Of a stretch of 64,000 nucleotides of DNA, positions 1-64,000 are shown in pieces. The translations under genes were made by a program, and so were the position numbers. The stretch is taken from contig CANRAG010000001.1 of assembly GCA_947628515.1 (NCBI GenBank), forward strand, positions 1-64,000. The letters run 5' to 3'. This DNA is from an uncultured Clostridia bacterium. Its GTDB lineage: Bacteria > Bacillota > Clostridia > UBA1381. The notes below the pieces were generated by a model. That model saw only the letters and a list, made by a program, of their open reading frames with translations. It made no database searches and was not told where the DNA came from. How positions within the stretch are numbered: the stretch's first letter is position 1; each line of letters starts with the position of its first letter.

Positions 1-330
1 GAGCAGGTGACGGAAGGGCTTATGGACGCCGTAACGGCGGTGAGCGGCTCGTCGCCGGCGTATGTGTTCCTGTTTATAGAAGCGATGGCGGACGCCGCCG
101 TGCAGGGCGGGATGCCGCGCTCGCAGGCGTACACATTCGCGGCTCAGTCCGTGCTCGGCTCGGCAAAGATGGTGCTTGAGACGGGCAAGCATCCCGGCGA
201 GCTTAAAGACATGGTATGCTCGCCGTCGGGAACCACAATAGACGCGGTTGCGGCGCTGGAGGACGGCGGTATGCGCGGCACCGTTATGAAGGCGATGAAG
301 GTCTGCATTGATAAGTCAAGATCGATGTAG
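1..330 (+). CDS. proC: Pyrroline-5-carboxylate reductase, C-terminal part
   Basis: This is the C-terminal third of ProC, which reduces pyrroline-5-carboxylate to proline with NAD(P)H in the cytoplasm. The frame is open to the left window edge, so the start lies outside. The visible part is the all-alpha dimerisation domain. It contains the family signature AVSGSSPAYVFLFIEAMADA, then LKDMVCSPSGTTIDAV and a closing LEDGGMRGTVM segment. The stop is TAG, showing that UAG acts as a normal terminator in this organism. About 80 bases separate it from the next gene and I see no clear hairpin there. The family assignment is secure; nothing can be said about the cofactor domain. Confidence 0.93.
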   Translation, partial: EQVTEGLMDAVTAVSGSSPAYVFLFIEAMADAAVQGGMPRSQAYTFAAQSVLGSAKMVLETGKHPGELKDMVCSPSGTTIDAVAALEDGGMRGTVMKAMKVCIDKSRSM

Positions 331-410
331 GCAAGGATACATATGTATCAGGTCACGGCTTGTCATATCATTTACATAATACGCGCAAAAGAAACGGAGG
401 AATATTTTGT

Positions 411-1337
411 ATGATGATTACGGTCATTGTTTTGCTTATCGGCTTTGTTCTGCTGATTAAGGGCTCGGATGTGTTTGTAGACGGCTCATCGTCGGTGGCA
501 AAGCTGCTGGGCGTTCCGGCGGTTATCATAGGCCTTACAATAGTTTCAATGGGCACGAGCGCGCCGGAAGCGGCGGTGAGTATAACCGCCGGATTTCGGG
601 GCAGCAACGAGATAGCTATTTCAAATCTCGTTGGCTCCAACACGTTTAATATGCTCGTGGTTGCGGGGCTTAGCGCGGCAATTACGCCGTTTATGATTGA
701 CAAGGTTGTGCTCAAACGGGATTTTCCGGTATGCCTGGGCATTATGGCGATTATGATTATAATGTCCCTTGACGGCGCGATTTCAAGACTTGACGGTATC
801 ATAATGCTTGTGATATTTGTATTGTATATACTCTACCTTATATCAAGCGCGATAAAAAGCCGCGCGGTCGCAGAGGACAGCGGCGCGGCGATGTCGCCGG
901 CAAAGAGCGTTATTTTTATAATAGTCGGTATCGCGGCTGTAATCGCGGGCGGCCAGCTGGTGGTAAACAGCGCCCAGAAGATAGCCGCCGCGCTCGGAAT
1001 GAGTCAGACGCTTATCGGACTTACGGTTATAGCCATAGGCACGTCGCTGCCGGAGCTTGTGACCTCAGTGGTCGCGGCGCGGAAGGGACAGAGCGGCATC
1101 GCGATAGGAAACGTCGTAGGCTCGTCCATTTTCAATCTTGCGTTTGTAATGGGCATGTCCTCTGCCGCAAACGCGATCGGCGTTGTGCCGGAGGCTGTAA
1201 TTGACGCGTTCGTCATGCTCGGCGTAAATATGCTCGGATTTGCGTTCTGCCTTACCGGCAGAAAATTCTCGCGGTGGGAAGGTATTGCGCTTGTGGCTGT
1301 TTACGCTGTGTATACGGCATATCTTATAATCAGATGA
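411..1337 (+). CDS. CaCA-family Na+/Ca2+ (or K+/Ca2+) antiporter, YrbG-like
   Basis: Membrane antiporter of the calcium/cation superfamily, about 308 residues and almost wholly hydrophobic, with roughly ten predicted membrane segments. The two alpha repeats are visible. The first has GLTIVSMGTSAPEAAVS followed by AISNLVGSN. The second has GLTVIAIGTSLPELVTS followed by AIGNVVGSSIFN. The acidic residues in GTSxPE are the ion-binding residues of the family. I chose ATG 411 because GGAGG at 396-400 lies ten bases upstream and the first membrane helix begins at once; an upstream in-frame start at 360 would add a polar, unrelated leader. The exact ions exchanged cannot be read from sequence. It has no evident link to the saccharide genes. 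Confidence 0.9.
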   Translation: MMITVIVLLIGFVLLIKGSDVFVDGSSSVAKLLGVPAVIIGLTIVSMGTSAPEAAVSITAGFRGSNEIAISNLVGSNTFNMLVVAGLSAAITPFMIDKVVLKRDFPVCLGIMAIMIIMSLDGAISRLDGIIMLVIFVLYILYLISSAIKSRAVAEDSGAAMSPAKSVIFIIVGIAAVIAGGQLVVNSAQKIAAALGMSQTLIGLTVIAIGTSLPELVTSVVAARKGQSGIAIGNVVGSSIFNLAFVMGMSSAANAIGVVPEAVIDAFVMLGVNMLGFAFCLTGRKFSRWEGIALVAVYAVYTAYLIIR

Positions 1338-1350
1338 TTTTAAAAATATA

Positions 1351-1379
1351 TTGAAATTTTGCGGTATATGATATATAAT
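1351..1379 (+). promoter_or_regulatory. Sigma-A type promoter of the LOG-family gene
   Basis: TTGAAA at 1351-1356 and TATAAT at 1374-1379 are separated by 17 bases, 35 bases upstream of the ATG at 1415. Confidence 0.7.
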
Positions 1380-1414
1380 ATGGCTATATAATTCTATTTG
1401 AGGTGGTGCGAATT

Positions 1415-1996
1415 ATGAGAATTTGTGTTTTCGGCGCTGCGAGCAGCGCGATAGAGCCTGTCTATATCGAGCTTGTGGAGGTATTGGGCGAGAAGCTTGC
1501 AAAAGCGGGGCATGAGCTGGTATTCGGCGCGGGCGCGAACGGACTTATGGGAGCCGCCGCGCGCGGCTTTAAAAAGGGCGGCGGAAAGATAACGGGAATT
1601 ATCCCGTCATTTTTTAAAGATGAAGCAATAGAAGCTATTTACGATAAATGCGACGAGCTGATTTTCACGGAAAGCATGCGTGAGCGCAAGAGACTAATGG
1701 AGGACATGGCGGACGCGTTTATCATTGTTCCGGGCGGGATAGGGACCCTGGAGGAGTTTTATGAGGTTCTGACGCTGAAGCAGCTTGGGCGGCACACAAA
1801 GCCGCTTGCTCTGTACAATATAAAGGGGTATTATAATAATCTTACGGAGTTTATGCGCCACTGTACGGACGAGGGTTTTATAAACCGCAAGTGCGAAACG
1901 CTCTATATGTGCAGCGAGGACTGCGCGGAGGTTTTGCGATACATTGAGGATAACACACCGCTTAATTACACGGTACGGGAATTGAAAAACGGATAA
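1415..1996 (+). CDS. LOG family protein (TIGR00730-type phosphoribohydrolase)
   Basis: Cytosolic Rossmann-fold protein of about 193 residues, the normal family length. Members hydrolyse nucleoside 5'-monophosphates to a free base and ribose 5-phosphate (cytokinin-activating activity in plants and some bacteria). The signature PGGIGTLEEFYE is present, as is the upstream arginine-containing stretch SMRERKRLMEDMADAF. The N-terminal nucleotide loop reads FGAGANGLMGAAARG. ATG 1415 is preferred because AGGTGG at 1401-1406 forms the ribosome site; the upstream GTG codons at 1403 and 1406 fall inside it. The physiological substrate in bacteria of this type is generally unknown. It is a single-gene unit with its own promoter and terminator. 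Confidence 0.88.
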   Translation: MRICVFGAASSAIEPVYIELVEVLGEKLAKAGHELVFGAGANGLMGAAARGFKKGGGKITGIIPSFFKDEAIEAIYDKCDELIFTESMRERKRLMEDMADAFIIVPGGIGTLEEFYEVLTLKQLGRHTKPLALYNIKGYYNNLTEFMRHCTDEGFINRKCETLYMCSEDCAEVLRYIEDNTPLNYTVRELKNG

Positions 1997-2016
1997 CCCG
2001 TAATATTCTAAGCGCG

Positions 2017-2055
2017 GCGGGCGCGGCATATAATTTGCCGAGCCCGCTTTTTTTT
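2017..2055 (+). terminator. Intrinsic terminator after the LOG-family gene
   Basis: Stem GCGGGC-g-CGGC (2017-2027) pairs with GCCG-a-GCCCGC (2037-2047) and is followed by eight T. Confidence 0.85.
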
Positions 2056-2170
2056 GTCACAAAAACACGACGCTGCCGGTCTATAAGACCGATAACCGCG
2101 CTTTAACTTGGCCGTATGGTCGGACTGTGATAAATACACAAACAAACCATATAAGATAGCAAAAAATCTA

Positions 2171-2199
2171 TTGAAATTATTTAGAATATATTGTATAAT
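2171..2199 (+). promoter_or_regulatory. Promoter of the pectin methylesterase gene
   Basis: TTGAAA at 2171-2176 and TATAAT at 2194-2199 have a 17-base spacer, 75 bases before the chosen ATG. Confidence 0.72.
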
Positions 2200-2274
2200 A
2201 AAGTATGTGTAGATATTTTTTCATTGCGGACCGAAAAAATATCACCAAATCATAAAAAAAGGAGAGATAAGGGA

Positions 2275-5200
2275 ATGAAATTCAGTAAATTGACAAGTCT
2301 GCTCATCTCGGCGGCTATGGCCGCTTCCGCGACGGCGGGCTTGGCTGTGACGGCGTCGGCTGATGAGCTTCCGGCCGATAAAGCGTGGACGGTAAATGAT
2401 ACCGCTCTTATGGAAGCCGCAACAAAAGCCGGAGATGATACGCAGTTCGGACCGGTAGACGGGCTTTCGGGGTATGGTCAATGGAAAAGCCATAATTTAG
2501 AAGCTACATACACCCATAATGATAAGGAATATCACTTTACATCGGCATGGCAGGCCGGACAGGGCAACGCAACCAGAAGAAACTTCTATTTTACGCCTGA
2601 AACCTCATGTATCGTTACGGTTGCATATGCGGCTCAGGCAAAAAGACCTGTATATATAGTGCAGGACGGAAAGACTCTCGCGACAGGCGAGGAAGGCCTT
2701 ACGGAGGGCAAGGCTGCGACAATAACGGCGGATATTGAAGATCCTTCAAAGGATGTATATGTTTACGGCGGAAGCTCAAACAAGGACATATACGGAATTT
2801 TCGTAGATTATTATGATCCTTCGATTGTAAGGTATCAGAACGTATCCGGTAATATAAGCTATGACGGACAAATAGATGATAAGTCCAACATGAAGCTTGT
2901 ATTCAAGAACACAAAGGAGGACGAGGCGGACGAGGTTAGGGCGGATTTTGCCGATACCTACAGCGTGCAGCTTCGCCAGAACAGAACCTATGATATTTAT
3001 GTCGAAGAAAACGGCGAAAAGAGCAAATCGGTATGCGTAACTCTTGATACACAGTCGGTATCGGTCGCAAAGACGGATAAGACATATGATATTAAAGTGG
3101 TTGACATAGCGCCGACAGACGTAACGGGCGATGTTGTTGTACATGACGTATACAATGACGGAAAATCACTCGACCTTTCAAATGTAGAGCTTACCTTCAA
3201 GTCGGACAGCTATGAGTATAAGACAAATGTTACGGATAACAAGATTAACGTTCAAATGATGCCGGGTGAGGAGTATACCGTAACAGCGACAGGCATTGAC
3301 GGCTATTCGCTTTCACCGCTTTCGGGCAGCTATGCAATGGCGCCCGGCGACACGGCGCCGTTTAAGAATATACTGATAACGGAGAACGTTGATTCGGTCG
3401 AGTATAAGCCGGAGCTTAAAGTCGGCGAGGACAAGGAATTTAAAACAATCACGGACGCGATTACGGCTGTTAAGAAGATGACAAGAGAACCGGGCGAGGA
3501 AGGCAGAGTTACCATATTGGTTGACAAGGGCACATACACGGAGCAGGTTATAGTGGATGCGCCGTATATTACAATCAAGGCGGCGGACGAGGCCAACAGA
3601 CCGGAAATTCAGTGGTATTACGGAATAGGTTATCTGTATTACAGTTCAGCGGGAAATCAGTATTACAGCGAGGACTACGCGGTAGCAAAGATTAAAAAAG
3701 GCCCCGTTACACGCTGGGGAAGTGCTGTAAGGATAACGGAGCCAAATGTAAATCTTGAAGGTATTATCGTAAGACAAACCTTTAACTGCTTTGTTTCCGA
3801 CGCAGAGCGCGCGGACGGAGTTGAACCGGCAATGCATAACGAGTACACCGACGTAAACGGCAAGCCGGACAGAACCGCAGACGGTTACGATGCAATGGCA
3901 AAGACTGCGACAGAGCGCGCGGCGGCGATTGCAATGGACGCGGATTATATAGAACTGTATCATTGTGATTTCATTTCGTCGCAGGATACATTCTATACAA
4001 ATAAAATCGGCTACGTTAAGGACTGCTATATCGAGGGCGGCACAGACTATATATTTGGCGGTAATTCAATCGTATTTGAGGACTGCACTCTTGCATGGCA
4101 TGGTTACAGTGACCAGAAAACCGGCGGTCATATAACGGCAAACAAGAATGGCGCGGATCCTGTACCGGGTACTCCGAATACAGCTGCCAACGGTTATCTT
4201 TTAAAGAATTGTACGATAACAACATCAAAGTATTATCCGGAGAACCAGTTTGCGGCAGGCGGCTGGGGCAGAAACTGGGGCGGCCCTCAGACACAGGTAG
4301 TATTTGACGGCGTTAAAGTCGAGACTGACGAGATACCGAGCGGATGGACAGCAATGGGCGGCGATTTAGATAAGTCGATACTATATGTCAATAATGTAAC
4401 GGATAAGAATGGAAGCGAGGTTGATGTATCGGGAACGACATATAATCCGAACGGAACAATGTCTGATAACGGATACACTCCCATGGCGATGAAAACATAT
4501 TTCGGCGGCACATGGGTTCCCGCGCATTATGATGCTTCAACCGATACTGAAACGCCGCCGGAACCGACTTCGGAGGTTCCCACTAACGATCCGAGCGAGA
4601 CACATTCGCCGGACGGAGGCACAAAGATTTCATGCGTTAAGATTACGGCAACGTACAATGACGGCGTTCTCCAAACCGCAAAGGTGGAAAACGTAGAGAT
4701 CGAGCCGTCACAGGCGGTTCCGTCAACTGACGGTGACACAAAGATTATGTACTGGGAATCGCTCGATAACATGAAGCCCGTAAAGGCTGCGACGGAAGAG
4801 GGCGGCCCCGGCGGTGACGATGGCGGCGACGATAGCGGCGATGGCGGCGACACAGGCGAGACCGTTGTTCCCCCGACAACCATTCCGGTGGGCGAGGGCG
4901 TTAAACTCAGCGCGGACGATCTTGAACAAAAAGAATACACGGAGACAATCGCTCAAAATGGCTTCTACATCGGCGCTGACGCAAGTAAGGATGAAAGCGG
5001 TAAGAATAATGGTAGCGTAACGGTTGACGCCGCCGGTACAAATGGCACAACCATAGATGGCGTAAAGTACACAAACAGAATAAAGACAGGCGGAGCGGGC
5101 GATCCGAAAACGGGAGTAAGAACATTCTATTTCAAGGTTGATTCGGACTGCACCATGATAATGGCTGCTACCTCGTCAAACTCGGAAGAGAGAGATATAA

Positions 5201-5766
5201 TTGTGCTTCACGGCGACAGAGAGGAGCATCTTGATGTTCTTGCGAAAGCGAGCTATAGAGTGGATAAAATAAACGCGGGTGAAACTGTGATTATTTATTC
5301 GCCGGCGGGCGGTCTTAACGTGTACGGAATATCGTTAACCCCGTATACCAAGGCGCCGACATACTCGTGGCAGGTATCCGGTGATAATTCGGGCTGCCCC
5401 GAGGGTACGGAGCTTATGAAGGGACTTACCACGTTGTTTGAAGATACGGCTAAAAACGGCAAGTATATAACATCCGGTGATAACGGCTCTATTTCAAGCG
5501 GTGTTGTGACGGGTACGGCGTTGAAGTATGTTGCGCCTAAGTCTGGCACCCTTAAAGTGACCGTTAACGGTCTCGGTGAGGATAAAAAATTGTGCGTCAT
5601 GGCCGAGGGCGGCAAGGATGATGATACAAATCCATCTGTAGCCGGCGGCGGTAAAGGTGTGGATGTAACGGTTTCTGCTGCGGTAACAGAGGGTATAACA
5701 TATTATATCTGGGCACCCGGCTCAAAGGCGCGGTTCACGGCCGCAAGTCTTACAGAGCCGGAATAA
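2275..5766 (+). CDS. Secreted multidomain pectin methylesterase (CE8)
   Basis: Carbohydrate esterase family 8 enzyme that removes methyl esters from homogalacturonan outside the cell, exposing it to pectate lyases. The protein has 1163 residues from ATG 2275, which has GGAGAG at 2261-2266; the in-frame upstream extension is not signal-like. Order: signal peptide (about 1-30, ending VTASA); a module at about 60-180 shared with the GH3 reading frame; Ig-like segments; the CE8 beta-helix (about 375-750); a Pro/Thr/Ser linker; a short module ending YWESLDNMKPV; a Gly/Asp-rich linker; two further beta-rich modules. Catalytic aspartates are Asp571 in SSQDTFY and Asp591 in GGTDYIFGG; Arg666 in GWGRNWGG is the substrate-binding arginine. 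It appears to be monocistronic. The accessory modules probably bind cell wall or pectin, but this is inference. Confidence 0.93.
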   Translation: MKFSKLTSLLISAAMAASATAGLAVTASADELPADKAWTVNDTALMEAATKAGDDTQFGPVDGLSGYGQWKSHNLEATYTHNDKEYHFTSAWQAGQGNATRRNFYFTPETSCIVTVAYAAQAKRPVYIVQDGKTLATGEEGLTEGKAATITADIEDPSKDVYVYGGSSNKDIYGIFVDYYDPSIVRYQNVSGNISYDGQIDDKSNMKLVFKNTKEDEADEVRADFADTYSVQLRQNRTYDIYVEENGEKSKSVCVTLDTQSVSVAKTDKTYDIKVVDIAPTDVTGDVVVHDVYNDGKSLDLSNVELTFKSDSYEYKTNVTDNKINVQMMPGEEYTVTATGIDGYSLSPLSGSYAMAPGDTAPFKNILITENVDSVEYKPELKVGEDKEFKTITDAITAVKKMTREPGEEGRVTILVDKGTYTEQVIVDAPYITIKAADEANRPEIQWYYGIGYLYYSSAGNQYYSEDYAVAKIKKGPVTRWGSAVRITEPNVNLEGIIVRQTFNCFVSDAERADGVEPAMHNEYTDVNGKPDRTADGYDAMAKTATERAAAIAMDADYIELYHCDFISSQDTFYTNKIGYVKDCYIEGGTDYIFGGNSIVFEDCTLAWHGYSDQKTGGHITANKNGADPVPGTPNTAANGYLLKNCTITTSKYYPENQFAAGGWGRNWGGPQTQVVFDGVKVETDEIPSGWTAMGGDLDKSILYVNNVTDKNGSEVDVSGTTYNPNGTMSDNGYTPMAMKTYFGGTWVPAHYDASTDTETPPEPTSEVPTNDPSETHSPDGGTKISCVKITATYNDGVLQTAKVENVEIEPSQAVPSTDGDTKIMYWESLDNMKPVKAATEEGGPGGDDGGDDSGDGGDTGETVVPPTTIPVGEGVKLSADDLEQKEYTETIAQNGFYIGADASKDESGKNNGSVTVDAAGTNGTTIDGVKYTNRIKTGGAGDPKTGVRTFYFKVDSDCTMIMAATSSNSEERDIIVLHGDREEHLDVLAKASYRVDKINAGETVIIYSPAGGLNVYGISLTPYTKAPTYSWQVSGDNSGCPEGTELMKGLTTLFEDTAKNGKYITSGDNGSISSGVVTGTALKYVAPKSGTLKVTVNGLGEDKKLCVMAEGGKDDDTNPSVAGGGKGVDVTVSAAVTEGITYYIWAPGSKARFTAASLTEPE

Positions 5767-5820
5767 CGGTTATGTTACAACAGTTTACGGCAAACTAAAA
5801 AGTTAATAAATCATTTTGGA

Positions 5821-5851
5821 CGAAACGGCATAGGATTTCTATGCCGTTTCG
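5821..5851 (+). terminator. 13-bp perfect hairpin after the CE8 gene
   Basis: CGAAACGGCATAG (5821-5833) and CTATGCCGTTTCG (5839-5851) are perfect inverted arms around a 5-base loop. The following CTGTTTAGAGG is only weakly T-rich, so termination is likely but not certain; it could also be a protein site. Confidence 0.55.
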
Positions 5852-5961
5852 CTGTTTAGAGGTAAGATACAGGAGGTGGCAGTCGGGTTTTTGAAAAATT
5901 TTAAGGATATTCTTTGTACGGGATAACAATAATAAATCCGTTAAATATCCTAAAAAACCCA

Positions 5962-5990
5962 TTGAATTTAACGAGCTTTTATGGTAAAAT
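5962..5990 (+). promoter_or_regulatory. Promoter of the first PL1 gene
   Basis: TTGAAT at 5962-5967 and TAAAAT at 5985-5990 have a 17-base spacer, 35 bases before the ATG at 6025. Confidence 0.65.
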
Positions 5991-6024
5991 TAACATAATA
6001 TATAAATTTTCAGGAGGGTGACGT

Positions 6025-8949
6025 ATGAAGGGGAAGTTGTTAAGCTTTGTAACGGCCTCCGCGCTCGCCATGTCGTGCACGACGTGCAGCGTTTATTCCG
6101 TGTCGGCGGCCGATACAAAGTCGGGGCTTGTGTTAGCTTTTCCGGGCGCGGAGGGCGCGGGTAAATACGCGACCGGCGGACGCGGCGGCAGCATATACCA
6201 TGTAACAAATTTAAATGACAGCGGCGCAGGCTCGTTCCGCGACGCCGTTTCGGGCTATAACCGCATTATCGTATTTGATGTGGGCGGCACAATCAATTTA
6301 AAATCCGATGTTATCTGCAAGGGTAATATAACCATTGCGGGGCAGACCGCGCCGGGCGGGAACGGAATAACGCTGCGCGGCGGAAAAATCGGCATGGGCG
6401 GCGATAATATCATCGCGCGGTTCATCTCGTCAAGGCCGGGCGAGAAGGGCACGGAGTCGGACTATGACGCGTGGGGCGGCAGCGCCGGCTCGAACTCGAT
6501 TATAGACCACTGCTCGATCGGCTGGGCGAACGATGAGCAGTTCGGTCTGTATTCAAAGAATATGAATCAGACGGTACAGTATACCATCATAGGCCCGTCA
6601 AACTGCGTATCCTACCATTCAAAGGGCGCGCACGGCTTCGGCGCGATGTTCGGCAAGGGACAGAACACATGGCACCACAATCTTTTGTGCCACAGTCTTT
6701 CGCGAAATTTCAGGGGCAAGGTCGAGAAAACGGAGGCCATGGATTTTGTAAACAACGTAATCTATGACTGGGGATACCAGACGGCATACGGAACGATGGG
6801 ACATATAAACTATGTGAACAATTATCTGAAGGGCGGCCCGTCTACAAAGGGCGGCTATAGGTTTTTAAACAATTCCAGCGGTTCGGGCAAGGAGAACTAT
6901 AAGTTTTATGTAGAGGGCAACACGATGCGAAAGCCCGACGGCAGCTATTATAACAGCAATGTTGAGAAACGTAACTGGATTGGCGTAAGCGGATTTGAGG
7001 AGGCGACGTACCGCTCCGACACTCCGTTTACCGTGGCGGCGGTTGACGGCTCTGACGCGTCGGTTGTCAGGACGGCTGAGAGCGCGGAGGACGCGTTTTC
7101 GCATGTTGTAAACTATGCCGGCGCGGCTATAAACGCGCAGTCGCGTACAAAGATTGACGCGCAGGTTTTGGACGAGGCAAAAAACGGCACGGGCTCGCTT
7201 ACCGGCGGCCGTGATTTTTCGACCGTTACCGACAGCGCCGTTAAAAAGGCAATACAATCATACGGAATAAAGTACATGGACTATAATTCGTACTATCCGG
7301 CGCCAATCACGAAAAAGACTATAAAAGACAGCGATAACGACGGTATGCCCGACGACTGGGAAAAGGAGAGAGGACTGAACCCGAACGACGCGTCCGACGC
7401 GATGGGCGACTATTTCGGCGACGGCTATAACAATATAGAGTATTATATAAACGACCTCACGGTTGACGCGTTCCCGCCGGGCGTTGTCACGAAGTCAAAA
7501 ACCACCGGCGAGCTCGGCCCCGACTTTGAGCTTGCGAAGGCGGACGCGGACGCGCTCAAGCTAAGTAAGACAAAGATAACCTACGCGAGCGATTTGACGC
7601 TTCCGACGACCGCGCCGTTAAACGGTTCGGAGGTCAGCTGGAGCAGCTCATCGTCTGCCGTAACTATAAAGGATAATGTGATAACAAACGTGCACAACAC
7701 CGCGCAAACACAGACAGCGGCGCTCGTGGCAAGCATAACACATTCGTCCGCAAGCGGCAGCTATACGTTTAAGCGCACGTTTAACGTTACCGTTCGTCCC
7801 ACGTCATGGGTCCCCACAATCGGCGACAAGGGCGCGGCGGCGGAGACAAAGCTTATGGACGGACTGTATAATATAAGCGAGCTTACCTGCTCGTCAGCGG
7901 ATGTTACGATCAATAATCAAACCTTTAGCTGCTACGCGAGCGGCGCGGCGGACGGAAGGTGGGAGAACGGCGCGGCGACGGGTACGGCGTTCCGGTTCAA
8001 GGCCGCCGTTGACGGGTATCTTTCGGCATACATAACAAATCTTTCCGCGACTAAGATCGCGTATATCGTTCCGGCGGGCGCGGCAAGTCAGAAGGACTGC
8101 GTCGCAAGCGTATCGGGAGCATACGGCAGCGAGCAGGTTATGCTCACTCCGGTCGAGAAGGGCAAAACGTATTATATCTATGTCGCAGGCTCAAAGGGCA
8201 GATTTACCGAGATTTCGTTTACCACCGAGCCGCAGCAGATTATATGGGTGCCCACGGGGGATGTAACGACCGAAACTTGCTTCGCGCCGGGACTTACGGC
8301 TTCGGGGAATATGGCTTACAGCGCGACGGCGCGCGATATTGACGGAATATTGTTTAACGGACGCGTCCGGTGCGCTACAGAGCCCGGCGGCACGCCGAAG
8401 GGCGAGACGGGAGGGGCGTTCAAATATACCGCTCCCGCGAAGGGAAACCTTACCGTATACTATAAAATCGGCACAACAAAAACCTTTAAGATTACCGACA
8501 GTACGGGTAAGAGCATCATAGCGTCATACACAAACGAAGCGGAGTACGACGAAAGCGATACCGAAACCAATATCGGCGAGTCGCAGTATATGTCAACCAC
8601 CGCCGAGGTGTATGCCGGTAATACATATTATATCTATATTGACGGCTCAAAGGGCGAGTTTTACGGCATAGGCTTTGAGCAGACGGGAGCGGCGTCGGAG
8701 TCAGCTCCTACGCCTACGCCCGCGTCCACGCCGGTACCGACATCCACACCGATACCGACGTCCACGCCGGATACCGGGAAACAGCCGGTAAGCTGCGTTA
8801 AGATTACTGCGGTATATGACGGTAACGATGTTCTTAAAAACGTAACAATAGAAAACGTTACGGTAACGGAGCCTGAGCGGTCGGAGGATAAAAATACAAG
8901 GATATTCTATTGGAATACATTGGAGGATATGAAACCGGTTAAACTTTAA
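6025..8949 (+). CDS. Secreted multidomain pectate lyase (PL1)
   Basis: Polysaccharide lyase family 1 enzyme that cleaves de-esterified pectin by beta-elimination. ATG 6025 follows AGGAGG at 6012-6017. Order in 974 residues: signal peptide (about 1-30, ending SVSAA); parallel beta-helix catalytic domain (about 35-330) with FPGAEGAGKYATGGRGG, VTNLNDSGAGSFRDAV, IAGQTAPG and the DHCSIGWANDEQ core; a calcium-type loop DSDNDGMPDDWEKERGLNP near 435; an Ig-like region; two related beta-sandwich modules, each ending in YYIY-(V/I)-(A/D)-GSKG; a TPTP linker; and a C-terminal module ending YWNTLEDMKPVKL. The last module recurs in neighbouring enzymes. The gene has its own promoter and terminator. PL1 assignment is firm; product length and methylation preference are unknown. 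Confidence 0.92.
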   Translation: MKGKLLSFVTASALAMSCTTCSVYSVSAADTKSGLVLAFPGAEGAGKYATGGRGGSIYHVTNLNDSGAGSFRDAVSGYNRIIVFDVGGTINLKSDVICKGNITIAGQTAPGGNGITLRGGKIGMGGDNIIARFISSRPGEKGTESDYDAWGGSAGSNSIIDHCSIGWANDEQFGLYSKNMNQTVQYTIIGPSNCVSYHSKGAHGFGAMFGKGQNTWHHNLLCHSLSRNFRGKVEKTEAMDFVNNVIYDWGYQTAYGTMGHINYVNNYLKGGPSTKGGYRFLNNSSGSGKENYKFYVEGNTMRKPDGSYYNSNVEKRNWIGVSGFEEATYRSDTPFTVAAVDGSDASVVRTAESAEDAFSHVVNYAGAAINAQSRTKIDAQVLDEAKNGTGSLTGGRDFSTVTDSAVKKAIQSYGIKYMDYNSYYPAPITKKTIKDSDNDGMPDDWEKERGLNPNDASDAMGDYFGDGYNNIEYYINDLTVDAFPPGVVTKSKTTGELGPDFELAKADADALKLSKTKITYASDLTLPTTAPLNGSEVSWSSSSSAVTIKDNVITNVHNTAQTQTAALVASITHSSASGSYTFKRTFNVTVRPTSWVPTIGDKGAAAETKLMDGLYNISELTCSSADVTINNQTFSCYASGAADGRWENGAATGTAFRFKAAVDGYLSAYITNLSATKIAYIVPAGAASQKDCVASVSGAYGSEQVMLTPVEKGKTYYIYVAGSKGRFTEISFTTEPQQIIWVPTGDVTTETCFAPGLTASGNMAYSATARDIDGILFNGRVRCATEPGGTPKGETGGAFKYTAPAKGNLTVYYKIGTTKTFKITDSTGKSIIASYTNEAEYDESDTETNIGESQYMSTTAEVYAGNTYYIYIDGSKGEFYGIGFEQTGAASESAPTPTPASTPVPTSTPIPTSTPDTGKQPVSCVKITAVYDGNDVLKNVTIENVTVTEPERSEDKNTRIFYWNTLEDMKPVKL

Positions 8950-8950
8950 A

Positions 8951-8996
8951 AAAAACCCTGGGCTACGGTGTTAACGCCGCTGCTCAGGGCTTTTTT
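8951..8996. terminator. Bidirectional terminator between PL1 and the AraC gene
   Basis: A long imperfect stem (CCCTGGGCTACGGTGT with ACGCCGCTGCTCAGGG) is flanked by A-run on the left and six T on the right. It can serve both convergent genes; its right edge overlaps the AraC stop. Confidence 0.82.
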
Positions 8997-9786
8997 AAAT
9001 CTTATACAGTTCTTCTATATTATTCTTATATTCTCGCGGGGTCATGCAATATATGCGCTTAAACGCGCGGTTAAAGGTGCTCTGACTTGTAAATCCGGAG
9101 CTGTTGCATATAGCGGTTATCGAGTCGTTTGTGGTTCGTATGAGCCCGGCGGCGTACTCCGCGCGTATAAGAGCGAGATAGTTCGGCAGGCTGATTTTTA
9201 TTTTGTCCGAGAATGTGCGCGATATATAAAACTTGCTTACGGAGAACTCTTTCGCAAGCGAATCGAGAGTTATGTTTTCGAGAAAATTACGACTGATATA
9301 GCCTATTATTTTCTGCGTTAAATCCCGCACCGGCGCCGCCGTGGTATGTACAAGCGTGAGCTTTTTTAAAAGCCGCGAGATTATAAGCAGTATCCACGCG
9401 AGCCTCTCGGCGGTATCGGAGCATGTCAAAAGCTCCGAAAACGCGGATTTTACCGTATCGTCCACATCGGTAATAATCGGATTTTCCGGAGCGAGGTCGG
9501 TGAGGTCCGGCAGAACGCGCCCGAAAATTTTGGCGGGGCATATAATAAATATCTGATTGGTATCCCGCCATTCATTACGGTAGTAGGTATGGACGGTGTT
9601 CGGGAAAATCATTGCCGCCTGACCTTCGGTTATCTCGTAATCCGCGCCGTTGATATTAATATGCTGACCGAGCTCGAACACATATATTATCTCAACCTGC
9701 TCGTGGATATGCGAGCGGTATTTCAGCTCGCGCGTGTTGTGTATAATGCTTATGTCCTCCGGACGAAATTCATAGAACGGTACCAT
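8995..9786 (-). CDS. AraC-family regulator of the pectin block
   Basis: Transcription factor of 263 residues. The N-terminal cupin-like sensor (about 1-110) contains HIHEQVEIIYVFELGQH and a histidine-bearing PNTVHTYYR segment. The C-terminal part (about 165-260) holds two helix-turn-helix motifs: LDSLAKEFSVSKFYISRTF, and the second ending FTSQSTFNRAFKRIYCMTPREYK, the AraC signature. ATG 9786 has GGAGG ten bases upstream. It is divergent from the GH3 gene and their promoters overlap, so control of GH3 and probably of its own gene is likely. The inducer is presumably a pectin-derived sugar, which is inference. Its sensor domain is unlike that of the two AraC proteins at 29.2 and 32.4 kb. Confidence 0.9.
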   Translation of the reverse strand: MVPFYEFRPEDISIIHNTRELKYRSHIHEQVEIIYVFELGQHININGADYEITEGQAAMIFPNTVHTYYRNEWRDTNQIFIICPAKIFGRVLPDLTDLAPENPIITDVDDTVKSAFSELLTCSDTAERLAWILLIISRLLKKLTLVHTTAAPVRDLTQKIIGYISRNFLENITLDSLAKEFSVSKFYISRTFSDKIKISLPNYLALIRAEYAAGLIRTTNDSITAICNSSGFTSQSTFNRAFKRIYCMTPREYKNNIEELYKI

Positions 9787-9866
9787 ATTCGTATTCCTCC
9801 CGCAATCCGACGCTTTACCGCGTAAAAGACAGGGGATTGCAATAATTGACTGATTTTTTGTAATCT

Positions 9867-9895
9867 TTGACTATAATTATACAACAAAATATGAT
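9867..9895 (+). promoter_or_regulatory. Promoter of the GH3 gene
   Basis: TTGACT at 9867-9872 and TATGAT at 9890-9895 with 17-base spacing. A TTGACT/TATAAT pair at 9846/9872 is also present but with a 20-base spacer. It overlaps the divergent AraC promoter. Confidence 0.55.
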
Positions 9896-9904
9896 ACAAT
9901 ACAA
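9876..9904 (-). promoter_or_regulatory. Promoter of the AraC gene, overlapping the GH3 promoter
   Basis: On the minus strand TTGTAT (9904-9899) and TATAAT (9881-9876) have a 17-base spacer. The two promoters interleave, so one bound protein could affect both. Confidence 0.5.
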
Positions 9905-9943
9905 GTATAATATTGAAACAATAAACGAGAAAGGGGCACAATT

Positions 9944-12409
9944 ATGAAATTCAGACGTATTCTGGCTGTGGCGGCAGCGGCGGCAATATCCGCTTCGTGT
10001 ATAACGGCGTATGCGGAAAAGGACGGTTACGACGCCCGGACGGCAAGCCTTGACGGCTCCGCGCCTGCCGCGGCTGAGGAGACCGACAGGGACTATCTTC
10101 CGTATAAGGATGAAAGCCTTTCGTTCGAGGAACGCGCGGCGGATTTGGTATCGCGCATGACGCTTGAGGAAAAGGTTGCGCAGCTGGGCTATACCGCTCC
10201 GGCCATTCCGAGACTGGGCGTGTCAAACTATAACTACTGGAAGGAATGTCTGCACGGAGTAGCGCGGCAGGGACAGGCGACAAATTTCCCGGCGCCGCTC
10301 GCGCTTTCAAACACATGGAACCGCGACCTCATTTACAAGGTTGCCGACATCACCTCAACAGAGGCGAGAGCCAAGAACAATAAGACGAACCTTTCATATT
10401 ATACCCCGACAATCAACATGGCGCGCGATCCGCGCTGGGGACGTAACGAGGAAACATACGGCGAGGATCCGTATCTTACGGGTCGGCTCGGTGGTGAGTT
10501 TGTAAAGGGTATGCAGGGCAGTGACGGTAAGTATATAAAGATTATCGCCACAATCAAGCATTTTGCGGCCAATAATAACGAGGCGTACCGACGCGGCGGC
10601 TCATCGGTCATGAACGAGTTCAACTACAGAAACTACTATTTAAAGGTGTTTGAGAATGTGGCTGAAGTTGAGATGCCGGGCTCGGTAATGTCGTCATACA
10701 ACGCGGCGACGGTTTACCGTAACGGACAGCTTCTGTTTAACTATAAGCCGTCGGCGGCCAACACATATCTTCTGACCGACATATTAAGACGCACATGGGG
10801 CTTTGACGGATATGTCACAACCGACTGCGGCGCGGGCGAGGATTTGATTTCAAACACATCATATATGAACGGAATTCTCGGCAACACCACCTCCGCAAGC
10901 GGCGCGTATATCGCGGCGGCGCTAAAGGCGGGTATGGATCTTGAATGTAACCTCGGCGGCGGAAACGCGTCGGTTGCAAACGGCGCGGACGCGGTGCTTG
11001 AAGGGTATATCTCCGAGCAGGAGCTTGAAACGAATGTCTATCATCTGTTTTTGCAGCGTTTCAGAACGGGCGAGTTCGACAGCAATCCCGCATACCGCGA
11101 TATAACCTCGGCGGAGATTGAAACGGATGAACATGTCGCGGCGGCGGAGGAAGCCGCAGAGGAGTCGTGGGTGCTTTTAAAGAACGACAACAGCACATTA
11201 CCGCTTACAAGCGTGAAGAAGGCGGTAGTGGTCGGAAACATGGCAAACACGCTTGCGCTCGGCGACTATACGGGAACGCCGAAAAATACGGTAAAGCCGA
11301 TTACGGGAATCAGAGAGGCGCTCGAAGCAAAGGGCACCGAAGTGTCATATTTGGGCGGCGTTGACGACGCGGAAAAGCTTTTTAACGTAAAAAGTATAAC
11401 CCTCGTTATGAAGGACGGCTCAAAAAAGAGTATTGACCTCACAAAAGCGGAGAGCGTTTCGGGCATGACGCTCGATGGCGGAAAGCTCCTTGACGTAACT
11501 CCGAAGGCGACGGCGGTTATAAAGAACGTAAACTTTCTAAACGTCGCGTCGGTTCAGGCGGAAATAGCGGCGGGCACGCGCATAGGCGGCTCGTTAAATA
11601 TCGCTTACGGCAGCGGCGGTCCGACCGTTGCGGCAATAAATTCAACTCCTACGGCCGATACAAATACATATGCCGAATGTACAGGCGCGTTCACGGGCGA
11701 GGACGGCGGCTACAACGGCACGGCGGATATGTATATTTCCGCAAGCGCGGCGGTGGAGGATTTCTCGGTTGAAAATTACAAGGAACAGCTTGACGCCGCC
11801 GATGTAATTATCGCGTACGCGGGAACGGTTCCAAAGCAGGACGGGTTCGGCGACGCGGATTCGTCGGAGTCGAAGGACAGAGCGTCCATCGACCTTCCGG
11901 CGCACCAGGCGCATGTTCAGGCAATCTGCGACAAGTACCCGAATAAGACCGTTGTGGTGATGTCAACGGTGGGACAGATTAACGTAGAGCCGTTTATGAA
12001 TAAGTGTAAGGCGATTTTGTGGACCTCATATAACGGCCAGACACAGGGAACAGCGCTCGGAAAAATTCTTACGGGCGAGGCAAATCCGTCAGGGCGGCTT
12101 TCAACGACCTGGTACAGGAACGATGACGTAAAGAAGATGGAGCTTTCAAACTCTTCGACACAGACAGTCGGCGGCATAAGCGGCAAATACACAAATTATG
12201 ATATTCAGGCAAGCGGCACAAATCCGGGACATACCTATCAGTACTACAGCGGCACGCCGATATATCCGTTCGGATACGGACTAAGCTACACGAGCTATGA
12301 ATATTCGAATATGACGATAGACAGGACGGCGGTTGATGCGAACGGAAAGGTTAAGTTCACCGTTGATGTGCAAAACACGGGTGATAAAGCGGGCGCGGAG
12401 GTCGTGTAG
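9944..12409 (+). CDS. GH3 glycoside hydrolase, N-terminal part ended by in-frame TAG
   Basis: Secreted family GH3 enzyme of the beta-xylosidase/beta-glucosidase type. ATG 9944 follows GAAAGGGG. A signal peptide (about 1-25, ending ITAYA) precedes the catalytic barrel. The barrel shows INMARDPRWGRNEETYGEDP, IKHFAANN and the nucleophile Asp294 in FDGYVTTDCGAG. The second alpha/beta domain and the start of the fibronectin-III-like domain follow, interrupted by an inserted beta-rich region near 480-570. The frame stops at TAG 12407-12409 just after GDKAGAEVV, where family members continue with QLY. The same frame then continues uninterrupted to 15253. The catalytic domains are complete, but the FnIII domain is cut, so the product may misfold unless the stop is an error or read through. 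Confidence 0.9.
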   Translation: MKFRRILAVAAAAAISASCITAYAEKDGYDARTASLDGSAPAAAEETDRDYLPYKDESLSFEERAADLVSRMTLEEKVAQLGYTAPAIPRLGVSNYNYWKECLHGVARQGQATNFPAPLALSNTWNRDLIYKVADITSTEARAKNNKTNLSYYTPTINMARDPRWGRNEETYGEDPYLTGRLGGEFVKGMQGSDGKYIKIIATIKHFAANNNEAYRRGGSSVMNEFNYRNYYLKVFENVAEVEMPGSVMSSYNAATVYRNGQLLFNYKPSAANTYLLTDILRRTWGFDGYVTTDCGAGEDLISNTSYMNGILGNTTSASGAYIAAALKAGMDLECNLGGGNASVANGADAVLEGYISEQELETNVYHLFLQRFRTGEFDSNPAYRDITSAEIETDEHVAAAEEAAEESWVLLKNDNSTLPLTSVKKAVVVGNMANTLALGDYTGTPKNTVKPITGIREALEAKGTEVSYLGGVDDAEKLFNVKSITLVMKDGSKKSIDLTKAESVSGMTLDGGKLLDVTPKATAVIKNVNFLNVASVQAEIAAGTRIGGSLNIAYGSGGPTVAAINSTPTADTNTYAECTGAFTGEDGGYNGTADMYISASAAVEDFSVENYKEQLDAADVIIAYAGTVPKQDGFGDADSSESKDRASIDLPAHQAHVQAICDKYPNKTVVVMSTVGQINVEPFMNKCKAILWTSYNGQTQGTALGKILTGEANPSGRLSTTWYRNDDVKKMELSNSSTQTVGGISGKYTNYDIQASGTNPGHTYQYYSGTPIYPFGYGLSYTSYEYSNMTIDRTAVDANGKVKFTVDVQNTGDKAGAEVV
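12407..12409 (+). other. In-frame TAG at a conserved Gln codon of GH3
   Basis: The frame reads Val-TAG-Leu-Tyr where GH3 enzymes usually have VQLY. One C-to-T change from CAG would create it. Downstream codons in the same frame continue the FnIII domain (KQLKGFEKVELKPGE). Other genes here end normally with TAG (330, 15253, 29128, 52619, 55095), so general recoding is unlikely. Confidence 0.85.
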
Positions 12410-12478
12410 CTTTACGCAGCGCATCCGCAGGACGGGAACGCGAACACGCCGAAGAAGCAGTTAAAGGGCTTTGAGAAG

Positions 12479-15253
12479 GTGGAGCTTAAACCGGGAGAAA
12501 AAAAGACGGTTTCGTTTGAGCTTGATGTTGACGATATGGCGCTCTATAGCGAGCAGGCAGTTAAGAATACAGTTCCCACAGGCACATACACGGCGTATAT
12601 ATCGAAGAACGCGAACGACACATCGCTTTCTAAGACCTTTGATGTATCCGGCACGCTCGACGCGTCGCTTAAAACCGTAAAGGCTATGCCGGACGGACTG
12701 ACGCTTAAAGCGTATATCTCCGAGGATAGATCAAAGCTTTCGCCGATTAACAAGATTAAGGCCAATGTATCGGCGGTAATGTATGACGAATCGGTACATA
12801 ATATCGAAAAGGGTGAAATAACATACACATCCTCGAACGAAAACGTAGCGAAGGTCGATAATGACGGAAACGTGACGTCGGGGCTATATGACGGCACGGC
12901 GACGATAACAGCGAGCGTGACGGTTAACGGCGTGACAAAAACCGATTCGTTCCCGGTTGTAAACTCGCTCACCGTCGCGAACGACGAGCTTCCGTATGTG
13001 ATAGACAAGGCAATGAGCGCCGACGGCGGCAATGTAGATGTTACGCTTTCCTACAGAGGGAGCACGGAACCGGTTGCGGCAGCGCTTAGAGCGGAGGTGC
13101 TAAACGCCGATAATACGGTTAAAAATACGGTATCGGCTACAATTCGCGGCGCGGGCAAGTACAGAATGGAGGTCGGCGCGGCGGATAACGAAACGGTCAG
13201 GTATACCGTGATTGACGCCGACGGAGTAACGGCGCGCTCGGAGAGCTTTGAGGCGGTCTATAAAACGCCCAAGCCGAGCAAAATAGTCGCGTACTATCTT
13301 GAAAATGAGGATTATGACTATACCGTATTGACGGGCGGCGCCGACAAGACACCGTATACCGAAACCGTAAACGGGCTTTCCGGCTACGGCTCATGGAGCA
13401 ATTCGGCGTCAAAGGCCGATTATACCTATGTCGATATAAACGACAATGAATACAGTTACAGTTTCACGAAGGCATGGGCGGCAGGTGCCGGAGGCACGAC
13501 TAACAGATGTCTGTACTTCACTCCCGAAGCGCCGTGTAAGGTAACGGCTGTATTCTACGGTTCGGAGGCTCAAAGAAGTATGACAATAAAGCAGGGCAGC
13601 CGCCAGAGCGTCCAGGAGGGAGTCGGCGCGGCGGTGGCGTTCAGTCTGGACGTTACCGACACAACCGAACCGGTATATGTATACGGCGGCAGCTCGACAA
13701 AGTATCTCTACGCGATAATAGTCGAATATTACGGCATGGGCGGCGAGGAGGAGACTCCGAAGCCGACGGCGCGGCCGGGAAGCGAAACAACGGATTTATA
13801 TAAGGTTGCAAAGGGCAGCTACAAGGCGGGCGATACTCTTTATGACGGAGCGTTCACGTTAAAGGTAACAAATGATATTACCGCGACCGAAAACAACACA
13901 GAGGGCTTTATGGCCGGTATGGTATTCCGCACACAGCTTAGCGGTGATATAACGAAAAAGTCAGACGATATTGTCTCCTACTTTAAGGATGCCGGACTTA
14001 ACGACGACACACAGGTAACAAGTATTATATTCACGCCGAAACATGACGGCACTGCCGGAATTTATCTTACGAACGTCTCCGGCGAGCGCGTTGTGAACGT
14101 ATGGGACAATACATCCGATACAAATGATTCAATATCCGTGTCCGGCTCGGCAATGCCGGGAACCTTTAAGGTCAAGGCGGGGCATGAGTATATTCTCTAC
14201 GGCAGGAAGTGGACTTCAACAATGCTCGGCGCGGAGCTGAAATACGCCGAAAAGGAGAGCGAGTCACCCGCGCCCGATATAACGGACGCGCCAACGGCCA
14301 AACCGACAGAGCAGCCCACGGATAAGCCCGCGCCGCCTGTTATTAATTACGGGGCGGACGGAAAAGAATTGACAATATGGTGTTATGATGACAGCAAGCC
14401 GGAAATAGCTGTTATTGCCGGCTCATACGAGGACGGATCACTCACGGGCGTACAGATTTATAATCCGGAATTTGCCGCGGGCAGCGGAGCAGCGCCATGG
14501 ATCGGACATGTGGACAATGTAGAGCTTAATGAAGGGGATAAGGTGTTCCTTTGGAATTCGGTCGAGGGAATGAAGCCGGTGTCAGAGGTATACACATATA
14601 CGCCTCAAACCGAGACGGAGCTGCAAACGGTAGACTGGAACGGCATGAGGATATCGCTTACAAAATCCGGCACGGAAACGAGCCTGTGGAACGTCATGCC
14701 CGGCGGCAGGGCGGATATAACGCCGAATTTGTTCCACAGCGCGGAGAACGGTATGCCTACGTCATATCCGGAGCACAGCTTTGACATGAAATGTCTTGCG
14801 GTATATAAGGATAGACTGTATGTGGGCTGCGCGACAGGTCATGTGATAATGATGACGGAGTGCGCCAAGTGCTACAAGCTTTTTAAACCCGTAGACCGCA
14901 TAGACGACATGGAGATTTCCGACGGCTGTATGATTATAAACGGAACCGAAAAGATAGACATGGCAAGGCTGGGCGGCGACACGGTCGAGCCGGACGAGGC
15001 GATACTCATGCTCGATGACGGCGCGATATTGATTGATTTGCGCGACGCGGAGGATTATGCCGAAAGCAGCGTTGAAGGCTCGATAAACGTATCTTTGGCG
15101 GAGCTCGAAGCCGCTCTTGCGGATTATGACAAAGACACGGTCATTCTGTTCTGCTGCTACGGCGGCACACGCGCGGCGGAAGCCGTTGCCGCCGCGAAGG
15201 CGCTGGGCTACACAAACGTGTACAACGCGGGCGGCGCGGACGATTTGATATAG
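12479..15253 (+). CDS. C-terminal continuation of GH3: accessory modules and rhodanese-like domain
   Basis: Same reading frame as the GH3 gene upstream, separated by one TAG; the homologous sequence resumes at 12410. The 12479 GTG is only a valine codon within KVELKPGE, so this is not an independent gene start. Order in fragment numbering: end of FnIII domain (1-60); Big-2-type Ig domain (about 85-165); a module at about 297-420 nearly matching the CE8 N-terminal module (shared GLSGYG and YVYGGSS); another beta module; a Pro/Thr linker; the recurrent module ending FLWNSVEGMKPV; a region of unknown fold; and a rhodanese-like domain (about 840-924) with AILIDLRDAEDYAESSVEGS and loop CYGGTR around Cys893. 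If joined, the protein would be about 1769 residues. A terminator follows at 15287. Confidence 0.8.
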   Translation: MELKPGEKKTVSFELDVDDMALYSEQAVKNTVPTGTYTAYISKNANDTSLSKTFDVSGTLDASLKTVKAMPDGLTLKAYISEDRSKLSPINKIKANVSAVMYDESVHNIEKGEITYTSSNENVAKVDNDGNVTSGLYDGTATITASVTVNGVTKTDSFPVVNSLTVANDELPYVIDKAMSADGGNVDVTLSYRGSTEPVAAALRAEVLNADNTVKNTVSATIRGAGKYRMEVGAADNETVRYTVIDADGVTARSESFEAVYKTPKPSKIVAYYLENEDYDYTVLTGGADKTPYTETVNGLSGYGSWSNSASKADYTYVDINDNEYSYSFTKAWAAGAGGTTNRCLYFTPEAPCKVTAVFYGSEAQRSMTIKQGSRQSVQEGVGAAVAFSLDVTDTTEPVYVYGGSSTKYLYAIIVEYYGMGGEEETPKPTARPGSETTDLYKVAKGSYKAGDTLYDGAFTLKVTNDITATENNTEGFMAGMVFRTQLSGDITKKSDDIVSYFKDAGLNDDTQVTSIIFTPKHDGTAGIYLTNVSGERVVNVWDNTSDTNDSISVSGSAMPGTFKVKAGHEYILYGRKWTSTMLGAELKYAEKESESPAPDITDAPTAKPTEQPTDKPAPPVINYGADGKELTIWCYDDSKPEIAVIAGSYEDGSLTGVQIYNPEFAAGSGAAPWIGHVDNVELNEGDKVFLWNSVEGMKPVSEVYTYTPQTETELQTVDWNGMRISLTKSGTETSLWNVMPGGRADITPNLFHSAENGMPTSYPEHSFDMKCLAVYKDRLYVGCATGHVIMMTECAKCYKLFKPVDRIDDMEISDGCMIINGTEKIDMARLGGDTVEPDEAILMLDDGAILIDLRDAEDYAESSVEGSINVSLAELEAALADYDKDTVILFCCYGGTRAAEAVAAAKALGYTNVYNAGGADDLI

Positions 15254-15286
15254 CGTATATGTGGGGATGATATATTCCCCGACCTG

Positions 15287-15321
15287 AATATCCCGATTTA
15301 TATTAATCGGGATATTTTTTT
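15287..15321 (+). terminator. Intrinsic terminator after the GH3 frame
   Basis: Perfect 12-bp arms AATATCCCGATT (15287-15298) and AATCGGGATATT (15305-15316), 6-base loop, followed by T-run. Confidence 0.88.
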
Positions 15322-15341
15322 GACGGAAAGGCAGAAATTTA

Positions 15342-15370
15342 TTGAAATTGCCGGGAAAAGGTGGTACAAT
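15342..15370 (+). promoter_or_regulatory. Promoter of the PL1-PL1-GH2 operon
   Basis: TTGAAA at 15342-15347 and TACAAT at 15365-15370, 17-base spacer, 32 bases before ATG 15403. Confidence 0.65.
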
Positions 15371-15402
15371 AATATATATATCTTAGTTAGGACTGATTAA
15401 AT

Positions 15403-18400
15403 ATGAAATTAAAAAAAATTCTCACAGCTTTAATATCATTATCAATGCTCACGGGAACAATTATCTTCCCGCCGAGCACCGGCGCGGCGGATAAGCTGCC
15501 GGCGTTTCCGGGCGCGGAGGGCGGCGGAAAGTATACAACCGGAGCTAGAGGGAGCAGCTCGCAGACGGTCTATCATGTTACCAATCTCAACGACAGCGGC
15601 GCCGGCTCGCTCCGTGATGCCGTGTCCAAGTCGGGGAGAATAATAGTGTTTGACGTGGGCGGAGCGATAAATCTCACGTCGCAGCTTCAGTTAAGCAAGC
15701 CAAACATAACCATACTCGGCCAGACCGCGCCCGGCGACGGTATAACCGTTACGGGCAATGACGTGCTCATAAACGCGGACAATATCATTATCCGCTATAT
15801 CCGTGTGCGTCCCACGGACTCGCAGGGCGGCGAGCCGGACGGCATGGGCGGCAGATGGGTGCATAATATCGTGTTTGACCACTGTTCTCTTTCATGGAGC
15901 GTTGACGAAACGCTGACGCTCTATGCCGGCTCGCTTGAGGACGGCACGAACGTATCCTCAAATATCACGGTTCAGTATTGTCTGACCTCTGAGAGCATGC
16001 GGATGTCCAACCATTTCAAGGGTGCTCACGGCTACGGCGGCATAGTCGGCGGAACGAACGCGACATATTCGCATAATCTGTTCGCGCACCACGACAGCCG
16101 TAGTCCGAGGTTTGACAGAAATCTTAAATCAACGGATTTCGTAAATAACGTAATTTACGACTGGGGCAACACCAACAGCATGTACGGTGCGGAGCCGTAT
16201 TCGTATAATTCAAAGGAGCAGTATTCCAATCCGAGCTATGTTTCAAACGTGAACATACGCAACAACTACTTCAAGTACGGCGCGTCCACAAAGCCGGCGA
16301 TACGCACAAGAATATTTGACGTTACCAACGACGGGTCGGTTAAATATAACGGTTCCGTGCTTAAATCGAATTTATACATAAACGGAAACTATGTGGACGG
16401 AAGTTCGAGCGTGACGAATAATAACTCATACGGAGTAAACAATGCCGCAAACGCCAATCTGATACCGGAGCCTGTCGATATGGGCGAGTACGCGGTAGAG
16501 GAGCAGACGGCAACCGACGCGTATGAGGACGTGCTTAAAAATGTCGGCGCTACCTTGCCCAAACGCGACGCGATAGACTCGCGCGTCGTCGCGGACGTCA
16601 GAAACGGAACGGGGCGCGTAATAAACACGGACGAGGAGGTCGGGAGCCTTTCATCTATTGAAAGCGCAAGCCGAGCCTTTGTAATCCCGCAGGACTGGAA
16701 AACGGCGCACGGCATGGGAACGGCGTCGGAGACGGCAAAGGCGCCGTCGGGGTATACATGGATCGAGGAATATGCAAATGATATAGCCTCGGGCGCCGCC
16801 CCGACAAACCCCGATATTACCGTAAGCTATCCTGCCGTAGCGGACAGAAACCAAACATATGATAAAAAGAGCGAAGGCTCATGGCTCGTAACCGACGGCG
16901 CTGTAAGCTACAGCTGCCGCGCCTACGCAAAGCCGGGCACGGAAGTCACGAAAATGGAGCTTTGGGACGGTACGGAGCGTATAGCGTGGTATGACGAAGA
17001 ATCGAGCATAGACGATGAATTTACTCTCGCGCCCGGAACCCACTATCTGCGCAGCCGCGCCTATAACGACAAGGGCGAAAAAACGGACTCCGCCGTTTCA
17101 AACGTATATGTGACGTCGGGCGGACTGAATGTCAGCGAGATAGGAAAAGTACCGTTTGCAAATCACAGCGCGGCATGGCAGGACGGAAACACGACTTATA
17201 TCGCCGGCAGCGGGCTTATAAACGTCAGGGCGGACAGGTGCAGCTTTAACTATAACAAGGTAAAGGGCGATTTTGAATACACGGTTAAGATAGGCGATAT
17301 ACCCAAATATGAAAACGGAGTGCTTGCCGGAATTATGTACCGGCAAACGCTCGACGACAGTTCAAGGATGGTGATGGTGTCCGATACATGGTATAAGTAC
17401 GGCGAAAACATCGTCATACCGGTACGGGATAAGGATGGCGGCAGCGTGTCGTTTGAGTGGATGCAAGACAGCTCCGGCAAAGATATAGCGAACACATCGA
17501 GCTACGACTCCACCGATTACCCGCTGCCGAAGTATATGAGAATTTCAAGAAGCGGCGGGAAGCTTACCGTATCCGTGTCAAATAACGGCAGCTCGTGGAC
17601 AAATAACGCGCGTCAGCCGTATACGATAGATATTTCCGATTGGGGCGACGAGGGATATATAGGACTTGCATGCGACAGCGCAAACGGCGAGACGATGAGC
17701 TACCAGTCGCACACGTCCACAATTCCGGTTTTGCCGTGGTATACTATAGCGTCCTTTAAGGATGTAAACGCTGTGAACGTTGACGGCGTTCCGACGCCGC
17801 CTCCGGTAATCATTCCGGATTACGACGATCCGAACACATTGCCGACTACAAAACCGATGAGCGAAAGCATGACGGTTAATATAAGCGACTACGCGCTAAG
17901 CGGCTCCTTGCAGGAGTTTGGCAGCACAACGCTTCTGCTTGACGATTATTTGAGACTATATTCAACGAGCGGCAAGACCTCTGTAATAGAGAGCGGGTAC
18001 GAGCGGGAGTTTGACGGCGTTTCGTATCCGCTCAGGCTGCGATTTGGCGGCGGCGGCACAATATCGAACGGCATACCGCAGAACAGGGTGGCAGAGGTCA
18101 TGCCCGGATATGACGGAGTTGTAAAGGTGCATTTTGTAAATAACGGCAAAGGCATAAGGACTCTCGCGTTAATGCAGGCGGGCGAGGATATAGCGTCAAA
18201 GGACGCCAACGAGGGCGAAGCGCAAACCCTAAAAACAAATGTCAGGGGCGGACAAAGACTGTATCTGTATTCAAAGGGCAGCGCGCTCGCCATACATGCA
18301 ATAGAATACGAAGCTGAAAAGCCGACTGAAAGACCGACGGAGCAACCGACCGAAAAGCCGACGGAGCAGCCGACTGAAAAGCCTACGGAGCAGCCGACAG

Positions 18401-18597
18401 ATATGCCTACGGAGCAGCCGCAATCCTGTGTTATGATTACGGCTCACTATGGTGAGGACAATGTATTGTCAGACCTTGATATAAAGCATATGACAATAGA
18501 CGAGCTGAAAGAGGTTTCCGTGGCGGACGCGTTGACGAAGATATTCATATGGTATGATTTGGAACATATGGTACCGGTAAGAGAAGTAATCGAGTAA
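15403..18597 (+). CDS. Secreted multidomain pectate lyase (PL1), first of tandem pair
   Basis: PL1 lyase of 1064 residues acting outside the cell on pectate. Signal peptide about 1-29. The beta-helix domain (about 30-330) starts LPAFPGAEGGGKYTTGARG and includes VTNLNDSGAGSLRDAV, GQTAPGDGI, RPTDSQGGEPDGMGGRWVHN, FDHCSLSWSVDETLT and KGAHGYGGIVGG; a GYTWIEEYAN segment closes it, as in many PL1 proteins. Next come an Ig-like part, a concanavalin-like region (about 580-780, containing GIMYRQTLDDSSRMVMVSD), a beta module (about 820-965), a PTE/PTEQ linker, and the recurrent module ending FIWYDLEHMVPV. The ribosome site is weak (TTAGGA). The PL1 copy 22 bases downstream is a clear paralogue, so this looks like tandem duplication with divergent tails. 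Confidence 0.91.
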   Translation: MKLKKILTALISLSMLTGTIIFPPSTGAADKLPAFPGAEGGGKYTTGARGSSSQTVYHVTNLNDSGAGSLRDAVSKSGRIIVFDVGGAINLTSQLQLSKPNITILGQTAPGDGITVTGNDVLINADNIIIRYIRVRPTDSQGGEPDGMGGRWVHNIVFDHCSLSWSVDETLTLYAGSLEDGTNVSSNITVQYCLTSESMRMSNHFKGAHGYGGIVGGTNATYSHNLFAHHDSRSPRFDRNLKSTDFVNNVIYDWGNTNSMYGAEPYSYNSKEQYSNPSYVSNVNIRNNYFKYGASTKPAIRTRIFDVTNDGSVKYNGSVLKSNLYINGNYVDGSSSVTNNNSYGVNNAANANLIPEPVDMGEYAVEEQTATDAYEDVLKNVGATLPKRDAIDSRVVADVRNGTGRVINTDEEVGSLSSIESASRAFVIPQDWKTAHGMGTASETAKAPSGYTWIEEYANDIASGAAPTNPDITVSYPAVADRNQTYDKKSEGSWLVTDGAVSYSCRAYAKPGTEVTKMELWDGTERIAWYDEESSIDDEFTLAPGTHYLRSRAYNDKGEKTDSAVSNVYVTSGGLNVSEIGKVPFANHSAAWQDGNTTYIAGSGLINVRADRCSFNYNKVKGDFEYTVKIGDIPKYENGVLAGIMYRQTLDDSSRMVMVSDTWYKYGENIVIPVRDKDGGSVSFEWMQDSSGKDIANTSSYDSTDYPLPKYMRISRSGGKLTVSVSNNGSSWTNNARQPYTIDISDWGDEGYIGLACDSANGETMSYQSHTSTIPVLPWYTIASFKDVNAVNVDGVPTPPPVIIPDYDDPNTLPTTKPMSESMTVNISDYALSGSLQEFGSTTLLLDDYLRLYSTSGKTSVIESGYEREFDGVSYPLRLRFGGGGTISNGIPQNRVAEVMPGYDGVVKVHFVNNGKGIRTLALMQAGEDIASKDANEGEAQTLKTNVRGGQRLYLYSKGSALAIHAIEYEAEKPTERPTEQPTEKPTEQPTEKPTEQPTDMPTEQPQSCVMITAHYGEDNVLSDLDIKHMTIDELKEVSVADALTKIFIWYDLEHMVPVREVIE
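18321..18420 (+). repeat. PTEKPTEQ-coding tandem repeat linker
   Basis: Degenerate 12-base units of the form CCGACNGARMARCCG encode alternating PTEK/PTEQ units between the lyase's beta module and its C-terminal module. It is a flexible linker typical of secreted enzymes. Confidence 0.75.
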
Positions 18598-18619
18598 GGC
18601 GGGAAGGAGAACAAGAGAT

Positions 18620-21073
18620 ATGAATTTAAGAAAAGCATTTGCCGCCGCGGTTTGCGCGGCGATGGTAACGGGCGCGGCGGTCGTTCCGTCGTTCGCGCAG
18701 GATAATAAGCTGCCGGCGTTTCCGGGAGTAGAGGGCGGCGGAAAATACACAATGGGCGCGCGCGCGAACGATACGGTTGAGGTATACCATGTAACAAACC
18801 TCAACGACGACGGCGACGGCTCGCTTCGCGACGCCATTTCAAAGTCGGGAAGAATAGTCGTGTTCGATGTCGGCGGCATAATAGAGCTGAAATCAAGACT
18901 TGATTTCACGCAGCCGAATATCACCGTGTTGGGGCAGACCGCGCCCGGCGACGGCATAACGATAACCAATTACGATTCGGTGATTAAAGCCGACAATATA
19001 ATCATACGCTATCTGCGTATCCGTCCGACCGATTCGCAGGGCGGCGAGCCGGACGGGCTTGGCGGGAGATGGGTGCATAATATCGTGCTTGACCACTGTT
19101 CCGTGTCGTGGGGAGTTGACGAAATGCTCACTTTGTATTCGGGCTCGCTGGAGTCACGGGAGGATGTTTCGCAAAATGTTACGGTTCAGTATTGCTTAAG
19201 CTCGGAAAGTCTGCGAATGTCCAGCCACATAAAGGGCGCGCACGGCTACGGCGGCATTGTGGGCGGCACCGATGCGACATGGCATCATAATCTGTGGGCG
19301 AACCACGACAGCCGTAACCCGCGCTTTGACCGTAACCTTAAAAATACCGACGTCGTAAACAATGTGATATACAACTTCGGCAATAATATTATGTACGGCG
19401 CGGAGCCGTACTCCTACGGAAAGAAGGAGGACTTTTCAAAGCCGGAGTACGTGTCAAATATAAATATAAGAAACAATTATATAAAGAGCGGCCCGTCGAC
19501 AAAGCCGGAGATCCGCTCGAAGATTTTCGAGGCCACAAACGACGGAAGCGTCACATATAACGGCGAGCCGTTGAAATCGAACGCGTACATAAGCGGAAAC
19601 TATGTTTACGGAAACGAGGCCGCGACAAAGAATAACACCGCATCGGAAGAACAGGTTGTGAATATGGGTATGTTAAACATCCTTTCGGAGCCTGTTGATA
19701 TGAACGGATACGATATTGATATGCAGACGGCGGAGCAGGCGTACGAGACGGTTATGGAAAACGTGGGCGCGACCTTGCCGAGGCGTGACGCGATTGATGC
19801 GCGGGTTATCGCGGATGTGAAGAACGGCACGGGCAGGATTATCAATCAGGAGGAGGAAGTAGGCGGCTTTGTAAGCATAGACAGGGCGGAGCGCGTCTTT
19901 GAAATTCCGTCCGACTGGAAGGCAGAGCACGGCATGGGCGACGCTAAGGAAAGCGATATAGCGCCGTCGGGCTATACATGGATCGAGGAATACGTAAACG
20001 AGTGGACAGCGGCGCAGGAAAAGCCGACCAATCCCGAAATACAGGTTATATCGCCCGCCACGGCGTCAACCGACAAGACAATGGATAAGACCGGCGGCAA
20101 GGGGTTCTGGCTTGTGACGGATAAGGCGTTCGAGTATGAAGCAAAGGCCGACGCGGGCACGGAGAAGATAGAGATATACGATAGAACCGATAAGCTTTAC
20201 GCGGCGGAGGGCAGCGAGGTTAAAACCAAGCTTGAACTGAACAAGGGCACGCATTATATAACGGCTTTGGCATATAACGGCAAGGGCGAAAAGACCACAT
20301 CCGATACCGCTATTGTATATGTAACGGGCGGAGACGCAATCACGGAGATAGGCTCTGTGGCGTATGAGGGTAAGAGCCGGGCGTGGGTTGCGGACGGCAG
20401 GCGCTATATCGCCGGAAGCGGAAAGATAGGCGGAACGTCGGATTCGTTCAGTTTCGATTATGAAAAGAAGAACGGTGATTTTATATATACGGTAAGAATA
20501 GACGAAATTCCGAAATATGAAAACGGCCCGCTCGCGGGCATAATGGTTCGCGACGGGCTTGACGCGGACGCGAGAATGGTCATGCTCTCCGACACATGGA
20601 AGAAGTATGGTGAGAACATAATCGTGCCCGTGCGAAAAGAGAAGGGCGCCGAGCTTGAAACTCTGTATCTTACAAAGGAGGACGGCAGCGAGGTGTCAAA
20701 CGAGAGCAGCTATGATACGGAAAAGTATCCGATGCCGAGGTATATGCGGATTGAGCGGAAAGGGAACGAGCTTATTCTTTCCGTATCCGACAGCGGTCTG
20801 AACTGGACGGATAACGTGCGCCGTCCTATGCGGATAGATATATCGGGCTGGAGCGACGAGCTGTGCGTCGGGCTCGCGGTGGACTCGCAGAACGAGCTTA
20901 GCAAGGAGGCGTCGCCTATGCTGCCGTGGTTTACCATAGCGGCGTTCACGCGTATGAGGGATGTGCCTGTTACGGTAACGGCGCAGTATGACGGAGCGGG
21001 CGCACTCATAGGAACTGTAACGTCGGATACGCCGCCGGAAAACACAGAGGGCAAAAAGATATTCGTATTCTGA
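18620..21073 (+). CDS. Secreted pectate lyase (PL1), second of tandem pair
   Basis: PL1 paralogue of the gene upstream, 817 residues, start ATG 18620 after GGAAGGAG. Signal peptide about 1-27. The catalytic domain shows PAFPGVEGGGKYTMGARAN, VTNLNDDGDGSLRDAI, GQTAPGDGITI, LDHCSVSWGVDEMLTLY and the conserved NHDSRNPRFDRNLKNTD block, with the GYTWIEEYVNEW closing segment. It keeps the Ig-like and concanavalin-like regions (GIMVRDGLDADARMVMLSD). It lacks the beta module and PTE linker of its neighbour, and its final copy of the recurrent module is shortened, stopping after GKKIFVF instead of continuing through a W..LE.M.PV ending. I found no frameshift that would restore the tail. Product specificity may differ from the first copy, but that cannot be read here. 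Confidence 0.91.
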   Translation: MNLRKAFAAAVCAAMVTGAAVVPSFAQDNKLPAFPGVEGGGKYTMGARANDTVEVYHVTNLNDDGDGSLRDAISKSGRIVVFDVGGIIELKSRLDFTQPNITVLGQTAPGDGITITNYDSVIKADNIIIRYLRIRPTDSQGGEPDGLGGRWVHNIVLDHCSVSWGVDEMLTLYSGSLESREDVSQNVTVQYCLSSESLRMSSHIKGAHGYGGIVGGTDATWHHNLWANHDSRNPRFDRNLKNTDVVNNVIYNFGNNIMYGAEPYSYGKKEDFSKPEYVSNINIRNNYIKSGPSTKPEIRSKIFEATNDGSVTYNGEPLKSNAYISGNYVYGNEAATKNNTASEEQVVNMGMLNILSEPVDMNGYDIDMQTAEQAYETVMENVGATLPRRDAIDARVIADVKNGTGRIINQEEEVGGFVSIDRAERVFEIPSDWKAEHGMGDAKESDIAPSGYTWIEEYVNEWTAAQEKPTNPEIQVISPATASTDKTMDKTGGKGFWLVTDKAFEYEAKADAGTEKIEIYDRTDKLYAAEGSEVKTKLELNKGTHYITALAYNGKGEKTTSDTAIVYVTGGDAITEIGSVAYEGKSRAWVADGRRYIAGSGKIGGTSDSFSFDYEKKNGDFIYTVRIDEIPKYENGPLAGIMVRDGLDADARMVMLSDTWKKYGENIIVPVRKEKGAELETLYLTKEDGSEVSNESSYDTEKYPMPRYMRIERKGNELILSVSDSGLNWTDNVRRPMRIDISGWSDELCVGLAVDSQNELSKEASPMLPWFTIAAFTRMRDVPVTVTAQYDGAGALIGTVTSDTPPENTEGKKIFVF

Positions 21074-21097
21074 TAAAAACATGATATATCGCCAAAG

Positions 21098-21117
21098 GCC
21101 GCGCCGTAAGGCGCGGC
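21098..21117 (+). terminator. Intercistronic GC hairpin (possible attenuator)
   Basis: GCCGCGCC (21098-21105) and GGCGCGGC (21110-21117) form a perfect 8-bp stem with loop GTAA. The sequence after it (ATGCTTTACG) has no strong T-run, so it may reduce rather than stop transcription into GH2. Confidence 0.45.
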
Positions 21118-21151
21118 ATGCTTTACGTAAAAATCCTACGGAGAGAAAGTC

Positions 21152-24100
21152 ATGGTCTATAACTTTAATTACAAATGGAAATTCATGCTTGCCGACGCGT
21201 TTCCGCTTCGGGCGGCTCTTGAAAAGAACAGGGATAAGGACGGCAGATATTTTTACGAGCCGCAATATATCGACGACGAATGGGAGACGGTAAGCGTTCC
21301 CCACACGTTTAATGACAGCGAACTGTTTTCAAAGCGGATTGAGGACGGCGGCGCAAATCAGACGAGGACGTTTTCGTTTTACAGAAAGAGCTGCACACTT
21401 TATAATATCAATGACAGGAAAATAATTATCGAATTTGAGGGCATACGTCAGTCATGCTTTTTATACGTGAACGGCAGACTGGCGGGGTACTGCGAAAACG
21501 GCGTCGCGCCGTTCGGATTTGATATTTCCGCGTACGCGCGCGAGGGGGAGAATATTATCGCCGTCGCGACGGACAACACATCGACGAGAAATGTTCCGTA
21601 TTGCATGGCGGAAACTCCGAACTATCCGGATGTCGAGCCCGGCTCGTATCTTGCCGAGCAGGATGCGGGGAGCGTGCCTGAGGACAGAAGGGGCGTAGGA
21701 TTTTTCTGGAACTGCAACGACTTCAATCCCGCGCTTGGCGGGCTTACACGGAATATACGTCTGCATATAAAGCCGCTTGTATATCTTACGCTCCCGCTGT
21801 ATACCAACCTTAAAACGACGGGGACATATATTTTTTTAAAGGACGGCATGATTAATGTCCGTGCCGAAATCCGAAACGAGAGCGGAAAGGCGGCGCGGTG
21901 CGAAATAGAAGCCGCGGTGTCGGATACGGACGGCAGGGAGACGGCGAGATTTACATCGCCCGCCGTGGAAGCGGCTCCGTCAGACTTGCCGGAGTATCCG
22001 CCGCTTTCAATCATTCCAAAGGACGCGTATGTTAAGCGCGGCGGGCATTACGAGCCGGTAGAGGACGAGTCCGCACTCTTGCCGACAGAGATCGAGCCTG
22101 AACATGTCTGTACCGTAACCGCGTCGGCGCCGATAAAAGACATTGAGCTGTGGAGCGTGGACTCGCCGCGTCTTTATACTGTGCGCGTGACGCTTATCGC
22201 GGACGGAAAAAGATTGGATATCGTGGAGGTTATGACGGGCTTTCGTTATACCTCATACAATAATACGCGCGGACTTTTAATTAACGACAGGCCGGTATGG
22301 CTTACGGGCTACGCGCAGCGCGCGGCAAACGAATGGGCGGCGGTCGGCGCGGCGAGCGACTGGATGAAGGATTTTGACGCGCGGCTCATACGTGAGAGCA
22401 ACGCAAACCATATCCGCTGGATGCACGTTGCCGCAAGCCCGTCGGACATACGCTCCTGCGACCGTTTCGGCGTGGTATGCACCCAGCCCGCAGGCGATAA
22501 GGAAAGGGAGAATTTCGGACGTCGTTGGCGGCAGAGAATGGAGCTTATGCGGGATGTTATAATATATTTCCGAAACAGTCCGTCGATTGTTTTCTGGGAG
22601 GTTGGCAATAACGCTGTGAACGCGGAGCATATGCGGCAAATGCGCGGGTTGAAGCGGGCGCTTGATCCGTTCGGAGGACGGTTTATAGGCTGCCGAACGC
22701 TTTCTACCCCGGAGGTTGTAAAAGAAGCGGAATATGTGGGAACCATGCTCAACCGCCACGCGGGACGGTTCCAGTCTGAGCTTATGCCGATAACGGAAAC
22801 GGAGTATATGCGCGAGGAGTCTCCGCGCCGTGTGTGGGATGATTTCTCGCCGCCGGATTTTGACTATGACAATATATGGGCGGGGAAGGGCGGACTTAAA
22901 GCCTTGGGCATAGACGTCTACGACCTCACGGCGGAGGAGTTTGCGATCCGCGCGGCAATGGGCTACAGCGAGTTTTTCAATGACCGCATGGGCGGCGCGT
23001 CGGGGAAAAATCTGTATTCGGCGGCGGCTGCGCTTTGCTGGACGGATTCGGCGCAGCACGGCAGACAGAGCGGCAGCGAGAACGCGCGTATGAGCGGGCG
23101 CGTGGACGCCGCGAGAGTTAAAAAGCAGAGCTTTGACGTGTTTCGGATAATGCAGAGCGAAGCGCCGGCGGTTAAGATTTTGGGTCATTGGAGCTATCCG
23201 CAGCCGGACGGGGATAATTATAAATACCCGATAAAGAAATTTAACGGCAGGTACTGGGAAAAGACGGGAGAGAGCGGCTATCGCAACCCGAAAAATAAAA
23301 CGGTCTATGTCATGGGCAGCTATCCGGTCGCCAAAATCGAGCTTTATATTAACGGCTGTCTTGCAGGGACATGCCAAAGTCCCATATACAGCTTTGTGTT
23401 TCCGTTTGAGGGCATTGACATTACGCAATCGGGCAGTATAGAGGCAAAGGCGTACGGCTATGACGGCGCGCTCGCGGCGGAAGATAGACTTGTCACCGCT
23501 AAGGAGCCGCGCGGGATAAGGCTAACGCTCCACACGGGCGAAAGAGGTCTTATCGCGGACGGCGGGGACATAGCGTTTTACGACGTCGAGGTGGTTGACG
23601 AAAACGGAGTTATATGTCCCCTTTGCTATGACCGGATTGATTTTGAGCTTGAGGGCGAGGGTGTGTTTTTAGGCGGCTACAACAGCGGCCGTTATAACGG
23701 CTGCGGACGTAACGACAGCGTGATCCATAAAAATTACGTATACGCCGAGTGCGGTACAAATCGCGTGTTCATACGCGCCACGGATAAAACGGGGACAATA
23801 AAACTGACCGCGTCCATGAAAGGGGTAAAGGACGCGGTTGTCAAAATAAATACAGTTGACGCGGACGTTTCCGCGCTTTCTGAAGATACCCCGCAAAGGC
23901 TTGGCTTCGCGGCGATACCGTGTAAAAACAGCTATGAGTTTAAACCCGTTCCGGAAGCGGACCGCGCGAAATACACACCGGAGGATACAATAATCTGTAA
24001 GGTGTTAATCGACGCGGACGAGGCGGACACAAGGGGAATTAAGGTCGAATACATAAACGACGCCGTATACGGCCCGGTTACATATATTTTAGACCGCGTA

Positions 24101-24367
24101 ATGCGCTCATATCCGGATAAGGTGAAATACAGCTATGATGCCGACGCCGGACGGCTTGTGTTTACAAGCGGCGAAAACCGTGTTGAGCTTATAAAGGGGC
24201 ATACGCATATGCTCCTAAACGGCGCGGAAAGTCTGTTAAACGGCGAGCCGGTAATAGACAGCGACGGGATAATGATTGCCGAAATAAGCGCTATAGCTCC
24301 GTTTATAGACGGCGCGAGCGCGTACTATGACGAGAATGTAAATTTGTACAGAATTGAGTTTAATTAA
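21152..24367 (+). CDS. Cytosolic GH2-family glycosidase, unusual acid/base position
   Basis: GH2-type protein of 1071 residues with no signal peptide, so it probably acts on imported oligosaccharides. Order: N-terminal sugar-binding beta-sandwich (about 20-220, FYRKSCTLYN, FEGIRQSCFLYVNGRLAGY), Ig-like domain, TIM barrel (about 370-680), Ig-like domains, and a C-terminal copper-amine-oxidase-N-like segment (about 1000-1071) often found on Clostridial wall proteins. The usual GH2 acid/base motif GNE reads GNN here (FWEVGNNAV, Asn487), while a candidate nucleophile region ITETEYMREE is present. The activity is therefore uncertain: the enzyme may use another acid/base or be a non-hydrolytic relative. 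ATG 21152 has GGAGAG at 21139-21144. Third gene of the PL1 operon and followed by a strong terminator. Confidence 0.82.
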   Translation: MVYNFNYKWKFMLADAFPLRAALEKNRDKDGRYFYEPQYIDDEWETVSVPHTFNDSELFSKRIEDGGANQTRTFSFYRKSCTLYNINDRKIIIEFEGIRQSCFLYVNGRLAGYCENGVAPFGFDISAYAREGENIIAVATDNTSTRNVPYCMAETPNYPDVEPGSYLAEQDAGSVPEDRRGVGFFWNCNDFNPALGGLTRNIRLHIKPLVYLTLPLYTNLKTTGTYIFLKDGMINVRAEIRNESGKAARCEIEAAVSDTDGRETARFTSPAVEAAPSDLPEYPPLSIIPKDAYVKRGGHYEPVEDESALLPTEIEPEHVCTVTASAPIKDIELWSVDSPRLYTVRVTLIADGKRLDIVEVMTGFRYTSYNNTRGLLINDRPVWLTGYAQRAANEWAAVGAASDWMKDFDARLIRESNANHIRWMHVAASPSDIRSCDRFGVVCTQPAGDKERENFGRRWRQRMELMRDVIIYFRNSPSIVFWEVGNNAVNAEHMRQMRGLKRALDPFGGRFIGCRTLSTPEVVKEAEYVGTMLNRHAGRFQSELMPITETEYMREESPRRVWDDFSPPDFDYDNIWAGKGGLKALGIDVYDLTAEEFAIRAAMGYSEFFNDRMGGASGKNLYSAAAALCWTDSAQHGRQSGSENARMSGRVDAARVKKQSFDVFRIMQSEAPAVKILGHWSYPQPDGDNYKYPIKKFNGRYWEKTGESGYRNPKNKTVYVMGSYPVAKIELYINGCLAGTCQSPIYSFVFPFEGIDITQSGSIEAKAYGYDGALAAEDRLVTAKEPRGIRLTLHTGERGLIADGGDIAFYDVEVVDENGVICPLCYDRIDFELEGEGVFLGGYNSGRYNGCGRNDSVIHKNYVYAECGTNRVFIRATDKTGTIKLTASMKGVKDAVVKINTVDADVSALSEDTPQRLGFAAIPCKNSYEFKPVPEADRAKYTPEDTIICKVLIDADEADTRGIKVEYINDAVYGPVTYILDRVMRSYPDKVKYSYDADAGRLVFTSGENRVELIKGHTHMLLNGAESLLNGEPVIDSDGIMIAEISAIAPFIDGASAYYDENVNLYRIEFN

Positions 24368-24495
24368 AAAAATTTTCATAAAAGTATTGACAAACCGGAA
24401 AAATCCGCGCAGCGTATATTGGTTTCCGGCAAGGATTATACCGTTTTGTATCGCCGGCAGCAATATGTGACAATGGAATAAAACGCCATGCCGAA

Positions 24496-24537
24496 AATAA
24501 ACCGCACCGCACTGTATACAGTGCGGTGCGGTTTATT
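24496..24537. terminator. Perfect 21-bp palindrome, bidirectional terminator
   Basis: Arms AATAAACCGCACCGCACTGTA and its exact complement lie side by side between convergent GH2 and NagB-ROK genes. A-rich and T-rich ends make it functional in both directions. The 128 bases before it (24368-24495) hold nothing else I can identify. Confidence 0.88.
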
Positions 24538-24557
24538 AAAATTTAAAAGAAAGGGAG

Positions 24558-26156
24558 CTATTTCAAAGCGGCGGCGCCGATGATACCCGCATCGTTTTTC
24601 AACTCCGCAATTTTAACCGCGGAAAACGGCGCGAGTCTCTTGTTGAGCGGGATAATAAGATTATCTCCTTCATTTGATATCCCGCCCGAAATGAGCACGG
24701 TCTGAGGATCAAATATTTTTATAAGATTATTCAGTCCCGCAGCGAGATAATTAAAGTAATTATCAAGCACCTCCCGCGCGGTTTCACAGCCCATATCCGC
24801 CGCCTTGAATGCTGTTTTTCCGCTTATTGCGCTCTCTCTGCACAGTTTACCGAGAATGCTTTCGGGATGAGCTTTTGCCGCAGCGGCAGTCTGATTTTTA
24901 AGAGCTGTAACGGATGCGTATTGCTCCCAGCAGCCATGTCTGCCGCACGGACATTCAATACCGTTAATATCTATGCACATATGTCCGACTTCACCTGCCG
25001 CGCCGCAGCCGGAATAGATTTTGCCGTTCATTATAATTCCGGCGCCTATACCCGTACCGATTGTGACAAGCAGCATATTTTCGGCTCCCGCGCCCGCTCC
25101 GGCAATCTGTTCACCAAGCGCTGCGCAGGCGGCGTCGTTTTCAACCGAAACAGGGAGCTTAACCCTGCTTGACAATTCATCCGCAAGCCTGAAACCGCAG
25201 AACGGAAGATTGGTCGCCCAAACCTTGCCATGGGCTATAATTCCGGGAGTACCCACTCCGATTGACTGTACATCATAGCGCGCGGCAAAATCAAGACATA
25301 CCTCCGCCATAGCGTCCGTAATATCCTCCGCAGTCTGCCCGGCGGTAATTTCAACATCACAGCGGTCGATAATTTCATTATTATCAACAACGCCGATTTT
25401 TGTACTCATACCTCCTATATCTATACCGATATGAATATCGGAATATGCCGCGCTGTCGCATATAAGCGTGAAATCGGGGTGCATTTTGAGCATGGTTGCC
25501 GGGTTGTCGGTAGTTATGCCGTTCGAAAGCAGCTCTTTAATCGCATTATGCTTTGAATGTCCGGAGGCGAGAAGAATAATTTTTTTTGAGCTCATTATAG
25601 TGGATATTCCCATTGTAAGCGCATGTGTGGGCACCTTATCGCTGCTTTCGAAAAAACGTGAGTTAGCGTCAATAGTATCGGATGAGAGCGCGGTAATATG
25701 CGTTTTTGTGTTAAGCCGATCTCCGGGCTCGTTAAAGCCTATATGACCGTTGCGCCCTATACCGAGAATTTGCAAATCAACGCCGCCGTGGCGTGCAATC
25801 TCTTTTTCGTAAGCTTCACATTCAGCGGCAGGATTTGTAGTCTCACCGTTGGGAATATGTATTCTTGAAGCGTCTATATTTATTTTGCCAAACAGATTAT
25901 TGTTCATAAATGTGTGATAGCTCTGTTCATTGTCCTGTGAAATCGGATAATATTCGTCAAGGTTAAAGGTTGTAACCTGTGAGAAATCAATTTCGCCTTT
26001 GCTGTACATATCCGCAAGACAGTTATACATTCCAATCGGCGTGGAGCCGGTTGCGAGACCGAGAACAGAATTCGGTTTTCCGTTTATCTGCCTCTTAAAA
26101 ATTTCAGCGGCTTTTACGGATACTTCATCATAGTCTTTGCAAATTATAACATTCAT
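24558..26156 (-). CDS. Fusion: glucosamine-6-phosphate deaminase (NagB) + ROK sugar kinase
   Basis: Cytosolic 532-residue protein joining two amino-sugar enzymes. Residues about 1-240 are NagB, converting glucosamine 6-phosphate to fructose 6-phosphate and ammonia: GLATGSTPIGMY phosphate loop, FNLDEYYP with Asp67, and GIGRNGHIGFNEP with Asn136, His138 and Glu143 (the Asn form is usual in Bacillota). Residues about 241-532 are a ROK kinase: GIDIGGMSTKIGVVD ATP loop, catalytic Asp341 in ENDAACAALGEQ, GTGIGAGII, and the zinc site His392 plus CPCGRHGC (Cys402, 404, 409). No stop or frame change separates the halves. ROK kinases act on GlcNAc, ManNAc or glucose; GlcNAc fits best because NagA is encoded at 30.1 kb. 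Start ATG 26156 has AGGAG. Last gene of a three-gene operon. Confidence 0.93.
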   Translation of the reverse strand: MNVIICKDYDEVSVKAAEIFKRQINGKPNSVLGLATGSTPIGMYNCLADMYSKGEIDFSQVTTFNLDEYYPISQDNEQSYHTFMNNNLFGKINIDASRIHIPNGETTNPAAECEAYEKEIARHGGVDLQILGIGRNGHIGFNEPGDRLNTKTHITALSSDTIDANSRFFESSDKVPTHALTMGISTIMSSKKIILLASGHSKHNAIKELLSNGITTDNPATMLKMHPDFTLICDSAAYSDIHIGIDIGGMSTKIGVVDNNEIIDRCDVEITAGQTAEDITDAMAEVCLDFAARYDVQSIGVGTPGIIAHGKVWATNLPFCGFRLADELSSRVKLPVSVENDAACAALGEQIAGAGAGAENMLLVTIGTGIGAGIIMNGKIYSGCGAAGEVGHMCIDINGIECPCGRHGCWEQYASVTALKNQTAAAAKAHPESILGKLCRESAISGKTAFKAADMGCETAREVLDNYFNYLAAGLNNLIKIFDPQTVLISGGISNEGDNLIIPLNKRLAPFSAVKIAELKNDAGIIGAAALK

Positions 26157-26185
26157 AGTAATCCATCTCCTGTATTATTTGCGGC

Positions 26186-27235
26186 CTATCCTATAGTGCG
26201 CAGGTCAAAGATTTTCTCTATTTCGCTTACAAGTTTAAGCTGGGTTCTGCACCGCACAAGATTATGCTGCGGATATTTCGTTTTAAAGTATGTATCACCG
26301 GAGAGATAATCGGTCAGAAATCTCATGCCGCATTCGATTGTCATTAAATACGCGCTGTATGGCATAAGGTCCGTTTCGGCGGGAGTAACCGCGTCGCCCA
26401 TAGCGCGGATGAAACCGTTCTTGTACGCGTTATAGAGATTGATATCAAAATGTACTTTTGCCGTATCCGGCTCATCCTCCTCGGCAGTGGACGCTCCAAA
26501 TCGGATTGAGTCACCGAAATCGTAGAGCAGAGAGCCGGGCATTACCGTATCAAGATCAATAATTGCTTTTGTTTTTCCGGTATCCGAATCAATAAGAATA
26601 TTATTCAACTTTGTATCGTTGTGTGTTACGCGCAGCGGTATCCTGCCTTCGCGTATACTATCGGTAAGTCTTGAAAGACTGTTTCTTCTCTGTAAAATAA
26701 AATCCGCTTCCTCAATGCAGGATTTCAGCCTTCCGTATCTGTCGGCATTGCAGCTTTTGAGAAAGTCATTAAACCTTTTGGGTGTATTGTGGAAATCGGG
26801 TATGATTTCATGCAGCGATGACGCGTTAAAATCAGCCAAATGCTTTTGGAAGCTGCCGAATGCAAATCCTGATTCCTCAAAGACCTCCACGCTTTCCGAC
26901 ACCTGATATGTTACGGAATTTTCAATAAAAGCATACATTCTGAAATATTGGCTGTTTATTTCGGTAAAGGCTCTGCCGTCTGAGGTTCTTATTACTTCAA
27001 GCGTGGTAACACCTTTCTTTATGAGGAAGTCCGTTACATTTACGATATTTTCCATAAGCTTATCCACATCAGGGAAAACCTTTGTATTTATCTGCTGTAG
27101 GATATATCTTTTTTCTTTTGTCGTCACGAGAAAGGTTACATTAATATGTCCTTTGCCGTAGGGCTGTATGGATGTAACTTCATTATGCGGGATAAAGTCA
27201 ATTAATAAATCCTCAAATTCAATCATATAGTCCAT
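26186..27235 (-). CDS. Phosphotransferase, N-acetylhexosamine 1-kinase (NahK)-like
   Basis: APH-fold kinase of 349 residues, probably cytosolic. Motifs: an N-terminal nucleotide-binding lobe (GKGHINVTFLV, then YILQQINTKVF), the catalytic loop THNDTKLNNIL and the metal-binding IDLDTVMPGSLLYDFGDS. These are close to the bifidobacterial NahK pattern, an enzyme that phosphorylates GlcNAc or GalNAc at C1. The pairing with the nucleotidyltransferase upstream supports a hexosamine-1-phosphate to UDP-sugar route, which would deal with GalNAc from chondroitin. The start overlaps the upstream gene by 17 bases; an alternative ATG lies at 27226. Homoserine or choline kinase relatives share the fold, so specificity is inferred from motifs plus context. 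Confidence 0.8.
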   Translation of the reverse strand: MDYMIEFEDLLIDFIPHNEVTSIQPYGKGHINVTFLVTTKEKRYILQQINTKVFPDVDKLMENIVNVTDFLIKKGVTTLEVIRTSDGRAFTEINSQYFRMYAFIENSVTYQVSESVEVFEESGFAFGSFQKHLADFNASSLHEIIPDFHNTPKRFNDFLKSCNADRYGRLKSCIEEADFILQRRNSLSRLTDSIREGRIPLRVTHNDTKLNNILIDSDTGKTKAIIDLDTVMPGSLLYDFGDSIRFGASTAEEDEPDTAKVHFDINLYNAYKNGFIRAMGDAVTPAETDLMPYSAYLMTIECGMRFLTDYLSGDTYFKTKYPQHNLVRCRTQLKLVSEIEKIFDLRTIG

Positions 27236-28067
27236 TTCCGATGTATTCTCCTATCTTGTCTTTTATAGCTGCCATATCCTCGCGGTATGTTATGCCGTAC
27301 CATTTGCTGCCGCTTTCAAAAACCTTGACAGACGCGAAGCCCTTGGCAATCATATTCCGGACAGCCGAAGGGATGAAGAACTCATCCTTCATAAGGTCGG
27401 CGGTTTTTGTAAATACTTCAAACTCCTCTGCCAACTCATCAAAAATATCGGGAGTAAAGCCCCATAAATTCATTGAAACCGGAGTATCGGCAGCAAGCTG
27501 AATTATATTTCCGTTAAGGTCTGATTTCATATCAGTATTAATTTTTGTATGCTCGGTAATATTTTTAAGGAAGCCGTTCTCTATCTCACATACACCTCTT
27601 GAAACCGTTCCGTTCTCACTCAATGTGTTTTTAAGTCTGTATGCCGTCATTGCGTATTCTCCCGGACGGGCGCTTTGGAGATGGCGGCATATATCAAAAA
27701 ATGCGTCTGTTCCGTAATAATCATCGGCATTGATTACCGCAAACGGAGTTTTTACCGTGTCACGGCAACACAAAATCGCGTGCGCTGTTCCAAACGGCTT
27801 CGTTCTCCCTTCGGGGAGAGAAGATGTGTCCTGGATAACATACTCGGTATCGATCTGCTTTTCAATTCTGTGTCCGACAAGTTTTATGAAATCCTCCTTC
27901 ATATCCTCTCTAAGTATAAACACAGCTTTGTCAAAGCCCGCCTTTTTTGCATCGTACACGGAAAAATCCGGTATGCTTCTTCCATCGTCGCTGACAGGTT
28001 CAGCCTGTTTCAGCCCTCCGAACCTGCTGCCCATTCCGGCAGCCATTACAACAAGCGCAGCATTCAT
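27219..28067 (-). CDS. Sugar-phosphate nucleotidyltransferase
   Basis: Rossmann-like nucleotidyltransferase of 282 residues. The signature AAGMGSRFGGLKQ at residues 9-21 binds the nucleotide triphosphate; later motifs include FGTAHAILCC and the metal-binding NADDYYG. Members make NDP-sugars from sugar 1-phosphates. In this operon it precedes a NahK-like kinase, so the likely substrate is a HexNAc 1-phosphate, but sequence alone does not fix the base or sugar. ATG 28067 follows GAAGGTG. First gene of the minus-strand salvage operon, divergent from the aldose epimerase-like gene. The ending (LYD) overlaps the kinase start, implying translational coupling. Confidence 0.85.
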   Translation of the reverse strand: MNAALVVMAAGMGSRFGGLKQAEPVSDDGRSIPDFSVYDAKKAGFDKAVFILREDMKEDFIKLVGHRIEKQIDTEYVIQDTSSLPEGRTKPFGTAHAILCCRDTVKTPFAVINADDYYGTDAFFDICRHLQSARPGEYAMTAYRLKNTLSENGTVSRGVCEIENGFLKNITEHTKINTDMKSDLNGNIIQLAADTPVSMNLWGFTPDIFDELAEEFEVFTKTADLMKDEFFIPSAVRNMIAKGFASVKVFESGSKWYGITYREDMAAIKDKIGEYIGNGLYD

Positions 28068-28123
28068 GTTACACCTTCGCCTTTCACATAATTTTTAGCA
28101 TATATTAACTTAGTTATATTTTG

Positions 28124-28152
28124 ATTATACCTCTTGAAAGTAAATATGTATT
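28124..28152 (-). promoter_or_regulatory. Possible promoter of the amino-sugar salvage operon
   Basis: On the minus strand TATAAT (28129-28124) lies 57 bases before the ATG, with a weak -35 AATACA (28152-28147) at 17 bases. The -10 is good, the -35 poor. Confidence 0.35.
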
Positions 28153-28206
28153 TATCCAAAAGATACATTAATTTGCCGAAAAGGTTCTGATTTGTCAAAA
28201 AAAGGC

Positions 28207-28235
28207 TTGTAAAATCCGGTTATACAGTGTATAAT
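28207..28235 (+). promoter_or_regulatory. Promoter of the aldose epimerase-like gene
   Basis: TTGTAA at 28207-28212 and TATAAT at 28230-28235 with a 17-base spacer; ATG at 28271. Confidence 0.65.
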
Positions 28236-28270
28236 TATAAGATGATATATATTTTAAGCCGAGGAAGTAT

Positions 28271-29128
28271 ATGATGAAACAAGTGAGAATTTCAAACGAA
28301 ATTGCAGAGGCGGTTATATCAGAGCTGGGAGCGGAAATAAAAAGTCTGAAAAAGAACGGGCGCGAAATAATATGGGAGGGTGATCCGTCCGTATGGGAAG
28401 GACAGGCGCCGTTTTTGTTCCCCATATGCGGGGGTCTCAGGGACAACAGGTATATTCTTAATAACAGGGAATATCACCTTGAGAAGCATGGCTTTGCAAG
28501 TAAAATGCAATTTGATATCGAAAGTCAATGTGAAAATGCCGTGACATTTTTACTGAAGGATATGCCGGAAACTTTGGAATGTTTTCCCAATACCTTTGAA
28601 TGTAGAGTCACATACAGAATTATTGAAACCGGACTGGCAATAACCTACGATGTAAAGAATACGGACATTAAAACGATGTATTTCTCAATGGGTGCGCATG
28701 AGGGATATGTCTGTCCGGAGGGCATAGAGGAATACAGCATTGTATTTGAGCATAACGAAAGGCTTGAAACCGCGCTTCTCGACGGCGGTTATCTTGGGCA
28801 TGATACCTGTGTGCTTGCGGAGAATGCGCGCGAGCTGCCGCTGAAATATGAGTATTTTTTTAATGATAATTCGTTGGTATTTACACAGCTGCGGTCGAGA
28901 AAGGTATCATTAATACATAAAAGCGGCGAAAAATGTATTTCGGTACATTTTAACGGTTTTGAATGTTTGCTTCTGTGGACTGTGCCGGAAGCCGGATATA
29001 TTTGTATTGAACCCTGGTGCGGTATTCCGGATTATGCTGACAGTGATTATGATATTACTCGCAAAAAGGGTATAATGACACTAAAGTCCGGAGAGCGCTG
29101 CATACGGCAGCATACGATAATATTTTAG
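28271..29128 (+). CDS. Aldose 1-epimerase family protein (LacX/YihR type)
   Basis: Galactose mutarotase-like beta-sandwich of 285 residues, cytosolic, without signal peptide. Family landmarks: APFLFPICGGLRDN, the histidine in EKHGFASKMQF, the second histidine in MGAHEGYVCPEG, and the glutamate in YICIEPWCGIPD that acts as base. Members interconvert alpha and beta anomers of free sugars. In this context it may prepare hexosamines for kinases, which is inference. GAGGAAG precedes the two ATG codons at 28271 and 28274. Ends with TAG. It is divergent from the salvage operon and followed by an AraC gene with its own promoter. Confidence 0.83.
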   Translation: MMKQVRISNEIAEAVISELGAEIKSLKKNGREIIWEGDPSVWEGQAPFLFPICGGLRDNRYILNNREYHLEKHGFASKMQFDIESQCENAVTFLLKDMPETLECFPNTFECRVTYRIIETGLAITYDVKNTDIKTMYFSMGAHEGYVCPEGIEEYSIVFEHNERLETALLDGGYLGHDTCVLAENARELPLKYEYFFNDNSLVFTQLRSRKVSLIHKSGEKCISVHFNGFECLLLWTVPEAGYICIEPWCGIPDYADSDYDITRKKGIMTLKSGERCIRQHTIIF

Positions 29129-29133
29129 TTAGC

Positions 29134-29162
29134 TTGCAAAAACGGTATATTTATGATATAAT
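29134..29162 (+). promoter_or_regulatory. Promoter of AraC-nagA
   Basis: TTGCAA at 29134-29139 and TATAAT at 29157-29162, 17-base spacer. Confidence 0.65.
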
Positions 29163-29197
29163 CATTACCGCAAATATAATTTAAAGAGGTGTTCGCA

Positions 29198-30091
29198 GTG
29201 GATACTTTTGAAAGAACAGAGTTAAATAAAGCTTTTGACGTTTCGTCGGTGATAACTATTCATTACTTTGAGCATAGCAGAGATTATGTTTTTCAAGGTG
29301 AGAGCCATAATTTCTGGGAAATGGCTTATGCCGACAGGGGCGATGTCTTGGTTTACTTTAATGGTGAATGGCATACATTGAAGCCGGGTTATGCCGTCTT
29401 CCACAGACCGATGCAGTTCCATAATCTGAAAGCGGATGGGCATACAGCGCCCAATGTTATAGTGGTATCATTTGACTGCGACAGCGGACTGATGGATTTT
29501 TTCAACGATAAAATACTTTATGTACCGCAGCAGGCGAAGGATAAGATTAAGGATATTATACGCTGCGCGGGGCAGGCGTTTACCACCCGTCTTGACGACC
29601 CGTATACAAAGAAGCTTGTAAAGAGCGGTAATATTGCGGCGGAACAGTATATATCGCTGTATCTTGAAGAATTACTGCTTTCTTTATATACGCATTACAG
29701 CGGAGCGGCGGACACCAAAAAGAACAAACTCAACAGTACGGTTTCCGTAATGAACACCGTATTTGAAAGAGCAACCGCCTATATGCGCGAAAATACGAAC
29801 AAAAATCTTACAATAGATGCTATAAGCCGCGCCTTGCATATAAGTCGTTCAGAGTTAAAAAGAGTATTTCGGGAATATACGGGTCTGGGCGTGATTACCT
29901 ATTTCAGGAATATGCGCATAGAGCATGCGAAAACACTCATACGCGACGGAGGAATGAATATAACAGAGATTGCGGAGCGTATGGGCTATGAGTCAATACA
30001 TTGCTTTTCAAAACAGTTTAAGAATGTGGTCGGTATGTCGCCGCGGGAGTACTCGTTGTCGATAAAAATGTGGATAGACGACAGCAAATAA
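29198..30091 (+). CDS. AraC-family regulator adjoining nagA
   Basis: Regulator of about 297 residues. The sensor domain begins ITIHYFEHSRDYVFQGESHN and includes FWEMAYADRGDVLVYFNGEW and FHRPMQFHNL, a cupin with several histidines. The C-terminal HTH pair is LTIDAISRALHISRSELKRV and the second ending IHCFSKQFKNVVGMSPREYS. GTG 29198 is chosen because AGAGGTG at 29186-29191 lies seven bases upstream; an in-frame GTG at 29189 would overlap that site. It is a paralogue of the AraC protein at 32.4 kb, sharing the layout HYFE....Y.F.GESH.FWE through the whole sensor. It lies 18 bases before nagA in what looks like a two-gene unit, suggesting control by an amino sugar or GAG fragment. Confidence 0.9.
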   Translation: MDTFERTELNKAFDVSSVITIHYFEHSRDYVFQGESHNFWEMAYADRGDVLVYFNGEWHTLKPGYAVFHRPMQFHNLKADGHTAPNVIVVSFDCDSGLMDFFNDKILYVPQQAKDKIKDIIRCAGQAFTTRLDDPYTKKLVKSGNIAAEQYISLYLEELLLSLYTHYSGAADTKKNKLNSTVSVMNTVFERATAYMRENTNKNLTIDAISRALHISRSELKRVFREYTGLGVITYFRNMRIEHAKTLIRDGGMNITEIAERMGYESIHCFSKQFKNVVGMSPREYSLSIKMWIDDSK

Positions 30092-30109
30092 CAGAGAGGG
30101 ATAAATTTC

Positions 30110-31168
30110 ATGAGATCAGTATTTAAAAATCTTTGTATTAACGGAAAGGTTACCGACATAATTTCGGAAAACGGTATAATATCGGCGGTATGCCCGTGCG
30201 GGGAAGCAGGTGTTGATTTTTGCGGAAAACGGGCGTATGCGGGCCTTATAGATATTCATACCCACGGCATAGGCGGTATGGATACGATGGATGCCGATTT
30301 CGGACTTATGGCTAAGCTGTATGCAGCAAACGGCACAACTACCTTTTATCCCACAACAATGACGGCTTCTCATAAGAGCATAGCTAAAGTGCTGAGCGCG
30401 CCAATACCTGAAAAAGGCGCCCGAATAGGCGGGTTCCATCTTGAGGGTCCGTACATAAACGCAAAATACAAGGGCGCGCAGAATAAAGAATATGTGCGGC
30501 GCCCCGATATGTCGGAATTTGCGGATTATGATAATATAAAGCTTATTACGCTTGCGCCGGAGCTTGACGGAGCGATTGAATACATAAATGCCTTTGGCGG
30601 CGTGGTATGTCTGGGTCATACGGACGCGGATTATGATACCGCCGTTAATGCCGCCCGCGCCGGGGCAAAATGTCTTACGCATACATTTAACGCAATGCCT
30701 CCGCTTCACCACAGAAGTCCGTCGCTGATAGGCGCGGCGGCGGATTTTGATATGTATGTTCAGGTAATATGCGACGGAAAGCATATACATCCGGCTGTTA
30801 TACGGATACTTTACAGACTGTTCGGACCGGAGCGGATGATATTGATAAGCGATTCGATGCGCGCGACGGGACTGCCGGACGGAGTTTATGAATTGGGCGG
30901 ACAGACTATTACGGTTAAGGAAAAAACCGCGAGAACCGCTGACGGCGCTTTGGCGGGCAGCACTTCGTCGCTTTTTGAATGTGTGAGGCGCGCGGTGGAT
31001 TTCGGTATACCTGAGCCGGAGGCGTTTAAAATGGCGTCCGAAACCCCGGCACGGTTGATGGGGCTTAAACGCGGTATTATTAAATCCGGCTATGACTGCG
31101 ATTTGATTGTACTTGACGACAAAAACGAAATAGATACCGTTATTATTAACGGTAATATACAGTCGTGA
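30110..31168 (+). CDS. nagA: N-acetylglucosamine-6-phosphate deacetylase
   Basis: Amidohydrolase-fold enzyme of 352 residues that deacetylates GlcNAc 6-phosphate in the cytoplasm. Metal and substrate motifs: DIHTHGIGGMDT, HLEGPYINAKYKGAQN, CLGHTDADYDTA, LTHTFNAMPPLHHR, ICDGKHIHP and the catalytic aspartate in LISDSMRATGLPDG, then GALAGSTSSL. Spacing after the AraC gene is 18 bases with AGAGAGG as ribosome site. Its product is the substrate of the NagB half of the fusion at 24.6-26.2 kb, so the two genes complete GlcNAc to fructose 6-phosphate if the ROK half phosphorylates GlcNAc. The end faces the TauE/SafE gene; no obvious terminator lies in the 22 bases between. Confidence 0.95.
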   Translation: MRSVFKNLCINGKVTDIISENGIISAVCPCGEAGVDFCGKRAYAGLIDIHTHGIGGMDTMDADFGLMAKLYAANGTTTFYPTTMTASHKSIAKVLSAPIPEKGARIGGFHLEGPYINAKYKGAQNKEYVRRPDMSEFADYDNIKLITLAPELDGAIEYINAFGGVVCLGHTDADYDTAVNAARAGAKCLTHTFNAMPPLHHRSPSLIGAAADFDMYVQVICDGKHIHPAVIRILYRLFGPERMILISDSMRATGLPDGVYELGGQTITVKEKTARTADGALAGSTSSLFECVRRAVDFGIPEPEAFKMASETPARLMGLKRGIIKSGYDCDLIVLDDKNEIDTVIINGNIQS

Positions 31169-31190
31169 AGGATATTGCTTTAAGTATTGT

Positions 31191-31964
31191 TCAGACCGCT
31201 ATATTATAGACACAGGCAGCCATAATCACCACTAAGAGAACGCGGTAAACATATTTCATATTTTTTACCGAAATACGGCGCAGCACAGCGTTGCCGACAA
31301 TGCCGCCGGAAATACCGCCGAATACCATAAGAAGAAGCCATGTCGGCTCGAAGTCGGGCACTCCCATAAAAATGGCGCACGCCAAAGCGCTGATCTGTGA
31401 AAAAAGCACTATCAACAATGAATTTACCGTCAAATCCTTGCCTTTCATAGAGAACAAGGCTCCCAGGAGCATGATGTTTATCGGACCTCCGCCAATACCG
31501 AGAAATGAGGATATTATACCCAAAACAAGACCTATGCAGATTATTGCCGCATGAGAATTAATATTGCGGGTCATAAGCTTTGAGCTGTAGATTTCATACC
31601 ACAGTACTATTGCGGTAAGCAAAAAAATAATGATATTCTGAAATACGGTTACGAATTGCGTATTGCTTACAAACGTCATCACACTGCGGAATACCAGTCT
31701 CCCGCAGATGCCGCCCACAGCCGCGCCGACGGCAAGGTACGGCGTGCGGCTGTTGTCTGTTTTAAAGCCTGTGCTTCTGTTGCGCATGACCGAAACCGCC
31801 GACATTGCCAGCACGGTGCAGCCGGATAAGAAATTTACCGTGTCGGGCGCGAGAAGCCCCGACGCGTCAACAAGCGGCTTTATGATTATTCCGCCGCCTA
31901 TTCCCGTTATCGCGCCGACTACAGACGCGCCGCAGCTTATGATAAATAAAATTACTGCTGTCAT
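31191..31964 (-). CDS. TauE/SafE (TSUP) family membrane permease
   Basis: Membrane protein of 257 residues with about eight hydrophobic segments. The two family repeats appear as SVVGAITGIGGGIIIKP near the N-terminus and LGIISSFLGIGGGPINIML in the middle. Members export sulfite, sulfonates or related anions. ATG 31964 has AAAGGAG eleven bases upstream. It stands between nagA (convergent) and the sulfatase-containing operon (divergent). Export of sulfur anions released from sulfated glycans is therefore an attractive role, but it is only inference, because TSUP proteins are common and broadly specific. Confidence 0.85.
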   Translation of the reverse strand: MTAVILFIISCGASVVGAITGIGGGIIIKPLVDASGLLAPDTVNFLSGCTVLAMSAVSVMRNRSTGFKTDNSRTPYLAVGAAVGGICGRLVFRSVMTFVSNTQFVTVFQNIIIFLLTAIVLWYEIYSSKLMTRNINSHAAIICIGLVLGIISSFLGIGGGPINIMLLGALFSMKGKDLTVNSLLIVLFSQISALACAIFMGVPDFEPTWLLLMVFGGISGGIVGNAVLRRISVKNMKYVYRVLLVVIMAACVYNIAV

Positions 31965-32210
31965 ATATTTGTTTGCTCCTTTAAATATTCTGTCTGTTTT
32001 TTATCTGACTGTCACTTGACCCAGTGTAGGAATTGCGCCATGTCGGGCAGTCCGTGGTTTTTTACACGGTTTTGTTCTTCCGTAAGCCCCGTTTTATTTC
32101 ATGTTTAATTATAATATAATATCTCTTAAATGAAAATACAAAATCAGGTCAATTTAAACATAAAATCAGATATTTTACACATTTCGATAAAAACCGAAAA
32201 ATCATTTTGA

Positions 32211-32234
32211 TGGCATAAATTTCATTTTATGCCA
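32211..32234. promoter_or_regulatory. 9-bp inverted repeat, candidate operator
   Basis: TGGCATAAA (32211-32219) and TTTATGCCA (32226-32234) are perfect inverted arms around six bases, about 125 bases upstream of the operon's -35. Low GC and lack of a T-run argue against a terminator. Confidence 0.45.
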
Positions 32235-32359
32235 ATTATTTTTGTACTTTTTCATAAAAGATTAGCCCGTTTTAAATGAAGTATAGTATAAATTGCACTT
32301 ATAATAATACAGAATAGGTTCAATAATATTTGTAATCAGACCATTCAATGCGAGAATTG

Positions 32360-32388
32360 TTTACTTTTAAAATTTTATGGTTTATAAT
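32360..32388 (+). promoter_or_regulatory. Promoter of the 16-gene GAG operon
   Basis: TTTACT at 32360-32365 and TATAAT at 32383-32388 with a 17-base spacer, 23 bases before the AraC ATG. Confidence 0.6.
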
Positions 32389-32411
32389 CGTGTTAGGTAA
32401 GGTGATTAGGC

Positions 32412-33317
32412 ATGGAATATGTTGCTGTTACATTAAAGGATGACTTCGTCATAGAAAACCTTGTCACGGTTCATTATTTTGAGTATACCAATGATTACTC
32501 CTTCCCCGGAGAAAGCCACGATTTCTGGGAGTTTGTTTTTATGGACAAGGGCGAGGCGATAGTGGCGGCGGACGAGGAAATACGAGAACTGAAAGCGGGC
32601 GAGGTTATATTTCACAAGCCAAACGAATGGCATACAATTATAGCGAACGGAATTCACGCTCCCAATATTGTTATTGTATCGTTTATGTGCAATTCACCGT
32701 GCATGGCACTTTTTGAGAATAAGATTGCCACGGTAACGATATTGCAAAGGTGGCTTCTCGCAAGACTGATAGAAGAAGCGAGAAAAGTATTTAAAACGCC
32801 TCTTAGCGATCCTTATGTTACGAAAATGGTTAAAAACAAGGAAACGCCGCTTGGAAGCGAACAGTTGATCAAGCTGTATCTTACGGAATTTTTGTTGTCG
32901 TTTGTGGCGCCGTCTCAGACAAACAATCCGGAGATTAAAGTTTCTCATCGTGATGATTTCAACAGTATTATAAGTTATATGGAAGAAAACATTTCTAAGA
33001 AGCTGAGCATAAAATCAATAAGCAGACAGTTCAATATCAGCCCGTCAACGTTAAAGCGAATGTTTGCGGAAAACACGGGCAGAGGCGTTATTGCTTACTT
33101 TATAGAAATGAAAATTGAATACGCGAAGCGTTATATCCGCGAAGGAAACCATAACATAACGCAGATATCGCAGATGCTTGGCTATGACAAGGCAAACTAT
33201 TTTTCCACGCAGTTCAAGCAGTATATGAAAATGACTCCTTCGGAGTACGCGGCATCGATTAAATCTCTGCAAGGCGGAGATAAATTATATAAAAATAATA
33301 CAGAGAGGAAGGAATAA
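32412..33317 (+). CDS. AraC-family regulator, first gene of the GAG operon
   Basis: Regulator of 301 residues. Cupin-like sensor: VTVHYFEYTNDYSFPGESHD, FWEFVFMDKGEAIVAADEEI and FHKPNEWHTIIANG. Helix-turn-helix pair: LSIKSISRQFNISPSTLKRMF and the final one ending ANYFSTQFKQYMKMTPSEYA. A paralogue of the AraC protein at 29.2 kb with the same sensor layout, so the two probably respond to related ligands. ATG 32412 lies after TAAGGTG. Only three bases separate its stop from the solute-binding lipoprotein gene, so it is co-transcribed with the transporter and may autoregulate. The inverted repeat upstream is a candidate binding site. Confidence 0.9.
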   Translation: MEYVAVTLKDDFVIENLVTVHYFEYTNDYSFPGESHDFWEFVFMDKGEAIVAADEEIRELKAGEVIFHKPNEWHTIIANGIHAPNIVIVSFMCNSPCMALFENKIATVTILQRWLLARLIEEARKVFKTPLSDPYVTKMVKNKETPLGSEQLIKLYLTEFLLSFVAPSQTNNPEIKVSHRDDFNSIISYMEENISKKLSIKSISRQFNISPSTLKRMFAENTGRGVIAYFIEMKIEYAKRYIREGNHNITQISQMLGYDKANYFSTQFKQYMKMTPSEYAASIKSLQGGDKLYKNNTERKE

Positions 33318-33320
33318 TTA

Positions 33321-34934
33321 ATGAAAAAAACGAACCTTTTAAGAGTTGTATCGCTTACAACGGTCCTTGCGCTTGCCGCAGCGGCTGTGTCAGGCTGCGG
33401 GAAATCGAACACGGCAAGCGAGCACGGGAGCGGAGTAACTCTTTCAGACGGCGAGTCTGTTTATCCCGTTAAGTCCGACGACACTCTTACGGTATGGGTA
33501 GCGCTTAACGACCAGGCAAAGCAGAACTACACGAACATGGCGGAGACTCCGTTCGGCAAGGCGTGGCTTGAGAAGACGGGCGTGAACATCAAGTTCATTC
33601 ATCCGACATCCGGCAATGTCTCGGAGCAGTTCAATCTGCTTACCGTTTCAAAGGATATGCCCGATGTAATTCTCTATGACTGGTACAATGTATCGGGAGG
33701 ACCTCAGAAATATATTGACGATGGAACCATACTTCCTCTCAATGATATTATAGACAAGTATTCGCCTAATTTTAAGGCATATCTTGAGGAAAATCCGGAT
33801 GTCGCCAGAGCTGTAAAAACGGACGAGGGCAATTATTATGTATATCCGTTTATAAGAGGCGACGAGAAGCTGACCGTATCCTGCGGCCCAATAGTCAGGA
33901 AGGATATTCTCGATGAATACGGGCTTAAGGTTCCCGAAACCATAGACGAGTGGTACAATACGTTAAAAACCTGCAAGGAGCACGGAACCGCAACGCCCTT
34001 ATCGTTCCTGTTCAAATTCGAAAAGAACGGCGTATTCTCCGGTGCATACGGATGCCCGAACAGCTTTTTCCTTGACGACGACGGCAATGTGCAGTACGGG
34101 CCCGCGCAGGACAGCGCGAAGGATTATCTTGCGGAGATGAACAAATGGTACAAAGAGGGGCTGCTCGATAATAACATATCAAGCCTTGAGCAGACCGATA
34201 TTGACTCAAGATTTCTCACCGGAGATGTTGTGGCAAGCATCGGCTATGCCGGATCGAGCATCGGAACCTATCTGACAAACGAAAAGAACTCAAATCCTTC
34301 GTTTAATGTTGAGGCGGCGCCTAATCCGGTCCTCAAAAAGGGCGAGAAATCCGACTTCGGACAAAAGGACAATATATATGTTCCGCAAAATTCGGCAGCT
34401 ATCACAGCAAGCTGTAAAAATATTGAGCTTGCCGCAAGATTTCTTGATTATGCCTATAGTGAGGAGGGATCTCTTCTGCTCAATTTCGGCATAGAGGGAG
34501 AAAGCTATGAGATGACCGAGGACGGTCCCGTTTATACGGATCTTATAACAAACAATCCCGACGGACTTACCATGTCGCAGGCGCTTTCGCACTATATGAT
34601 GCTCGGCAGCGGTCCGTATGTTCAGAATGTACAATATATAGACCAGTATTATCAGTATGACCAGCAGAAGAACGCGCTTAAAATATGGAGCGACACCAAC
34701 GCCGCCGCGCACAAGCTTCCCCAGACAACCTTTACCTCAGAGGAAAGCAAGTCGGCAGCTACAATAACAAATAATCTTTCCACCTATGTAGACGAGATGT
34801 GGATGAAATTTATAACGGGCATTGAACCTCTGGATAAGTTTGATGAGTATCAGGCGCAGCTTAAGCAGCTCGGACTGGAGGAAGTTCTCGGCTATTACGA
34901 TGCCGCTCTTAAGAGATATAACAAGAGAAATTAA
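33321..34934 (+). CDS. ABC transporter solute-binding lipoprotein (LplA type)
   Basis: Extracellular substrate-binding lipoprotein of 537 residues. The signal sequence ends in the lipobox AAVSGCG near Cys27, giving lipid anchoring to the outer face of the membrane. The mature part begins with a DTLTVWVAL strand typical of family 1 solute-binding proteins, and contains VSKDMPDVILYDWYN and a long C-terminal domain with IYVPQNSAAIT. Its size and partners match the large LplA/YtcQ group that serves complex oligosaccharides. Two permease genes follow within 11 bases each; no ATPase is encoded nearby, so a shared MsmX-type ATPase elsewhere is expected. Ligand is probably an unsaturated GAG oligosaccharide (inference from the operon). 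Confidence 0.92.
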   Translation: MKKTNLLRVVSLTTVLALAAAAVSGCGKSNTASEHGSGVTLSDGESVYPVKSDDTLTVWVALNDQAKQNYTNMAETPFGKAWLEKTGVNIKFIHPTSGNVSEQFNLLTVSKDMPDVILYDWYNVSGGPQKYIDDGTILPLNDIIDKYSPNFKAYLEENPDVARAVKTDEGNYYVYPFIRGDEKLTVSCGPIVRKDILDEYGLKVPETIDEWYNTLKTCKEHGTATPLSFLFKFEKNGVFSGAYGCPNSFFLDDDGNVQYGPAQDSAKDYLAEMNKWYKEGLLDNNISSLEQTDIDSRFLTGDVVASIGYAGSSIGTYLTNEKNSNPSFNVEAAPNPVLKKGEKSDFGQKDNIYVPQNSAAITASCKNIELAARFLDYAYSEEGSLLLNFGIEGESYEMTEDGPVYTDLITNNPDGLTMSQALSHYMMLGSGPYVQNVQYIDQYYQYDQQKNALKIWSDTNAAAHKLPQTTFTSEESKSAATITNNLSTYVDEMWMKFITGIEPLDKFDEYQAQLKQLGLEEVLGYYDAALKRYNKRN

Positions 34935-34945
34935 GGAGTGGAGCT

Positions 34946-35899
34946 ATGCGGAACGTAAAAAATAATATCAGCAAGCCCCGATACAGCAAGCCGTTTTCCG
35001 TCAGGCTCAAGGCGGATTTCAGAAGGAACAAGGAGCTATATCTCCTTCTGATTCCGCTTATCGCGTTCTATATAATTTTCAAATATGTGCCGATGTACGG
35101 CTCGGTAATAGCGTTCCAGGACTTCTCGCCGCGTCTTGGGATTACGGGCAGCGATTGGGTGGGCTTTAAGAATTTTATAGACTTTTTCTCGGACAAGAGT
35201 TTTATAAGAATTCTGAAGAACACGGTTATTATAAGCTTTTCCAGTCTGATATTCTGTTTCCCCGCGCCGATTATATTCGCTTTGCTGATGAATGAACTGA
35301 GAAGCAAGATATTTACAAGAAGCGTACAGACCATTACATATCTGCCGCACTTTATTTCTATGGTTGTTATATGCGGCTTAATAAGAAGATTTACCGTGGA
35401 TACAGGCTTTATAAACGATATAATTGCTTTTTTCGGGGGAACAAGGTCAACGATGCTCAACAATCCGAAGCTGTTTGTTCCGATTTATATTATATCTGAG
35501 ATATGGCAGGGACTCGGATGGGGCTCGATAATATATCTCGCGGCGCTTACCGGAGTGGATCAGCAGCTGTACGAGGCGGCGATGATAGACGGAGCGGGAA
35601 GATGGAAGCAGACGCTGCATGTTACGATACCTGCAATTATGCCGACAGTGGTAATTATGTTTATTCTGAAAATAGGAAACATTCTCAATGTGGGCTATGA
35701 GAAGATAATATTACTGTATAACCCGCTCACCTATGAGACAGCCGACGTAATATCTTCATTTGTTTACAGAAAGGGACTTCTTGAACAGAATTGGGGCTAC
35801 AGCGCGGCTGTGGGAATGTTCAACTCGGTAATCAATTTCATATTGCTTATCGCAGCCAACAAGCTGAGTAAAAAATACACGGAAACAAGTTTGTGGTAA
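34946..35899 (+). CDS. ABC transporter permease (LplB type)
   Basis: Inner-membrane permease of 317 residues with about six hydrophobic segments. N-terminal part: LYLLLIPLIAFYIIFKYVPM and GSVIAFQDFSPRLGI, typical of LplB. The conserved EAA-type cytoplasmic loop that contacts the ATPase is YEAAMIDGAGRWKQTLHVTI. GGAGTGGAG precedes ATG 34946. Forms the translocation pore with the next gene's product for the sugar bound by the lipoprotein. Spacing of 11 bases on both sides indicates co-transcription. Confidence 0.93.
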   Translation: MRNVKNNISKPRYSKPFSVRLKADFRRNKELYLLLIPLIAFYIIFKYVPMYGSVIAFQDFSPRLGITGSDWVGFKNFIDFFSDKSFIRILKNTVIISFSSLIFCFPAPIIFALLMNELRSKIFTRSVQTITYLPHFISMVVICGLIRRFTVDTGFINDIIAFFGGTRSTMLNNPKLFVPIYIISEIWQGLGWGSIIYLAALTGVDQQLYEAAMIDGAGRWKQTLHVTIPAIMPTVVIMFILKIGNILNVGYEKIILLYNPLTYETADVISSFVYRKGLLEQNWGYSAAVGMFNSVINFILLIAANKLSKKYTETSLW

Positions 35900-35910
35900 G
35901 GAGGAAGTTT

Positions 35911-36789
35911 ATGCGCAGACATACAAGAGGAGAAAATATTTTTAATATTTTCGATATAGTGATAATGGTTGTGCTTATGGTACTGACACTTTATCCGCTG
36001 CTTTATGTGGTGTTCGCATCCTTCTCGGACGGAACAAGGCTTATGCGTTTCAGCGGTCTTTTGACGCATCCTCTGGGCTTCAGTCAGGCGGCGTACAAGT
36101 CGGTGTTTGCCAATCCTAACATAATGCACGGCTATGCGAACACTCTTATTCTCGTTGTTGCGGGAACGGCGATGGGCGTGATTTTGACCGTGATAGGAGG
36201 ATACTGTCTTTCGAGAAAGAATATGATGTGGCGCAACACGATAATGCTTGCCATAACATTTACCATGTTTTTTAACGGCGGTCTTATCCCGACATATCTG
36301 AATGTACAGAGACTGGGGCTGCTCGACACCCTTGCGGCGATATTACTGCCGACAGCAATCAACACCTTTAACCTTATAATAATGCGTACGGCGTTTCTGT
36401 CCATACCGGACAGCCTTGTGGAATCGGCGGAGCTTGACGGGGCAAATCAGCTTATTATTCTGTTCAGAATAGCGCTGCCTCTCGCGCTGCCGACGGTTAT
36501 GGTAATCGTGTTATACTATGCTGTTGAGAGATGGAATGAATGGTTTAACGCGATGATATATCTTCAGGACGCAAAGAAATTCCCCCTTGCGCTGGTGCTA
36601 AGAGAAATACTCATTCAGGAAAGCACAAGCTCAATGACGCAGGATGTCGGCGTGGGCGACAAGGAGAGCGTATCTCTGAGCATAAAATATGCTGTAATTG
36701 TGGTTGCCACACTGCCGATACTGGTACTCTATCCTTTCCTGCAAAAATACTTTGTAAAGGGAGTTATGGTAGGCGCGGTAAAGGGATGA
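35911..36789 (+). CDS. ABC transporter permease (LplC/YtcP type)
   Basis: Second pore subunit, 292 residues. The EAA loop reads VESAELDGANQLIILFRIAL. N-terminal segment VLMVLTLYPLLYVVFASFSD and six hydrophobic helices are visible. ATG 35911 is preferred: AAGGAGG at 35899-35905 lies just upstream, and the alternative in-frame start at 35893 would overlap the previous gene's end. The C-terminus FLQKYFVKGVMVGAVKG is the family hallmark. It completes the importer; the ATPase is missing from the window. Confidence 0.93.
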   Translation: MRRHTRGENIFNIFDIVIMVVLMVLTLYPLLYVVFASFSDGTRLMRFSGLLTHPLGFSQAAYKSVFANPNIMHGYANTLILVVAGTAMGVILTVIGGYCLSRKNMMWRNTIMLAITFTMFFNGGLIPTYLNVQRLGLLDTLAAILLPTAINTFNLIIMRTAFLSIPDSLVESAELDGANQLIILFRIALPLALPTVMVIVLYYAVERWNEWFNAMIYLQDAKKFPLALVLREILIQESTSSMTQDVGVGDKESVSLSIKYAVIVVATLPILVLYPFLQKYFVKGVMVGAVKG

Positions 36790-36829
36790 CGTGCCTGTGC
36801 GGCAATCAGGGAAAGGAAATAGTGATGCA

Positions 36830-39790
36830 ATGAAAAAGATACTGAGCTTTCTGGCAGCGGCGATGCTCGTGTCCGGCGCGGCAGCTTTAGGCGCGTCGGC
36901 GGAAAACCTTGCCGCGGGAGTGTGCGCGGACGCGGAGTTTTACGATGGCTCCGGCAAGGCGCTCGAAACCGATACAAGCGGTATATCGGCGCTTACAGAC
37001 GATAATGAATATTCGTTGTTTCAGACCCCGGTGGGTACAGCGAGCGGTAGGATTATACTTGATTTGTACAGCCGACGGGTTGTAAATCATGTTTACATAA
37101 GAGAAACCAACAGCACAATAGAAGGCTTTAAGATATATCTCTCAAACGATCGGAAATCCTGGACGCCGGTATATACGGGAACCACTGCCGGATCTTACGG
37201 TGTAAATCCGTATTTTGACGCCGTAAGCACGCGGTATATAAAAATAGAAATAACCAAAACCGCGAACACCTATAATGATGCGAGCATAACCTTCAGCGAT
37301 ATAAAAGCCTCCTATGAGACAGAGGCGCTGAAGGATGATCTTGAAAATGCGCTCTATCTCGGTAATTTAAAGTGGAAATCCGTAAATAGCGAGGATATGG
37401 CGGGGCATTTTACCGCCGCGCAGAAAAGCGCTCTTACCGGACGCATAAACACTGCCAATGCCGTCTATAGGGACAGCGGCGCGAGCCCGCGTGAGATTGA
37501 GTCCGCTGCTTCGGCGCTTAGGGCGTACCTGTTGGAGCTTTCTTCAACAGAACCGACGGAGAATGATTTTAAGCTTGTTCATCAAAGGTACATGGATAAC
37601 TTTGTAAATAACAAAGCGGAGCTGACCGAAAGCAGGATGAGGACGATACATAATATTGAGGACAATGTTGATTTATATGTTTCGGGAATGTTGAGAAATC
37701 CGAACGCGGCGGAGCTGTGGGAGGAATATATCCCGCCTATGGCAAACACACAGCAGGAGCCGTCCAAGATAAGCAATTCGTTCGCGAAGATTAAGCAGAT
37801 GGCTATAGCATACGAGCAGGAGGCAAACAAATATTATAAGGATGAAAAGCTTCTTGCCGATATCGAATACGCTCTGAACTTTATGTACGAGAAAAAATAC
37901 CAACCGTCCATAGATATGTACGGAAACTGGTATTACTGGCAGGTGAGCGCGCCGGCTACGATTACAGATATTCTGGTTATTATGAAAGGCGACGTTTCCA
38001 AGGAGATTACAAACAAGCTTGTGAACGCCATAAACGAGCGAAACGGAGACGATTTCCATTACACATGGATAGGCGCCAACAGAATGTATCTTGCGGCAAT
38101 GAATTTAAAACTGGGAGTTATAATGGATGACGGGGAGTATATCCACCGTGTAAAATATGCCATAGCCGAGGAAAACCGCTGCAAAAACATTCAGATTGAG
38201 GAAGGCGAAAATGAAAACGACGGATACTTCTGGGACGGCTCTTATATGTTCCACAGCGGAATATTGTATAATGCTACCTATGGCAGAGATCAGTATACAA
38301 ACACGATGAATGTCATAAAGTACCTTGACGGTACCGTATGGCAGGTAGACCAGGGGCTTATTGACAGCATGGCGGAGCGCGTAACGGATATGTTTTTCGG
38401 TGTAATCTATAAGGGTATGAGCGTGGACGTTTCCGCTGGACGCGGACTCGGCTCCGGAATAAGCTACGGCATAACGATTGCGGACACGTTAGAAAGTCTT
38501 GCGCAGTACCTGGGCGAGCCGAAACGGACGGAACTGCTCGAAAAGGTAAAGGGCTTAATGCTTGCGCAGGGAAGAACCACCGCGCTTACCCGTGATGACA
38601 GTATAGAGGCGGCGCAGGAAAGTTGGTGGCTGAAACGTTATCCGATAGGAAATAAGCTCGTGCTTCACGCCGGCGATTACGGCTTTGGACTGTCGATGTT
38701 TACAAAAAGAACAAAGACCTTTGAAGCGCCGAACGGCGATGCGATGAAGGCATGGTATGTCTCAAACGGCATGACGCAGATATATAATGACGACAAGGAG
38801 CACTATGACCGCGATTACTGGATTGCGGTGGATCACTACCGCTTGCCGGGCACTACCGTTGACAGGATACCGCGTACAACGACCCGTTTTGAGGGCGAAA
38901 TGTTCGGAACGCATAACTGGTGCGGAATGATAGATATTAATGAGCAATACGGAACCGCGGGAATGATGCTTGACCATTATAACAGCTCTGTTGAGGCATA
39001 CAAATCCTATTATTTGTTTGATGACGAAATCGTGTGTCTCGGCTCCAACATTTCAAAGGGTACGTCGGTAATCGAGACGATAGTGGATAACAGAAAGATA
39101 AAAGACGACAACTCCAATATATTCCTCGTAAACGGTGAGAAATACGAAGGACAGCAGCAGATAAATAATGTCAAAACCGCGTGGCTTGAAGGCAATGTCA
39201 GCGATGTAAGCTACGGATATTATTTCCCGCGCTCGGACAGCGTAAAATTCCTGAGGGGCGCGCAGACCGAGCGTGAAACCGATATGTGGATGTCGGACAC
39301 GGACAATGTGGTGACGAAGAACTTTGTAACCATGTGGTATGACCACGGCAAGCAGCCGAACAATGCCGGCTATGCCTACGTGTTGCTTCCGAATTTTACC
39401 GCGGAGCAGGTCGAGGAATACGCGGCGTCGCCCGACACCGAAATTCTTGCCTGTGACGGCACGGCGCATGTTGTCAGGGAAAATACGCTTGGCATCACGG
39501 CGTATAATTTCTGGAGCAGCTTCGGCGGAGAGTCGTGCGGAGTTAAGACCAACACACCGCTTACTATGATGAGAGCTCAGAAGGACGGCAGCTTGATTTT
39601 ATCAATGACGGACCCGACATTCAGCATAGAAAACATCGCGTATATAACTCTTGACTGCAGCGTATCGGAGATTTGCGAGTGTGATGACAGGATAACGGTG
39701 GAATCGCTTTCACCGCTTGCCTTAAAGGTCGATTTTAATAAGATTAACGGAAAAAAGATAGAATTGAAAGCAACCCTCAAGGATAACTAA
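36830..39790 (+). CDS. Secreted PL8-family lyase with N-terminal F5/8-type domain
   Basis: Polysaccharide lyase family 8 (hyaluronate or chondroitin AC type), 986 residues. ATG 36830 follows GAAAGGA; an in-frame ATG at 36791 would add a polar leader. Order: signal peptide (about 1-24, GASA); discoidin-like carbohydrate-binding domain (about 25-165, RIILDLYSRRVVNHVYIRE); a helical spacer; alpha/alpha toroid (about 245-620) with the aromatic patch GNWYYWQVSAP, Asn417 in a G-A-N motif, His475 in SYMFHSGILYNATYG and Tyr484, and AGRGLGSGIS; C-terminal beta-sandwich with DDEIVCLGSNIS. Members cleave chondroitin, hyaluronan or xanthan by beta-elimination. GAG is favoured by GH88, sulfatases and a chondroitinase ABC-like gene in the same operon. 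Confidence 0.88.
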   Translation: MKKILSFLAAAMLVSGAAALGASAENLAAGVCADAEFYDGSGKALETDTSGISALTDDNEYSLFQTPVGTASGRIILDLYSRRVVNHVYIRETNSTIEGFKIYLSNDRKSWTPVYTGTTAGSYGVNPYFDAVSTRYIKIEITKTANTYNDASITFSDIKASYETEALKDDLENALYLGNLKWKSVNSEDMAGHFTAAQKSALTGRINTANAVYRDSGASPREIESAASALRAYLLELSSTEPTENDFKLVHQRYMDNFVNNKAELTESRMRTIHNIEDNVDLYVSGMLRNPNAAELWEEYIPPMANTQQEPSKISNSFAKIKQMAIAYEQEANKYYKDEKLLADIEYALNFMYEKKYQPSIDMYGNWYYWQVSAPATITDILVIMKGDVSKEITNKLVNAINERNGDDFHYTWIGANRMYLAAMNLKLGVIMDDGEYIHRVKYAIAEENRCKNIQIEEGENENDGYFWDGSYMFHSGILYNATYGRDQYTNTMNVIKYLDGTVWQVDQGLIDSMAERVTDMFFGVIYKGMSVDVSAGRGLGSGISYGITIADTLESLAQYLGEPKRTELLEKVKGLMLAQGRTTALTRDDSIEAAQESWWLKRYPIGNKLVLHAGDYGFGLSMFTKRTKTFEAPNGDAMKAWYVSNGMTQIYNDDKEHYDRDYWIAVDHYRLPGTTVDRIPRTTTRFEGEMFGTHNWCGMIDINEQYGTAGMMLDHYNSSVEAYKSYYLFDDEIVCLGSNISKGTSVIETIVDNRKIKDDNSNIFLVNGEKYEGQQQINNVKTAWLEGNVSDVSYGYYFPRSDSVKFLRGAQTERETDMWMSDTDNVVTKNFVTMWYDHGKQPNNAGYAYVLLPNFTAEQVEEYAASPDTEILACDGTAHVVRENTLGITAYNFWSSFGGESCGVKTNTPLTMMRAQKDGSLILSMTDPTFSIENIAYITLDCSVSEICECDDRITVESLSPLALKVDFNKINGKKIELKATLKDN

Positions 39791-39792
39791 AG

Positions 39793-39825
39793 AAGCCAAT
39801 TAAAAGCCAATCAAAAGCCAATCAA
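39793..39825 (+). repeat. Three 11-bp tandem repeats between two genes
   Basis: AAGCCAATTAA followed by two exact AAGCCAATCAA units, then a partial unit. They fill most of the 55-base gap. No role is evident; slipped-strand variation is possible. Confidence 0.8.
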
Positions 39826-39845
39826 AAAGCAAAATGGAGATTAAA

Positions 39846-42656
39846 ATGAAAAAAATCACAGCAATATTGACACAGCTCGCCATTATCGGCACGTTGCTGA
39901 CCTTTCCGGCAATGCATCCTGCCGCGGCAACAAGGGATAATATAGACTCATTCTATAATATATTTCCCATTATCGGCGAGGAAATAAAACAGGACGGAAG
40001 CATATCGAGAGCGGAATTTGCGCAGATTATCGCGGGGATATTTGAACGCGGAGGTATAAACTACAGCGGAAATTATGCTTTTGATGATGTGAGCGCTTCC
40101 GACCCGTACTACGGCGCTGTCAGCACGGTTCTGGCGGCGGGCTGCATGAGCGGCGACAGCGGCGAGGACGGTATTTACCATTTCAGACCGAACGACGCCA
40201 TTTCCGATGACGAAGCGGTAAAGACGCTTGTTTATATGCTCGGCTACGGCTATCTGTCCGAGTGCTACGGAGCATATCCCGATGGCGCCCGTCAGGCGGC
40301 GCAGAGGCTGGATTTATATGATGGCGCCTCATCCGGCGGAGCGGTGGAAAAAATCTCGGCGTATGTTTACAATGCTCTGCATGCGTATGTCGCGGAGGAC
40401 GTGGAGAGCAGCGCAAAGTCGATAACCTATGAGCCGGGCGATGAAACCTATATGGAGAAGTACTGGGATATTTCCAAAATAGGCGGCGTACTCAACAAAA
40501 ACTCCTTTATAGACATAAACGGCGCGGACGCGGCGGCAGCGGGCAGGATAGAGATTGACAACGAGATGTACACCTCTGATTTTTCGTATGAAAACGTGGA
40601 ATATCTGGGCAGATATGTAACGGCGTACGTGTATATCGACGGCGAAAACGAGGGAGCGGTCGCGGGAATGTTTCCCGACTCAAAATACGACAGCTTCGTA
40701 AAAGTCAACGGTGAAAACATATACGAAATCAACGATTTCTCAAGAATACAAACGGGCGAAAGCAGACGCGAAAAAACCTATACAATGGCTCCCGAGGCGA
40801 ATGTGTTCTATAATTTTCAATTTCTCGGTCCGGTTCGCGCGGTGAATTACGAAAGCGCTGATGTGAAGAAAGCGCTCGAGACGCTCGGCGACGGAAGAAA
40901 CTGCGAAATTGTACTTGCCGACAATAACGGCGACGGCAAATACGACTTTGTGTGGGTGCGCGAGTATGAAGATTATCAGGTGGAAAGCTTTGTATCCTCA
41001 GAGTGTAAAATCATCGACGCGTATGACAGCACGGTACTTAAAATGCAGGACGCATATGATTCGGACAAGATAGCGCTGTTTAAGGACGGACGCGCGGCAA
41101 GCGTGAACGACATTGCGAAAAATTCAATCGTGTCGCTTTTCTGGTCGGGGAGCAAGGAAAACATTACCGGAGCTATAGGATATATAAGCGACGCTCAGGT
41201 TTCAGGTGAAATCAATATTGTGGGCGATAATGAGTGCGGCATAGACAATGTTAAATATAAAATAGGAAAACGCTATGAAAAGCTTTTAGAGGGCAGGAAC
41301 AAAAATGTTATTGACCTTCGCACCGGCACGAGCAGCGTGTTTTATCTGAACGCCTTCGGCAGCATAGCGGGCGTTAGCAGCGCAAGCTATTACAGACCGG
41401 GTGAGTCTTACGTATTCCTTATCAAGGCTGTGAACGATATGGAGGACGTAAGCATAAAGGTGTTAAATACCGACGGCGACATTGTCATGCTTCAATGCGC
41501 GAACTCCGTAGCGGTAAACGGCAGCAATGCGAAGGGCGAAAATGTTTTCACACGTCTGCGCGGACTCGGCTCGGCGATAGGAATAGATCCGACGGAAGAA
41601 AACGCGTATATCTATAAGCTTGCAAAGATAAAGGTAAACGATGACGGCGAGGTCACGAATGTGGAAGCGGAGGTGAGCGGCAGCTCGGACAAAAGAAGAC
41701 TGACCGCCGACCTCACCCTGAGCACGGCTGCGGCAAAATCATATTCGGATATCGTTTATAAGAATTCAACGATAGGAAAGAGCGTGGGAATGTCCTCATC
41801 AACCGTGATTTTTGACGTCCCGAATACCGCTACGGCAAGCCAGGCAATATCGGACGAGAACGCGTTTTCCGTTACCAGTGTAAACAACTTTACGGGCGAT
41901 ACGGCGTTCGGCATAAGCGGAGCGAATTCCATTGCGAACGCGACCGGACTTTCCATGAAATTCTTCGAGCTTGACGGGACACGGTTTGCGGACGTCGCGG
42001 TTCGCTACTACGTATATAATTCCACCGTAGGCGGAGTAAGCGGCGTGCCGGAAAAAAATCAGGATTGTCTGATTGTGGACAAGGTAAGCTACAGCGTAAG
42101 CGACAACGGTGAGAATGTATGGCTGCTCCACGGAATGAAATCCGGAGAGGAAATCACCATGCAGACCTCGGAAATAAGAGATGAAGCTAATCCGTGGAAA
42201 CAGTTTGTCACTCTGTTTGACGGAGAATTGGAGTCGTTTGCAGGCGGCGAGGACGGCGAGTCGAAGGCGCCGGAGTGCGTAAAGCCGGGCGATGTTATAA
42301 TGACGTCCGAAAACGCAAGGGGCGAGATTATCAATATCCTTGTTTCGTGCCGCGGCAAGGACGCGGGCGATTTGCAGTGGATAACGGCGGGCTCCGTAAC
42401 GGGCGCGGGACACGGAAATGAGTATCTGGGAGTCAACTGCGGCGTGATTGAGAACTACAGTTCCGGAAAGCTGGTCGTAAAAGAGATTGACGGAGTCGAT
42501 AGGGTATACGCGTTCGGTTCCCCGACTATTACAATATACAACAGAAGCAAAAAAACGACCTCTGTCGGCAGCACAAACGCTATTGAAGCGGGCAAGGAAA
42601 TATACATAAGGCAGTATTACTCGCAGATAAAGGAAGCGGTAATTTTTGAGGACTGA
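39846..42656 (+). CDS. Secreted protein with N-terminal SLH repeats, function unknown
   Basis: Secreted protein of 936 residues. ATG 39846 is chosen because GGAG at 39836-39839 fits it and the signal peptide begins there (MKKITAILTQ, ending about 31); an in-frame ATG at 39834 overlaps that site. Residues about 45-170 contain two SLH-like repeats (SRAEFAQIIAGIF then FDDVSASDPYYGAV; FRPNDAISDDEAVKTLVYML) that should bind wall polymer. The remaining 760 residues are rich in short beta strands, with an EF-hand-like DNNGDGKYDF. I do not recognise an enzyme. Placed between PL8 and the large SLH protein, it may be part of a surface display layer for the lyases, but that is inference. Confidence 0.75.
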   Translation: MKKITAILTQLAIIGTLLTFPAMHPAAATRDNIDSFYNIFPIIGEEIKQDGSISRAEFAQIIAGIFERGGINYSGNYAFDDVSASDPYYGAVSTVLAAGCMSGDSGEDGIYHFRPNDAISDDEAVKTLVYMLGYGYLSECYGAYPDGARQAAQRLDLYDGASSGGAVEKISAYVYNALHAYVAEDVESSAKSITYEPGDETYMEKYWDISKIGGVLNKNSFIDINGADAAAAGRIEIDNEMYTSDFSYENVEYLGRYVTAYVYIDGENEGAVAGMFPDSKYDSFVKVNGENIYEINDFSRIQTGESRREKTYTMAPEANVFYNFQFLGPVRAVNYESADVKKALETLGDGRNCEIVLADNNGDGKYDFVWVREYEDYQVESFVSSECKIIDAYDSTVLKMQDAYDSDKIALFKDGRAASVNDIAKNSIVSLFWSGSKENITGAIGYISDAQVSGEINIVGDNECGIDNVKYKIGKRYEKLLEGRNKNVIDLRTGTSSVFYLNAFGSIAGVSSASYYRPGESYVFLIKAVNDMEDVSIKVLNTDGDIVMLQCANSVAVNGSNAKGENVFTRLRGLGSAIGIDPTEENAYIYKLAKIKVNDDGEVTNVEAEVSGSSDKRRLTADLTLSTAAAKSYSDIVYKNSTIGKSVGMSSSTVIFDVPNTATASQAISDENAFSVTSVNNFTGDTAFGISGANSIANATGLSMKFFELDGTRFADVAVRYYVYNSTVGGVSGVPEKNQDCLIVDKVSYSVSDNGENVWLLHGMKSGEEITMQTSEIRDEANPWKQFVTLFDGELESFAGGEDGESKAPECVKPGDVIMTSENARGEIINILVSCRGKDAGDLQWITAGSVTGAGHGNEYLGVNCGVIENYSSGKLVVKEIDGVDRVYAFGSPTITIYNRSKKTTSVGSTNAIEAGKEIYIRQYYSQIKEAVIFED

Positions 42657-42686
42657 GCGGCCGGCGGAAAGGAGTGAATAACAGTA

Positions 42687-45600
42687 ATGAACAAAAGAGC
42701 TTTATCCGCGGCGCTTGCCGCCGCGCTCCTGCTTGTATCGGTCCCGTCATATGCGGAGACCGAAGCGGAACCGGCATATGAGGATTTTGAAGAGGAGTAT
42801 TATGAACCGGAGCCGGACATGAGCATTGCGGCTGTTTCCCGGGACGGATTATTCAGCGATGATTTCGAGAACGGTTCTCTCTCGCAGTGGACGTCCTCAT
42901 CGGTTCTTGAAAAGTCCGGAATAGACGGCTTCGGAGAGTACAGCGCGAAGCTTGCTTTTCCGGAGCAGCGACAGATAAGCAAGGTAAATCTTGCGTTTTA
43001 CGGAAGCTATACGGTTTCATATGACGTATATTTGCAGACGCTTGTTCCCGGCTTCTATGTGGATATGATTCGCAACAGAACGACCTCGGACAGTCAGTAT
43101 AAATTCAATGACCGACTGATGTTCGAGAAGGGTACAGGCTCGATAATTGACCAAAATCTTGCCGAGGCGACCGGATATTATGTAAAGGCGGGACAGAAAT
43201 ACCATGTGGAATGGCACTATGCGGGAACGGAAAATCATTTTACCGTTACAATAAGCGGTGTTCTCGGAACGTCCGCGGATGATGACGGCAGCCAAATGAC
43301 GGTAACGGTAATCGATAAGGATATTCCCGATAAGACCATGAACAACGTCACATCGCCGTACAGCTATACGGTCGGCACATATTTTGTCGCCAATTCCACC
43401 AAAGCCGACGATTATGCCGAGGGAGGCATATATCTGGATAACGTTATGTACGAGGCGGACGGGATAACCGTTGAGCCGGGCGATTTCGGGCTTGGCGACA
43501 GCAGTATAACGTTTAAATGCAATCAGTTTATAGACAAAACGACAAAGGACAATATAGTCATTACGCGCGGCGGCGAAGCGCTTGCGGCGGGAACCGATTA
43601 CAGCGTTTCCTACGGCGCTTCAAAGGACGGCGTGTACTGCCAAAATCCGACCGTTGTTTTCAACGAGCCGGTGACGGAGGCTGTGCGTTTCGACTTTACG
43701 GGCGTTAATGACAGCTACGGAAGAAGTCTCGAATACGTCGCCAATCTTCCCGCGACGCATGACAGTCTGGTGCTGGCGGCGGCATACGATGAGTTTTCGG
43801 AGCAGTTTAACATTCCGTCCGTGCTTGACGAGGGAGTATATACCTTCCCGCAGACATTTACGAGCAGCCGATACCCCGGAGAGACGGTGAATATTTCCTA
43901 CAGCGCTGTGGGCAGAGGCAGAACCTCGGATTACCGCGCGAATGAGACTGCGGTTGTTGACGGCGGCACGATTACCGTCAGGCGCGTGGGAGTGGACGAT
44001 ATAACGCTTGAGCCGCAGGATTTTGACGCGTCGCTTACAATATCGGCGTCGCTGTCATATAATGATGAGGTTCCGCGAGTGCTTTCCAAAGACACCTCGG
44101 TTATGCGGGATAAAATTTTAGAACGCGCCGTAAACTACAATTCGGAGATCGCTTCGCTTTGTGACGGCGACAATTTAACCGGAATTACCGTGACCGAGCC
44201 GGAAAAGGAATACATAATAGAGCTTGACGCTATATACCCCGTGGGCAGAGTGTATACCGACGGAACCTATTCCGGCGTCAGCGTATATTATTCGGTAAAC
44301 GGCGGCGAATACACTCCTGCCGGAGACGATCCGTTCAAAGCGGACAGGCTTAAAATTGTGGTAACCGGCTCGGGAGAGTACATGCTTTCGGAGGTCGAGC
44401 CGCTTTATTCCTCGTATTTTGACAGCTATTTTGCAATAATAGATGATTTTGAGGCATGGGACTATACGGGAAATCTGACGGGACTGACAAAATCGGATAC
44501 GCTTCTGCTCCCGTCGGAGACAGATAACGGCACGAGGCTTGTGTGGTCGTCTGACAGCGTTTGTCTGGACGTGGAAACCGGCGCAATACGCCAAAAGACC
44601 TCCGAGCAGACCGTAACTCTCACCGTAATGCCGTTAGACGCTGCCGGAAAGGCGATAACGGCGTGCAAAAAAACATATACCGCGGTGATAGCCGCCAAAT
44701 CCGGAAGCTCCATGGTAAACACGGCTGCGGAATTTTCGGACAACTTCGAATCCGGCAGCAACAGCGGATGGACAAACTATACCGCCGAGGTGGTGCCGAC
44801 GGATATCGAAGGCTTCGGAGATTTCAGCGCGAGAATATCCTCTACAAAGACAAGACAGCTTTCAAAAACGGGCTTGAGCTTTTACGGCAGCTATACGATT
44901 GAATGGGATGTGTATATGGACGACATGAACGCCGGCTTCTATGTTGATGTTCTGCGAAACGGAAGCGGAGCCGCGTATCAGGACAGACTGTATTTTTCAA
45001 GAGGCACCGGAAAGCTTGTATTTGACGGAGCGGACACGGGCTATTACGGCAAGTCCGGACTGTACCATGTGCGGTGGGTAGTAGACGGCATAAATAAAAC
45101 ATATACGATATATGTCTCCGGCAGACTTGCCGCGAAACAGGCGGACGAGGGAACGGATTATACGGACTTGTGCGTTCTGGATAATAAGGCAATTCCGGAA
45201 ACGACCGTGAGCGGCAATAAGCAGGAGTATGAGTTCACAAGCGGAATTACGTTTATCGGCTCGTCGCAGACGGACTCGGAATATACCGGATGTATGTATA
45301 TCGACAACGTAAAGATTAGCGCGGATGATTTTAAGTATACGCTTGACGATTTCCCGTTCGGCGCGACAGAGCTGAAAATGCACACAAATCATTACATACC
45401 GCAGGAGGAGCTACAGAATATTGTTGTAACGGACGGCTCGCAAAAGCTTATAGCCGGAACGGATTACAGCCTGTCATATGAATATAAAAGCGGAGATAAT
45501 GTCGCGTCGCCGATTTTTGTTTTTACCGACGGGATAAACAGTCCGCTGAGGTTCAACCTCGATAATGTAAGAGACAGCTACGGCAGACCTATAGGCGGAG

Positions 45601-47228
45601 AATTTGTCCGTCCGATAACGGAGAACTCGCAGGTTATTATAGACGCTCTCGAGAAGTTCGATTGGAAGCTTGACCCGGTGCTTGACAAGCCGGAATACAA
45701 AATTCCTACCGAGTTTACAACCGGCGACGGGAAAACGGTTGTGATAACGCCTTCCGTTTCCGGCGGCAACGGTACCGATGATGAACAAGCGGCGGCAGCG
45801 GTAAGCTTTGACGGAGCCGCGATGCGCGTTGTTCGCCCCGAGATAACGGATATAACGCAGCCGCCGGAAAACTTTGATATTACCGTCGCAATAACGCTTA
45901 CATTCACTTATCTTGACGGCGAGCCGCTTAAGCTGACTCAATACGCGACTGTGCCGCGCCGCAAGCTTATGGAGAGCGTGACCGACAAATCGAAGGCGGA
46001 GGCGCTTTGCGACGGCGACAGCGCAACCGGCTGGACATATAACGGCGAGGCTCTCGAACTTGTCTTTGACAAGCCGTACTCGATAGGTCATATCTATGCC
46101 GAGGGCAAATACGGCGGAATAAAATATTATTATACCGCCGACGGAAAGAACTATGAAATTTTGGATACCTTCCCGGTCGAGGCAATCGGACTGAAAGTCG
46201 AGCTTGGCGGCATAGGCGGATTTTTAAGCGAGCTGGAGCCTGTAACCTCGTCGTTTTATGACAGCGTTATCGCGGCGATAAAGGATTTTGAAAGCTTTGA
46301 ATACACACAAAATCTGTCGATGCTTACAAACAGCGGATATCTTACTCTGCCGACCGCCACACCGGCGGGCACAAGACTGCAATGGTCGGTAAGAGGATCG
46401 GGAGTGAACCAATACGGCGCCGTAACGCAGACAAGCTCGGTGCAGACCGCGTATCTGACGGTTTGCCCGCTGGATCCTAACGGCGACCCGATAAACGGCT
46501 ATTCCAAAACATATACGGCTACCGTAGCGGCAAAAGCCGCTTCGTCGGGCGGTTCGTCCGGCGGCGGTGGTGGCGGCGGAGGCGGCGGAGGCAGTGTAAA
46601 GAGCGGACTGACCTTCCAAACACCGACTACCGCCACATCCGGAAATCCCGAATCACCGCCCGCCGTCACGGCGCGCTTTGGCGATTTGCGGGAGCATGAA
46701 TGGGCGAGAGACGCCGTGGAGGCGCTTGCGAAAAAGGGCATAATAGACGGCAAGGCGGACGGCGTGTTTGCGCCTGACGATAACATAACCCGCGAGGAGT
46801 TCGTGAAGCTCATCATAGCGGCGCTTAATGTCGATACCGATATTCCCACAGCTGTGGAATTCACGGATGTTCCTTCCGACGCATGGTATATGCCGTATAT
46901 CAATGCCGCCTCGGCGAACGGAATAATAACAGGAATAAGCGATACGGAATTCGGCGCGGGCAGAGCTGTCACGAGAGAGGATATAGCGGTTATTATGTAC
47001 AGGGCTGCCGCGGCATGCGGATACGTTATTGACGCGACTGCGGAAATGCCCGACTTTACGGATAAGGACGATATATCCGATTACGCGGACGAAGCATTAG
47101 GTAAGATATCGGAAGCCGGAATTATCACGGGCTATGAGGATAATTCCGTAAGACCGAAAAACAGCGCGACGCGCGCGGAGACTGCTGTTATGGTTTATCG
47201 GCTTCTGATAAATATAAAATTATTATAA
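42687..47228 (+). CDS. Large SLH-anchored surface protein with two tandem beta modules
   Basis: Surface protein of 1513 residues: signal peptide (about 1-23), acidic stretch, module A (about 50-390), module B (about 685-1015), Ig-like parts after each module, a run of about eleven glycines, and three C-terminal SLH repeats (about 1330-1510: FGDLREHEWARDAVEALAKK, FTDVPSDAWYMPYINAAS, FTDKDDISDYADEALGKI). Modules A and B are homologous: each has GFG.[YF]SA, YGSYT, GFYVD..RN and a following NH/NQ-rich half ending in DSYGR. A third copy starts the 48.7-kb gene. Each copy resembles a concanavalin-like sugar-binding fold, though I cannot name a family. AAGGAG precedes ATG 42687. Probably tethers polysaccharide to the wall. 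Confidence 0.78.
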   Translation: MNKRALSAALAAALLLVSVPSYAETEAEPAYEDFEEEYYEPEPDMSIAAVSRDGLFSDDFENGSLSQWTSSSVLEKSGIDGFGEYSAKLAFPEQRQISKVNLAFYGSYTVSYDVYLQTLVPGFYVDMIRNRTTSDSQYKFNDRLMFEKGTGSIIDQNLAEATGYYVKAGQKYHVEWHYAGTENHFTVTISGVLGTSADDDGSQMTVTVIDKDIPDKTMNNVTSPYSYTVGTYFVANSTKADDYAEGGIYLDNVMYEADGITVEPGDFGLGDSSITFKCNQFIDKTTKDNIVITRGGEALAAGTDYSVSYGASKDGVYCQNPTVVFNEPVTEAVRFDFTGVNDSYGRSLEYVANLPATHDSLVLAAAYDEFSEQFNIPSVLDEGVYTFPQTFTSSRYPGETVNISYSAVGRGRTSDYRANETAVVDGGTITVRRVGVDDITLEPQDFDASLTISASLSYNDEVPRVLSKDTSVMRDKILERAVNYNSEIASLCDGDNLTGITVTEPEKEYIIELDAIYPVGRVYTDGTYSGVSVYYSVNGGEYTPAGDDPFKADRLKIVVTGSGEYMLSEVEPLYSSYFDSYFAIIDDFEAWDYTGNLTGLTKSDTLLLPSETDNGTRLVWSSDSVCLDVETGAIRQKTSEQTVTLTVMPLDAAGKAITACKKTYTAVIAAKSGSSMVNTAAEFSDNFESGSNSGWTNYTAEVVPTDIEGFGDFSARISSTKTRQLSKTGLSFYGSYTIEWDVYMDDMNAGFYVDVLRNGSGAAYQDRLYFSRGTGKLVFDGADTGYYGKSGLYHVRWVVDGINKTYTIYVSGRLAAKQADEGTDYTDLCVLDNKAIPETTVSGNKQEYEFTSGITFIGSSQTDSEYTGCMYIDNVKISADDFKYTLDDFPFGATELKMHTNHYIPQEELQNIVVTDGSQKLIAGTDYSLSYEYKSGDNVASPIFVFTDGINSPLRFNLDNVRDSYGRPIGGEFVRPITENSQVIIDALEKFDWKLDPVLDKPEYKIPTEFTTGDGKTVVITPSVSGGNGTDDEQAAAAVSFDGAAMRVVRPEITDITQPPENFDITVAITLTFTYLDGEPLKLTQYATVPRRKLMESVTDKSKAEALCDGDSATGWTYNGEALELVFDKPYSIGHIYAEGKYGGIKYYYTADGKNYEILDTFPVEAIGLKVELGGIGGFLSELEPVTSSFYDSVIAAIKDFESFEYTQNLSMLTNSGYLTLPTATPAGTRLQWSVRGSGVNQYGAVTQTSSVQTAYLTVCPLDPNGDPINGYSKTYTATVAAKAASSGGSSGGGGGGGGGGGSVKSGLTFQTPTTATSGNPESPPAVTARFGDLREHEWARDAVEALAKKGIIDGKADGVFAPDDNITREEFVKLIIAALNVDTDIPTAVEFTDVPSDAWYMPYINAASANGIITGISDTEFGAGRAVTREDIAVIMYRAAAACGYVIDATAEMPDFTDKDDISDYADEALGKISEAGIITGYEDNSVRPKNSATRAETAVMVYRLLINIKLL

Positions 47229-47246
47229 AAAGGAGGAACAAAATAA

Positions 47247-48497
47247 ATGAAATGTAAAAAAGTATTGGCGGCTCTTACAGCCGCGGCTGTTGTGTCGGGA
47301 GTACCGATGATTTCGGCGCTGGCGAAACCGCAGACAATCACGGAGTATGATTTTGATAAATCAACGCCGGAGGGCCATAAATACGATGTTAAAGAAAATA
47401 ATGTGAACAAAGACTACGGTAATTCGGCATGGTTGAAGGAAGCGGAGAATAATAATGGCGCAAATCAGCTTAATGTTAACGTTCCGTCTGCTGCCGGTTA
47501 TAAGAGCGCGGTATTTAGCTTTGAAGCGGGAAGAGCTAAGTCAACGGGAGCTTTAAGGCTGGTATTGGTCGGTTCCGATAATACAGCATATAATATAGTT
47601 CAAATTGACAGTGGCGGAGGCTCATTGCTGAAATTTGACATTTCTCCCGATAATACAATAAAATCACCTGTTGTATCAGATAAGGTCTATGCTAATGTCG
47701 GATATATGCATAAAATCACTTGCGTTGTAACGGGCAACAAATTTGATGTGTATATCGGCAAAGGGGCGGACAAAGCAATTACCGGTGCTTATAGAGATTT
47801 AACATCAAACGAAGCTTACGGCTATGAACTGTACAGCGGAACCCTGCCGGACGGCGTAAACGTAAAAACCTTCAGGCTCCAGGAATGGCCCGGCGGAAAC
47901 GAGTCTTGGAAGTGGATGATAGATAATGTATCCCTGACAGCAGACTACGGCAGCGATGATGAAATCAATACGCTGGACAAACTCAAGTCAGCTATAGAGA
48001 GCGGACAAGGGGAAATTACAATACCTGACAATACGAAGCTGAGCATAGCAGCCGGTCCCGATGCGGCGTCGCAAACAGCCCTTCGTTTAAATGCGAATCA
48101 AAGGATAATCGTTCCCGAAGGCAGCTCTATAGTGGGTTACGGTCATATTTACGCACCTGAAGGCTCCGCTGTTGTTTATAAGAAAACTGAAAACGACAAA
48201 TCGGTCGATTACTCCTTCACCGGTATATTGACCTATAACAAAGATGCGTCTAAGCCGCAACCGATAAATAACAATACTATGTATGTATCATCGGACGGAA
48301 TGACGGGCTTTATAAGGTGCGTAAAAGAAAACTTTGGGGATATAAAAACGGTGACAATAAAAACATCGGACAAAGGAACATTAAACTTATCATTGGAAGA
48401 ACGGTTCCCAACGGTGACGGGCGACAGCAGTGTTGTATTCGGATTGATAATCACGGACGCGGGAAACACAAAGATCACATCGGTTACGGTAAAATAA
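47247..48497 (+). CDS. Secreted beta-rich protein, function unknown
   Basis: Secreted protein of 416 residues with a signal peptide (about 1-26, ending SALA). The first 230 residues look like a laminin-G/concanavalin-type sandwich: ITEYDFDKSTPEG, ALRLVLVGSDNTAYNIVQID, KITCVVTGNKFDVYIG, WKWMIDNVSLTADYG. The rest is strand-rich with no catalytic pattern that I recognise. GGAGGAAC precedes ATG 47247. Only 18 bases separate it from the SLH protein, and 22 bases lie between its stop and the 53-residue peptide gene. A role in polysaccharide binding is plausible from the fold and operon, nothing more. Confidence 0.7.
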   Translation: MKCKKVLAALTAAAVVSGVPMISALAKPQTITEYDFDKSTPEGHKYDVKENNVNKDYGNSAWLKEAENNNGANQLNVNVPSAAGYKSAVFSFEAGRAKSTGALRLVLVGSDNTAYNIVQIDSGGGSLLKFDISPDNTIKSPVVSDKVYANVGYMHKITCVVTGNKFDVYIGKGADKAITGAYRDLTSNEAYGYELYSGTLPDGVNVKTFRLQEWPGGNESWKWMIDNVSLTADYGSDDEINTLDKLKSAIESGQGEITIPDNTKLSIAAGPDAASQTALRLNANQRIIVPEGSSIVGYGHIYAPEGSAVVYKKTENDKSVDYSFTGILTYNKDASKPQPINNNTMYVSSDGMTGFIRCVKENFGDIKTVTIKTSDKGTLNLSLEERFPTVTGDSSVVFGLIITDAGNTKITSVTVK

Positions 48498-48519
48498 GAT
48501 AAAAGGAGTGACTATTATT

Positions 48520-48681
48520 ATGAAAAAGACATATGAGCTTCCCGAAATGAAGGTACAGAAATTCCGCGGCGAGATCGTCACAGCCTCGGGCAAGTTTGCC
48601 GCTTATGATGGCGCGGTAAAGGACATAACCGGCGTTGATAATTTATTTACGGTGAAATTAAGCGATATACTTATCTATTAA
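48520..48681 (+). CDS. Small peptide of 53 residues, function unknown
   Basis: Short gene with a clear ribosome site (AAGGAG at 48503-48508) and ATG 48520, ending TAA 48679-48681. The product starts MKKTYELPEMKVQKFRGEIV, continues TASGKFAAYDGAVKD and ends SDILIY. It has no signal peptide or membrane segment. The leader-like part (charged start, PEM-V--F pattern, ending TASG) resembles short unannotated peptides I recall from gut Clostridia, but I cannot verify that. It is not an obvious toxin, antitoxin or ribosomal protein. It lies in the GAG operon 22 bases after a secreted protein gene and 23 bases before another. Coding is supported by spacing, ribosome site and codon choice like its neighbours. 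Confidence 0.72.
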   Translation: MKKTYELPEMKVQKFRGEIVTASGKFAAYDGAVKDITGVDNLFTVKLSDILIY

Positions 48682-48704
48682 TCAAAGAGAAATGGAGGAG
48701 AGCA

Positions 48705-51380
48705 ATGAAATCAAAAAAAATAACAGCGCTTTTAAGCGCCGCCGCGCTCGCTTTTTCGGCATTGGCAATGCCGACGGGCATATGCGCGGAAGACGATCCG
48801 ACAGAACTGTTTTATGATGATTTTGAGGAAGGAAAGGCTCCGGAAGGCTGGACTGCCACAAATCTTGACAATCGCTTTGAGGCTTCTAATGTGGAAGGCT
48901 TCGGTAATTACAGCATGACATTTGAGGGAGCCGGATCAAATCTGAACAGAACCAACCTTAAGATATACAGCCCTTTCACGTTTTCGATGGATTTCTATAT
49001 GACGTCGCTTAACGCCGGCTTCCGTGTGGACTTGATACGCAACGGCGGCAACTATAATTCCAATGACCGTGTGCGCGTTTGGGGCAAGGGCGGTTATATA
49101 GCAAGCGGACATACCAATACCGGATACTATCTACAAGCAAACGAGAAATATCATATGGACTGGGTGGTAGATCCCATGACAAAGACCTATGAAGTTTATG
49201 TAACCGGTAAGGTAACCAAAAAGAACACGGGAGCGGTATCCGACGAAAAGCTTCTCGTTATCTCCGGTGAATTTGCCGACACCACACTTAACGGAGAGGA
49301 GTCGCCTTATAAGTATTCAAGCGGAATATATATCGTTTCCGAGCCGGAAAAGAATACGACCGATAAGGTTTACATAGATAATCTTAAACTTTCCTATGAA
49401 TACCCCAAAATCGAACTTTCCGGCACGCCCGTTTGCGAAGATATGGAGATCGAGTTTGCAACCAACTCATATTTTTATACCAATCCGGACACGAGTAAAA
49501 CAGGAACGCTTGCCATTTTTAAGGACGGCAACAAGCTCGAAGACGGTCAGTTCGGAGTGAGCTGGACAAAGCTTGATGATGCGAATTTTTCCACGGGACC
49601 TACGGTACAGATATATGATGGTCTTGAGGCGGGAGAATATAAGGTCACCTTTAACGGTATGAAGGATATGGGAAAAGTATGGGAGAGAGCAGGCATGGAA
49701 GGCGGTTTACAGTTCGACTGCGAGTTTACCGTATTGCCAAAAGGCGCGGAGGATCCGTTAAAAGGCGTTATTCCCGATGATCCGTCGCTTAAGGTATCCG
49801 ACGGCGTGATAAGCGGCGTTGTTGACGGCTATCCCACAGAAGAGTTTAAGAAGGCTATATCCTCCGCCGCTCCGGGATGGACCATACAGCTTATCGGCGA
49901 GAACGGCATGACGGTTTCCGACTGCATTTTCGGCGGACAGACACTCAAGCTTTCAAAGGTGATTGACGGCGTAAACTGCGAATACGAATATAAGCTGCAG
50001 TCTGGCGAAAAGCTCTTTGCGACGGGCTTTAATACCGCTCCCGCCGAACAATCGCTTACAAAGGATCACAGAACGACAACGGAGATAAACAATATGTTCC
50101 CGTCAACCGAAACGGAAACAAGGGAGGTAGAAGCCAAACCGAATAATAAGGAGCAAAAACCACAGAACAACTGGAACGCCGCTAATTTCCAGAATGCGTT
50201 CGCTCCGAAAGACGGACAGTCGATAACGAAGGAAATACCGGATAACAAGAGCGACTACGCTCTCGCGTTCAAGTCGGTAAATTGTACCGAAGCGGGCAAT
50301 TTACAGCTCCTTAAGGATTTCTATGTGCCGGATGACGATTATTATCCCGTGGCGGTGAATTTGGATGTATATCCCGACGGCGAGGGCACCGTTCAGCTGA
50401 ATTTGAAGGCTGACTATTATAACGGTGAAGCAAAAACGGCAAGTCTTACAAATCTTGTCACATTTGCGGCTTATGACGAGATATTGAGCACGACGGACAG
50501 CGTGTCAAAGTATGCGCCCGAGCACTGGTATCATGTTTCAATCGTGCTCGACAAGGTCGTAGAGGACAGTGCCACGAAAAAGACGGCTTATGTGTATATT
50601 AACGGTGAGCGTGTAAACACATATGATTTCTCGGACAAAACTTCTTCTTACGGAAATGAAAACTTCTATTCGCTGACGCTGCAGGAGCAATCTGCGCCGG
50701 ATGTTGATACGACGACGTATTTTGACAATCTTTCCGTGACAAGGCTGTACAACGCTTCAGCTGCGCCGTCGCAGTATATAGCGGTTCCGGAAGCGGTATC
50801 GAATACATATGTTATAGATGAGTCAGCCGGTACGGTGACCGTTCCGGAAGGAACCGACCCGACGAATGTTCTCAAAGACGTGCCGGGCTGGACAAAGACA
50901 GTTAAAGACAATGATATAATCTATACATACGGCGAGCATATACAGTCATTTGTCGTACAGTATGCGGATCCGTCCGAGCTGCCGAGCGAGCAGCCGAGTG
51001 AGCAGCCGAGCGAGGATCCGTCCGAGCAGCCGAGTGAGCAGCCGAGCGAGGATCCGTCCGAGCAGCCGAGTGAGCAGCCGAGCGAAAAGCCGTCAGGCGA
51101 GCTTTCGGCAACCATACCGGATATAAACGCGGCGGGAAGCTATGACATAGTTGTAAACAGCGTTTCGGACGAGGGAACCGCCGTGGTTGCCGTGTACGGA
51201 ACGGACGACACGCTTTTGATGCTGACAACCGCGAAGTTTACAGCCGGAGAAACAACCGTGCCTTTTGAGCTTTCCGAGGAAACGTTTGGAAAAGCCGGCA
51301 GAGTGGCAGTGTACTTACTCGACAGTCTCGAACAGATAAAGCCGCTTGCGGAAAAGACCGGAAAAGAGGTAGTGAAATAA
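48705..51380 (+). CDS. Secreted multidomain protein with third copy of the tandem module
   Basis: Secreted protein of 891 residues: signal peptide (about 1-28, GICA); module about 35-235 homologous to modules A and B of the SLH protein (FYDDFEEG, GFGNYSMTFEG, GFRVDLIRNGG, VYIDNLKLSYE); an Ig-like part; a second concanavalin-like region (about 485-690, containing WYHVSIVLDKV and TTYFDNLSVTRLYN); a PSEQ linker (about 760-800); and a C-terminal module ending YLLDSLEQIKPL that resembles the ends of the pectin enzymes. ATG 48705 follows GGAGGAG. No catalytic residues are apparent. Without SLH repeats it is probably released or bound through another partner. Likely a carbohydrate-binding protein, low certainty. 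Confidence 0.75.
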   Translation: MKSKKITALLSAAALAFSALAMPTGICAEDDPTELFYDDFEEGKAPEGWTATNLDNRFEASNVEGFGNYSMTFEGAGSNLNRTNLKIYSPFTFSMDFYMTSLNAGFRVDLIRNGGNYNSNDRVRVWGKGGYIASGHTNTGYYLQANEKYHMDWVVDPMTKTYEVYVTGKVTKKNTGAVSDEKLLVISGEFADTTLNGEESPYKYSSGIYIVSEPEKNTTDKVYIDNLKLSYEYPKIELSGTPVCEDMEIEFATNSYFYTNPDTSKTGTLAIFKDGNKLEDGQFGVSWTKLDDANFSTGPTVQIYDGLEAGEYKVTFNGMKDMGKVWERAGMEGGLQFDCEFTVLPKGAEDPLKGVIPDDPSLKVSDGVISGVVDGYPTEEFKKAISSAAPGWTIQLIGENGMTVSDCIFGGQTLKLSKVIDGVNCEYEYKLQSGEKLFATGFNTAPAEQSLTKDHRTTTEINNMFPSTETETREVEAKPNNKEQKPQNNWNAANFQNAFAPKDGQSITKEIPDNKSDYALAFKSVNCTEAGNLQLLKDFYVPDDDYYPVAVNLDVYPDGEGTVQLNLKADYYNGEAKTASLTNLVTFAAYDEILSTTDSVSKYAPEHWYHVSIVLDKVVEDSATKKTAYVYINGERVNTYDFSDKTSSYGNENFYSLTLQEQSAPDVDTTTYFDNLSVTRLYNASAAPSQYIAVPEAVSNTYVIDESAGTVTVPEGTDPTNVLKDVPGWTKTVKDNDIIYTYGEHIQSFVVQYADPSELPSEQPSEQPSEDPSEQPSEQPSEDPSEQPSEQPSEKPSGELSATIPDINAAGSYDIVVNSVSDEGTAVVAVYGTDDTLLMLTTAKFTAGETTVPFELSEETFGKAGRVAVYLLDSLEQIKPLAEKTGKEVVK
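51012..51083 (+). repeat. Two perfect 36-bp repeats coding the PSEQ linker
   Basis: Units 51012-51047 and 51048-51083 are identical, each made of 12-base steps coding EDPS, EQPS, EQPS. Shorter degenerate units precede them from about 50970. Confidence 0.85.
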
Positions 51381-51410
51381 TTTGCCAAGGCATTATACGG
51401 AGAATTTACA

Positions 51411-52619
51411 ATGACAGTTTTTAAAGAAGCTCTTAAGCTTGACTGGAAGGCTCTCGCAGCCGAAATAGATAATCAAGTGTTTGCCAAAACGCTTGATCAT
51501 GCCGTTAAAAAGGTATCGGACAATCTGATACCTTTTACCGGCAAATTTCCGTCGTCGGGCGGAGTGAACGGAGTGTATCAGCCCACGGAAAACGCGGATG
51601 AATTTCTTTATTCCGATTGGACCAGCTCCTTCTGGACAGGTATGATATGGATTTGCTATGAGCTCACCGGTGACAGTCGTTTTAAGGAAACCGGACTGTC
51701 GCACAGCGCAAGCTTCCGCGAACGGTATGATAAAAATATTATTCTCGATCATCACGACATAGGCTTTTTGTTTACGCTTTCCTGTGTCGCGGCATATAAA
51801 ATTACCGGCGATGAATTTTCGCGCGAGACGGCTCTGCTTGCCGCGCGCAAGCTTGCAAGCCGTTTTCGCGACAAAGCGGGGATTATTCAGGTAAGAGGCA
51901 GACTTGACGATATGGAGAATGAAGCGCTCGGCGAGTTTATCATAGACTGCTGCATGAACCTGCCGTTACTGTATTGGGCGGCTCGGGAGACGGGCGACAG
52001 AAGCTTTTCGGACAAGGCGTATTCGCATATAAAGAACGTGCAGAAATACATGGTTAGACCCGACGCTTCGACATATCAGAATTTCCGAAAGGATATTGCC
52101 ACAGGCGCGCCTATAGGCGGCTGGATCGCTCAGGGCGACTCTCATGACGGCGCCTGCTGGTCGCGGGGACAGGCATGGGCGATGTACGGTCTGCCTTTAA
52201 GTTATAATTATACCGGAGACGCAACGCTGCTTGAAACGTGCAAAGCGGTAAGCAATTATTTTCTTAACCGTCTGCAATCGGATTTAGTGCCGAACTGGGA
52301 TTTCTATTATAAGACAGACGAGGATCAGCGCGACACCTCAGCCTCCGCCGTTGCGGCATGCGGACTGCTGGAACTGGCGAGAAATCTTCCCGTTACCGAT
52401 TCGGACAGGGAAGTCTACGAGGCTGCCGCAAAGACTCTTATATACGCGCTTATAAAGAATTATCTTTATTGTGACGGGGAAAGTCCGAACGCGATTTTGA
52501 AATCGGGTGTTTACGCAATGCGTACAAATCTTTGCGTTGACGAGCCGGTAATATGGGGAGATTATTTCTTCATGGAGGCGCTGCAAAGACTTACTCATTA
52601 TTACCGGTCATTCTGGTAG
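51411..52619 (+). CDS. Unsaturated glucuronyl hydrolase (GH88)
   Basis: Cytosolic GH88 enzyme of 402 residues with no signal peptide. It removes the 4,5-unsaturated uronic acid that lyases leave on GAG fragments, releasing 4-deoxy-5-keto-uronate and an amino sugar. The alpha/alpha barrel shows DWTSSFWTGMIWICYE, LDHHDIGFLF with Asp116, EFIIDCCMNLPLLYWAA with Asp179, and ACWSRGQAWAMYGL; the two aspartates match the known catalytic pair. ATG 51411 has GGAG eleven bases upstream. Located between secreted proteins and PL8 lyases, it acts after import. GH105 enzymes share the fold but the HHDIGF and CWSRGQAW motifs favour GH88. Stop is TAG. Confidence 0.93.
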   Translation: MTVFKEALKLDWKALAAEIDNQVFAKTLDHAVKKVSDNLIPFTGKFPSSGGVNGVYQPTENADEFLYSDWTSSFWTGMIWICYELTGDSRFKETGLSHSASFRERYDKNIILDHHDIGFLFTLSCVAAYKITGDEFSRETALLAARKLASRFRDKAGIIQVRGRLDDMENEALGEFIIDCCMNLPLLYWAARETGDRSFSDKAYSHIKNVQKYMVRPDASTYQNFRKDIATGAPIGGWIAQGDSHDGACWSRGQAWAMYGLPLSYNYTGDATLLETCKAVSNYFLNRLQSDLVPNWDFYYKTDEDQRDTSASAVAACGLLELARNLPVTDSDREVYEAAAKTLIYALIKNYLYCDGESPNAILKSGVYAMRTNLCVDEPVIWGDYFFMEALQRLTHYYRSFW

Positions 52620-52653
52620 GTATGTTAAACGCGGGCAGAGGAGAGAAGCCGAT

Positions 52654-55095
52654 ATGAAAAAAATAATTATAGCCGTGATTTTTACGGTATTCGTCTTTAA
52701 TACAGCGGCATACGCGGATACGAATTATTTCAAGGAGCGCGTACCGGTAAATTATATTACCGCGGACGGCGAGCTTACCTCTATCGAGTATTCAAACAGC
52801 GGGCTCGTCTGGACGGCGATACCTGATTTTGTGCAGATAGGCGAGATATGCGCTTTTGAAAAGATTGACGCGAGAATGATACGCGCCGAAGGAGGCAGTA
52901 TTACGGGAAAATACTATTCGACGGATATAGCCGAAAAGACTGCGAGCCGTTATTCCGATTTGTGCGACGCGGCTAAAACGGCGGAAATCCTTAACGATAC
53001 GGCAAGCAGTCAGTATAAAAAGCTTCTTGCGCTTAAGGGCATGATCGGCACGGCAGACAGCGAGCTGGATCTGGCGGCGGCAAGGACGCGGCTTACGGCA
53101 AAGCTTAAAAGCGACATTACATCTGTTTCCGCCGCGAACGTTTCCGCCTGGGCGCAGGCGGTGTCGGATCCGGTAACAAAAACAGGTAGTATCTGGCAGG
53201 ATATAACGGGTATGGACAGCGACGGCTCAAAAATAGCCTCCGTGTATCAGAGGATATATTCTATGGCTGCGTGCTATTCGGACGAGAATAGTTCGCTTTA
53301 TAAAAACGCCGGACTGCTTGAAAAAATCAGGCTTGCCCTTTCCTATGCCGATAAATATTGGTATAACAGTAAAACCTCAATGGAAGGTTATACAAACTGG
53401 TGGGAGTTTATCATATCCGTGCCGCAGAAATATACAAGCATACTCGGTCTGCTGTGGGAGGACATCCCTTACGGCGAGCGGGAGCTGTACGCCGCGGCAT
53501 TGGAGCATTTCTGCCGTTACGATACCTTCAGCGGCGTAACCTCTACGGGCGGCGAGCAGGAAGGCGCAAATCTTGTAAACATAGCTGATTATGACTACAG
53601 AATGGGAGTTCTCACCGGCAGCGTATCGAAGATGAACAAAGCAAAGCAGATGTTTGATAAATCGTTCGAATATGCTAAGACGGGCAAAGACGGCTTTTAT
53701 GCGGACGGAAGCTTTTTGCAGCACGGAATTCCGTACAACGGAAATTACGGCAGAGAATTCCTTATAAGCATTGTGGATATGCTTGAAGAGACCTACGCTA
53801 CGCGGTGGGGGTTTTCACAGGAGCAGAAGAGAACTGTCGAGGATTGGATAGAAAACGGATATATGCCGCTTGTATTTGACGGCTCGGTAATGAGCATGGT
53901 AAACGGCAGAGCGATTGCGAGGGCGAATACGGAGAAAACATACGGCTATCAAATCGGCAGAGAGATCCTGAAATACGCATCCCTTTCAGATGATACAAAC
54001 AAGCGGAAGGCATATTATGAAACCGTAAAATATTGGTTTACAAACAGCAATACCGTTAACGGCATCAGCTGGAAATATTATTCCGACCCGCTTGTAAGCT
54101 CGGTAATGAAAGACAGCAGCTATGCGCCGCGGCTTCATTACGGAACCGGCATACACATATATAACAATATGGCGCGCGTTGCGGCACAGTCCGAAGGAAA
54201 CGGCTGGGCTGCGGGTATCGCGATGTATTCGGACGCTATCGCGCCTTATGAATATATGTCCGGTCAGAATATGAAGGGCTGGTATACCTCGGCGGGAGCG
54301 GTATATCTATATACCGCAAAGGATGACGGGCAGTATTCCGGAAACTACTGGTATACCGCCGATATGTACCGAATCCCGGGCACAACGGTTGACCAAACGG
54401 AAAGGGTTCCGGGCAACGACTGTGCAAAAACAGCGGGCAAGCCGTTTGTTAAAGCGGCGAAAAGCGGCAAGCTTGCGGCGGTAGCGATGGATTATGCCCA
54501 GAGAAGCCGGACGCCTTCCTCGCTTACGGCGCATAAATCATATTTCATCTTTGATAAAGGTATCATATGCATGGGCAGCGGTATAAGCGGCGGAAACGGT
54601 ACTGTGACAACCACGGTAGACCAAAGAGCGGTAAGCGGCGCGCGGGTGCTTGTAAACGGAGGCGAAAACGGCAGCTTATCCTCTGTCGAGACAATTCACA
54701 TAAGCGGTGAATGTGGAGATATAGGCTATTATTTCCCCCATGTCACAAAGGTCGTAAAAACTGCGGAAACACGCGAGGGAAGTCTTTCGGAGATAAACTC
54801 AGCCGGCTCGGGGACTAAGGTTAAACAGGATTATCTGACATTTACAATACCACACGGCAACAGTCCGTCGAACGCGTCATATTGTTACGCAATGCTGCCG
54901 TCGATGACGGAAGCGGAGCTTCAGGCGTTTAAGTCCGCGCCGGATTTTACTGTAATTGAAAACAGCAGTGACACTCACGCGGTCTATATAAACGGGAGAA
55001 TAATGGCGGTCTTTTATTCACCAAACGGAGGCAGCGTTACATATAACGGGGTTACCGCGTCTTGCGGCACACAGGGCATAGTTATAACGGATTAG
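52654..55095 (+). CDS. Secreted PL8-family lyase
   Basis: PL8 lyase of 813 residues with a signal peptide (about 1-22, ending AAYA). The toroid domain contains the aromatic patch TNWWEFIISVPQ, His357 in DGSFLQHGIPYNGNYG with Tyr365, and NGRAIAR, the arginine motif. The beta-sandwich half has the landmark YRIPGTTVDQTE and KSYFIFDKGIICMGSGIS. It is shorter than the PL8 at 36.8 kb because it lacks the F5/8 domain. Probably depolymerises chondroitin or hyaluronan at the surface. GAGAGGAGAG precedes ATG 52654. The stop TAG 55093-55095 is in frame with the next gene, only six bases away from its ATG; both halves are complete lyases. Confidence 0.9.
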   Translation: MKKIIIAVIFTVFVFNTAAYADTNYFKERVPVNYITADGELTSIEYSNSGLVWTAIPDFVQIGEICAFEKIDARMIRAEGGSITGKYYSTDIAEKTASRYSDLCDAAKTAEILNDTASSQYKKLLALKGMIGTADSELDLAAARTRLTAKLKSDITSVSAANVSAWAQAVSDPVTKTGSIWQDITGMDSDGSKIASVYQRIYSMAACYSDENSSLYKNAGLLEKIRLALSYADKYWYNSKTSMEGYTNWWEFIISVPQKYTSILGLLWEDIPYGERELYAAALEHFCRYDTFSGVTSTGGEQEGANLVNIADYDYRMGVLTGSVSKMNKAKQMFDKSFEYAKTGKDGFYADGSFLQHGIPYNGNYGREFLISIVDMLEETYATRWGFSQEQKRTVEDWIENGYMPLVFDGSVMSMVNGRAIARANTEKTYGYQIGREILKYASLSDDTNKRKAYYETVKYWFTNSNTVNGISWKYYSDPLVSSVMKDSSYAPRLHYGTGIHIYNNMARVAAQSEGNGWAAGIAMYSDAIAPYEYMSGQNMKGWYTSAGAVYLYTAKDDGQYSGNYWYTADMYRIPGTTVDQTERVPGNDCAKTAGKPFVKAAKSGKLAAVAMDYAQRSRTPSSLTAHKSYFIFDKGIICMGSGISGGNGTVTTTVDQRAVSGARVLVNGGENGSLSSVETIHISGECGDIGYYFPHVTKVVKTAETREGSLSEINSAGSGTKVKQDYLTFTIPHGNSPSNASYCYAMLPSMTEAELQAFKSAPDFTVIENSSDTHAVYINGRIMAVFYSPNGGSVTYNGVTASCGTQGIVITD

Positions 55096-55101
55096 AATTT
55101 T

Positions 55102-57654
55102 ATGTTACTATCATTTGAGCAGGAAAGCATTTTAAACTATATAGAGACTCAGGGAAAGGCGGAGCTTTCCGACGAGCATAAAAAGGACGGCGGGTATTCC
55201 TTGAAATGGACACACCGAAAGGGTGATACTCTGCGTCTTGATGTTCCGATAGGCTATAAAACTCCGCCGTCTGACGGGAAGGACAGCAGAGTTCCGGGCT
55301 GGGGAGTATATATATATTCCGACGGCGCGGAGCAGACTCTTACTGTTGAGTTTTTAAAAGGTGAAAGAGTATGCGCCGGTTTTGAAATTTATGTGAATTT
55401 TAAGGGCTGGCGCAGTCTTGCGCTCCGCTTTGATTACGATATGAACGGGAAAGCGGAGGAGGATATGGATGCGATGAGGATAATGGCGGGTAATGACGGC
55501 TGTCTGTGGTTTGACAGGCTCATAACCTGCAATCTTTTTCCGTTCCGTTCGCCTGTCGCAAGCTTCCAACTTCCGTTCGTTAAGGATTATTACGGAAATA
55601 ACAGCTTTTTGGCGTTGTATAACAGTGTGCCGTCGGTATGCAGCAGAGCCTCGTATGATATGTATTATATACGCGAAAAATATACCCGATATTTATTGAG
55701 TATAGATAAGTATGACATAAGCTATGAGGAGCTGCGCCGCAGGTTGGAGGAATGGAAGGACAGACCTATAGTTTACAAGCGGGCGCTTGAACTATGCGAC
55801 GGTATGGATAATACGGCGGAATACAATTTTGTGACGCTGCGCGATGCGGCGGAGACCTTGTTCGCCCTTGCGCGCCTGTATAAAACCGAAAAACGCGGCG
55901 GCGGGGAATATATATCGCTCATCAGAAAGATGATAGACGAGGGCTTCGCGGCGGGGTCGTCAATGGGAGTTATGCATCACATTGATTACAGTCTGAGGAT
56001 GCTCTATCCGTCAGTGTTTCTTATGGAGACAGAGCTGCGCCGCGAGGGACTTTTTGACGCTGTGTCAAAGGCGATATGCTGGTTTTCCGGCTTCGGCACT
56101 GTTTTTGCTCCCGCCGAAATTACAACTGCGGACACTTATAATACCCGTTCGCAGGCATTTTTGATATACGCTCTCCTTTCGGGGACGGATGAATATATAC
56201 AGGCGGTTAGTGATTGGATAAACCGTACTACGGAGTATACGAACGGTTTACTCGGACTTTTAAAGCCCGACGGAAGCATGTATCATCACTGCAATCATTA
56301 TACAGCCTATGCCTCTGACGGACTGACCGGTCTTATGCCGGTAATTTATTCTCTAAGCGGCACATCCTACGAAATCTCATCGGCCGCCGCGGAGCGGATA
56401 AATAAGGTTATCGGCAATATGATTTTTTATACCGAAAAACGTGTGTATCCCATAGCGATGTCGGGGAGGCATCCGGACGGAACATGGGCTATAGATAAAG
56501 CGTTGTTTGACGTATGGGAGAAATGCACATACGATACCGATAAATATAAAAAGCGTATGGGACAGCTTACCATGAACAGGGCGTGCGCCGCGTTTCATCG
56601 CGAAAACGGTTTCATGGCGTCTGTTAAAGGATTTTCAAGGTATCTTTGGGGCAATGAGTCGTACATTGCGGATAATCTGTACGGAAGATATATTTCTTAT
56701 GGGTATCTTGAAGTTTTTAAGGGTGATATGAAAAGCTCCGGTTTCTCCCATGACGGCTGGGATTGGGCGATGTTCCCCGGTACTACGGCGGAGTGGCTGC
56801 CCGTATCGGAAATGCGTTCAAAAATATATAATCTTGACAAGGACAGCGCTTTTGAAGAAATGCTTATCTCGGATCGCGGCTTTGCCGGCGGCGTGGACGA
56901 CGGTCAAAACGGGTTATTCTCAATGGAGCTTGCCGGACACCCCAAATATGATAAAACATTTTTCGCGAAAAAATCATATTTCTTTGTCGATGGCGCTGTT
57001 ATATGCATGGGAAGTGATATAAGCAGCAGCTCCGGCAATCCGGTATACACAACCGTTATGCAGCGAAGCGGCAACGCGGTAAAAATGAAAGACAAAATGT
57101 TCGTTGATGAAACCGGAACGGGGTATTACATAGTCAGAGGACATTTCTCCGTTTCAACCGGCCCTCAGCTGTCACAGGATGAAAAGGGAAGGGGAGAAAC
57201 ACAGGGAGTATTCGGTAAGGTGTGGATCGACCACGGCATAAACCCGAAAAATTCCGACTATGAATATGTGATTGTCCCGAACGGACAGGAGGCGCCCCGG
57301 TATTCCGTACTGTGCTGCGATAATGTGTGTCACGCGATACGCTGTGGCGGAAAGCTGTACGCAGCGGTATTTGATCCGAGCCGGTTTGGGGGAGCGGGAG
57401 AGCTTTTGTCGGTATCTCATCCCGTATTGATAATTATGGATAAAACACAAATCAGCGTATGCGAGCCCGATCTGGGTTTGTACGGTTATGACGGCGGTCA
57501 ATACGGCAAAAACGGGGAAAGAAAAGAAGTAAGCATATATTCCCGTGATTGGATTGCAAATGACGTTAAAAAATATAATATAACAATTGAAACCACCTCC
57601 GGAATTCACTCTCTTGCCGCAGCCGGAGGAGATATTTATAAGCTTACACGGTGA
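55102..57654 (+). CDS. Chondroitinase ABC-like PL8 lyase without a signal peptide
   Basis: PL8 protein of 850 residues of the chondroitin-sulfate ABC lyase type. The N-terminal lyase domain starts at once (LLSFEQESILNYIE, then DGGYSLKWTHRKGD), so no export signal exists. The toroid carries His396 and Tyr403 in DGSMYHHCNHYTAY, matching the spacing of the catalytic His and Tyr of chondroitinase ABC, and Arg456 in MSGRHPDG. The C-terminal half has WDWAMFPGTTAEWLP and KKSYFFVDGAVICMGSDIS. It starts six bases after the previous stop and has no obvious ribosome site, which suggests coupled translation. It is either cytosolic, acting on imported fragments, or would be exported only as a read-through fusion with the secreted PL8 upstream. 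Ends overlapping the sulfatase region. Confidence 0.85.
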   Translation: MLLSFEQESILNYIETQGKAELSDEHKKDGGYSLKWTHRKGDTLRLDVPIGYKTPPSDGKDSRVPGWGVYIYSDGAEQTLTVEFLKGERVCAGFEIYVNFKGWRSLALRFDYDMNGKAEEDMDAMRIMAGNDGCLWFDRLITCNLFPFRSPVASFQLPFVKDYYGNNSFLALYNSVPSVCSRASYDMYYIREKYTRYLLSIDKYDISYEELRRRLEEWKDRPIVYKRALELCDGMDNTAEYNFVTLRDAAETLFALARLYKTEKRGGGEYISLIRKMIDEGFAAGSSMGVMHHIDYSLRMLYPSVFLMETELRREGLFDAVSKAICWFSGFGTVFAPAEITTADTYNTRSQAFLIYALLSGTDEYIQAVSDWINRTTEYTNGLLGLLKPDGSMYHHCNHYTAYASDGLTGLMPVIYSLSGTSYEISSAAAERINKVIGNMIFYTEKRVYPIAMSGRHPDGTWAIDKALFDVWEKCTYDTDKYKKRMGQLTMNRACAAFHRENGFMASVKGFSRYLWGNESYIADNLYGRYISYGYLEVFKGDMKSSGFSHDGWDWAMFPGTTAEWLPVSEMRSKIYNLDKDSAFEEMLISDRGFAGGVDDGQNGLFSMELAGHPKYDKTFFAKKSYFFVDGAVICMGSDISSSSGNPVYTTVMQRSGNAVKMKDKMFVDETGTGYYIVRGHFSVSTGPQLSQDEKGRGETQGVFGKVWIDHGINPKNSDYEYVIVPNGQEAPRYSVLCCDNVCHAIRCGGKLYAAVFDPSRFGGAGELLSVSHPVLIIMDKTQISVCEPDLGLYGYDGGQYGKNGERKEVSIYSRDWIANDVKKYNITIETTSGIHSLAAAGGDIYKLTR

Positions 57655-57671
57655 AAGGATGCAGCGGAGTA

Positions 57672-59162
57672 ATGAAGGAAAGACCGAATATTGTTTTTGT
57701 GATGTCCGATCAGCATCGGCGTCAGGCGATGGGCTTCTGGCAGAAAGAGGAATACAGAGAATGTCTTAACGGAGCGAGCGATCCGGTAAAAACGCCAAAT
57801 ATAGACAGACTGGCAGACGAAGGCGTGGTCGCGTCTCAGGCGTTTTCAAGCTATCCTGTGTGCAGCCCGTACAGGGCAATGCTTTTTTCGGGGTTGTTTC
57901 CCGAACAGAACGGGGTATGGCATAATTGTGCGCCGTGGCGGGATTACGAGCTGAAGGACGAAATCGAAACCTTTACAGATGTGCTTGCAGGCAACGGCTA
58001 TGATGTCGGTTATGTGGGAAAATGGCATCTGGAAGCTCCAAGACCGGCGTTTAATAAAAACGGTATTTATGTCGGAGAGGACGCGGAATGCGAAAAGTTC
58101 TTTCCGAACGGAGCCGATAAAGACGATACGGACTGCTGGGATACTCTTATCAGAAAGGATCGCAGCAGAGGGATAAATTATTTGTATATGTACAATACAT
58201 GGAATGTTTTCCGCGCAAACGATGGCACTCCCGAGCTGAGTAAGCCTCATTGCTGGGACAGGGATTATAACAGGATAACAGCGCCCGACGGCACATGGCT
58301 GCCGGAGTTTGAAACGGAGCTTGCGCTGCGCTATATCGTAAATGATAATAATGAGCGTGACGCGAAGAAGCCGTACTGTCTGTTTGTAAGTTATAACCCG
58401 CCGCATCTGCCGTATAACAGCCGAGAGGATACCGACTATGAGGCGTATGATAATTATTATTCTCCGGAAAAAAAGCCGGATTACCGCGAGCTGCTTACGC
58501 GTCCGAATGTCAGTCCCGCAACGGAAAACTTTGAGGACAATGTGAGGGTGTATTTTTCGCATGTAACGGGTATTGACAGGCAGGTCGGAAGACTTATGGA
58601 CGCGGTCGATAAAAGCGGCGCCGCGGATAATACAATATTTGTATTCACCTCCGATCACGGTGAAATGATGGGAAGTCATAAGCTGATGTCAAAGAATGTT
58701 ATATACGAAGAATCCGTTGGAATTCCATTTATCATTCGTTATCCGCGCAGACTGAACCACAAAACCGACAATCTGCTTCTTATGGGGGTGGATATTATGC
58801 CGACAATACTTTCGCTTGCCGGTGTGCCTGTGCCGGAGCCTACAGAGGGCAGTGATTATTCCGCCGTGCTTGAGGGCAGCTCGGAAAAGCGTCCGAAATC
58901 CGCATTTTTTGTGCAGCTTGATACAAAAGGCGTAAGAACGGACAGGTATGTGATGTCTGTTCGGGAAGATACACAGGAAAATTACAAAGAGCCGGTGCTG
59001 TTTGATTTGAAAACAGATCCGTATCAAATGAATAATCTGGAGTTTTCTTCGATTTCGGCGGATGATATGATGATGCTCAGAAGCGAACTCGGCTATTGGC
59101 TTAAAAAGTCAAATGATCCGTGGTATCAAAGAAGACTTTACGATAACTTTATAATTTATTAA
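57672..59162 (+). CDS. Cytosolic Cys-type sulfatase 1
   Basis: Sulfatase of about 496 residues acting on sulfate esters, with no signal peptide. ATG 57672 is chosen because the family start MKERPNIVFVMSDQ begins there and AAAGGA lies 12 bases upstream; a GTG at 57651 overlapping the previous stop is the alternative. Metal-binding DQHRRQ follows, then the formylglycine motif YPVCSPYRAMLFSGLFP with Cys64, which must be oxidised. Later metal and substrate motifs: YVGKWHLEAPRP and FTSDHGEMMGSHKL. The maturating radical SAM enzyme is encoded two genes later. Substrate is likely a GalNAc or GlcNAc sulfate; position cannot be read from sequence. Confidence 0.9.
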   Translation: MKERPNIVFVMSDQHRRQAMGFWQKEEYRECLNGASDPVKTPNIDRLADEGVVASQAFSSYPVCSPYRAMLFSGLFPEQNGVWHNCAPWRDYELKDEIETFTDVLAGNGYDVGYVGKWHLEAPRPAFNKNGIYVGEDAECEKFFPNGADKDDTDCWDTLIRKDRSRGINYLYMYNTWNVFRANDGTPELSKPHCWDRDYNRITAPDGTWLPEFETELALRYIVNDNNERDAKKPYCLFVSYNPPHLPYNSREDTDYEAYDNYYSPEKKPDYRELLTRPNVSPATENFEDNVRVYFSHVTGIDRQVGRLMDAVDKSGAADNTIFVFTSDHGEMMGSHKLMSKNVIYEESVGIPFIIRYPRRLNHKTDNLLLMGVDIMPTILSLAGVPVPEPTEGSDYSAVLEGSSEKRPKSAFFVQLDTKGVRTDRYVMSVREDTQENYKEPVLFDLKTDPYQMNNLEFSSISADDMMMLRSELGYWLKKSNDPWYQRRLYDNFIIY

Positions 59163-59183
59163 GAAAGACGGTGACAATGCAGC

Positions 59184-60704
59184 ATGAAAAAACAACTAAT
59201 ATTAATTATGGTGGATACGCAGAGAACCGATATGCTCGCATGCTACGGTAATGACGGAATGTTCACGCCCAACCTGGACGCCTTGGCGGAACAGGGCGTG
59301 GTTTATGACAGAGCATACACATGTCAGCCGGTATGCGGACCGGCTCGTTCCGCGATATTTACGGGCTTATTTCCACATTCAAACGGTGTGTGGGCAAACA
59401 ACCTGGCGCTGGGCGATAATGTAAAAACGATTGGGCAGCGTCTTACCGATAACGGAATACATGCGGCATACATCGGCAAGTGGCATCTGGACGGCGGAGA
59501 TTATTTCGGGCTTGGGCGGTGCCCGGACGGCTGGGATGAAAAGTACTGGTATGATATGCGCTGTTATCTTGAAGAAATGACCGAGGAGGACAGATACCGT
59601 TCCCGTCAGGATGATACGGAGGATATACGCGCGTCTTTCACCTATGCCAATAAATGCTCGAATAAAGCAATTTCATTTCTTGAAGAATACGGCGACGACG
59701 ACTTTTTCCTTGTCGTGTCTTACGATGAGCCCCACGGCCCTTCGCTTTCTCCCGAACCTTTTTCTTCCATGTACGATAATTACCGTTTCCCGAAAAAAGA
59801 CAATGTATGGGATGATTTGGAGAACAAGCCGGAGCATCAGAGAATATGGGCAGGGGACGCGGCGGCGGAAAACAAGGATGAGCTTGATATTACAAAGCGC
59901 TCTCTTATAAGCTGCAATTCATATGTGGACGGCGAGATAGGCAGAGTGCTTGAACAGATAAAAAAGAAGGCGCCCGACGCCATGATATTATATACTTCCG
60001 ATCACGGAGACATGATGCGCTCTCACAGTCTTTCCGAAAAAGGCCCCGCCGCGTATGAGGAGATTTGTCATATTCCGTTCATTATAAAGGATAATATTCA
60101 TGCGGGTTTAAGATATCCGTATCCCGTATCGCACATAGATATTGTGCCCACAATACTGGAGTACATGGGGCTGCCTGTTCCCAAGTTGCTGGAGGGCAAA
60201 TGTTTATTGCCGACACTTGAGGACGCGCGGCAGAAGATTAATGATAATGTGTTTATTGAATTTGGCAGATATGAGATTGATCATGACGGCTTTGGCGGAT
60301 TTCAGCCAATGCGCGCCGTGTTTGACGGAAGATATAAGCTTGTTATCAATCTTTTGTCCTCGGACGAACTGTACGATCTTCAGTCAGATCCCGATGAACT
60401 CAGTAATTTGATAAATGACGATGCGTACAGCGGTGTACGCGATGCTTTGCACGATCGGCTTTTGGACTGGCAAAACGATACGCGTGACCCGTTCAGAGGC
60501 TATTATTGGGAAAATCGCCCATGGCGGAAAACTGCCCGAAAGCCGACATGGGATTATACGGGCTTCACGCGCCAACGCGAAAATGAGGAGTATGAGCCGA
60601 GACAGCTTGATTATTCAACGGGATTGGAAATGGAATCAGCGGTCAGAAAGAAAAAGGATTTGCCCGAATATATCCGGTTTGACAATGGTGAAAAGAAGCT
60701 GTGA
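59184..60704 (+). CDS. Cytosolic Cys-type sulfatase 2
   Basis: Sulfatase of 506 residues, also without signal peptide. Landmarks: LILIMVDTQRTDMLACYG metal loop, formylglycine motif QPVCGPARSAIFTGLFP with Cys51, YIGKWHLDGGDYFG, and YTSDHGDMMRSHSLSEKG. It differs clearly from sulfatase 1 in the regions between motifs, so the pair probably cut different sulfate positions. The ribosome site before ATG 59184 is weak (AAAGACGG). The stop overlaps the GTG start of the radical SAM gene by four bases, tying production of the sulfatase to its activator. Confidence 0.9.
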   Translation: MKKQLILIMVDTQRTDMLACYGNDGMFTPNLDALAEQGVVYDRAYTCQPVCGPARSAIFTGLFPHSNGVWANNLALGDNVKTIGQRLTDNGIHAAYIGKWHLDGGDYFGLGRCPDGWDEKYWYDMRCYLEEMTEEDRYRSRQDDTEDIRASFTYANKCSNKAISFLEEYGDDDFFLVVSYDEPHGPSLSPEPFSSMYDNYRFPKKDNVWDDLENKPEHQRIWAGDAAAENKDELDITKRSLISCNSYVDGEIGRVLEQIKKKAPDAMILYTSDHGDMMRSHSLSEKGPAAYEEICHIPFIIKDNIHAGLRYPYPVSHIDIVPTILEYMGLPVPKLLEGKCLLPTLEDARQKINDNVFIEFGRYEIDHDGFGGFQPMRAVFDGRYKLVINLLSSDELYDLQSDPDELSNLINDDAYSGVRDALHDRLLDWQNDTRDPFRGYYWENRPWRKTARKPTWDYTGFTRQRENEEYEPRQLDYSTGLEMESAVRKKKDLPEYIRFDNGEKKL

Positions 60705-61819
60705 AAAATTTAACTGTTCTTATAAAGCCCGCGTCCGATCTCTGCAATATGCGGTGTGAATACTGCTTTTACCGCGGCGCCGCAAAGCGCCGCAAAATAG
60801 ACGGCTGCGGTATAATGAGTCCTAAAACGCTTGAAAATCTGGTAAGAAAGGCTTTTGATTTCGCGGAGGAAGGCTGTTCATTCTGCTTTCAGGGAGGCGA
60901 ACCCACGCTTGCCGGCTTGAGCTTTTATCAGGAGTTTGACGGGCTTTTAAAAAAATACAACACGCGCAAAATACCTGTATTCAAAGCAATGCAGACAAAC
61001 GGATATTTGATAGACAAGCACTGGGCGCGGTATCTGCATGATAGGAACTTTCTGGTCGGTTTGTCTCTTGACGGCACAGAGGATTTGCACGACAGATTTC
61101 GGCGCGGCAGTGACGGAAGGGGAACATTTTCCGATGTTATGCGCGCTGCGGCGGTTATGAACGAGTACCGTGTCCGGTATAACATATTGAGTGTTATAAC
61201 CGATAATAACGCATGCAGAGGAAAGGAAATATACTCCTTTTTTAAAAAAAGAGGGTTTATGTATCTTCAATTTATAAAATGTATAGATTCCTCGCAGGAC
61301 GGTCAAAAGAAATCTTTTCTTGCTCCCCTGAATTGGGGAAGGTTTATGAATGAGGTTTTTGACGAATATTATCGGGACTTTCTGGCGGGTACGCCTGTAA
61401 GCATAAGAGAATTTGACAATTTTATTTCGCTTTTGCTCGGATATCCTCCCGAGCAGTGCGGAATGAGCGGGGTGTGCTCGGGATACTTAACCGTTGAAAG
61501 CGATGGGAGCATATATCCGTGTGATTTTTATGTTAACGATGCATGGAGAATGGGGAATATAAACCAAAACAGTATCGACGAATTGCTTAACAGCATCGAG
61601 CTGAAAAAATTTATTGAAATTTCGATACAAAGGGACAGCGAATGTCTTAAATGCAAATGGCTGAAGCTTTGCAGAGGAGGCTGCCGCAGGTATCGGGATA
61701 CTTCCGGAAACGGAGAACTTAATCTGAACAAATTCTGCGAAGGATACAAGCTGTTTTTTGAACATTCCTATGACAAAATGGCACATATGGCATTATTGCT
61801 CTCCGGACGGAGACCTTAA
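60701..61819 (+). CDS. Anaerobic sulfatase-maturating radical SAM enzyme (anSME)
   Basis: Radical SAM protein of 372 residues that converts the active-site cysteine of sulfatases into formylglycine without oxygen. The SAM cluster motif is SDLCNMRCEYCFYRG with Cys15, Cys19 and Cys22. GGEPTLAG binds SAM. The C-terminal SPASM-type region shows VCSGYLTVESDGSIYPCDFY and CLKCKWLKLCRGGCRRYR, ligands of two auxiliary clusters. GTG 60701 overlaps the previous stop (GTGA), indicating coupling. Its position after two Cys-type sulfatases makes the anSME assignment much better than a peptide maturase, though the 53-residue peptide gene in the same operon keeps a second role conceivable. Confidence 0.93.
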   Translation: MKNLTVLIKPASDLCNMRCEYCFYRGAAKRRKIDGCGIMSPKTLENLVRKAFDFAEEGCSFCFQGGEPTLAGLSFYQEFDGLLKKYNTRKIPVFKAMQTNGYLIDKHWARYLHDRNFLVGLSLDGTEDLHDRFRRGSDGRGTFSDVMRAAAVMNEYRVRYNILSVITDNNACRGKEIYSFFKKRGFMYLQFIKCIDSSQDGQKKSFLAPLNWGRFMNEVFDEYYRDFLAGTPVSIREFDNFISLLLGYPPEQCGMSGVCSGYLTVESDGSIYPCDFYVNDAWRMGNINQNSIDELLNSIELKKFIEISIQRDSECLKCKWLKLCRGGCRRYRDTSGNGELNLNKFCEGYKLFFEHSYDKMAHMALLLSGRRP

Positions 61820-61829
61820 TTGAATTCCG

Positions 61830-62477
61830 CTATGCGCCTATTATTCCGAGCAGAAGATTGTGGTTATACATAAATTCGCACAGAACGGTGTCCTTTGCTA
61901 TATCCGAACCGATTATGGCAGCTCCGGCAAGAACGGCATATATGACAATAAGCGCTATTAAAAGCTGCGCCGCGCCGCCAAGCAGATGGTTGGATTGCTT
62001 TAGCAGCGGCAGCTTGAAAATATATTTTACTATTCTGTACGCCGCCGCAAGCACAAACCTTATCGAGACAAAGAGCAGAACCGACGCCGCTATGTCCACC
62101 ACCTGGTTTGTCACCGTGTCCGTTACGGTGGTTATGGTGTTTTCCGTTGCCTCCCTAAGCTCGTTTATCGCGTTTTTCGCGTATGTATCCGGCAGGGAAT
62201 ACGCCGAATTTACCATATCGGGATAGTCATAGCTTATGTCCATATCGGTCTGCCGTCGGCTCATGCCGCTTTCCACCCTTGTATACACATAATCGCGCAG
62301 ACCGTCCGCAATATTTGAGGACTTAAAGGCGTCCGCGGCGTACGGTCGTAACATTCCGGTAAGCGCGATTGTGAGTATCAACGCGGCAAGCCCCCACATG
62401 GTACGGAGCAGACCGCGCCTGAAACCAATCGCAAACGCCGCAGCAAGCGCGGCGCATAGTATAATGTCTATAACCAT
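61830..62477 (-). CDS. CvpA-family membrane protein
   Basis: Membrane protein of 215 residues with four hydrophobic segments. It starts MVIDIILCAALAAAFAIGFR and continues RGLLRTMWGLAALILTIALT, the CvpA (colicin V production) opening, and then a long outside loop before two final helices. The family's role in envelope function is poorly defined. GGAT precedes ATG 62477. It lies five bases after the DUF5711-like gene upstream on the minus strand, a pairing I recall from Clostridia. Convergent with the GAG operon and unrelated to it by content; only ten bases separate the stops. Confidence 0.85.
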   Translation of the reverse strand: MVIDIILCAALAAAFAIGFRRGLLRTMWGLAALILTIALTGMLRPYAADAFKSSNIADGLRDYVYTRVESGMSRRQTDMDISYDYPDMVNSAYSLPDTYAKNAINELREATENTITTVTDTVTNQVVDIAASVLLFVSIRFVLAAAYRIVKYIFKLPLLKQSNHLLGGAAQLLIALIVIYAVLAGAAIIGSDIAKDTVLCEFMYNHNLLLGIIGA

Positions 62478-62481
62478 ATTT

Positions 62482-64000
62482 TTAAATCCTTACAATTTCT
62501 ATGCAGTCCTCGTAGACCACAACATAAGCGCTGTCGTCTATAAGCTTCAGATTTCTTATTTTTCGCGGCGCGGTGTACAGCGTCTTTTCCTCGTCATACG
62601 CGTTGCCGCATATTATGTCGCGGCCGTTGTTGTAAAGAACGGTATCATCGTACAGGTCAATGAAATCCGGCGCACCCTCTATGGTTTTGGAGTCGGCAAG
62701 TTCCCCGTTTTTACTGTAAAGGCTCATAATCGGTATATTATCCTGCGTATAGGTGATAAGTCTGCATCCCTTATAATCCGTAACGGAATGAGTCAGCGTC
62801 ACATCGTCATAGCGCAGGTCATATTTTATTTCACTGTCGTCCGTTATATACGATATGCTGTTATCGCCGCCGGCATAGACGTTTTTTCCGTCGGTTTGGA
62901 CGTCGTATATAAGCGAGTCGCTCAGCTCTATTCCGGAGAGCGGGTCAGTTGAGTTGATGTCAAACATCATAACGTATGAGGTGACCGCCTTTTCCGCACT
63001 TACAAGCGCGACGGCAATTTTTCTGTTGTTAAGAACAGTTGCCGAGGTTATAAAGTTCGCTCCCGACGACCATGAAAACACGACCTCGCCCTTTGTGTTT
63101 ATGAGTACGACCGCGCCCTTATACGCATTCTTTTCGGTAAGCAGCACAACGTCTCCCTTTTCGGAAACCTTGCATGCTCTTATTTTGTCCGGAGCGTCTA
63201 TGCTGTATATCTGCTTGCTGCCGTTATACAGCGAAAGCTGAGTTCCGCCGCCGGAAGCAATGGCTATATATCTTCCGTTCGCGCTCAGTATAGGGTTTGC
63301 CATGGACGTTTCGTATTCCCATTCCACATCGCCGTTTTTGTTTATAAAGCCTATATAATTTGATTTTGCGCAGACAACCCCGTCTTTGAATACCGAAAAA
63401 TCAGAGCTGCCTGCTTCGGCAAAAGGGACGACTGCTTTGTCATCCCCCGCTTTTTCATGCGTCGGTTTTTCCTCCTCGCGGACATTGTCCCGCTCCGTAT
63501 AGTTGCCCGAGGACGCGTCGGCGATATAAAGCGTCATGTCGCTGTCGGCAAAAATTGAATTTGAATCGTTTTCGCCGACCACCGGAACGGAAGATGAGGA
63601 TTCCCATTCGATGCCGAACATATTCATAAGCAATCCCATATTGTAGTTGAAGTTGCGTTTATATGTTCCTATAATGCCGGTGTCGGTCACATAGAATTTG
63701 AAGGCGCAGGCAAAGACTGCGCACAGTATAAATGAAACCCAAAGCGGCTTCAGCGCGTACCATACGCCGCTTCTGCGCTTTATCTCCTCATACGGCGGCT
63801 CATTGCGGCTCGGCGCGGGCTTCTCCGCCCTTTGGATATTTCGGTTATACGACCGGGTGCTCATAGCTTCATTCCCTTCCGATTGCTCCGGCACGGGTAT
63901 GCGCCGTCGCGTAGCGTTCATATCAATTTCAATAGGACGTCCCGCTATATCCAGATTGCCCAGGACCTCCTCCCGCACGGGCTGCGCGGGCTTTTTTACG
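62482..64000 (-). CDS. DUF5711-like membrane-anchored beta-propeller protein, N-terminus beyond window
   Basis: The frame is open to the right window edge, so the start is not fixed; a GTG at 63978 is possible, but the upstream codons (KKPAQPV) read as normal coding. Roughly 80 residues of polar leader precede a single membrane segment (ALKPLWVSFILCAVFACAFK). The extracytoplasmic part is made of repeated short strands with a beta-propeller look: GFINKNGDVEWEYETSMAN, VVLINTKGEVVFSW, MFDINSTDPLSGI. This pattern and its position beside CvpA suggest the DUF5711 family, which has no known activity. No catalytic residue is visible. Confidence 0.7.
   Translation of the reverse strand, partial: VKKPAQPVREEVLGNLDIAGRPIEIDMNATRRRIPVPEQSEGNEAMSTRSYNRNIQRAEKPAPSRNEPPYEEIKRRSGVWYALKPLWVSFILCAVFACAFKFYVTDTGIIGTYKRNFNYNMGLLMNMFGIEWESSSSVPVVGENDSNSIFADSDMTLYIADASSGNYTERDNVREEEKPTHEKAGDDKAVVPFAEAGSSDFSVFKDGVVCAKSNYIGFINKNGDVEWEYETSMANPILSANGRYIAIASGGGTQLSLYNGSKQIYSIDAPDKIRACKVSEKGDVVLLTEKNAYKGAVVLINTKGEVVFSWSSGANFITSATVLNNRKIAVALVSAEKAVTSYVMMFDINSTDPLSGIELSDSLIYDVQTDGKNVYAGGDNSISYITDDSEIKYDLRYDDVTLTHSVTDYKGCRLITYTQDNIPIMSLYSKNGELADSKTIEGAPDFIDLYDDTVLYNNGRDIICGNAYDEEKTLYTAPRKIRNLKLIDDSAYVVVYEDCIEIVRI

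Follow-up and report, generated by a model that had tools for sequence, protein, structure and literature searches.

One gene in the 64 000-nucleotide stretch of DNA analysed here (the window) encodes glucosamine-6-phosphate deaminase (NagB) and a ROK-family kinase as a single polypeptide. It lies on the minus strand (24558–26156) and consists of one open frame of 532 amino acids (P0001). With a probability of roughly 0.6, the product is a cytoplasmic, bifunctional enzyme of N-acetylglucosamine (GlcNAc) catabolism, in which a GlcNAc kinase is joined to a glucosamine-6-phosphate (GlcN-6-P) deaminase. Both domains are classic, and the fusion is of a known kind, the bifunctional sugar-catabolic fusion. 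A first-pass annotation had placed a NagB–ROK polypeptide at exactly these coordinates, and both Pfam domains score above cut-off. It had not recorded that the architecture is old and conserved, that NahK and a nucleotidyltransferase belong to the operon or that a glycosaminoglycan locus adjoins it. The features of the region are as follows.

24561–25436, minus strand: ROK kinase half of the fusion, residues 241–532 (PF00480, 205 bits; best solved relatives 3vgk and 2qm1)
25437–26156, minus strand: NagB half of the fusion, residues 1–240 (TIGR00502, 296.8 bits; best solved relative 2bkv)
26186–27235, minus strand: NahK-like N-acetylhexosamine 1-kinase, same operon, upstream of the fusion (phmmer, 401.8 bits to the NahK 4ocj)
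27219–28067, minus strand: nucleotidyltransferase, first gene of the operon (PF00483; 240.9 bits to 3pnn, an uncharacterised protein)
28271–29128, plus strand: aldose 1-epimerase family gene, divergent (PF01263)
29189–30091, plus strand: AraC-type regulator (PF12833, PF02311)
30110–31168, plus strand: NagA, N-acetylglucosamine-6-phosphate deacetylase (TIGR00221, 274.3 bits against a cut-off of 225.65)
33321–36789, plus strand: carbohydrate ABC transporter, binding protein and two permeases (profile matches)
36791–61819, plus strand: glycosaminoglycan locus (Pfam matches)
36791–39790, 52654–55095 and 55102–57654, plus strand: three PL8 lyases (Pfam)
51411–52619, plus strand: GH88 (Pfam)
57651–60704, plus strand: two sulfatases (Pfam)
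60701–61819, plus strand: radical SAM/SPASM protein (Pfam)

The fusion frame contains neither stop nor frameshift and its ATG is preceded by GGAG, a Shine-Dalgarno-like motif. The plus strand of the same interval, read in frame 1, has numerous stops. A full-length NagB (residues 1–240) is followed by a full-length ROK kinase (residues 241–531) with almost no linker. The join is abrupt (CDSAAYSDIHIGIDIGG): in an AlphaFold2 model of the 532 residues (mean pLDDT 91, pTM 0.72) the last NagB helix spans residues 235–238 and the first ROK strand residues 241–247. Each half is predicted to form a complete fold. Residues 1–240 were superposed on the monomeric NagB of Bacillus subtilis (2bkv) with a VIA-align Z of 39.4 and an rmsd of 1.1 over 240 residues, and residues 240–532 on the Streptomyces griseus glucokinase (3vgk) with a Z of 35.4 and an rmsd of 2.0 over 291. 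Purifying selection acts strongly on each half, and the fusion is retained in dozens of related bacteria of gut type. Between genomes G000 and G042, dN was 0.090 and dS 0.93 for the NagB half (dN/dS about 0.10), and dN was 0.105 and dS 1.22 for the ROK half (about 0.09).

The NagB half was matched by PF01182 (Glucosamine_iso; residues 15–224, 85.8 bits, above cut-off) and by the NCBIfam equivalog TIGR00502 (nagB; residues 1–241, cut-off 236.9 bits). It aligns end to end with the B. subtilis enzyme at 47–48% identity, the kinase domain being absent from the latter. Equivalents of Escherichia coli NagB D72, H143, E148, R172 and K208 are all present. The catalytic residues of the E. coli enzyme (D72, H143, E148, and D141 or Asn) correspond to D67, H138, E143 and N136; Asn occupies the D141 site in all 35 fusions examined, the window protein included, and likewise in the aligned B. 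subtilis sequence. All 35 fusions keep counterparts of D72, H143 and K208, along with the Asn at the D141 site; counterparts of E148 and R172 are kept in 33/35, the losses being in genomes G358 and G440. NagB activity thus stands as the predicted function of the N-terminal half. The fusions of G358 and G440, which belong to another family (loci L192, 8502–10109, and L193, 8678–10285), and also that of locus L073, read FNNP for FNEP, so that the catalytic Glu is lost; the R172-equivalent Arg is lost in them too. In the G358 and G440 proteins the NagB half may be dead and the ROK half alone active.

In the other half, PF00480 (ROK) matches residues 243–531, covering profile positions 2–290 of 294. 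The zinc motif CxCGxxGC of ROK proteins is formed by C402, C404 and C409 with H392; these residues and the catalytic D341 are invariant in 27 of 27 rows. The ROK NagKs of Plesiomonas shigelloides (PsNagK, 7p7i) and E. coli, which catalyse the reaction proposed here, share D6, N104, D105, T132, E154 and H157 with the window protein, and equivalents of all six were found in 34/34 fused ROKs. They differ from the window protein by their distance in sequence and by two substitutions: D187 of PsNagK is Glu in all 34 fused ROKs, and T10 is Met in the window protein.

By its family class, the ROK half appears closer to glucokinases than to known NagK. Its best family model is the glucokinase TIGR00744, at 207.7 bits and thus below the cut-off of 260.35. 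The NagK model PRK13310 (NF009835) gave 99.5 bits, far under its equivalog cut-off of 380, and the NanK profile gave 120 bits against 283. Among solved chains, the ROK glucokinases scored highest (3vgk, S. griseus GlkA, 158 bits; 2qm1, Enterococcus faecalis, 138 bits), compared with 84.9 bits for PsNagK. These glucokinases have the same family and fold as the window ROK half but differ from it in the sugar-site loop and in not being fused to NagB. The ROK half might then be a glucokinase or broad hexokinase that was fused to NagB by chance and allows the glycolytic entries of glucose and amino sugars to be co-expressed. We regard this as improbable: the score falls short of the cut-off, the fusion genomes retain a separate glucokinase-like gene, and the fused clade does not have the Asn-Asn-[IL]-x-Met loop that many of these paralogues share. 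At the site of the sugar-contacting S78 of NagK, 33/34 fused ROKs have A, S, T, V or I, whereas 18/21 glucokinase-like paralogues of fusion genomes have Asn. This site is not decisive, because the S78A change raises the rate of PsNagK (excerpts of PMC10031466) and because even the glucokinases of E. faecalis and S. griseus (GlkA) have different residues at it.

Upstream of the fusion, the nucleotidyltransferase and NahK genes overlap by 17 nt, and 29 nt separate NahK from the fusion. The nucleotidyltransferase is probably a sugar-1-phosphate uridylyltransferase. Solved N-acetylhexosamine 1-kinases match the NahK gene product at about 400 bits, and such kinases are similarly active on GlcNAc and GalNAc, according to the part of PMC6264712 consulted. 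NagA, correctly located at 30.1 kb by the first-pass annotation, is on the strand opposite to the fusion in the window and is its immediate neighbour in most relatives. Among 27 fused family loci, the window counted, NahK was present in 19, NagA in 21 and the nucleotidyltransferase in 9, all of them lower bounds because many contigs are short. The fusion is thus usually in an operon with NahK and NagA.

These neighbours also bear on the reading of the ROK half as a glucosamine kinase, in which the fusion would join the consecutive steps GlcN to GlcN-6-P to fructose-6-P. Consecutive-step fusions are the classical kind (excerpts of PMC4921024), and a glucokinase-like enzyme could take a sugar with a 2-amino group more readily than one with the bulkier N-acetyl group. 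However, NagA accompanies the majority of the fused loci, the window neighbours act on N-acetylated sugars, and the residue at the S78 site is small, as in NagK. A glucosamine kinase is therefore unlikely.

The plus-strand locus is a likely source of GlcNAc and GalNAc. One of its PL8 lyases is chondroitinase-ABC-like; SLH-domain proteins also occur between 33321 and 61819, in what is a Clostridia-type MAG. A general tie of the fusion to glycosaminoglycan lyases was rejected, PL8 being present in 5/26 fusion genomes, and the pairing is local to the window. A tie to lacto-N-biose phosphorylase was likewise rejected: GH112 occurs in the genome of the window, but in 7/26 fusion genomes against 40/70 overall (matches above cut-off). 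Elsewhere on the plus strand, two adjacent genes (15403–18597 and 18620–21073) encode large secreted paralogues with very similar N-terminal halves. They look pectate-lyase-like by eye, and one has a PTEQPTEKP repeat.

The gene content of the window's genome was then considered, absences being read from a MAG that is 99.6% complete in 224 contigs. PTS EIIC had no match in this genome, so GlcNAc should enter unphosphorylated; the argument is limited to this genome because 20/26 fusion genomes have some PTS EIIC. Three ROK matches were obtained, namely the fusion and a single glucokinase-like gene that is interrupted by contig ends. BadF-family matches fell in a 1436-amino-acid frame (two matches) and a 729-amino-acid frame (below cut-off), lengths that seem unlike those of GlcNAc kinases. 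The genome search returned no stand-alone NagB, no AgaS and no NanE above cut-off (one 20-bit, sub-cut-off match lies in a 496-amino-acid frame). A ManNAc kinase role for the ROK half and a GalNAc-6-phosphate route via AgaS were therefore both rejected for this genome as unlikely. In Bifidobacterium, no enzyme is known for the conversion of GlcNAc-1-P into GlcNAc-6-P, as far as the consulted portion of PMC9599254 goes, so NahK would have to be complemented by a 6-kinase. Since NagA and NagB are present and this activity is missing, the ROK half is its natural candidate and, from context, plausibly the best one in the genome. The earlier proposal that one polypeptide carries steps 1 and 3 of GlcNAc catabolism thus holds for NagB and is plausible by context for the kinase, but the sequence class of the ROK half does not support a NagK.

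In the scheme that we favour, a bifunctional GlcNAc kinase and GlcN-6-P deaminase, the ROK half would use ATP to phosphorylate the 6-OH of imported or released GlcNAc. The separate NagA would then deacetylate GlcNAc-6-P, and the NagB half would convert GlcN-6-P into fructose-6-P and ammonia by deamination and isomerisation. NahK and the nucleotidyltransferase would form an anomeric-phosphate branch leading from GlcNAc or GalNAc through the 1-phosphate to UDP sugars. In the window's genome, the sugars would probably be released from glycosaminoglycans by the adjoining PL8/GH88/sulfatase locus. The selected benefit would most likely be fixed 1 : 1 co-expression, or entry–exit coupling around NagA, and not the hand-over of an intermediate. 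A more elaborate version, which we find doubtful, would make the fusion and NagA a three-step GlcNAc assembly: the ROK half would feed NagA and the NagB half would drain it, keeping the GlcNAc-6-P and GlcN-6-P pools low, while sugar or ATP occupancy of the ROK half, which takes the place of the C-terminal segment of NagB, might in addition gate the deaminase.

Several observations go against the GlcNAc-kinase reading. The sequence is glucokinase-like and far below the NagK cut-off, Met250 stands in place of the phosphate-binding Thr, and NahK already phosphorylates GlcNAc, at a different position. In addition, NagA is encoded on the opposite strand in the window, and the three enzymes therefore do not share a single operon there.

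Met250 also qualifies the first-pass statement that both halves keep their catalytic residues, which is right for the acid/base and metal residues and wrong for the phosphate-coordinating Thr. This Thr (T10 of PsNagK, in the DxGGT motif) is Thr in 27 of the 34 fused ROKs, Met in 6, the window protein among them, and Ser in 1. According to excerpts of PMC10031466, PsNagK cannot do without D6 or D105, and its T10V variant has a kcat of 12.5 per s instead of 202, a drop of about 16-fold. Because the T10V enzyme retains part of its activity, the Thr is not strictly required for ROK membership, and the exception at Met250 could matter for the rate. A weak or inactive kinase that acts as a sugar sensor, regulates NagB and replaces the C-terminal segment of longer NagBs would also account for Met250 and for a junction directly after the last NagB helix, and ROK proteins such as Mlc and NagC are often sensors. 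But the catalytic base, the metal Asp and the sugar-binding and zinc residues are all retained and most fused ROKs keep the Thr, which makes this reading very unlikely.

The Bifidobacterium nagK-nagR-nagB-nagA cluster brings together the same three activities as proposed here, with a separate N-acetylhexosamine 1-kinase, LnpB, but its nagK (ROK) and nagB are separate genes (PMC9599254, in the part consulted). The large survey PMC4921024 is in line, in the excerpts consulted, with the first-pass view that consecutive steps are the usual partners in a fusion; it also describes fusions located at branch points or linking the subunits of a complex. The word 'glucosamine' is absent from its main text. 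Among the matches listed, no description of a NagB–ROK fusion was found in the open-access full-text literature; UniProt or InterPro may well list the architecture unstudied. Human GNE (UDP-GlcNAc 2-epimerase/ManNAc kinase) is likewise a fusion of an amino-sugar enzyme to a ROK kinase, with a different partner enzyme. GNE joins consecutive steps, which the window fusion would not do on the GlcNAc reading.

If the GlcNAc reading is true, the two fused steps are non-neighbouring. Such a fusion, kept for long across several families, would test why enzymes fuse without direct transfer of an intermediate. It would also put forward a specific protein as candidate GlcNAc 6-kinase in Clostridia that have NahK and lack PTS uptake, where this activity is missing, and a 6-kinase in the ROK half would close the path by which glycosaminoglycans of host or dietary origin reach glycolysis. 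The fusion itself is a functional clue, connecting with amino sugars a ROK subfamily that otherwise resembles glucokinases.

Distribution was scanned at E-value limits of 1e-120 or 1e-140, so the counts may leave out divergent fusions. Within the order, 26/95 genomes have a total of 27 full-length fusions, all inside the family of the window (70 genomes), and none in the 25 genomes scanned from the other families. An even draw from the class gave the fusion in 12/391 genomes, 5 of the 12 belonging to three other families. An even draw of 398 genomes from the phylum gave it in the window's own genome and in none of the other 397. The 80 relative loci contained at least four fusions (L071–L074), from MAGs that are labelled as Ruminococcus or as Clostridia; goat or water buffalo caecum was the source of two of these. 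Genomes G205, G290 and G440 encode the same proteins as L071, L072 and L073 and are probably the same records. Genome G103, with an estimated completeness of 100%, has two copies of the fusion. Two copies apiece were seen in three genomes: G059 (contigs C136 and C137), G103 (contigs C38 and C5) and G047 (contigs C180 and C130/C89).

An artefact of assembly or annotation that merged two genes of an operon, which the first-pass annotation had named as a way in which its reading could fail, has practically no chance of being the explanation: nagB and ROK are indeed separate in two genomes (G036 and G034) and a TAG stands at the junction codon in G050, but the 27 stop-free full-length frames of one family and the further copies in three other families amount to dozens of independent occurrences. 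The TAG of G050 (locus L056, about 310–318; equivalent to window Tyr238) could be a true stop, a sequencing error or a readthrough codon.

In a tree of ROK sequences, in which 21 paralogue rows were hand-picked from search matches, the fused ROKs formed a 31-row clade (support 98/89) with two split and two single genes. Glucokinase-like paralogues from these genomes fall outside the clade, as do the NagKs of E. coli and P. shigelloides. The split genes are those of G036 and G034, where nagB and ROK overlap by 4 nt. A quick NagB tree placed the NagBs of these two genomes outside the fused clade; the likelihood rose when they were constrained to lie within it (p-AU 0.948), which permits secondary fission but does not prove it. 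In the NagB tree, 34/35 fused NagBs group with three stand-alone NagBs. The exception, L074, has no clear grouping with other fusions in either tree and may be an independent fusion event. The stand-alone NagBs L075 and SOLO_G048 nest in the fused NagB clade, which suggests that their ROK half was lost. The simplest reading of these trees would be one old fusion followed by several splits or losses, with perhaps one independent fusion (L074). An apparently single ROK gene, G047b, belongs to a second fusion that is truncated where its contig ends, and the single-ROK gene G059x also nests in the fused ROK clade. In G059, the single ROK gene of locus L174 (3394–4389) has a short N-terminal tail, DEAVYSDAR, that resembles the end of NagB; it is perhaps the relic of a former fusion.

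Follow-up and report, generated by a model that had tools for sequence, protein, structure and literature searches.

Three described systems lie closest to the locus reported here. The linear polyphosphorylated peptide (LPP) system is encoded by lppAKBSDN of Paenibacillus alginolyticus (Nat Commun, 20 May 2026; PMC13381572); its kinase LppK polyphosphorylates Ser3 of the precursor LppA, the signal-peptidase-like LppS cuts after Thr(-1) with help from the RRE, and Asp70 hydrogen-bonds the leader Tyr in the crystal structure of LppB. The same paper gives 1 to 3 precursors per cluster, maps the family on Bacilli genomes, and nowhere uses the word "secreted" (PMC13381572). In phosphorylated lasso peptides, the HprK-like kinase BsfK phosphorylates Ser3 of a precursor with a YxxPxL leader, a reaction accelerated by the RRE, and the motif H...G-x-G-K-S...DD is functional in BsfK (PMC10368454). 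The third, SynChlorMet ScmC/HprK-related kinase A, is represented by TIGR04249 and TIGR04352. RRE-Finder lists ~8000 discrete lasso-type RREs, about half of them without lasso peptidase and cyclase alongside (PMC7470986). Here, we report a 53-residue peptide from Clostridia that is, with good probability, the ribosomally made precursor of a kinase-type RiPP system, guided by an RRE, served in trans, and encoded beside a secreted partner.

The window analyzed is a 64,000-nucleotide stretch of DNA (positions 1 to 64,000, forward strand, of contig CANRAG010000001.1, assembly GCA_947628515.1) from an uncultured gut bacterium of the Clostridia (UBA1381). Feature coordinates are collected in Table 1. 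The peptide, MKKTYELPEMKVQKFRGEIVTASGKFAAYDGAVKDITGVDNLFTVKLSDILIY, is the translation of an open reading frame of 53 codons (ATG at 48520, stop at 48679-48681); TASG occurs within it and its final residue is Tyr, all as stated in the initial annotation. The good ribosome site and compact spacing claimed there also hold (AAGGAG 11 nt 5′ of the ATG; the preceding gene is 22 bp away and the following one 23 bp). Searches of Pfam and NCBIfam returned no family matching the peptide or its relatives, and AlphaFold2 modeled it as disordered (pLDDT 54, with a shallow alignment underneath).

Table 1. Coordinates of the peptide gene, its neighbors in the window, and related loci elsewhere (G000, genome of the window; L, other loci)
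Feature	Position	Strand	Basis or remark
Partner gene, secreted protein, 416 aa	47247-48497	+	Signal peptide; no curated-level Pfam domain
Partner C-terminal beta domain	48291-48494	+	Profile E 4.2e-12; common to partners of 22/24 own-genome peptide genes
Shine-Dalgarno AAGGAG	48503-48508	+	SD-like site in family members
Precursor peptide gene (probable), 53 aa	48520-48681	+	ORF; 24 paralogues in own genome
Leader region (predicted), residues 1-21	48520-48582	+	YxxP (Y5, P8), last residue T21; conserved columns P, F, E, T, S, compared with PMC13381572
Predicted core, residues 22-53	48583-48678	+	
S23, conserved Ser beside the predicted leader/core border	codon 48586-48588	+	
Sulfatase	57651-59162		
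Sulfatase	59184-60704		
Radical SAM enzyme	60701-61819		
HprK-like kinase, 235 aa	G000:C12:29838-30545		Contig other than that of the peptide
Stand-alone PqqD-type RRE, ~90 residues	G000:C12:30563-30832		Directly after the kinase
S-layer-homology-like neighbors of kinase-RRE loci	L180:6025-7035; L181:9166-10194; L182:5880-6914; L184:6041-7063; L186:5873-7003; L187:8816-9943; L191:3973-4968; L258:4196-5161; L259:3422-4348		By eye
Partner C-terminal domain remnant	L065:5406-5645		Decayed
Two 215-aa ORFs	L082:3560-4207; L082:4702-5349		500 bp apart

A family profile made from eleven members, four of them own-genome matches, gave 24 matches in the genome of the window (E ≤ 4.5e-5; window copy, 1.6e-20), 33 in genome G013, and 28 in G024. 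Of 70 genomes from the same taxonomic family, 38 had matches. Single-protein searches recovered weak paralogues in the own genome and no matches in the named genomes scanned; a sub-family alignment search gave 11 loci. The initial annotation had named lack of conservation in relatives as grounds for dropping the gene, and conservation is what these counts show. Members share the leader motif [YF]xxPx[ML]x[IV]xxFxxE[ND][IV][IV]Tx[SG]; the pattern PEMxVxxF...TASG proposed earlier is present in the window copy, but it is one case of this broader motif. Conservation resides in the N-terminal 25 residues, with Pro, Phe, Glu, Thr, and Ser nearly fixed, and the C-terminal half is variable, acidic on average, and often closed by Phe or another hydrophobic residue. 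The suggestion of a leader-like N-terminal half on a precursor peptide is well supported.

The border between leader and core was drawn after T21 from LPP and lasso precursors, and by the same analogy S23 is the putative phosphorylation site. Ser or Gly stands two residues past the Thr position in 96/96 motif-matched members (the search pattern requires it), and all 14 members with Gly there have a Ser or Thr within the next two residues. An SD-like site precedes 91 of the 92 members examined (AGGAGG in 56). Paralogue differences around the conserved Pro number 1816 at the third codon position versus 1144 at position 1 and 1070 at position 2, as expected of a translated, selected peptide. A chance or decaying open reading frame would account for the shortness of the gene but not for a profile E value of 1e-20, a conserved ribosome site and place, or substitutions mostly at third positions; that reading is already refuted by conservation, and 48520-48681 is a real gene. 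Elsewhere, tandem peptide genes follow one secreted protein (L085, L086, L093, and L099), and some family members (L148, L149, L151, L152, and L265) have only 34 to 37 residues, with strongly acidic cores of ~12 to 16 residues.

The gene tends to sit directly behind one for a secreted protein. This could be evaluated for 86 members, drawn from the own family and several further families of Clostridia; in 81 of them a same-strand upstream gene lies at −11 to 38 bp. By a crude rule, 69 of these 81 partners have a signal peptide, and the remainder are mostly truncated at a contig end or of uncertain start. A link to flanking secreted proteins, raised in the initial annotation, is real for the upstream gene. 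A profile of the partner C-terminal domain gave 23 strong matches in the own genome, 22 directly 5′ of a peptide gene and 1 in a tandem copy; these partners were its training set, and its leave-one-out sensitivity is 11/22, so a few unpaired partner-type proteins could be missed. AlphaFold2 modeled the domain as all-beta, at low confidence. Most partners have no known domain, and some carry adhesion-type or CBM domains. In the window and at 22 other places in this genome, the shared domain, which has no Pfam model, ends exactly at the protein C-terminus and could serve in sorting or docking. A decayed remnant of it ~1 kb from an intact cassette (L065) suggests that cassettes have been duplicated and lost.

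The GAG operon of the window (PL8, GH88, two sulfatases, and a sulfatase maturase) is an incidental setting for the peptide gene, because the genome has about 24 copies of this two-gene cassette and the family is not tied to that operon. Both sulfatases carry Cys-type formylglycine motifs (CSPYR and CGPAR), fitting the adjacent maturase. As a modifier of the peptide, the initial annotation had pointed to the radical SAM enzyme that closes the operon; the two share that operon, and the enzyme has a SPASM domain. It is an anaerobic sulfatase maturase, scoring above the TIGR03942 cut-off and adjoining the two sulfatases, and the remaining 23 peptide copies lie on other contigs; modification of the peptide by this enzyme is extremely improbable. 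Besides the maturase, the only SPASM match in the genome is a 457-residue protein that also occurs in genomes without peptides, so no dedicated peptide-modifying radical SAM enzyme was found there.

A maturation partner is likely found in an HprK-like kinase and a PqqD-type RRE encoded together on another contig. The kinases of these loci keep the motif H...G-x-G-K-S...DD (catalytic His, Walker-type GxGKS, and Asp-Asp). The closest NCBIfam models are lasso PqqD chaperones for the RRE, and ScmC and HprK-related kinase A for the kinase; every one of these scores falls far short of its cut-off. The closest solved structures to the RRE are TbiB1, LppB (9x8z), PbaB1 (9x90), and TfuB1, all lasso or LPP RREs (profile against LppB 9x8z, E 1e-6). 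Neither an SpI-like peptidase nor an exporter or NTP transferase lies next to the own-genome pair. A secreted protein that by eye resembles S-layer-homology proteins recurs next to kinase-RRE loci, hinting at a surface role. At locus L082, two 215-residue open reading frames have ends that look identical.

Peptide, kinase, and RRE share one cluster in six other lineages (G139, G176, G301, G306, G359, and G109); a signal-peptidase-like protein is also encoded in five of these clusters, and in all six the YxxP peptide is the sole candidate precursor seen. In G139, G176, G301, and G306, which belong to different families, a secreted protein is followed by the peptide (35 to 52 aa), HprK-like kinase, RRE, S26-like peptidase, and then an ABC transporter and/or NTP_transf_5-like protein, with one added small open reading frame separating peptide from kinase in G139. 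The set recurs in G359, where an additional gene lies in the peptide-kinase interval, and G109 has RRE, ABC transporter, secreted protein, peptide, and HprK-like protein in one run. A peptidase, exporter, and NTP transferase, some of them recognized by resemblance in sequence, belong to the clusters of G139, G176, G306, G359, and, in part, G301 and G024.

These gene sets, together with the YxxP leader and a Thr close to the border, would also suit a lasso peptide precursor, as relatives encode a lasso-type discrete RRE, a kinase, an NTP transferase, and an ABC exporter. Yet a B2-type transglutaminase peptidase (PF13471) did not exceed the cut-off in any of 18 genomes, the own one included, no macrolactam cyclase was noticed in any kinase-RRE neighborhood, and a ring acceptor Asp or Glu at core positions 7 to 9 occurs in only 45/96 members. 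A lasso product is strongly disfavored and highly improbable. Only slightly less so is a secreted signal or bacteriocin that is exported by a double-glycine (C39) system with no kinase: the leader/core layout and the resemblance of TASG to a small-residue cleavage site would suit it, but no C39 peptidase is present in the own genome, G013, G024, G025, G027, G109, or G344, and we regard it as very unlikely.

Peptide and RRE also co-occur across genomes. The stand-alone RRE was present in 10/10 peptide-rich genomes tested and absent from 5/8 others, a contrast weakened by most PF05402-negative relatives coming from one genus (g15). Across 391 Clostridia genomes, 118 have the RRE; among peptide carriers the share is 48/53, or 42/43 with a peptide cut-off of E ≤ 1e-3 and 23/23 at 1e-6 (Fisher p about 1e-23 when kinship is ignored). 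The peptide was not detected in 70 of the 118 RRE-positive genomes, using a profile that is short and misses some: G021 has a profile score of zero, yet a peptide was found there behind an 847-residue secreted protein. In the RRE carrier G023, none was detected.

Leader and RRE covary at the contact described for LppB. With Asp at the D70 site of the RRE, Phe replaces the leader Tyr in 0/36 peptides (all 36 have Tyr); with Gly, Ser, His, or Asn at that site, 25 of 52 leaders have Phe. The contrast is also seen inside one genus (G011 against G000, G004, G005, and G006), and in the distant G301 an RRE with Ser goes together with a Phe leader. The count excludes G013, whose RREs include either kind, and the Fisher p of 9e-8 is inflated by shared ancestry; co-occurrence and covariation are both partly confounded by phylogeny. 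We read the covariation as a molecular signature of leader-RRE binding, which it suggests takes place in this family.

A small unmodified protein, acting as a cytosolic chaperone or as an export or assembly partner of the upstream secreted protein, would agree with the near-obligate adjacency of the two genes and with most own-genome copies having no other linked gene. It leaves unexplained the RRE-type YxxP leader, the kinase-RRE clusters of six lineages, the genome-wide co-occurrence, and the leader/RRE covariation, and the disordered model (pLDDT 54, shallow alignment) also speaks against it; we consider it unlikely.

In the RRE-guided kinase system that we favor, the leader (YxxP ... TxS) would be bound by the stand-alone PqqD-like RRE encoded elsewhere in the genome, which would hand the peptide to the HprK-like kinase of the neighboring gene for phosphorylation of the conserved Ser directly past the leader (S23 here). 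We infer this RRE-guided Ser phosphorylation because the kinase motif and the Ser past the Thr are kept and because BsfK and LppK provide precedents. A single kinase-RRE pair would serve ~24 dispersed precursors. In those relatives whose clusters include a peptidase and a transporter, and there only, the signal-peptidase-like protein may cut off the leader and the ABC transporter may export the core. The finished peptide would most likely work outside the cell, with or on its partner, because each precursor gene directly follows its own gene for a secreted beta-domain protein.

More tentatively, and with somewhat less than even confidence, we suggest that these are surface-protein cassettes spread over the genome, that the central kinase-RRE pair supplies every secreted protein with a phosphorylated peptide of its own, and that the peptide is loaded onto, tethers, or signals via the partner C-terminal domain. 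If true, the RiPP system would be a surface-assembly or signaling device, not the maker of one natural product. The family offers a concrete candidate substrate for orphan RREs in Clostridia and would widen LPP-type precursors from a few per cluster to dozens per genome, and its tie to particular secreted proteins is a testable handle on LPP function. Genome mining based on clusters misses precursors that are distant from their enzymes.

Compared with the described systems, the HprK-like and PqqD-like proteins resemble those of SynChlorMet ScmC/HprK-related kinase A, but the kinases score far below the TIGR04249 and TIGR04352 cut-offs. Phosphorylated lasso peptides (BsfA, BsfK, and BsfB1, PMC10368454; paeninodin, PMC5067487) share the YxxPxL leader, an HprK-like kinase sped by an RRE, and a Ser near the leader; in contrast, the family here has no B2-type peptidase, no cyclase noticed nearby, and no conserved ring acceptor. 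LPP shares the YxxP leader, variable C-terminus, discrete PqqD-type RRE, and HprK-like kinase, and it has no cyclase, just as none was noticed near the kinase-RRE loci here; clusters of some relatives also contain genes that resemble those for the LPP peptidase (SpI-like), exporter (MsbA-like), and NTP transferase. The LPP leader consensus YxxPxVLxHQxIxFETxxS is not matched, as VLxHQ and FET are missing; common to both are YxxP and a downstream Phe, Glu, Thr, and Ser, with spacing TxS instead of TxxS, so that the Ser is second after the Thr here and third in LPP. LPP comes from Bacilli, with a clustered gene set and 1 to 3 precursors per cluster, whereas here the hosts are Clostridia, precursors are dispersed (up to 33 per genome, 24 in the own genome) and each follows a secreted-protein gene, and only kinase and RRE lie together in the own genome. 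Because the leader consensus and the small number of clustered precursors both differ, we call the family LPP-like and not a member of LPP, with phosphorylation assigned by analogy. The enzymology would be that already published for LPPs. Against the open-access literature searched, four features are new, although they may be described elsewhere: precursors that are dispersed and probably served in trans, pairing with a secreted protein, a divergent leader, and a branch in Clostridia. If the peptides are indeed its substrates, this would be an unusually large, dispersed version of the LPP kinase system.
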